DNA of 29,339 bases from NCBI RefSeq assembly GCF_000003605.2, contig NW_003130854.1, positions 2,871,012-2,900,350 on the forward strand, in the 5' to 3' direction. This DNA is from Saccoglossus kowalevskii (lineage: Eukaryota > Hemichordata > Enteropneusta > Harrimaniidae). Every line of letters begins with the position of its first letter. Position 1 is the first letter of the stretch. Below the pieces are notes generated by a model. That model did not search any database. It was not told where the DNA came from and saw only the letters and a program-made list of their open reading frames with translations. Shown here piece by piece: positions 1-29,339 of the stretch. Made by a program: the position numbers and the translations under genes.

Positions 1-1303
1 CCTAGTTTACCTTTATTTCCACTGAAAAAATAAGTCTACAAGCCCTGTAATCCGCGAACGTCTTTTTTGCGCACATACAACTAAGGAAGTTATTGGAATG
101 TTTACGCACCCCCCCCCCCCCCCCATTTCGTGCACACCACAGCACTCGTTCGGGCCGGACCACTTCGTGGAGCGCCGACGATGCCCTTGAAGTGACCGGA
201 CAAACATCTCACGGCATATCATTTCTTATTAGCTCCGTGATATCACTTACATCATCAACTCCGTAATTATATAAACTTACCCACACATCGCTCCGAACTT
301 GTAAATTAACATCGAAATTGTATCGCGGATATATTCATGTTTGTGTACAACATTAAAATAAAGCACCACAGACTTTAAGATTGCGCGAAAGGAGTGTTTT
401 TGCGGAGCACCCCGAAGCGACGTTTCACACTTGAGTGTCATTTGCATACTGAAAACTGGCGACCATCTTTCCTTTTATACATCCGGACCCGTGGTTTACG
501 AAAACGGTTCATTGTCGAAAGTAAGCACCATGCTTAGAATAATAGGCACAAATATAAGTATAAGTAAGTACAAAAGAGTAGTATAAACTACAGTTTATAA
601 TGACGCTTATATGAAAATATTATGATTCAATTGACGAAGGAAGTGACATCCGCAATAGTGAACAAGTCTTCGGTTTATCACCAACCATCTCATAAATATG
701 TTTATACCGACCTGTATTTGTTAAAGCTATAGAATAAACTTCGTGACGTTGGTATTTGTGACTAACCTGTGATCTGATAAAGAAACCCGTGAAAGACATA
801 TGCTATAAAATTCTCTCCTTGATCAACACACTGTTTCCTGTTGCTAATTTTTATTACCATGTCAATAAATTTACTGAATAGTTTCGTAATTACAATTTAT
901 AAATCATAACGGAAGGCTACTATTATAAGCGTTGGGTGCGTGTTCAGTTTTAATGTGTACAAACAATGTCTGGCAATGTGTAACTTCCTGTCCTCGACCA
1001 TTTTTACCCACCTCAAGACGTTTCAGCGGCAAAAATACACAAAGGTAAAATGCTTGGTTAATTAAAATTACTCTGGAAATTGCAGAAAAATCGGCAACGA
1101 CATGCTGTTTTTAAACACCGCGGGAAAATCACGCACTCTTCGGTGCGATATTGGTTACCTCAATCGGAAACCCCCTTGTCAGCTAGCATGCATCTGTCGC
1201 AAAGTAAGTTGTACGGCCATGCTCGGCGACCTCTGATACTAAGGCGCTCTATTAATGAGGTATTTCCGAGAGTTTAGAGTTCGTTTAATTGTTATTGTCT
1301 CGT
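1..1303. other. Non-coding: flank or first intron of gene A
   Basis: No exon recognised. It holds a C16 run at 109-124 and a segment (about 497-615) that matches the first intron of gene B (18690-18780). That match suggests this DNA belongs to intron 1 of gene A, with the signal peptide exon outside the window, although a dispersed repeat would give the same picture. The small open frames at 13-222 (minus) and 1080-1277 lack family features. Confidence 0.4.
497..615. repeat. Segment shared with gene B intron 1 (18690-18780)
   Basis: Both copies contain CGAAAACGGTTCATTGTCG or CGAAAACAGTTCACTGTCG, followed by similar AACACCATG, AGAATAA and CAGTTTATAATGAC stretches. The copy in gene B lies between the signal peptide and the lectin remnant. 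This is either duplicated intron 1 or a dispersed element. Confidence 0.6.
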
Positions 1304-1885
1304 TAGACTGGCACAGTCGGGCGATTACTAGTAATTTGTTTTTGTAGTTTAAATAAAATAAAACAAATCGCGAAATGGAGGTGTTAGTGCGAAATCACCC
1401 CGACTGGTTTATTGTGCAGGAAATTCAATGCTATTAAATATTCATGAATCACATATTATAATGAGGTGGGCGCGGAAATACGTGCATAATGAGGTCAGCA
1501 TAGTAAAGGTCACACTGCAGACCCAACACGGCGGCACATTGAAATTCGAGTTTGTCGTAGTCGTCGTTTCTAATTCATCACAATGTATAAACAAGTAATT
1601 CGTACTAGTAGAATTAAAAAAAAAATAATCGGCTGCTACAATTAGCCGAAATCTTCTCGATCAGAGGTCAGTTGAAGAAACGTTGTGATTGGCTTAGATG
1701 ATTGTCAATTAGAATTAACATAATTACCCGTTGAAAAATCAACGGGTTCCTGCAGTGTCGATAGAGGACCATGCAGAATAAACCAGTCGGGGTGATTTCG
1801 CACTAACACCTCCATTTCGCGAATTTTTTTAATTTTATTTCAACTAAAATTAAAATCAAATTAATCGCCCGACTGCGCCAGTCTA
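1304..1885. mobile_element. Non-autonomous DNA transposon with ~110-bp terminal inverted repeats
   Basis: The left end begins TAGACTGGCACAGTCGGGCG and the right end is the reverse complement of nearly the same sequence (CGCCCGACTGCGCCAGTCTA). The inverted similarity continues inward to AATAAACCAGTCGGGGTGAT at about 1778, roughly 110 bp per arm, with small differences around the A/T-rich part. The element is about 580 bp and has no coding capacity. TTGTCTCGT occurs directly outside each end (1295-1303 and 1886-1894), a 9-bp target-site duplication. Long arms plus a 9-bp duplication are most like Mutator-type elements; the family is inferred. Confidence 0.8.
1726..1747. repeat. Perfect 9-bp hairpin inside the MITE
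   Basis: ACCCGTTGA (1726-1734) and TCAACGGGT (1739-1747) are exact inverted repeats around an AAAA loop. It lies just inside the right arm of the 1304-1885 element and would form a stable stem in single-stranded DNA. Confidence 0.6.
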
Positions 1886-3409
1886 TTGTCTCGTCTGTAG
1901 TTGAATGAAACCTGTCTCGTTTACAACAGTTTTCCTTCCATTTCGATTTTTTGTCACCGGCGTTTGAGCGATTGAGTAGTAAAAACTGCAAATAGCCGCT
2001 GTATAGAAAAATGTTACGGCCTATTTCAATCTGGCCGTCTAACACTACATGGCCCATTTCACCGGAAATCGCGAAAAACTACGTCATACAAAGAATTATT
2101 GTTAAAGGTTTGAGGAAAGGTAAATTTATACTCAACCCATCCAATGGTGATCGCTATGTCTATATAGCTGTATGGACATCTCATCGGCTTTACGTAATCC
2201 ATTGTTTCGCCCCCCCCCCCTAGTGGAAGTTATAACACTACGCCATGACAGTTTTCACGGAAGGTTTTGACTCCGCGGACGATTTTACGCCCGTTTCCCT
2301 CGTATTGTAAATATTTTAATTTTATTTTTTTTATCTGACGATTGACCATCAGCAAGCGTCGGTGTATGATGGATTTTGGCATGTCGTCGTAATGGAATAT
2401 CCATTTTTTGGACGATTAACGTCACTTTCATAAAACGTGCATTATCTTAGTTCGTTTTGACAAATTTGTAATATGAAAACAAAACATACTATATATAGGC
2501 CTAGACGACCATTGTTAATTAACAACTGGTACAAGTTGTGTAAAGTTTCATTTCAAATAAACAACAATTGTGAGAGCTAATTAGACTTGAACTTTCCTGG
2601 TAAACTGAAAACCATTCATAGTAAGAAGTGTGTTAATGCTCAATTAAAATGACTGTAACAGTTCCAAATTTAAACCTATTATTGTTTTGTAAAAAGTTAA
2701 ATTAGTGCATAATATGATTACGTCATTACTTTTCTGCACCACGTTTCTTTTTGATTAATTATGTACAGCCTTGCTAAGCATTCATATATTTTAAAATCCA
2801 CTTTTATATTCCAATACTCACAATGCTGCGAAATTTTAAGTCTATAGCCAAGACTATTTGGATAATAACAAACAATTTCACTTCCAAGTGTCCACGAACC
2901 TACATCTATATCTTCATACTATAGTCGGAAAAGTGTGTGTGATAACCATGATATCATTATAGAATTAAAATACGAAGTCAAGTTGCAGTCGAGTAATCAA
3001 TAGCGTGTAATCTTCGGTGGGAGGTATTTTGTTGGTCTAAATCCGAGTATTTATTTTGTTTTTCAACCAATGCCACGGGGTGGCGTACAGAGATATGTAC
3101 CCTCTAATTTACAAAAAGGGTCGCACCGTTGTGGGTCTGGTTTGTACACCGGCACTATCGCGCACTCTGACAGACGAACCACCGTTCCATAAAGACATTT
3201 TTTTGCTTGGCCATGGAATTATAAGCCGATGGTTTGGCAAAGCACTCAAAGCGAACTGACACTTGCCGCCATGAACACAAATGGTTGTTTACTAACAAAG
3301 TAATGCCCTATATACTCACTTATTACATATTTTACAAATGCAATTTATGAATACAAATAAAAAAATTACGAATACAACTGCACATTTCCAAAAACAAGAA
3401 ACAAATGCT
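1886..3409. other. Non-coding stretch upstream of gene A lectin exon
   Basis: AT-rich, with no recognisable exon or signal peptide. It has a C11 run at 2210-2220. A locally GC-richer patch at about 3060-3290 carries an open frame (3056-3259) with no recognisable family, no usable ATG and no flanking splice logic, so it is left uncalled. Confidence 0.4.
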
Positions 3410-3432
3410 AATTTGTATTACTAATACAAATT
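3410..3432. repeat. Perfect palindrome with 11-bp arms
   Basis: AATTTGTATTA (3410-3420), a central C, then TAATACAAATT (3422-3432). A further TAATACAAA follows at about 3442. It could be a hairpin or part of a small inverted-repeat element; no protein site is recognised. Confidence 0.55.
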
Positions 3433-3531
3433 GGATTTTACTAATACAAACACAAATGTATTGAAACGCTCGGCCTTCTATAGTAGAGTGTATACATTGT
3501 TTATGCAAAGACTGTGTTTATTGTTATTATC

Positions 3532-3672
3532 GGGGCGGAGGCTACCTCACAGATCGTTTTATGTTACTTAGACGCGTACCACTGTAATGTTGATTAAACT
3601 GCATAAACTTAACTGTAAGACAATTCTAAGCAACCGAATTTATAGGACACTGTTCAGCAGAGTCTCAGCAAC
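3532..3672. repeat. GC-rich dispersed or duplicated segment, copy 1
   Basis: Begins GGGGCGGAGGCTACCTCACA and matches 17060-17252 in blocks: CTATGTTGCTAAG-like, GCACCACTGTA-like, GAGCAACCGAAT-like, and AGCAGAGTCTC-like. The second copy has an additional block in the middle. The two copies lie upstream of gene A exon 4014 and of the gene B signal exon respectively. They could be duplicated 5' flank or a transposon family. Confidence 0.55.
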
Positions 3673-4013
3673 AAGCCAAAGTACAGTTTCTGAGCGTTTT
3701 CGGTCTTTGTTTTTACCGGAGATAGTTGCCAAACGTGAAAATGCCCGAATATTCGCTCTTGAGAATATTACTACTCAAACCCAATACACAAATTTAACTG
3801 ATTGCAACTTCGAAAGCCAGTTATATCAGTCAATACATATACTATATGAGCCGGACTAAAAGCTATCACTGGAAAACATTTGAGTTACGATTTGATCTCA
3901 ACAATTCTATGACAATAATTATAGTGTCATATCAGTTCTGCAAGATGAAAATGTATCGTAGCGTTTCTGACAATGAATAATAAAACTATTTTTTCACTCA
4001 ATTTTGTTGAAAG

Positions 4014-4151
4014 ACCGATATAAGGTTATACAAAAGCAGCGCACATGGTATCAGGCAAGAGACGATTGTGAGTCTAGGAATGCTCATCTAGCAGTGATCC
4101 GTTCTCATCAGGATAATTCAGATGTGAAAGATTTGCTGTCTCAAGATATAG
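4014..4151 (+). CDS. Gene A exon: N-terminal half of C-type lectin domain
   Basis: Phase 1-1 exon of 138 nt. The acceptor follows TTGTTGAAAG and the donor is G|GTAAGC. The translation runs from RYKVIQKQRTWY through ARDDC and AHLAVIRSHQD to LLSQDI. This is the classic CTLD beta1/alpha1/alpha2 region: aromatic W, then ARxxC carrying the first canonical disulfide cysteine, then a LAVIRS strand. Where long-form CTLDs have Cys-Tyr, this exon has Arg-Tyr, so it looks short-form, or the extra N-terminal cysteine pair has been lost. The reading frame stays open past the donor to about 4270, but that stretch is not lectin-like. The domain start must lie in an upstream exon. Confidence 0.87.
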
Positions 4152-7100
4152 GTAAGCTACGAATCAAAAATGCACTGGTACATGCAAATATGAATGAAAA
4201 TTGCAATGTACAAAAGACTAGCAATAACAACTTAACAACCAGCTCATTCTTCTTCTTCTGTCCATCGTAACTTTTTTCGTAAAGCCGTTTGAGAAAACCG
4301 CTGAACGGAATGGTCTGATAATGCTCTATACTGATAGTCCCTAATGTGAACTGCTGCACCCAACTCAGAATTTTGATTGGACAATTGGTTCGGCAGCCAT
4401 ATTGGATTGAAATTAAAACGGTGGCTATTTCACCACTTTCTGAGGGTCGAGGTGATCTGAATTTGTTATGGCATATATTGCAACTCATGAGCAACAGATA
4501 TAAACAATAACAACTTTAGCGGTCTGTTTTCTTTTAAAAAAGACAAAAAACACTTGAAAAGCTTCTTTTTCTGAACCTCCAAGCAAAATGCTCTCATATA
4601 TAATATTTGGCGTCTAGATATGAAGCACATTTAAGTTTGGAAAATTTGTTCACATGGTTTAGCAGCCATTTTGGATTTCTTCTAAACAGGAAGCAGTTTT
4701 TTACTCATGCCACACTTAGTCGATTATCTTCTAGTTTGTTAAACTACATCTCTATATCGAACTCTTTCAGGAAGCTGAAACAGATTTCAGATCATTCACA
4801 TGATTTGGCCGCAATCTTGGATTTTATGCAAAATTAACCAAAAGTTTGGGCATTTGTTTCTTCTGAATGCTCCAATCAACTAAGCAGTTATGTGTGTTAT
4901 ATTGGTCCGATTGGAGTTACAGTTTACTACATCACCTACCAGAAAGTCCGTGGAAATAATAAATTACATTTATTACTCGTAGGCTTGACTACAGATTACA
5001 GCCCCGATCGGAAACTATTAGGGAATATACCCTGTTCACAAAGAACACCTTAGGGTAGCATTCCCTATAGAAAAAAGGCCCCTCCTCAGGGTCACCCCGC
5101 AGGGTGATCATGCATAAGAGGCCTGATCTGACATTCTCACAAACGTTTCCGCTGCACCAACTGGAAGCTTGTGTTGAGGTGCGCGGTTTCCACAGACTTT
5201 CTGGTATGTATGATTAGGTAAACAAACGGGTTTGTACAACACCAAAAAGGAAGGTAAAAAAACTGAGAAATCTAAAGTTACTCCCCAACAAGGAGTCTAG
5301 TCCCAGGATAAAACCACTTAAGCGACTCTTCAGGGAACGGGTGCCTCAAGGGTAGACCCCCCACAATTTAGGGAGGCTTACTAAAGCCGGTCGACAATTT
5401 TAATGCATCGAAACAGTATAATACTAGGGTTCGATAGCACTGAACAAAACCGGTAGTGTCAAGCAAAAGAGGCTAATTTCGGCTGAAGACACTATCGTGC
5501 TAACGCTTTCGTGCATAGGGCCCCTTGGTGGTGCGGGCTGGGTCAGCGAACACAGTCTGACCCGTCACCACTGAACCCAACCTATAGAAACTCTCCTGCA
5601 GCGCTTGGAGGTCTATCATGTAATAGTTAATGAAGACATTCTGAGATCTCCAGAACCCTGCTCGAAGCACCTGCTCCAGCGAGGCTCCAGACATCAAAGC
5701 CAATGAGTTAGTTACACTGTGCACCTTGTGTGCCTTCACTTGGTGGCGTTCCAAACAAACCAATAAAGAAGCAGTTAACTTATATGCTTCCACGACCGTA
5801 TCAACAATCCACAACCGAATGATGATATTCGAAGCAGGGTGGCTCAGTTTGCCCTGCCCATAACAGACAAACATGCGCTTCTCATTTCCCCTAGACACCT
5901 TGGTGCGATCGCAGTACCAGCTCAGAGCTCGAACTGGGCATAGAATTCGCTCCTGACAGTCCTCCTTGCTCACAATGATAGTGAGGCGTGGGATGACGGT
6001 CGGCTCAGGGTCACGCCCTGGGATTCCTGGCAAGAAAGCCCAGCCGAATCTTCAAAATAACTAGCAACAGGACATGCAACCAGTGCCATAATGAAATAAT
6101 AAAACGGAAGATGTAACTAACATAAGAGATCATAACCTCAGTATCATGCATAAACAAATGGCTCATTATATATTCTGAAAACCATATCTCGATAATCAAA
6201 CCAAGTAAATACAAGGAATCAACTGCATACGACATCATGGCACAGGTCATTCAAACTACCCTAATGGCAATCTAGTGACCTCACTATTTATGGAATATAT
6301 GTTTGATAGCTTGGGTCCCTGTGACGCCGCTTGCGGCTTTAATTTGAATAGTTGTTTTCATCTTCCGATTGTGACTAAATGGCTACAAAAAGACTCGGTA
6401 AATTACATATTTATTAATTATATAGGGTTCAAGCTTTTTAAAAACGTGTCTGTATCAAAGATGTGTGACATGTTCATTTATAAAATATAACTTTTCCTGA
6501 AAACAAATAAATTGCGCAATTATGTTTGTGATAAGAAGCTGTTTCCTCGTAGTTCGGTAGTCTGTTAACTTGAATGCGTCTCAGCAGATGTATTCATGCA
6601 CCATGTTTTAAAAAGTTGAGTGCTGAATTCCTAGATTCAGTTTTAGTCGCATTGCCCCAACTTAACTACTACACGTTGAAAAAGTAATCTAGGAAATAGT
6701 TTGACACATTTTAATTTCTCTCAATGTGTCGCATACGACTTATTTACTACTTCCGTGTCACTGAGGATGTTCTAGAATCGTACTGTGTCTGGGTGGAATA
6801 TTCTAGATTTTGTTTAGAAACTGGTTGAATAGGTAATAGAACACTGTAGGAGGCATTAGAAGGTAATGGAACATTCTAGAAATTGGTAGTAAGTTCCAGA
6901 CTCATTATGTATGCTGATGTAATGGTCTATTTATAGACAGTGGGAGTATATATAGGGGAGTTGTTCAGCACTGAGTTCAGATCGGAGATCTTGTTGAATT
7001 GTATTGGAGTTTAAGTATCTAGTTATTGGAGTAGTGGAGTTTTACCGCGCTATTGTACTTGATGTTTGCAGAGTATAATAATACCAGTACCAGTTGAAAC

Positions 7101-10100
7101 CTCATCTGTTGGCTCCGTGTTCGTATTTTATCATCGCCGCCAGGGAAGTCTTTCTGTTACTGTTGCCATTTTGGTATTTGAACCATCACACCTGTACTAT
7201 ACCAATTACGGTAATATTACGTTGCGTGTGACACAATGTCACTTTACAGCTGTGCAAATTTAGTGTTCATCACGCGACACTAATCATCTGCTATTTTTGT
7301 TAAAGATCTCGTAATTTGCAAAACATAAACTACGGCTACGGCTATGTTTTTCAAGCCAGTGGGTTGTGTTGGACCTGATAATGTAATAAATACCGATAAT
7401 GTAACAATTAGCAACCAATAATTTAACAACAACAACAACAACAACAACAAAAACTACGGCTACGGCTATGTTTTTCAAGCCAGTGAGTTGTGTTGGACCT
7501 GATAATGTAATAAATACCGATAATGTAACAATTAGCAACCAATAATTTAACAACAACAACAACAACAAAAAACGATAATGTAACACAAAATAACCGATAA
7601 TGTAATAACATATTTGAAAGTATGTTTAGTGTATAGATATGAGCGGAGAACTGAACTGATTTAGTAAGCGACCAGGTCATTCCCATTTTAAACAAGTCAA
7701 TACGTATTCACGCACAGCTCGTTAGCATGGGCTTAGAGAGAAATTACGAAAACGTGTACTTGCAGTGCTATATGTTCCGAGGACCAAAATACACAGGTAT
7801 ACCAACTTCCGAGGACATACACACCTTCCGAGGACCATTTTCATATTCCTCGGAAAACATAATTTATATTAATAGTTAATTCGATTATTAATACGTTTGC
7901 GTAGCTTATGTTTTGTATCAAGGGATATGGTTCAGTTTATATTAATATTAATATTAATATAATTGTACCATACCTTCCCACGATACTAAACCTAAGCTTT
8001 GCAAATATTTCTATGTTCAGTCACGGGATATTCAAGTTTTCTTTAATTAACTTAATTAAACTTGATTAAAACGCAACCCTATACAGGAACGCATTTATTC
8101 GATTTCAAGCATCCAAAACGCGGTTGCATCCAAATTGATAACCACATGACTCTAAACACCCCCTATGAGAGAACAGTGATTCAGTACATCCACATAGGTT
8201 TCCAGGAAATACATTAAATAAAATTATAAAAGTGATTAAACACCTCCACACCGTGATGAAATGCCTTACAGGCTGTTTTGTTTCATTCATGTTTGACACA
8301 CACATCATAAATATAGTAATACATGTTCATTACCATTGTTCCATAATCAGATCAAAGATGACCGACTGCTTTTTGACCATACTACCATATCCTTAGCGAA
8401 GGAAATTCAGTTTGGATACAAAAAACGCATGAATAGCTACACAAAATAGATAAAAGTTATAACAAAGTGAGCCAAATATACTGTGAAGGGAAGGTGGATG
8501 GGGAAGAAAGATCTGCCTTGTAGCCAAACATTGCATTGGAATGGTTGTACATCTATAGTAGAAAGGTGCTAGCCACACCATTGCTAGATCAAATATTATT
8601 ATTAACAAGTACTGGCGGCCTTAATTCCTCTTGCGCTGGATAATCATATTACACTTCAATAAATCTGTGTGTGAAATTAAGTCTTGTTCGCATTTTATAA
8701 TCTAACAGGTATTTCTGACAGATGAGTACCAAAATGCTTATTGGATTAAAAAAGAACTTTACAGATTTCAACTATAGTCTGGTGGTCTGTTTATTTCCTG
8801 TTACAGACGAGCACCTGTGCCATAGTACTGCGTTTAATTTAATTGATATTCACATGCCTTCGTCGTATTACATGTTAAGTTAGTATACATTAAAAAATAA
8901 ATAGAGTCTGTCCAACTACAACGTTAGAAGTCTTCATTGAAGTATAGGAGCACACGAAGTGGTTAATATAGTGGGTAATAAGAAATAGTAGCTCAACCAG
9001 AACTTGATCTTCAAGATTTTATTTCTACCGACGAAACAACTGGCAAAAATAAATGAAAATAAATCATAACTGAATATACGAATGAATACGTAATAGGGGA
9101 TAAGAAATAAGTGTATATGCAACAAAATACAATGGAATGCAAACCATAATCGAAGGAGAAAGCAATCGGGAAAATAGAGTATTCAGTGTCTATCACTATC
9201 TCACCGAAAAAAGATTGATCCCGGGTCCATATGCAGAAAACAATCCATGGTAAAAAACTTCGCAATCTAACTGGGTTCTTATCCAATCGCAGATGTGAAT
9301 TCACATAGCAGGCGATGAACTGAGCTTTGCTTTTCCCAAGTGTCGCTTTCAAACGAAGTTTTAGAAATAGAAAGAATTCCCACGAAACGATGAATTGTAT
9401 CAATTTATTACCAGTAGTAGCATTTATGGCACTAGTAATTTAGTGATGTCATCAGTTCGTAGGAACCGTTGAGTGAAAATGAATAGCTTGTTTATTATTT
9501 ACCGTAGCGAGCATGAAAGCACCCTAAGGGTGCCCGCCTGCATCGCCGTGGCATCGTAAATGGCAAATGGATATGATACGTAACACGTTCCATATTATCT
9601 CCGTTGTTAGTGTCTTTGAACACAAAGATAGATAGTCAATATTAGCAAGCTGGGCATACAATAATACAATAATTTGTGTAACAGATGTTTATTTTATACT
9701 GATGGACAAAATGAATAATTAGTAGCTAGTAGCAAAAGAAATATGAATTGTTTGCACTCACTTGGACAAAAGAGATGTAAATATTAGGATTACGAGTGGT
9801 GGTGAATACATATTGAATTCAGCTAATCTTTGAAACGTTTACACACATAGATTTAACTTGAGTTGTTTATTTGTGTGAGATTACATTGCCTCTCTTCGGA
9901 TAAGCTGAATTTTAACCAACTTACGTGACATTATATGTTATTTCGACTTCACCATATAAAAGTTTATAGTACATTCCATCAATAAGATGCCGTTTTCATG
10001 TAATTTTTTTCTTGAATGCGTCTGAATACTTCAAATACAATTATTTTTTGGATAATTCCGATACATAATATTTTGTTGCTTATCAGTTGTTTTTGGCTCA

Positions 10101-10378
10101 GTAATTATTCCAAGGTACCTTCGAAAATATTTTATAGGCAATGTGTGGATCGGTGTAAATGATTTATACAATGAAGGAACATACAAGTATGTGACGGGGC
10201 GCGATGCAACGTATACAAATTGGCGTGATGGTGAACCTAGCGATGGTAGTGGCAGAGAAAATTGTGTTGAGATGAGGTAAATATTAATATATAAGATTTT
10301 TATTTTATTGTCTGAAGATAAATGGTTTGATATTATAGTGTTGTTTCAGATTTTGGCATGGAATGCACAGTTGAATAC

Positions 10379-10427
<49 letters not shown>

Positions 10428-13400
10428 GAATAGCGTTATTATTCTTATATTGTTGTTGCAGTTATGAATATGATTTTAAATGGAATGACTGTCCATGCAC
10501 ATTAACAAGGAATTATGTGTGCGAGTATTACCGTGAGTCGTAATTTTAAACTACTTACACTGATAATAATGCAGAAATATCTAGATCATTTTGCTATACA
10601 AAATGAAAAATATTAACAGTTATTACAAAATCTTCATTCACAAGAATTATGTGGATAATAGTTCTGTATATACACGAGCTGGCCAATCTCTCATTTCCAA
10701 ATACAAATACAAGAACACATCCGATGCGTTACCTTAATGTTCAATCTAACAACACAGACATTTTTGAATTAGAGAATATCATTATTGTCGCCCAGGTAGT
10801 ACCGTATGATTGTTAACAATTTGAGTTTCCTGTCATATATATCAGACATTATTCAGTACATTCGTTGAACTAAACCATTATCGCGTTTCGTGACTTTTAT
10901 CTATGTTGTAGAAGTGTACAAATTTCTGGAGGAATTTGTTTTCATTCCCACAGTACTCTGTAATAAATGATATTGTTAGCATTGCTGCCTGTCTAATCTG
11001 AACAAACTATATCATGTGATTGACGATGATGATATCTAGCTGTTTACACTAAGTTGATGAAGCAAGGATACATAATTGTATAACTTGTTTGTTGCAGAAA
11101 ACTATACTCTCATATGATATACACTAATTGTGAGCAATTAGGAGATGGTGTGTATGCTTCGCTAAATAACTGGTTCATAGTGAAAACCTATACTTTCAAT
11201 AAGGGTGCAATTTAAAATGAACGAATTGTGTAACGAAGAAATAATTTAGACTGATGGGCACCAATATAGTTCATTACAATTATATGCATATATAAATAAA
11301 ACAAGGATGCTCACTGAACACATGAACTACTAGGTTCAACAACATTTATGCTTGGTATAGTTATCAACTCCGGCAGTATCAGCCACCAGTGCAATAGTCA
11401 GTACTAAATGCCGCCTTCACCACACGCCTGTTTCACTTATGTGTCCAGACAGTAAATGCACGCATTCATTCTTTAAGCCTTTATCATTGTTTATTTCCAG
11501 CATGTGATACCCAATCTGTGATAAATGCTCAACTGAAATCGTGCACGGATGATATGAATCATGGCAGTTTGTGTATATATACATGTATTCGTGGTTATAC
11601 AGCGGAGTCGTCATTGGTCACAACTTGTGGACTGAACAGACAGTGGAATCCAAGCATAATCAATTGTACAGGTGAGAACCTTAATGTTAATCAATGTAAC
11701 ATAGTAGTGGTTATTTATCACCGTATTTTCTCTTTTCACATGATATATATATATACATTAACCCATGATTGAATGTATACTATGTTATCAGTTGGTAGCT
11801 ATCCAATCATTCAATGCAAGAATTACGATTGATGTTCCACCAACATATTAAACACAATATGATTTGTTCGTTATTTACAGTTATTACGTGTGACATACCA
11901 CCATCTGTGTCAAATACTGAATTGTCATCATGCTCAAATGGTGCAAAGTATGGCAGTCGGTGCACATACACATGCGTTAATGGGTATGAAGCTGTCACAT
12001 CGATGGATACAACATGTGGGAGTCATGGTAAATGGAATGTTACTAGTATTATATGCAACAGTAAGTCTTGTTTATATAACCTTTTTTCACATACAATTTT
12101 GAGATTAATCAATTCACAAACTTTACAGTTTTTAAACTACAAGCTTGTCATTAAACCAATATCTATATAATACACCAGGCTAAATATTCCCACCATAACT
12201 ATAATACTACATTCACCATGTCTTGAATAATGTAACAATGCCCATTGTATGTAATGGTGTAGCTATTGTTCCAATTAAGTGGCTTAAAGTGCTATTGTTA
12301 TTGTTGTCTTTACTTCTTCTGCAACGGATTATTTCGTCACCCAAATCTCAGAAACAAATAATCAGACTCATATAAAATTTTCTAGGCCTTGACTTGACTT
12401 TCTTTTCAAAAAGTTTCAAATATTTGTGATTGTTGTGAACCGCGTTATCCAATATGGCGGCGCTCGCCTAGAATGAAACGTTTAATTTATTTTTTCCGTA
12501 TAAGCAAACATGGAACACTTTAATAAATTACGTATCCGTAAGCAGAATGATTTTTCCAATTATTCAAATTAATATCCGTTCTTGGACTTCTATCTCTACT
12601 TCGCCTCTAGTCATAATTAAATAAAACGTAATTTTTCTGTATTTTAAATAAAGGTTACGCACGGAAAGTGGGCATATGACTTCTATGAAGAACCTGGCGC
12701 TAATTAACGTGTTTATAGCAAAATAGTAATCTTCTCCATTGACATTCATACATTACTTAGTGTCTTTCAATCCACGAAACGCATTTTGGCTAAGATAATG
12801 CATCAGATGTTCTACTCAAGGACTGTGCTGAACTAATTTCTTTATCCACTATCTTAAGCAAGTCAATTGAAAGTGGAATGTTTCCTGGAATGTTGAAGCG
12901 TGAAAACGTTGGGATAAAGTTGGATGTCATATATTACCGATATTTTCACTCTTTCGCAAATACTTGATATTACGTCTTGATATTTTGGTACTTTGTGTTC
13001 CATATATCATTTTTCTTTGTGAATTGCAATTATTGTAACTGTTCAATGACTGAACTTTCATCTCGTGTAGCCTTTTGACAGGTACACAGTTAATGTCTAC
13101 AAATAAGGATATCAGTTTTGTGTGTGGAATTACTAGCAGGGAGCTGACAGTATTGCCTGTGTACTAACTGGTCTTGTGACCTTATTACTTTCTAATCCTA
13201 TTTTTATAAAAGTTATTATACACACACATTTACAAACAGTAGGCTATTATGTACATGACATGTATTGACCTCATTATTATTAGTGTAATATATTGCTGAC
13301 CGGTGTGTAATTTATATTACTCTTGTTAATGGTTTATGCTGATTGTATTATTAAAATTAGTATGATTTGACATATTATGGTTGTGTGCTTTTGTTTGACC

Positions 13401-15717
13401 TTTAGGAATATTGGCGGCGAGGTTCGCGGGAGACTATTTAACACTATTTGTTGGCCGTGTGACCGTATTAATTATCCAAATACCTAATTCTCAGATATGT
13501 TATAGATGTACATTTGGTGGCATATTTTGAATAATGTTGGTCATGAATGATGGGCATTACTAGTTCATATAGATCTGGTATTTGTACACATTTACTACTA
13601 ACTAGGTATTGTGCACATAAATAAAAAAGTATTTGACATTATTGTTATTTCACAGCACGAGTTTATCCTGTGTGTACCAAGATCCAATTAATTAATTAAC
13701 CCTATTACATTTATTATTAGGGATAACATGTGATGTACCGCCATCAGGGACAAATATTGGATCGCCATTTTGTACAAATGGCGTGAACTATGGTAGCCAA
13801 TGTCAATATACATGTGATACTAGACATGAAGCTGTGACACCATTGGTTACATCATGTCAGTCAAATGGAGAATGGAATGTAACTAGTATCATATGCGACG
13901 GTATGTACAATGGTCTATGTTCATTAAGGAAATACTAAAAAGCAACAATAAAATTCTTATTCAAAGGTATTTGTTGTTAGTTCATCCATGTTTATGGACT
14001 AGTATTCATGATCGTATCAAAAATGTCGACACCTACCTCCACATTGAACTCCTTAACGTGCCTCCAGGCGTATGCTATAATGTTTTTGTGGCCAAATATA
14101 ATCCCGTAATATCAAAACAATGAAACAACATAGGATACATATTGTTTGATTGGTAATTGCAGTTACCCATTGTGATATTCCGCCACCTGGGTCAAATACT
14201 GAATGGCCATCTTGCTCAGATGGTGTGAATTATGGTAGCCAATGTAATTATACATGTATTAGAGGGTATGAAGCTGTGACATCGATGGTTACAACGTGTG
14301 AGAGTAGAGGTCAATGGAATCATGACAACATTATATGCAAAAGTAAGTAGATGTTATTTTGCAAAACTACGTTAATAACTTCACCTTCCCCGTTTTAAAT
14401 GTTTACATTATAATGACGATATTACCGACTATGCTTCATAACTAATGTTTGTGTCCATAATTTGCATGCATTTGCATTTTCGTGTCTTTTAACCTAACTG
14501 GTTAATCTTATTGCATATTATGAGTTTCTTTTTGCAGGAATAGTTACTTCAACATTGCACCAGAGTGAATATAGTTCACCGATTACAAATATACCACATT
14601 TAGAAGAAAGTCCTGGCACAGTATCAATTCCAGGTTATTTTTACTTTTTTCCGACACTCTAATACAATAGTTTGATATCGTAAGTGCTTATTAATAAACC
14701 CATAGTGTCACGCAGGGAAGGAATCGCACGTGAGGGCGCCTTTCTTTCAACGGATTGTATTTTGTCTCATTATCGATTGCGTTGTGTTACGAGTAACATC
14801 CTGTCAACAGCTATGTAGTTCATTGTTTGAACATCTATCCCAGATCTGCTATGCCCAGCTTTACTGGCGTTTTTTAAATCATTGATGACTTCTGAAATGG
14901 ACTTGGCCAATGGACCCCAGAGAACGATATAAATACTTTTCAATTTAATCCTGGTTAGAATTATCTATGCTGCTAATTAGATCAGAATTGGCGACTGTCT
15001 TTAAATTCAGCTGGCATACTTGCTTGAAAAAAATCCCCAGGTGAACATAAACGCCCAATGTGTGAAATACTTTTCATTTTGAAATCGAGTCTCGTATGAA
15101 TCACAACTCTGGTCCACAGCTAATGGATCAACCAATTGTGTGACAAATAATGTGATAATTTAATCAAATAAATTTATTAATCATTACCATTATAAATTAG
15201 AGTTAGTATAACCAAACTTGTACTGTTTATATTCTGATTCCATTTATTTTTGTCCCAGTTTCTTATTCATTTCTGGAGTCTATGACGTTCAATTTTGTTT
15301 TGATCACAGGCATGTTTGCTGGCGTGGCTGTGATATGTCTGTGCTTGGGATTTGGCGTGAGTCTGATAGTTGGTTACCTTAAAAATCGGTAAGCTTTATT
15401 TTATTCGTCTCCTGTATGTTAGATAATAATATATTATAGGTGCATATTATAACGCAGATATGTTATGCTTACATTTTATCTTCAAATTATGTACTGTTAA
15501 GCTTTGTGAATTAATCATTACTTACAGAAATTGCAAGAAAACACACTCCAGAGCCGTCGATGGGAATAATGCTGCTGCTGATGAAAATAAATATAAACCA
15601 CTCAACTTACATGATATTGTGCCACCTATATATGAGACGATAGACAAAGAACCGACCTATCAGAATGATACCCCGGTATGCTCAGCGCCCTCATATGAAA
15701 ATATGATAACAACGTGA
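4014..15717 (+). CDS. Gene A: C-type lectin / 4x sushi (CCP) / transmembrane receptor with ITAM-like tail (5' partial, 10 exons)
   Basis: Joined exons: 4014-4151, 10138-10276, 10462-10532, 11501-11671, 11881-12060, 13721-13900, 14163-14342, 14538-14633, 15310-15388, 15528-15717. With one base from a missing upstream exon they total 1425 nt, or 474 residues plus TGA, with no internal stop. Domain order is CTLD, four CCPs, Ser/Thr/Pro-rich stalk, one membrane helix and a tail of about 65 residues. All introns are GT-AG. Most junctions are phase 1; only the two inside the CTLD and membrane/tail units (10276/10462 and 15388/15528) are phase 2. The layout recalls selectins but lacks an EGF domain. 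The expected product is a type I plasma-membrane lectin receptor signalling through tail tyrosines; this role is inferred. The signal peptide and first CTLD strand were not found in 1-4013. No gene name is recognised. Confidence 0.88.
4152..5499. other. First visible intron of gene A, proximal part, with 'CCATCTTGGATT' repeats
   Basis: Non-coding. Diverged copies of a unit of roughly 100-150 bp occur here, each with a CACATGGTTTNGCNGCCATTTTGGATT-like core in shorter form: around 4382-4415, 4640-4680 and 4793-4835. Similar cores occur in a gene B intron at 20740-21070. From 5030 to 5500 the sequence is GC-richer with several CCTNAGGG-type short inverted motifs; it may be the terminal or untranslated part of the recombinase element at 5500-6033. 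Confidence 0.45.
5500..6033 (-). mobile_element. DIRS-like tyrosine recombinase fragment (truncated retroelement)
   Basis: A 177-residue open frame on the minus strand inside the first intron of gene A. It contains CPVRALSWYCDRTK and, near residues 115-145, HKVHSVTNSLAL then GASLEQVLRAGFWRS then FINYYMIDLQ. That order (H-x-x-R box, GxxLExVLRAGFWRS, F-x-x-x-Y nucleophile) is typical of tyrosine recombinases of DIRS-type retroelements. The Arg of H-x-x-R is His here, a change explained by a single G-to-A transition, so it is probably inactive. The N-terminal catalytic Arg region is missing; homology ends at about 6040. No reverse transcriptase is visible nearby. Confidence 0.72.
6034..6769. other. 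Intronic sequence between recombinase relic and heat-shock cluster
   Basis: AT-rich, no exon or known element recognised. Small open frames (6011-6250 minus, 6275-6490 plus) show no family features. Confidence 0.35.
6770..6979 (+). promoter_or_regulatory. Heat-shock-element cluster upstream of a TATA box and initiator
   Basis: Three matches to the GAAnnTTC arrangement recognised by HSF: TTCTAGAA at 6770-6777, GAATATTCTAGAT at 6796-6808, and a perfect three-unit GAACATTCTAGAA at 6869-6881. A fourth partial site (TTCCAGAC) starts at 6894. A TATA box (TATATATAGG, 6947-6956) follows, and about 30 bases on an initiator-like TTCAGATC (A at 6979). This is a complete core-promoter layout facing right inside the gene A intron. 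No gene was recognised downstream. It may be the U3/R part of a solo LTR or a promoter of a non-coding or alternative transcript. Confidence 0.5.
7326..7570. repeat. Tandem duplication, 124-bp unit, ending in AAC microsatellite
   Basis: Two near-identical units (7328-7451 and 7452-7568), each starting ACTACGGCTACGGCTATG and ending TTTAACAACAACAAC. The AAC runs vary in length between copies, so the minus-strand poly-Val frames over this region are repeat artefacts. The internal GATAATGTAATAAATACCG is repeated again in degenerate form at 7570-7605. Confidence 0.85.
7775..7855. repeat. Cluster of TTCCGAGGACC motifs
   Basis: TTCCGAGGACCA occurs at 7775 and 7826 and TTCCGAGGACA at 7807. A palindromic variant, TTCCTCGGAA, lies at 7846-7855. 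Four related motifs occur in about 80 bases of otherwise AT-rich intron. No known site is assigned. Confidence 0.6.
7860..10137. other. Distal part of the large gene A intron
   Basis: AT-rich and without recognisable exons. A perfect 15-bp palindrome, GCACCCTAAGGGTGC, lies at 9519-9533. Runs of ATTAAT at 7920-7960 are low complexity. The open frames at 8105-8608 and 8934-9403 (minus) show only AT-driven hydrophobic composition. Confidence 0.4.
10138..10276 (+). CDS. Gene A exon: central C-type lectin domain with EPS sugar-site motif
   Basis: 139-nt exon entered in phase 1 and left in phase 2. Acceptor TTTTATAG, donor AG|GTAAAT. The translation shows NVWIGVND (the WIG core strand), then YKYVTGRDATYTNW, then DGEPSDGSGREN, then CVEM with canonical cysteine 2. 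The EPS triplet is where mannose-type lectins have EPN and galactose-type lectins have QPD. Glu and Pro are therefore kept, and Asn is changed to Ser. It joins the previous exon as a Gly codon and the next as a Ser codon, giving an uninterrupted CTLD. Confidence 0.9.
10381..10427. repeat. (TTA)n microsatellite
   Basis: About 15 uninterrupted TTA units in the short intron between the second and third lectin exons of gene A, some 35 bases before the next acceptor. Length variation here could affect the polypyrimidine/branch region. Confidence 0.95.
10462..10532 (+). CDS. Gene A exon: C-terminal C-type lectin domain with WND
   Basis: 71-nt exon entered in phase 2 and left in phase 1. Acceptor TTGTTGTTGCAG, donor C|GTGAGT. 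The translation SYEYDFKWNDCPC...NYVCEYY contains the WND calcium-site triad, canonical cysteine 3 (NDC) and cysteine 4 (YVCE). One additional cysteine follows directly (CPC). A related but diverged copy lies at 18847-18901 in gene B, including the same GTGAGTCGTAATTTTAAACT intron start. Confidence 0.9.
11501..11671 (+). CDS. Gene A exon: sushi/CCP domain 1 (six cysteines)
   Basis: One-exon domain of 171 nt, phase 1-1. Acceptor TTATTTCCAG, donor G|GTGAGA. The pattern is CDTQ...KSC...SLCIYTCIRGY...TTCG..RQWNP..INC. The four canonical CCP cysteines are all present, with the GY and W landmarks, plus an additional Cys pair (KSC and SLC) placed as in selectin short consensus repeats. NCT at the end is a possible N-glycosylation sequon. 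This domain has no counterpart in gene B, where the locus is deleted at about 20533. Confidence 0.93.
11881..12060 (+). CDS. Gene A exon: sushi/CCP domain 2 (six cysteines)
   Basis: 180-nt phase 1-1 exon. Acceptor TTATTTACAG, donor A|GTAAGT. The translation has ITCDIPPSVSNTE, then SSCSNGAKYGSRC, TYTCVNGYEAV, TTCGSHGKWNVT and SIIC. Six cysteines, the GY turn and the G-x-W motif identify a CCP of selectin type. NVT is a likely glycosylation sequon. It is also missing from gene B because of the same deletion that removed CCP1. Confidence 0.93.
12061..13720. other. Intron between CCP2 and CCP3 of gene A
   Basis: No exon recognised. Two parts align to gene B: 12235-12360 with 20535-20665, and 13070-13185 with 21770-21895. 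A part between them (about 12380-13060) has no match in gene B, where a different sequence stands. Small GC-rich patches (ATATGGCGGCGC at about 12454) look like inserted repeat pieces. Confidence 0.5.
13721..13900 (+). CDS. Gene A exon: sushi/CCP domain 3 (six cysteines)
   Basis: 180-nt phase 1-1 exon. Acceptor TTATTATTAG, donor G|GTATGT. The translation shows ITCDVPPSGTN, PFCTNGVNYGSQC, QYTCDTRHEAV, TSCQSNGEWNVT and SIIC. The usual GY is replaced by RH after the YTC cysteine. It is the orthologous partner of 22811-22990 in gene B, differing by about 11 of 180 bases by hand alignment. The preceding intron is also closely alike, so the pair is recent or has been homogenised. Confidence 0.92.
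14163..14342 (+). CDS. Gene A exon: sushi/CCP domain 4 (six cysteines)
   Basis: 180-nt phase 1-1 exon. Acceptor GGTAATTGCAG, donor A|GTAAGT. The translation has HCDIPPPGSNTEW, PSCSDGVNYGSQC, NYTCIRGYEAV, TTCESRGQWNHD and IIC. All six cysteines and the GY and W landmarks are intact. NYT is a glycosylation sequon. Gene B contains two damaged versions of this exon, at 23962 and 24243. Confidence 0.93.
14538..14633 (+). CDS. Gene A exon: Ser/Thr/Pro-rich membrane-proximal stalk
   Basis: 96-nt phase 1-1 exon. Acceptor TTTTTGCAG, donor CAG|GTTATT. It encodes about 32 residues, RIVTSTLHQSEYSSP then ITNIPHLEESPGTVSIP. There is no cysteine, many Ser/Thr/Pro, and no known domain, so it fits an O-glycosylated stalk between the last CCP and the membrane helix. 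No clear counterpart was found in gene B. Support comes from the matching phase and splice sites and from the open frame, not from homology. Confidence 0.68.
14634..15309. other. Intron between stalk and transmembrane exons of gene A
   Basis: No exon. The last 140 bases (from about 15170) align closely to the matching position in gene B (25325-25425), sharing TTTATAAATTAGAG, GTATAACCAA and TTTGTCCCAGTTT. The earlier part (14700-15100) is unmatched and GC-richer, and may be an insertion. Confidence 0.5.
15310..15388 (+). CDS. Gene A exon: transmembrane helix
   Basis: 79-nt exon entered in phase 1 and left in phase 2. Acceptor TTTTGATCACAG, donor CG|GTAAGC. It encodes GMFAGVAVICLCLGFGVSL followed by IVGYLKNR: about 20 hydrophobic residues with small-residue (Gly/Ala) spacing, then a basic stop-transfer. 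No charged residue lies inside the helix, so there is no sign that it needs a partner adaptor chain. The homologous exon in gene B (25514-25592) is the same length and keeps the YLKNR end exactly. Confidence 0.9.
15528..15717 (+). CDS. Gene A terminal exon: cytoplasmic tail with ITAM-like and YxN/YxxM motifs
   Basis: 190 nt including the TGA stop. Acceptor ATTACTTACAG. After a basic start (RNCKKTHSR) the tail carries four tyrosines in recognisable contexts: YKPL, then nine residues (NLHDIVPPI), then YETI; then YQND; then YENM five residues from the C-terminus (ENMITT end). The first pair fits YxxL/I-x(n)-YxxL/I; the spacing of nine is slightly wider than the common six to eight. In known receptors YxN binds Grb2-type SH2 domains and YxxM binds PI3K p85; YENM satisfies both, as does CD28 YMNM. 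Function here is inferred. Gene B keeps the first two motifs in weakened form and lacks the last two. Confidence 0.88.
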
Positions 15718-16039
15718 ATTGGAAAATTCAGTAACACTATGGTATCATTTATAAGCAAAGCAATTCACCATATTAATTATTAGTGTGATTCTCATCAAGC
15801 AATATTATAATACCACATACTATTAGCTCTGTCTGCATTCAGGCATATTTATTATTCTTGTTTGCGATACAAATGTATTTTAACATGTCTTTGTGATGTA
15901 AGTTTGACATTTATTTAAATCATTACATTTTTACCCCACAAACATTAATATATTTACTGTTCATAACCAAACTTATTTTTTTATAGCCAAACAACCCTAA
16001 ACTTTCGATTTACTAGTAAGAGACGAACTAGAACTGTGA

Positions 16040-16045
16040 AATAAA
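16040..16045 (+). terminator. Candidate polyadenylation signal, gene A
   Basis: AATAAA lies about 320 bases after the gene A stop codon, in AT-rich sequence. Further AATAAA matches follow at about 16145 and 16151. The first is the simplest choice. No transcript evidence is available, and such hexamers are common by chance in AT-rich DNA. Confidence 0.35.
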
Positions 16046-16659
16046 TATTATTTCTTCGAGTGTATTTCAGCAAAAAGACCAGATATGTTCATGTCATCTC
16101 TTCATGTAATGACAGTCAATTACTTATTCACTTGCACTCTCATAATAAAAATAAAAATAATTAACATGACAACCATTAAGCTATTTAATAACTGCACGAT
16201 GTTTGATGTGCTTGGTTGAATTTTAGGCGTAAGGAATTAGTGCGTCATGCACCCAGGAATCATCCTAGCCACGCTACACTCCTCCCCGTTTGCGTATCAT
16301 AACGCACTTATTGTGAGTAATTGGGTAATAAACCAACTTATCATATACATAACCAAGTTTTCACCTAGGTGTGACGTCACGCTTTGGTGATTTGCGTTTT
16401 ATATATTCCATATCACTTATCAGTACATCAGTGTGATATGTTACCAGACTACACACGAGATTTCACCAATATAAATAATTTGGACACAATCAAGAGTACA
16501 AGATGGTGTGTTACTGGTAATAGGTATTTTATTAAACCTTAATTATCTAAAACGTTTAAATACGAACCATTGCGTTTTAGACAAACAAATATTTAGATTA
16601 TATTATCATGAGAACTTGAAAATCTACAAATAATCGACTAGTGAATCGGTCTGAAGGGA

Positions 16660-16735
16660 TGCGGGCGGGATTTATGTCTGCGCATGCGAGTACCCATGGT
16701 GATGTACTGAAATCATGGAAACGGCCAATCAGTGA
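16660..16735. promoter_or_regulatory. GC-richer patch with NRF1-like and CCAAT motifs
   Basis: TGCGCATGCG at 16679-16688 fits the NRF1 consensus core, and GGCCAATCAG at 16723-16732 fits an NF-Y/CCAAT box. They lie 44 bases apart in an otherwise AT-rich intergenic region, about 1.7 kb before the gene B signal exon. A distal promoter or untranslated first exon of gene B is possible, but unproven. Confidence 0.25.
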
Positions 16736-17059
16736 CGACACATAGTATTACATGCATACAGGCGAAAACATATATTATTTTGTGAAAATGATGATTCTAA
16801 GAAATATACTGTCAATAATGTGAACACGAACATACAGTGTACTATAAACAGTCATGGTTATATATAAAGATCAAGAAAACGAACGAATCTCCCCCACACA
16901 CGATAACGATTTATATGGAATGCGATTGTGTTATTAACTAGCAAAATAAAAACATCGATCAAAATTAATGTTCTTGTTTATTTGTTCATCTTAACTTTCT
17001 GTATCATTTCCCGTTATTCCAATGTTCAATTTAGTACACTTAAAAACTACATTCTACCC

Positions 17060-17252
17060 GGGGGCGGAGCTACGTCACAGAACGTCCTATGTTGCTAAGG
17101 CGTGCACCACTGTAGCATGCCGGTCGAAAAACCGGTGAAAAAAGTCGAGGAAACAGCACAAACTCGACTTTGATGTAATCCTGAGCAACCGAATGTTTAT
17201 ATGCTGCACATTTAGGGCTAATCTTGTTACACTGTCCAGTAGAGTCTCGACA
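17060..17252. repeat. GC-rich dispersed or duplicated segment, copy 2
   Basis: Begins GGGCGGAGCTACGTCACAGA and is related to 3532-3672. It contains an additional central block with a short palindrome (CCGGTCGAAAAACCGG). It lies upstream of gene B as copy 1 lies upstream of gene A's first visible exon. Confidence 0.55.
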
Positions 17253-18407
17253 ACTACTACCGATTACGTCACTAATATAGTCAATTTGTTTCACGCTAAC
17301 TTAGTTCATATCCGATATTGCTACCACCATTACATAAAACCTTCACATACATTTATATTCATTCATCACACTATATTTGGTACGAAAAACTTTTTAGTGA
17401 TACATAATACTCCCAAATATCCCATCATGGTAAATATTGACTGTAATGATATCACGTTTTGCGTTTTTTAGATTGTTGAATATATACGCATACATAAGTT
17501 GCAGAAACGTTAGCCTGTGCTACGGTATGGTACGGGCTAAATCTAACCCATTTTTATAGACTCAGTCTATATACCCATTTTATAGACCCAGTTTATACCC
17601 TTAGTACGGTTAACAAAGTGTGCGCGAACGCATAACTTGGGCTAAACGCTCGAAATATCACTATATTCAAAGTCCATTTGGAAGACTTACAATTACATTC
17701 ACAGTGAGAGAATGTACCAGGTGATCCGTGATAACGCATGTATGTATAATTTTTTTCAGAAATAAACACTTATGAGCAAGAATACACATTAAATATAACA
17801 AAACATGCCGCTTAAAATGTATTTTAATGAGTTTATTGTGGTATCACATTTGTACAGATATTGCAAAATGTGGGAATATTTTAAGTAATGGTTTAGGTTT
17901 CAGCTGCAACTTCAATTAATATTTTGTTGTACAGAAAATACGAGTTTACCTGTATGCATATATAAATTCTTGAATTTCATCAAGTGAATACTGCCGTGTT
18001 TGCTGGCAAAATAAGGGTTTTTATTTGCCTTACAAATGATGTCTTCTTTTTAGTATTAACGTGATATAACGAAAAAATGACATGCTCAAAGTTTATCGTT
18101 AACGTATTTTTTCCGGCTATCATTATCGCCATTTATTATTGGCAGGTAATTTTGTTGAAATTTTGACTCAAATAGTAGCACTTGAACTAATGTAATACGA
18201 GACATAACAAGTATTGGTACATGTCACTGCATGTACTGAATATGTAAAATAGAGGTCGAAGTATTATCACGTGACTCTAGAATTGTGTCGTTATTCTGTG
18301 GCACAATCTGAATTTGGCGAGTCCACTGAACAGTACAGAGTTTCACACAATTCCAAAACAAGACGGAATTTGGTATATTATCCAAATCTGACACAGTTTT
18401 TTTAGCA
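17253..18407. other. 5' flank of gene B
   Basis: AT-rich, without exons. Repeated TATAGACTCAGTCTATA-like and TATAGACCCAGTTTATA-like stretches occur at 17555-17600. CACGTG lies at about 18268. A TATA-like GGTATATTATCC at 18372-18383 lies only 25 to 36 bases before the ATG, which is short for a promoter but not impossible. Confidence 0.3.
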
Positions 18408-18480
18408 ATGATGTTTCTTACTTGTTGGTCAGCAGTGGTTTTGGCATTGATGTGCAGCTTTGAGAATGTCAACGCGACAG
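18408..18480 (+). CDS. Gene B exon 1: signal peptide
   Basis: ATG ATG start at 18408/18411. The exon encodes MMFLTCWSAVVLALMCS then FENVNAT, a short typical signal peptide with a hydrophobic core and a likely cleavage near the Ser/Phe or Ala/Thr. It ends ACAG|GTGAGT in phase 1, the phase every extracellular exon of this family uses. Position and phase tie it to gene B; the equivalent exon of gene A was not found. A CACGTG E-box lies about 140 bases upstream. The start codon is inferred from the signal peptide alone. Confidence 0.66.
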
Positions 18481-18811
18481 GTGAGTTAAATTTTTATAAA
18501 TGATGTGAACAATGTTTGAGAAAAAAAAAGTGGACATTGTTAAATGGAATCGAATGTAGTAGTTATTGATTAGTTGTAAACTCCACTAACATCATGTTTT
18601 CAATAAAAGAACCCTTTCCAAGTAAACGGTCATTTCTTACAACATAGAAACAAGCAAACGCGAGTAGTAAAAACCTACAAAGCACGCTTAACGAAAACAG
18701 TTCACTGTCGAAAATAAACACCATGATTAGAACAATGGGAAAGTATAAGTAAATACTGCAGTTTATAATGACACCTAATGTTATTAAACTGTCAACTTGT
18801 AAGTATTGCAG

Positions 18812-18901
18812 AGAACACATACAATGTAATTTATATATTCATTCAATGGAATGACGGTTCATGCACAGAGCAAAATTGGGGTTATGTGTGCGAGTATTAC
18901 A
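18812..18901 (+). CDS. Gene B: remnant of the third lectin exon, still open and phase-compatible
   Basis: The segment from about 18847 matches the gene A lectin exon at 10462-10532 (QWNDGSC...GYVCEYY, then GTGAGTCGTAATTTTAAACT). The original acceptor seems lost, since the AG at the aligned position is missing. An upstream AG (GTAAGTATTGCAG, ending 18811) would give a 90-nt phase 1-1 exon, in frame with both the signal peptide and the WND/YVCE segment. No other part of the CTLD is present, so it cannot fold as a lectin. It may be a decaying exon or a short spacer. Use of the new acceptor is a hypothesis. Confidence 0.45.
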
Positions 18902-19140
18902 GTGAGTCGTAATTTTAAACTATTTACCTTAATAATAATATCGATAATTTTGCAATACAAATTGCAGAATATAAATAGTTATTACAAAATCCTCATTCAC
19001 AAGAATTGTGTATATAATATTTGTCTATATACATGAGCTCGCCAATCTCAAATACTAGAACAAATACAAAGCTTTTAAAAATATGATTTTCTGTCATATA
19101 TCAGTGATTATTTTGTAGATTCATTGGACTAAACCATTCC

Positions 19141-19692
19141 ATCGTTCGAATCGCACAGTTTCGCTAAAGCCGACCGTGTTAAGAAAAGCTGTATTTCACT
19201 GCACCTAAATTGAGTCATTTTATTGGGCGCGCCAAGGAGCTAGCGCCACCAATCAAAATTGCTGTATCTTAAATGTGAAGATCGAGGAGCTCATCACAGA
19301 TTAAAACAATGGTGGCGTGTATGTTTTGCTGATTCACCTGGAGTCAAGAACAGAAGATCTTTATTCGTTGACACGTTTTCAAAATGTCTTATTCCAACTG
19401 TGGAAATTATTTGTGAGCAAGTGAATGAGCAATGAGAGATGTTTAAATATTTGTGTAAACTGTGTTTTAGTAAACTGACAAAACTGTTAACATATCAACT
19501 TGTCCGATTCGGTATTTTCCTAGCGACTGTGTTTGCAACAAACACGTCATTTACCACAGATACAGCACTAAAAGCTTTCTTTTGACGATCAGTAAGTTCG
19601 TTCAGAGAAAAAGCTAGTAACACCGCCATTTTCGTCTCTATTGTAATTTTCTTTCTCTGAGTCAATATCTAAATGCAATAAATATATTATCT
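19141..19692. mobile_element. Insertion of about 550 bp in gene B intron
   Basis: Gene A reads continuously across this point (AAACCATTATCGCGTTTCGTGA at about 10874), while gene B is interrupted between AAACCATTCC and CTCGTTTTCTGAC. The insert is GC-richer, contains GGGCGCGCC, and on the minus strand carries a short open frame (19495-19629) starting MAVLLAFSLNELTDRQKKAF. No terminal repeats were recognised and the family is unknown. Presence/absence between the paralogues is the evidence. Confidence 0.5.
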
Positions 19693-20739
19693 CGTTTTCT
19701 GACTTTTATTCATGCTGTTGGAGTGTAACCAAGTCCACATATTTCTGGAGTCAATGTATTTTGTTTTCATTATTATACATTGTAATGATTGATATTGTTA
19801 GTATGACTACCTGTCCAATCTGACAAATGGTATCATGCAATTGAGGACATCGGAGTGGGAGAGTGTATGTGAGCGTGTGCATAGTGTGGGTGCTTGTCTT
19901 ATTTTTTATGAGTGACAATTAATTGTTCACTCGCATTTGTCTTGTAACCAACTAGAACATGTCATTGGTGGTAACTATAAGCGATTGGCAGACGGTGTAT
20001 TGGAGTACATAATTGTGTAATTGGTCAGTTTTGCAAAGGTGTATTTCAATATGGCTTATTATATTCAATGATATCTAGTTGTTTACTCTTAGTTGTTGAA
20101 ATACATTATACTCTCATATGCTAGACGCTAACTGCACAGTTTTAGGATGGTGTGTTAGCTTCTCTAAATAACTGGTTCTTAACGAAAATTTAAGGGTGCA
20201 TGTGTGAAGCAAATTTTAGTTGTTTACCCTGATCGTCTTTTGTAAACAAGATACATTTTGTGACGAGTGGCAATAATTGTATTGTGTGTCGGAACATTTT
20301 TGTATAATTAGTGCATTTTTAAAAACTTAATTGCAATGTTACTGTATGTCTTACTTTTGACACTTATATCATTGTCACGAGGTCACAGGTTTAGGTCAAA
20401 TATGAACACAAAACAACAGCAATATTCAATTTTACCATCTCATGTACAGGTTAACCAAATTAAAATTACACACATGTAACAAAGGCATAATTTAGATTGA
20501 TGCATGCATTCATTCTTTAAGCATTTATCATTGTGCCAATGTCCATTGTATATAATGGTGTAGCTATTGTTCCACTTATGTGGTTTAAAATCCTATTGTT
20601 ATTGTTGTCTTTACTTCTTCTGCTACGTATTATTTCGTCATCCAGATCTCAGAAACGAAAAATCAGACTCCTATAAACCGTTGTCAATTTTCTATGCTTT
20701 GACTTGATCGTGTACAGTGGCAGATTCCCTTCACTACCT

Positions 20740-21070
20740 TGTCGACCATCTTGAAAACACTTTTATTTAAAATACCGAACTACGCCAACGCCAGAGAGAA
20801 ACAAATATTCGAATCAGTCACATGATTTTGCCACCATCTGGATTTCATGAGTGCTTAACCATTCGACTTGAAATTGTGCATATAGTATCTATGCTCAAAG
20901 CTTCTTATGAGAAGAATAGAAACTAATTGCCCAGGTACATGGTTTTGCCCCTATCTTGGATTGTGCATTTGTGAACACCGCTGAACGTTAATTTCAGGAA
21001 TTGGTGTGCGTATTGCCCCTGATTTGATCTGATCGCTCCACGAATTCTGCAGCCATTTTGGCTTGAAGTG
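20740..21070. repeat. 'CATCTTGGATT' repeat units in gene B intron
   Basis: Cores CACATGATTTTGCCACCATC (about 20820), TACATGGTTTTGCCCCTATC (about 20937) and GCAGCCATTTTGGCTTG (about 21049) recur roughly every 110 bases, with CTTCT-rich spacers. The same family occurs at 4380-4840 in gene A, at a non-homologous intron position. Confidence 0.5.
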
Positions 21071-22810
21071 ATATCAAAGGTTCCAAGCCCTGTCTGAGGT
21101 CCTAGGCATTTTGATGTTTTGTTGTCGCATTATTGATATATAGCTTTTTCAAAAAAAAAAAAAAAATTTAATACCTGAACTGGATTTTAAATTCTTTAAT
21201 TTTTTAACAACACTATGTAGATCGTCGTTCCGTATATACATACATACATACATCTGCCTTCTTGATACAAACATATTCTATAGAGCATTAAAATATATTA
21301 CTTGCTCCAATGTCATCATATTAATCTATGCTCGCGCGTTATGACACATAGTTGAGATAAACGTCTAGTTGTATTCCGGGATTATAAAAGATTTGTTACA
21401 AATAACACTTTTATGTTTGAACGTACACAGAAGACAGTGGCAAAAACAGAACTGGGTCGAACCACCCTCTTCGAGCACTGTGCAAAGCAGTGGCGGGGGT
21501 ACATTTCAGCGCTCGTATGTACAAAGAAAAATTAATAAAAAAATGACATTGACAGGCAATTCGGATTGTACTTAAGTACAACGTTAATGTATGAAATGTA
21601 TATTTCGAGCAATGTAAATACATTGTGATTACATTGGCATTTAAATATTTAACCAAGTGAAAACATAACAAGTTACCAATTGCAAGATTCCAACTAATGG
21701 CCATCAACATTCATCAACATACTTGTGTCTAATGCCGTTTAAATATTAAATTAAAGTAGTGTAAACTATTCTTGACAGATACACAGTTGATGTGTACAAA
21801 TAAGAATATCCGTTTTGTGTGTGAAATTGTTTGATGCTAGCAGGGTGCTCACAATATTGTCTGTGTACCAACTGGTCATGTGACCTCATTACTTGCAAAT
21901 TTTTATAAATGTAATTATAAATAGTAGGCTATTATGTACATGACATGTATTTGACCTCACTAATATTTACTGACCGTGTGACCGAATTAATTATGCACAT
22001 ACTAATTTTCAGATATTTTATAGATGTACATTTGGTGGCAGACTTGGAATAATCGTGGTCATGAATGATAGGCATATCATATAGTTTATATAGATCTGAT
22101 ATTTGGTATACTGCAAACATGCCTTTAATATTAAAATAACGCTTAGCAGAGACAAGATCACTGGAAACGGTTAACATGTCCACAGCAACGTTGTTCAACA
22201 GCCTGTCTGAATTTAAAATTGTTGATAAAACATATTTATCACCGACATACACTGTATGTCATGTAAATTGTTTTACAAAATTGCATAAAATTAATCTAAA
22301 CATCTTTAGAAACCCTAACCACACTAATTTGGTTTAAATTTGGTTTGTAGCATGCAAAGGCGAGTGCACAAACCTTCAAGTAGGTTACATAGTTCGGCCT
22401 TTATCTTCGATTTAAACAGACTCAGAAGTATCCTATTTCACACATTTCTTGTATCATCCGTGATCTGTTGTTATTGCATCATTGGCATATGTACAAACAA
22501 CACTAAACTGAAAGTTGAATTATATTTAACGGTGTAATAAATTCAACGATTTATCATGTTGTGACACTTTAATCAGTATTTGTATATATAAGTGTTTGAC
22601 GTAGTCCCTGTCTTGGAATGCAGAAACATTAGTATACATTATCTGGGTATGACACATTCCATATTTTAGACATAAGTTCGAAACAATCTCTTAATGTTCT
22701 CACATTAACTCTTATCAATGTAAAGTTAGTTTTATTATTTCACAGCATGAGTTTATCCTGTTTGTACCAAGATCCAATTAATAAATTAACTCTATTACAT
22801 TTATTATTAG

Positions 22811-22990
22811 GGATCACATGTGATGTACCGCCATCAGGAACAAATACTGGATCGCCATTTTGTACAAATGGCGTGAACTATGGTAGCCAATGTCAATATA
22901 CATGTGATACTGGACATGAAGCTGTGACACCATTGGTTACATCATGTCAGTCAAATGGCGAATGGAATATATCGAGTATCACATGTAACG
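22811..22990 (+). CDS. Gene B exon: intact sushi/CCP domain, GC splice donor
   Basis: 180 nt, phase 1-1, homologous to gene A CCP3. Acceptor TTATTATTAG is identical. The translation has ITCDVPPSGTN, PFCTNGVNYGSQC, QYTCDTGHEAV, TSCQSNGEWNIS and SITC; all six cysteines are kept. The donor reads AACG|GCATGT where gene A reads GACG|GTATGT. The GT has become GC, which spliceosomes use rarely and usually only in a strong surrounding context, which this is not. This is the best preserved ectodomain unit of gene B. Confidence 0.82.
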
Positions 22991-23775
22991 GCATGTACAA
23001 AGGTTTATGTTTATTAGGGAAATACTAAGAAAGACAATAATTCTTATTCAAAGGTATTCGTTGTCAGTTCATCCATATTGTTGACTTTATTCTTGATAAT
23101 ATATGTGAAGTTGTCTTCTTATACATCGTCCGCCTGCACAGTGTTGTTCCGTTTGGACATTCCTCCCTCTGCAACTCCGTGCGGTAACTCCATTCATAAC
23201 CGCGTATGTCACGTGGTTGCGCGATAGAAAGTTTACCGACCAATAGAAAGCTTTGTTACAATGACTGCCAAAGAGCGCTTTGAGCTTTGCATTTCTGATG
23301 TTTTCGGCTTCATTTCTGCCGATATATGTTGCAGTCTTGCAGTGATATCATGAGCATAAAGGTATAACACCTACTCTTCTACTCAACAGTGGTGACAACC
23401 CTATTACCACTCTCGATGGTCGCAAAGCCGGTAAAGCATAATAACATAATGATTAACCATCTCCAGTGCAACTAATAAACGAACACATCAGACTTGGAAA
23501 CTAAGCTTGAATAGCTTTTGTCTAAATATCTGTGAGTTGCCCGGCGACATTCAATCTATATGGTAAAGCAGTGCGCGTCTTTATTAGCAACGTGAAGCGT
23601 CTTGTCATTTAGCTCCACCCGAGGATAGCTTGGCCAAGCGTGAAATACTTCAAGGTGATAGTGGAGTGCTTCGCTGGAACATTCACCTTAAAAATTAAGA
23701 TGCTTCTTATCCATTGGGATCTTGATTGAGTAGTTCGACCCAAGCCTTTACAATAATATGTATGTTTATTTCCAG
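22991..23775. other. Gene B intron with an insert of about 650 bp
   Basis: The first 110 bases align to the gene A intron after CCP3. From about 23120 to 23760 there is unmatched, GC-richer sequence with an open frame of only 30 codons (23261-23353). No element ends were recognised. Confidence 0.4.
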
Positions 23776-23842
23776 TTGTCACATGTAATATACCACAACA
23801 TGTAACTCACGCTAAACTATAACAGTCAGTGCGAATACATAG
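23776..23842 (+). pseudogene. Gene B: relic CCP exon with no partner in gene A
   Basis: After a good acceptor (TTATTTCCAG), the first bases give VTCNIPQHVTH, matching the start of the CCP exons. A later stretch (CTAAACTATAACAGTCAGTG) resembles the bases encoding VNYGSQCQYTC, but in a shifted frame with a stop and with the middle missing. The remainder of the domain is absent. Gene A has only intron between CCP3 and CCP4 here, so an extra CCP was gained in gene B and lost, or lost from gene A. Confidence 0.6.
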
Positions 23843-23961
23843 GTATAGTATCAAATACGTTAACACCTGCATTCACATTGAACTTAAAGTGTCATCTGAC
23901 GTATGTTATATTGGTTTTTCATGCCAAATATAATCCTGTGATATCAAACAATTACTTGTAG

Positions 23962-24140
23962 TTACCAATTGTGATATTCCGCCACCTGGGTCAAATACTG
24001 AATGGCCATCTTGCTCAGATGGTGTGAATTATGGTAGCCAATGTAATTATACATGTATTAGAGGGTATGAACTGTGACATCGATGATTACAACGTGTGAG
24101 AGTAGAGGTCAATGGAATCTTAAGGACATTCTATGCAAAA
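23962..24140 (+). pseudogene. Gene B: CCP4-like exon broken by a one-base deletion
   Basis: Nearly identical to gene A CCP4 (14163-14342) up to RGYE. Gene A then reads GAAGCTGTGAC, while this copy reads GAACTGTGAC. The missing base puts TGA in frame at once (GAA CTG TGA). The exon is 179 nt instead of 180, with the CCP tail and donor (AAAA|GTAAAT) still recognisable downstream. Including it in a transcript would truncate the protein outside the membrane. Confidence 0.85.
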
Positions 24141-24242
24141 GTAAATAGATGTTATATTGCAAACTTGCGTTAATAAGTTCACCTTTCTCTTCAAAAACAA
24201 TGAATCAACATATGATAAGTATTGTTTGATTGTTACTTGCAG

Positions 24243-24358
24243 TTACCAATTGTGATATTCTGCCACATGGATCAAATACTGAATGGCCATCTTGCTCAGA
24301 TGGTGTGAATTATGGTAGCCAATGTAATTATAAATGTATGATTACAACGTGTGAGAGG
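24243..24358 (+). pseudogene. Gene B: second CCP4-like copy, internally deleted and truncated
   Basis: Starts 281 bases after the previous CCP4-like exon, with the same ACTTGCAG acceptor and the same ITNCDI-type beginning. It lacks the nine codons that encode IRGYEAVTS in gene A CCP4; the deletion is in frame. After ACGTGTGAGAG the homology stops abruptly at a LINE fragment on the opposite strand. The last cysteine, the tryptophan and the donor are gone, so it cannot encode a CCP. Confidence 0.8.
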
Positions 24359-24630
24359 GGCAAAACCATACAAAGATTTATACACTAGTAAAAGTAATTT
24401 GAAATTGATTCTTTGTACAACTGGTAACCAATGAAGTTTAATAAAAATGTCTGTAATGTGGTCATATTTTCGAGCACGAGTGACAAGGCGGGCTGCTGCA
24501 TTTTGTACACGAATAAGAGGTTTTATCTTAGTTACAGGGAGACCAGACAATAATGAATTACAGCTGTCTAAGCGAGAAGATATGAAAGCATGTACCAACT
24601 TTTCAGTATCAGATTGGGATAATGATAATG
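24358..24630 (-). mobile_element. LINE reverse-transcriptase C-terminal fragment (CR1/L2/Jockey-like)
   Basis: The minus-strand translation shows LSQSDTEKLVHAFISSRLDS, CNSLLSGLP, RVQNAAARLVTRARKYDHIT, LHWLPVVQRINFKLLLLVYK and SLYGFAPL. This is the well-known segment after the reverse transcriptase palm in CR1/L2/Jockey-like LINEs. It stops sharply at the damaged CCP exon of gene B. The element's own 3' end is missing on that side, so this is an internal piece left by rearrangement, not a fresh 5'-truncated insertion. The piece itself is open but far too short to be active. Confidence 0.82.
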
Positions 24631-25513
24631 TATGAATATATATTGATAAAGGCAAATGTCATTACAGGCATGACCAAATTGGACAAAACCTGATGCAATC
24701 TGGGAACTGTGTTCTCTACATATCTGAAATATCTTTCAGTGTAAAAGTATAATGGGGACATGTATTTACACATCTAATAAATCAAATAAATAAATCAAGT
24801 TTACACATATAACTAATTTAATATTTATAGACGTGATAATCTGATGAATTATCAAACGTGTGTGCATCTTAAGTCATACTGTTATATTACTTCTTAGATG
24901 TATTCTGTGATAACAAATGGCAAGGTGTTGCATGTACTGAACATAATGTAACTAAATCAGTGATAAACGTGCATAGCTTATTGACAAATTTGCTGACAAC
25001 TTTTCTAACACCATATATTTTAAAGACTAGTTCATGAATTACTATCCACATAAATTATGATCCAATCTGAGTTTAGGTCATTTTTGATATCAGTCGAATA
25101 CATAGTTTTGAAATTACAATAAACACATATCATTAAAATATAGGTGACGCTGGACTATAACTGTGGAAACCAAATATTTCGTATTGTATTTATCCACATA
25201 AATTCAAATAACGAATATGGCCATTACAGAACTTTGAATTTTGTTTATAAAGCTACTAATACGACTAGGCCAGCACATATTTTTGAAAATACTCGCAAAG
25301 GCTATTGCAGTGATACCAAATCAATTTATTAATTATTACATTTATAAATTAGAGCAAGTATAACCAAGCTTGTACAGTTTATAATTTAATTCATTATTTG
25401 TCCCAGTTTTTTATCCTACCCTGGAGTCCACGATTGAAGAATAGACACAAACATACACATTGCCAAGTTAATAATCTGCCTGACAATGACACTCACTTTT
25501 GTTTTGTTTACAG
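24631..25513. other. Gene B region where the stalk exon is expected
   Basis: No stalk exon similar to gene A 14538-14633 could be found. The open frame at 25144-25332 follows an AG, but it is not Ser/Thr/Pro-rich, contains cysteines and lacks a good donor, so it is not called. The last 190 bases align to the gene A intron before the membrane exon. Confidence 0.45.
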
Positions 25514-25592
25514 GCATGTTTGCTGGTATGGCTGTGATGTGTCTGTGTTTGGGACTTGGCGCAGGCCTGGTAGTCGGTTACCTTAAAAATCG
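25514..25592 (+). CDS. Gene B exon: transmembrane helix
   Basis: 79 nt, same phases as the gene A exon. Acceptor TTTTGTTTACAG, donor CG|GTAAGC. It encodes GMFAGMAVMCLCLGLGAGL then VVGYLKNR. Substitutions relative to gene A are conservative (Val/Ile/Phe to Met/Leu/Ala), and length and stop-transfer are unchanged, which argues for constraint during or after the duplication. Confidence 0.82.
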
Positions 25593-25705
25593 GTAAGCTT
25601 TATTTTAACCGTCTCTTGTATTTTAGATAATAATAAATTATAGGTACATATTATAACACTTGCACGTCATTTCCCAACTGTACTGTAATCAATCATTATT
25701 TTCAG

Positions 25706-25832
25706 AAATTACAAGAATACGCACACTCAAGCCGTTGATAAAAATAATGCTGTTGCTGTTGACGAAAATAACTATGCAACCCTCAACTTGCATGATATTA
25801 TGACCAATGTATATGAAACGGCACAGAAATGA
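25706..25832 (+). CDS. Gene B terminal exon: shortened tail with half ITAM-like motif
   Basis: 127 nt including TGA. Acceptor CATTATTTTCAG. The tail parallels gene A (RNYKNTHTQAVDKNN...), with YATL, then nine residues (NLHDIMTNV), then YETA and a stop after AQK. The first motif is a better YxxL than in gene A, but the second ends in Ala instead of Ile. The distal YQND and YENM motifs are absent because the frame stops early. An additional tyrosine (RNYK) lies just inside the membrane. The frame shows no damage. Confidence 0.8.
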
Positions 25833-28209
25833 GAGAGAACATCCAGTGCGTCCTATTCACGCGCTCCGCGATTACCACTATCACCTTCATGGACAGGAAG
25901 CAAAATTAACACATATTATTAGCTGCAAATAGCATTTATCTGCTTTCAGGCAAACTAATTTTAGTTAGGTGATATCGAAGTTTTGCGATGCAAGTATTTT
26001 TTTTCATTTTTTATTTGTGATAGTTTGTGTTCAGCTATTACATTTTAACCCTTGCCTACAAATTGGTATTTTAGTTGAGTTTAGCATATAGTAATAGGTA
26101 ATAAGATATTTTTTTTAAATTTTCTGAAATCTAAACCCTAATTTCCACCTTAAAGTTAGGACAAGAACCAACTGAACAAAATATTTCTTAGAGTGATATC
26201 TTAGCAAAATAATCAGACATGTTGTGTATTTTATATTTATTACATATGTACTGCAGTTTACTTTGATTCGTCCCTGAAATCAAAATCGGTATTTCCACAC
26301 CTCGTATGCAAATGAGGTCTGAGAGTAGTCCCTTTATGAGTAGCGTTTTTTGAAACATATTAGAAATAAACAATATTTAGAAGTACAATATTTTTTCCTT
26401 GGGTTACACGAATATACTTGCCGAATGAAATGAAATTTGAACAACAGTAATGGTACTTTTAGGCAGTCACTTATTTTGACTAAAACTATTTTGTATATCA
26501 CACATGTAATAATGTTTTCGGCATTTTCATGGTCGATATGCAAATGAAATGGTATTTCCATTGGCCATCGAATTATTATTATTTTGTAAACACATTTTTG
26601 TCCGGTTCAATTCGTTAATTTTTGACATATTAGGTGTACATCACATGGAATACTACGATTGAGAGAACTTAAAATATCTTAACAACCAGGAAACGGAGTT
26701 TTATAAACCTTGAAGGGATCACAGAAGATCCACCCGCAGTAAAATCAGCGATTACTATGAGCCACCAAAATGGAGGTTTCTGTTGGTAACGTTTGGGCGT
26801 TACTCAGTTACAAAATAATGATTACTAACGACAAATGAGCAAGGTAACCAAGACTCATTCAATCCACTGCCAGCAAGGAACATCGCAAACGAAGATTTAG
26901 CGTGCAGCTCAGCTGTTGAAGAAAGTCATCCCGTCAGTGGAGTACCGCAGTTGCACGGCATGTTTGCCAATGCAAAATTCTGTGGGGGACTTTTAACTTC
27001 AACATAAACTGTGTATCATAATCGTACAGTTCAAGTTCTGGTTCTGTCGTGGTCCCAACTAAATGTCCACGAGTTATTTATTCGGACAGTGACTCAGATT
27101 AAACATGTACAATGACACGCTATGCTAGGACGTAACACTATCTTAGTACTTATTAATGGCCAATGGGGTTCCCCAACCTAAATTCCATTCCGGTTTATTG
27201 CACATTCTTTATTTAATATGAAATAAACAAATATGGAGAAGCGGTGTATTCTGCTGTACATTCACTCGCCTTGTTCGTGAAAGTATGGCCGCAGGATATA
27301 CAGCTTTACTTGTGAAAATAACTTCCATATGCAACGAAAGCCATGGGGAGGGTGTGGGATTCTGCTATATCATTTTATTTTATTATAGCTGGTTTACATG
27401 TTTTTGCCATCTCCTCATGTCATCACAGTCAATTACTTAATCCTTAGTACTATCATTTGTCAATAGCGTAATAAAAATAATTATCAGGACAATCATAAGC
27501 TATTCAATAAGTGCCCAATATTTGATTTCAGCGTGTGGAATTAGTATTCCATGCTACACTTATTCCAAATTTTGAAAGTATTATACACCCACTTACTGTC
27601 AGTAATAACCCAACGTATTCATATACATAGCTGTGTGGTAATAATTCCATAAATTATGTAGCAGTTCATGTGTGTGATATGATACTACACGGTTAGGTTT
27701 GCTGCTACTGTGAAAACGTTAATAATGTCTTGAAACATGTGGGGTACAAAACAAAGAAAAATAAAACACGTGCAAAACTATTTATATATTTAAAATGTGT
27801 ATCAAATTGTGCACCCCCCCCATGCGTGTGCTGCCAGTTCTCCTACACCAGTTTCTTTATGTAATTTGTATTTATACAAATCCCGTACCAACATAAATAA
27901 CGACAATTCGGATATAATCAAAAGTACAAGATGGTGTGTTATATTTATTTTATTACATTTAAATTATCTAAATTGTTTACATTGAAGACGTCTATAATCA
28001 CGAACCCCTTGAAAAATCTACCTTTGAAAATTTAGTCAATTCGTCAGAATGTCTGTGGGCTAGCCCTTATGTACGGTCAACAAGCTCAGCCAATAGATGC
28101 ACCTGACTGATTGAACTTTTGACCAACCACTCATTCTAATTATGTGAGGGCGCTATTTACTAATGAGAAGAATCTTTTTAAAGAATTGAAAAGAATTCTA
28201 ATATTATAT
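25833..28209. other. Gene B 3' flank
   Basis: No gene recognised. Duplicated blocks shared with the gene A flank lie at 27407-27545 and 27887-27985. They start about 1.57 kb after the stop, compared with 0.38 kb in gene A, so roughly 1.2 kb was inserted here or lost there; 26560-27080 is the GC-richer, unmatched part. A C9 run lies at 27813-27821. Confidence 0.5.
26365..26370 (+). terminator. Candidate polyadenylation signal, gene B
   Basis: AATAAA about 530 bases after the gene B stop codon. It is one of several matches in AT-rich sequence, with others near 27221 and 27472. Assigned only by position. Confidence 0.25.
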
Positions 28210-29032
28210 GCAGTCATCAAGTGATGCTTAATTAATGAAGCAATACTAGGCACTGACTTCAAGATATATTGCGACAGAACTTAGAGCTTATATCCAGGGG
28301 TGTGCAGTCTAACCACAGCTGAACTTCTGCGATATACCATTTCCCAGGCAGTGAATCACATCTAGTGTTGAAAATAAATTAAAATACTAAAATTAATTTC
28401 TTGGCAAATATTACAAGCAGTGAACATCAAGTGATGTCGTAATTAATGAAGCAATACAGTGCACTGACCTCAAAACATTGCCGCAGGACCTATAACTTGT
28501 ACCCAGGGTGGTTGCAATGTAGTCGCCGCTCCATTTTTGCGATATACCATTTCCTAAGAAGTGAATCAGATCTAGTGTTGAAATTAAAATAAAATATTAA
28601 AATTAATTCATAAATATTTCAAGTAGTGAACATCAAGTTATGCTTTAATTAATGAAGCAATACAGGGCACTTGCCTCAAAACATATTGCAGCAGGACTCA
28701 TAACTTGCACCCAGGGGATTGCAGCCTAGCCGCAGCTCAATTTCTGCGATATACCATTTCCCAGGCAGTCAATCACATCTAGTGTTGAAATTAAAAAAAA
28801 TATTAAAATTAATTCATAAATATTACAAGCAGTGAACATCGAGTGATGCTTTAATTAATGAAGCAATACAGTGCACTGACCTCAAAACATATTGCGGCAG
28901 GCAGGACTTATAACTTGTACCCATTGGGGTGCAGTCTAGGCGCAGCTCAATGTCTGCAATATACCATCTTCCAGTCAGTGAATCACATCTAGTTTTGAAG
29001 TTAAAATAAAATATTAAAACTAATTCATTACA
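28210..29032. repeat. Satellite: four tandem units of about 206 bp
   Basis: Units start at 28210, 28417, 28623 and 28829 (lengths 207, 206, 206 and about 204). Each begins GCAGTGAACATCAAGTGATG or a variant, followed by TTAATTAATGAAGCAATAC, then GCGATATACCATTTCC and ATCTAGTGTTGAAATTAAAA. Copies differ by perhaps 10-15 percent by eye. It is not a CRISPR: there are no spacers, and the entire unit repeats. The array ends at about 29032 in unique sequence. Confidence 0.92.
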
Positions 29033-29339
29033 ACGGTTCTATTTTTTAGAAGTACCTTCCAAAATAAAAGAAATTCTAATATTTAAAAAAAGTTAGTCAC
29101 TAAACCATATACGTTCACATTCAAGAGACATGTTGGTGAACTAGCCTTGTACTGTGAGTGTTTTAATGTTTGCAGTCTTCAAAATATATCTTTTCAACAC
29201 TAGTCGTTGATTGGGTGATGCGTCACAGTGGTACTACTTTCAAAGGCACCCACCAAAACAGTGAAATGTTTTAGAATCTGGCGAAAGCGTACGCGTTGTT
29301 TGTAGATTCTGTCTGTTTTCCAATTTAGAAGCTCATTTG
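29033..29339. other. Window end, no feature seen
   Basis: AT-rich sequence with a short GC-richer end. No open frame, repeat or exon supported. Confidence 0.4.

Follow-up and report, generated by a model that had tools for sequence, protein, structure and literature searches.

The window analyzed here, a 29,339-nucleotide stretch of the Saccoglossus kowalevskii genome with 35.4% G+C, holds on its forward strand a ten-exon gene model (herein gene 1; 4014 through 15717) followed by a collinear second copy (herein copy 2). The exons of gene 1, with the evidence on which each was placed, are as follows.

4014-4151 (+): first of the ten exons; splice sites and frame, Lectin_C match; phase 1 assumed
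10138-10276 (+): middle of the C-type lectin domain (WIGVND, EPS motif); splice sites, frame, Lectin_C match
10462-10532 (+): end of the C-type lectin domain (WND motif); splice sites, frame, Lectin_C match
11501-11671 (+): CCP/Sushi domain 1; frame, Pfam Sushi
11881-12060 (+): CCP/Sushi domain 2; frame, Pfam Sushi
13721-13900 (+): CCP/Sushi domain 3; frame, Pfam Sushi
14163-14342 (+): CCP/Sushi domain 4; frame, Pfam Sushi
14538-14633 (+): juxtamembrane stalk; splice sites and frame
15310-15388 (+): membrane helix, free of charged residues; frame, hydropathy
15528-15717 (+): cytoplasmic tail and stop codon, with YKPL-x9-YETI at 15592-15642, then YQND and YENM; frame, motif scan

Joined by predicted splicing, the ten exons yield one chain of 474 residues that is open up to the stop codon. 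All nine internal introns are GT-AG, and exon phases are consistent throughout. The four CCP exons, of 171, 180, 180, and 180 bases, are in phase 1 at both ends; CCP exons in phase 1 on both sides are the pattern of modules spread by exon shuffling. The stalk exon has a donor (GTTATT) that looks weak, and the frame is also kept if this exon is skipped. At the 5′ end, the base completing the split first codon of exon 4014-4151 is an assumed one; the acceptor at 4014 looks weak as well, and no upstream partner was identified for it. A scan of 1 through 4010 (ATG start, 46-199 bases, phase 1 donor with at least 4/6 consensus bases, hydrophobic start) yielded no convincing start or signal-peptide exon within these limits of length, donor, and hydrophobicity; the sole forward match, 1255-1330, compares with two on the reverse-strand control and was rejected as noise. 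Alignment of 1 through 4013 to 16601 through 18840 yields five matches, all of them short; those at 495-560 and 3532-3644 are the best. As these matches miss the signal exon of copy 2, the equivalent first exon of gene 1 may sit beyond the window.

The earlier note had described a C-type lectin domain, four CCPs, one membrane helix, and a YKPL-x9-YETI tail in a single open chain, and the predicted ten-exon frame, Pfam, and hydropathy all agree with that description. Pfam Lectin_C matches the joined chain (E = 3e-21), spanning positions 2-106 of the 107-position model; the C-type lectin domain signature is present, with cysteines at RDDC, ENC, NDC, and YVC, which we take to be the four core cysteines of the fold. 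Pfam Sushi matches four stretches (E = 4.7e-29; 101 bits against a cut-off of 20.7). Beyond Lectin_C and Sushi, Pfam up to E = 1 returned just two DUF matches, both below cut-off; with no EGF family found in the joined chain at that limit, gene 1 as joined falls outside the definition of a selectin. In the lectin site WND is present and EPS replaces EPN. The combination of EPN or QPD with WND is regarded as the mark of calcium-dependent sugar-binding lectins (in part from an excerpt of PMC9954269); judging by its motifs, the EPS/WND site of gene 1 may possibly bind sugar in a calcium-dependent manner.

Comparison of the whole chain with the PDB places complement receptors 1 and 2 in the leading rows, followed by receptors with several lectin domains, DEC-205 and the mannose receptor among them (best 60 of 184 matched sequences). 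For the lectin part alone, the leading rows among the matches listed (best 60 of 156) are DEC-205, the IgY receptor, the mannose receptor, and the PLA2 receptor, and the best single-domain lectin row listed is mosquito mosGCTL-1, at 74 bits. Because the ranks of multi-lectin receptors sum several lectin domains, they carry little weight as to function; at the level of sequence, the PDB matches are domain-level resemblance, not orthology. A search for homologs in viral contigs, a set that may lack records from the genome of the window or a very near one, gave one pattern match, unconfirmed by tblastn.

The joined chain has a single hydrophobic run (approximately residues 379-411), every 19-residue window elsewhere having a mean Kyte-Doolittle value of 1.6 or less. 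The predicted membrane helix within it comprises 23 residues with a mean Kyte-Doolittle value of 2.3 and zero charged residues. Since a K or R in the membrane mediates pairing of a receptor with an adaptor such as DAP12, this helix offers no obvious K/R pairing, which speaks against coupling to a DAP12-like adaptor and fits signaling in cis. The 63-residue tail carries four tyrosines, in YKPL, YETI, YQND, and YENM, of which the first two form the pair YKPL-NLHDIVPPI-YETI with a spacing of 9. The ITAM consensus, as given in an excerpt of PMC10008955, is YxxL/I-x6-8-YxxL/I. Both units of this consensus are present in gene 1, at a gap of 9 rather than 6-8. A looser ITAM rule allows a spacing of 6-12, and YKPL-x9-YETI conforms to this rule only.

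Pairs at a spacing of 6-12 arise in 0.85% of 200,000 shuffled tails and in 0.68% of 200,000 random 63-mers. A six-frame control over the window's open stretches of at least 30 residues found 18 motif pairs in 24,384 residues (0.047 per 63 residues), a count that includes the tail pair and four overlapping pairs in 7533-7622. In an AT-rich window like this one, such a pair is no rarity by chance; the domains are beyond chance. The pair is suggestive mainly because it is located in the predicted cytoplasmic tail. Of the features of a hemITAM, an acidic run precedes YxxL in both copies (DENKYKPL in gene 1, DENNYATL in copy 2). In the classical hemITAM a glycine follows the acidic run; this glycine is absent here.

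Copy 2 lies at approximately 18408-25832, and alignable sequence extends to 27982. The following parts of it can be placed.

18408-18480 (+): signal-peptide-like first exon, with a phase 1 donor
18826-18900 (+): remnant of the last lectin exon
22811-22990 (+): CCP3, open; 169/180 bases identical to gene 1; donor GC, not GT
23962-24140 (+): CCP4, broken by a 1-base deletion
24243-24357 (+): second CCP4, truncated
25514-25592 (+): membrane exon
25706-25832 (+): shorter tail with YATL-x9-YETA, lacking YQND and YENM

Aligned to gene 1, copy 2 shows nothing that matches the first or second lectin exon. CCP1 and CCP2 have no alignable counterpart either: in gene 1 coordinates, the alignment skips from 11490 to 12236. 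Its tail terminates in DENNYATLNLHDIMTNVYETAQK. The earlier note had made its proposal depend on the conservation of the tail tyrosines in orthologs; in the tandem copy, which is decayed, the outcome is divided. Both tyrosines of the pair persist there, as does the first YxxL, but YETI has become YETA and the third and fourth tyrosines are missing. With its frameshift and missing exons, copy 2 is a poor witness for or against motif conservation. Since its remaining exons are phase 1, they could in principle, were the GC donor used, be spliced as signal peptide-CCP3-membrane-tail, giving a receptor that has one CCP and a shortened tail.

Within the tail, 10 of the 13 residues of the block DENxYxxLNLHDI are common to both copies, against 15/28 in the remaining tail, a difference that is not significant (p = 0.19). 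The dN/dS ratios between copies are 0.33 for CCP3 (p = 0.13), 0.34 for the membrane exon (p = 0.12), and 0.44 for the tail (p = 0.06), none of them significant singly. When the three are pooled, there are more silent than replacement changes per site (Fisher p = 0.004; p = 0.008 with the first partial CCP4 comparison added and p = 0.017 with both). The pooled excess of silent changes indicates some constraint, on at least one branch, across the exons for CCP3, membrane helix, and tail.

The CCP4 exons at 14163-14342 and 23962-24140 are identical at 172/179 bases, with zero silent changes in the 22.3 sites of the 5′ part, for which the chance is 0.007 at 20% divergence. The intron immediately upstream of CCP4 is 80% identical between copies over its alignable portion (93/116, with 37 gap columns), and dS in the tail is 0.58. 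Such closeness of the CCP4 exons suggests that the CCP4 unit underwent gene conversion or was duplicated locally at a later time.

Other features of the window include an approximately 580-base segment flanked by inverted repeats of ∼115 bases that are 88% alike (1304-1418 and 1772-1885); by its sequence, the segment 1304-1885 resembles a small inverted-repeat transposon. A 124-base unit at 7322-7571 is present as a tandem duplicate of ∼98% identity with an AAC run at its end, and 28179-29028 comprises a 210-base unit repeated in tandem about four times, with roughly 83% similarity between the copies. Two open stretches on the reverse strand are presumably of retroelement type, 5500-6051 (−) resembling, as we take it, a tyrosine-recombinase retroelement and 24296-24658 (−) the end of a LINE reverse transcriptase. 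The former drew one Pfam match, at E = 0.29 and below cut-off, and the latter none. The window contains no RNA family at gathering score and no tRNA gene.

The likeliest reading of gene 1, to which we assign a probability of about one half, is that it would encode a cis-signaling lectin receptor whose domains are combined in a new way. The product would be a type I surface receptor, with the C-type lectin domain at its tip binding a glycan or protein ligand, the four CCPs acting as a spacer or a second binding face, and the single uncharged helix spanning the membrane. On clustering by ligand, Src-type kinases would phosphorylate the tail tyrosines, and the pair formed by DENKYKPL and YETI would dock a tandem-SH2 kinase of the Syk or Shark type, either within one tail or, in hemITAM fashion, across two. 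By the usual motif rules, sites of the YQND type provide Grb2-type docking and those of the YENM type PI3K-type docking; YQND and YENM may add both to the output of the receptor. The domain order, open frame, uncharged helix, and motif positions can be read directly from the DNA; expression, ligand, phosphorylation, and kinase we infer.

The cis-signaling reading is favored by the domain order and frame, the uncharged helix, and the presence of four tyrosines in 63 residues; by the retention between copies of the block DENxYxxLNLHDI and of both motif tyrosines, together with the pooled constraint; and by the precedents, in the excerpted sources, of oyster CgCLec-TM1 and CgCLec-HTM with Syk and of Draper with Shark. 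The ITAM part of it is weakened by the spacing of 9, by YETA and the two lost tyrosines in copy 2, by the 18 pairs in six frames, and by a tail block whose conservation does not significantly exceed that of the remaining tail. The proposal in the earlier note of a single-chain activating ITAM receptor thus stands as far as a lectin-CCP membrane receptor with tyrosine motifs is concerned, while activation and the recruitment of tandem-SH2 kinases are no more than plausible, given the wide spacing, YETA, and the frequency of chance pairs.

The same tail can be read differently. YxxPhi is a sorting signal recognized by the clathrin adaptor AP-2, and three of the tail motifs (YKPL, YETI, and YENM) match it; gene 1 could then be an endocytic or adhesive lectin receptor, engaged in the uptake of glycosylated ligands or in cell adhesion without kinase signaling, which we regard as possible at well under even odds. 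Copy 2 keeps the first motif as YxxPhi (YATL) but loses the ITAM pair, as such a function would allow, and the receptors in the leading PDB rows for the lectin part, among the matches listed, are multi-lectin receptors known as endocytic (DEC-205, the IgY receptor, the mannose receptor, and the PLA2 receptor). These rows are, however, inflated by summed lectin domains; outside this group, the best row listed with a single stretch is mosGCTL-1 (74 bits). The architecture is also like that of TcCTL15/furrowed, described as bacteria-binding and of the adhesion type (excerpt of PMC9954269), yet four tyrosines, YQND among them, exceed the needs of a sorting signal. If gene 1 encodes an endocytic lectin only, it would be an ordinary member of the large invertebrate lectin repertoires.

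A further alternative keeps kinase signaling and dispenses with the pair. In hemITAM lectins two receptor chains share one kinase, and in gene 1 the first motif, DENxYxxL, may alone count; DEN-Y-xx-L is common to both copies whereas YETI is not, and the oyster transmembrane hemITAM lectins are described in excerpts as binding Syk (PMC13027682, PMC12842671). The missing glycine and the YETI tyrosine, likewise kept in copy 2, argue the other way, and we consider this arrangement unlikely. Still less probable, by a wide measure, is that gene 1 does not work at all, as an unexpressed or partial locus next to a pseudogene or one whose transcripts leave out the lectin or tail exons. The lack of a convincing start or signal-peptide exon in the scan of 1 through 4010, the weak look of the first acceptor and the stalk donor, and the decay of the neighboring copy point in that direction; 474 open residues in ten exons of consistent phase, set against the frameshift and missing exons of copy 2, and the pooled excess of silent changes per site point away from it. 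A more elaborate proposal, which we hold doubtful, is that of a lineage-specific tandem receptor family with a lectin-CCP ectodomain and a one-chain compound tail (a widely spaced ITAM with Grb2-like and PI3K-like tyrosines), in which the CCP exons would be kept alike by gene conversion while the tails diverge towards different outputs; such a tail would be akin to an antigen receptor fused with its co-receptor.

The cis-signaling lectin receptor proposed for gene 1 can be compared with several known systems, as described in excerpts of the cited sources. Two transmembrane C-type lectins of the oyster, CgCLec-TM1 and CgCLec-HTM, each carry a hemITAM and are reported to bind Syk by means of it (PMC13027682; CgCLec-HTM also PMC12842671); like gene 1 they are single chains with their own tyrosine motif, but their excerpted descriptions give no CCPs, and the motif is a hemITAM rather than a pair. 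A second oyster protein, CgCLec-CCP, is a C-type lectin with a CCP domain, linked to complement activation (PMC12842671); it shares the lectin and CCP with gene 1, whereas neither a membrane helix nor a signaling tail is mentioned in the excerpt. TcCTL15 of Tribolium, a homolog of Drosophila furrowed, has a lectin domain, CCPs, and one membrane helix (PMC9954269) and, like gene 1, no EGF among its listed domains; it differs in its eleven CCPs and its F5/8C domain, and its excerpted description does not mention an ITAM. Vertebrate selectins have the lectin domain, CCP stalk, and single helix (PMC9954269), but also an EGF-like domain, and their tail is short. Among 90 CCP-rich "P-selectins" in bivalves, lectin or EGF domains occur as well in 3 from one clam and in 15 from a second (PMC9484242).

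In the fester co-receptors (FcoRs) of Botryllus, Ig and sushi domains are coupled to ITIM, hemITAM, or YxxI/L/V motifs (PMC12065747); the FcoRs so have a sushi ectodomain, one membrane helix, and cytoplasmic tyrosine motifs in common with gene 1, with Ig domains in place of the lectin domain. The hemocyte membrane glycoprotein of Halocynthia, which has two ITAMs and is tied to phagocytosis and aggregation (PMC5465252), resembles the proposed form of gene 1, in a comparison by tail alone, as a surface protein of invertebrate immunocytes that itself carries ITAMs; it differs in having two. Draper/MEGF10 carries an ITAM in cis that acts through a Src-family kinase and then Shark or Syk (PMC8092387); Draper is a single-pass receptor like gene 1, but has an EMI domain, EGF-like NIM repeats, and NPxY. 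TULA phosphatases and invertebrate Syk-like kinases are the topic of PMC10253181.

Given the oyster, ascidian, Botryllus, Draper, and TcCTL15/furrowed precedents, neither the architecture nor the signaling principle is new. The suggestion in the earlier note of an undescribed recognition system is not supported by this comparison, as invertebrate receptors with an ITAM or hemITAM in cis, C-type lectins among them, and the lectin-CCP-membrane architecture are already in print. No CTLD-CCP receptor with an ITAM was found in the open-licence full-text literature, among the matches listed; with each part known, the union of a lectin-CCP ectodomain and a tyrosine-motif tail in one chain looks, from sequence, like a new combination. 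If the tail signals, gene 1 would unite in one chain recognition by a lectin, a stalk of complement-like type, and an output of the ITAM type. It would then form a bridge between the oyster hemITAM lectins, the insect furrowed-type proteins, and the sushi-hemITAM co-receptors of tunicates, and would be relevant to how ITAM signaling came together in the time before DAP12 and other separate adaptors.
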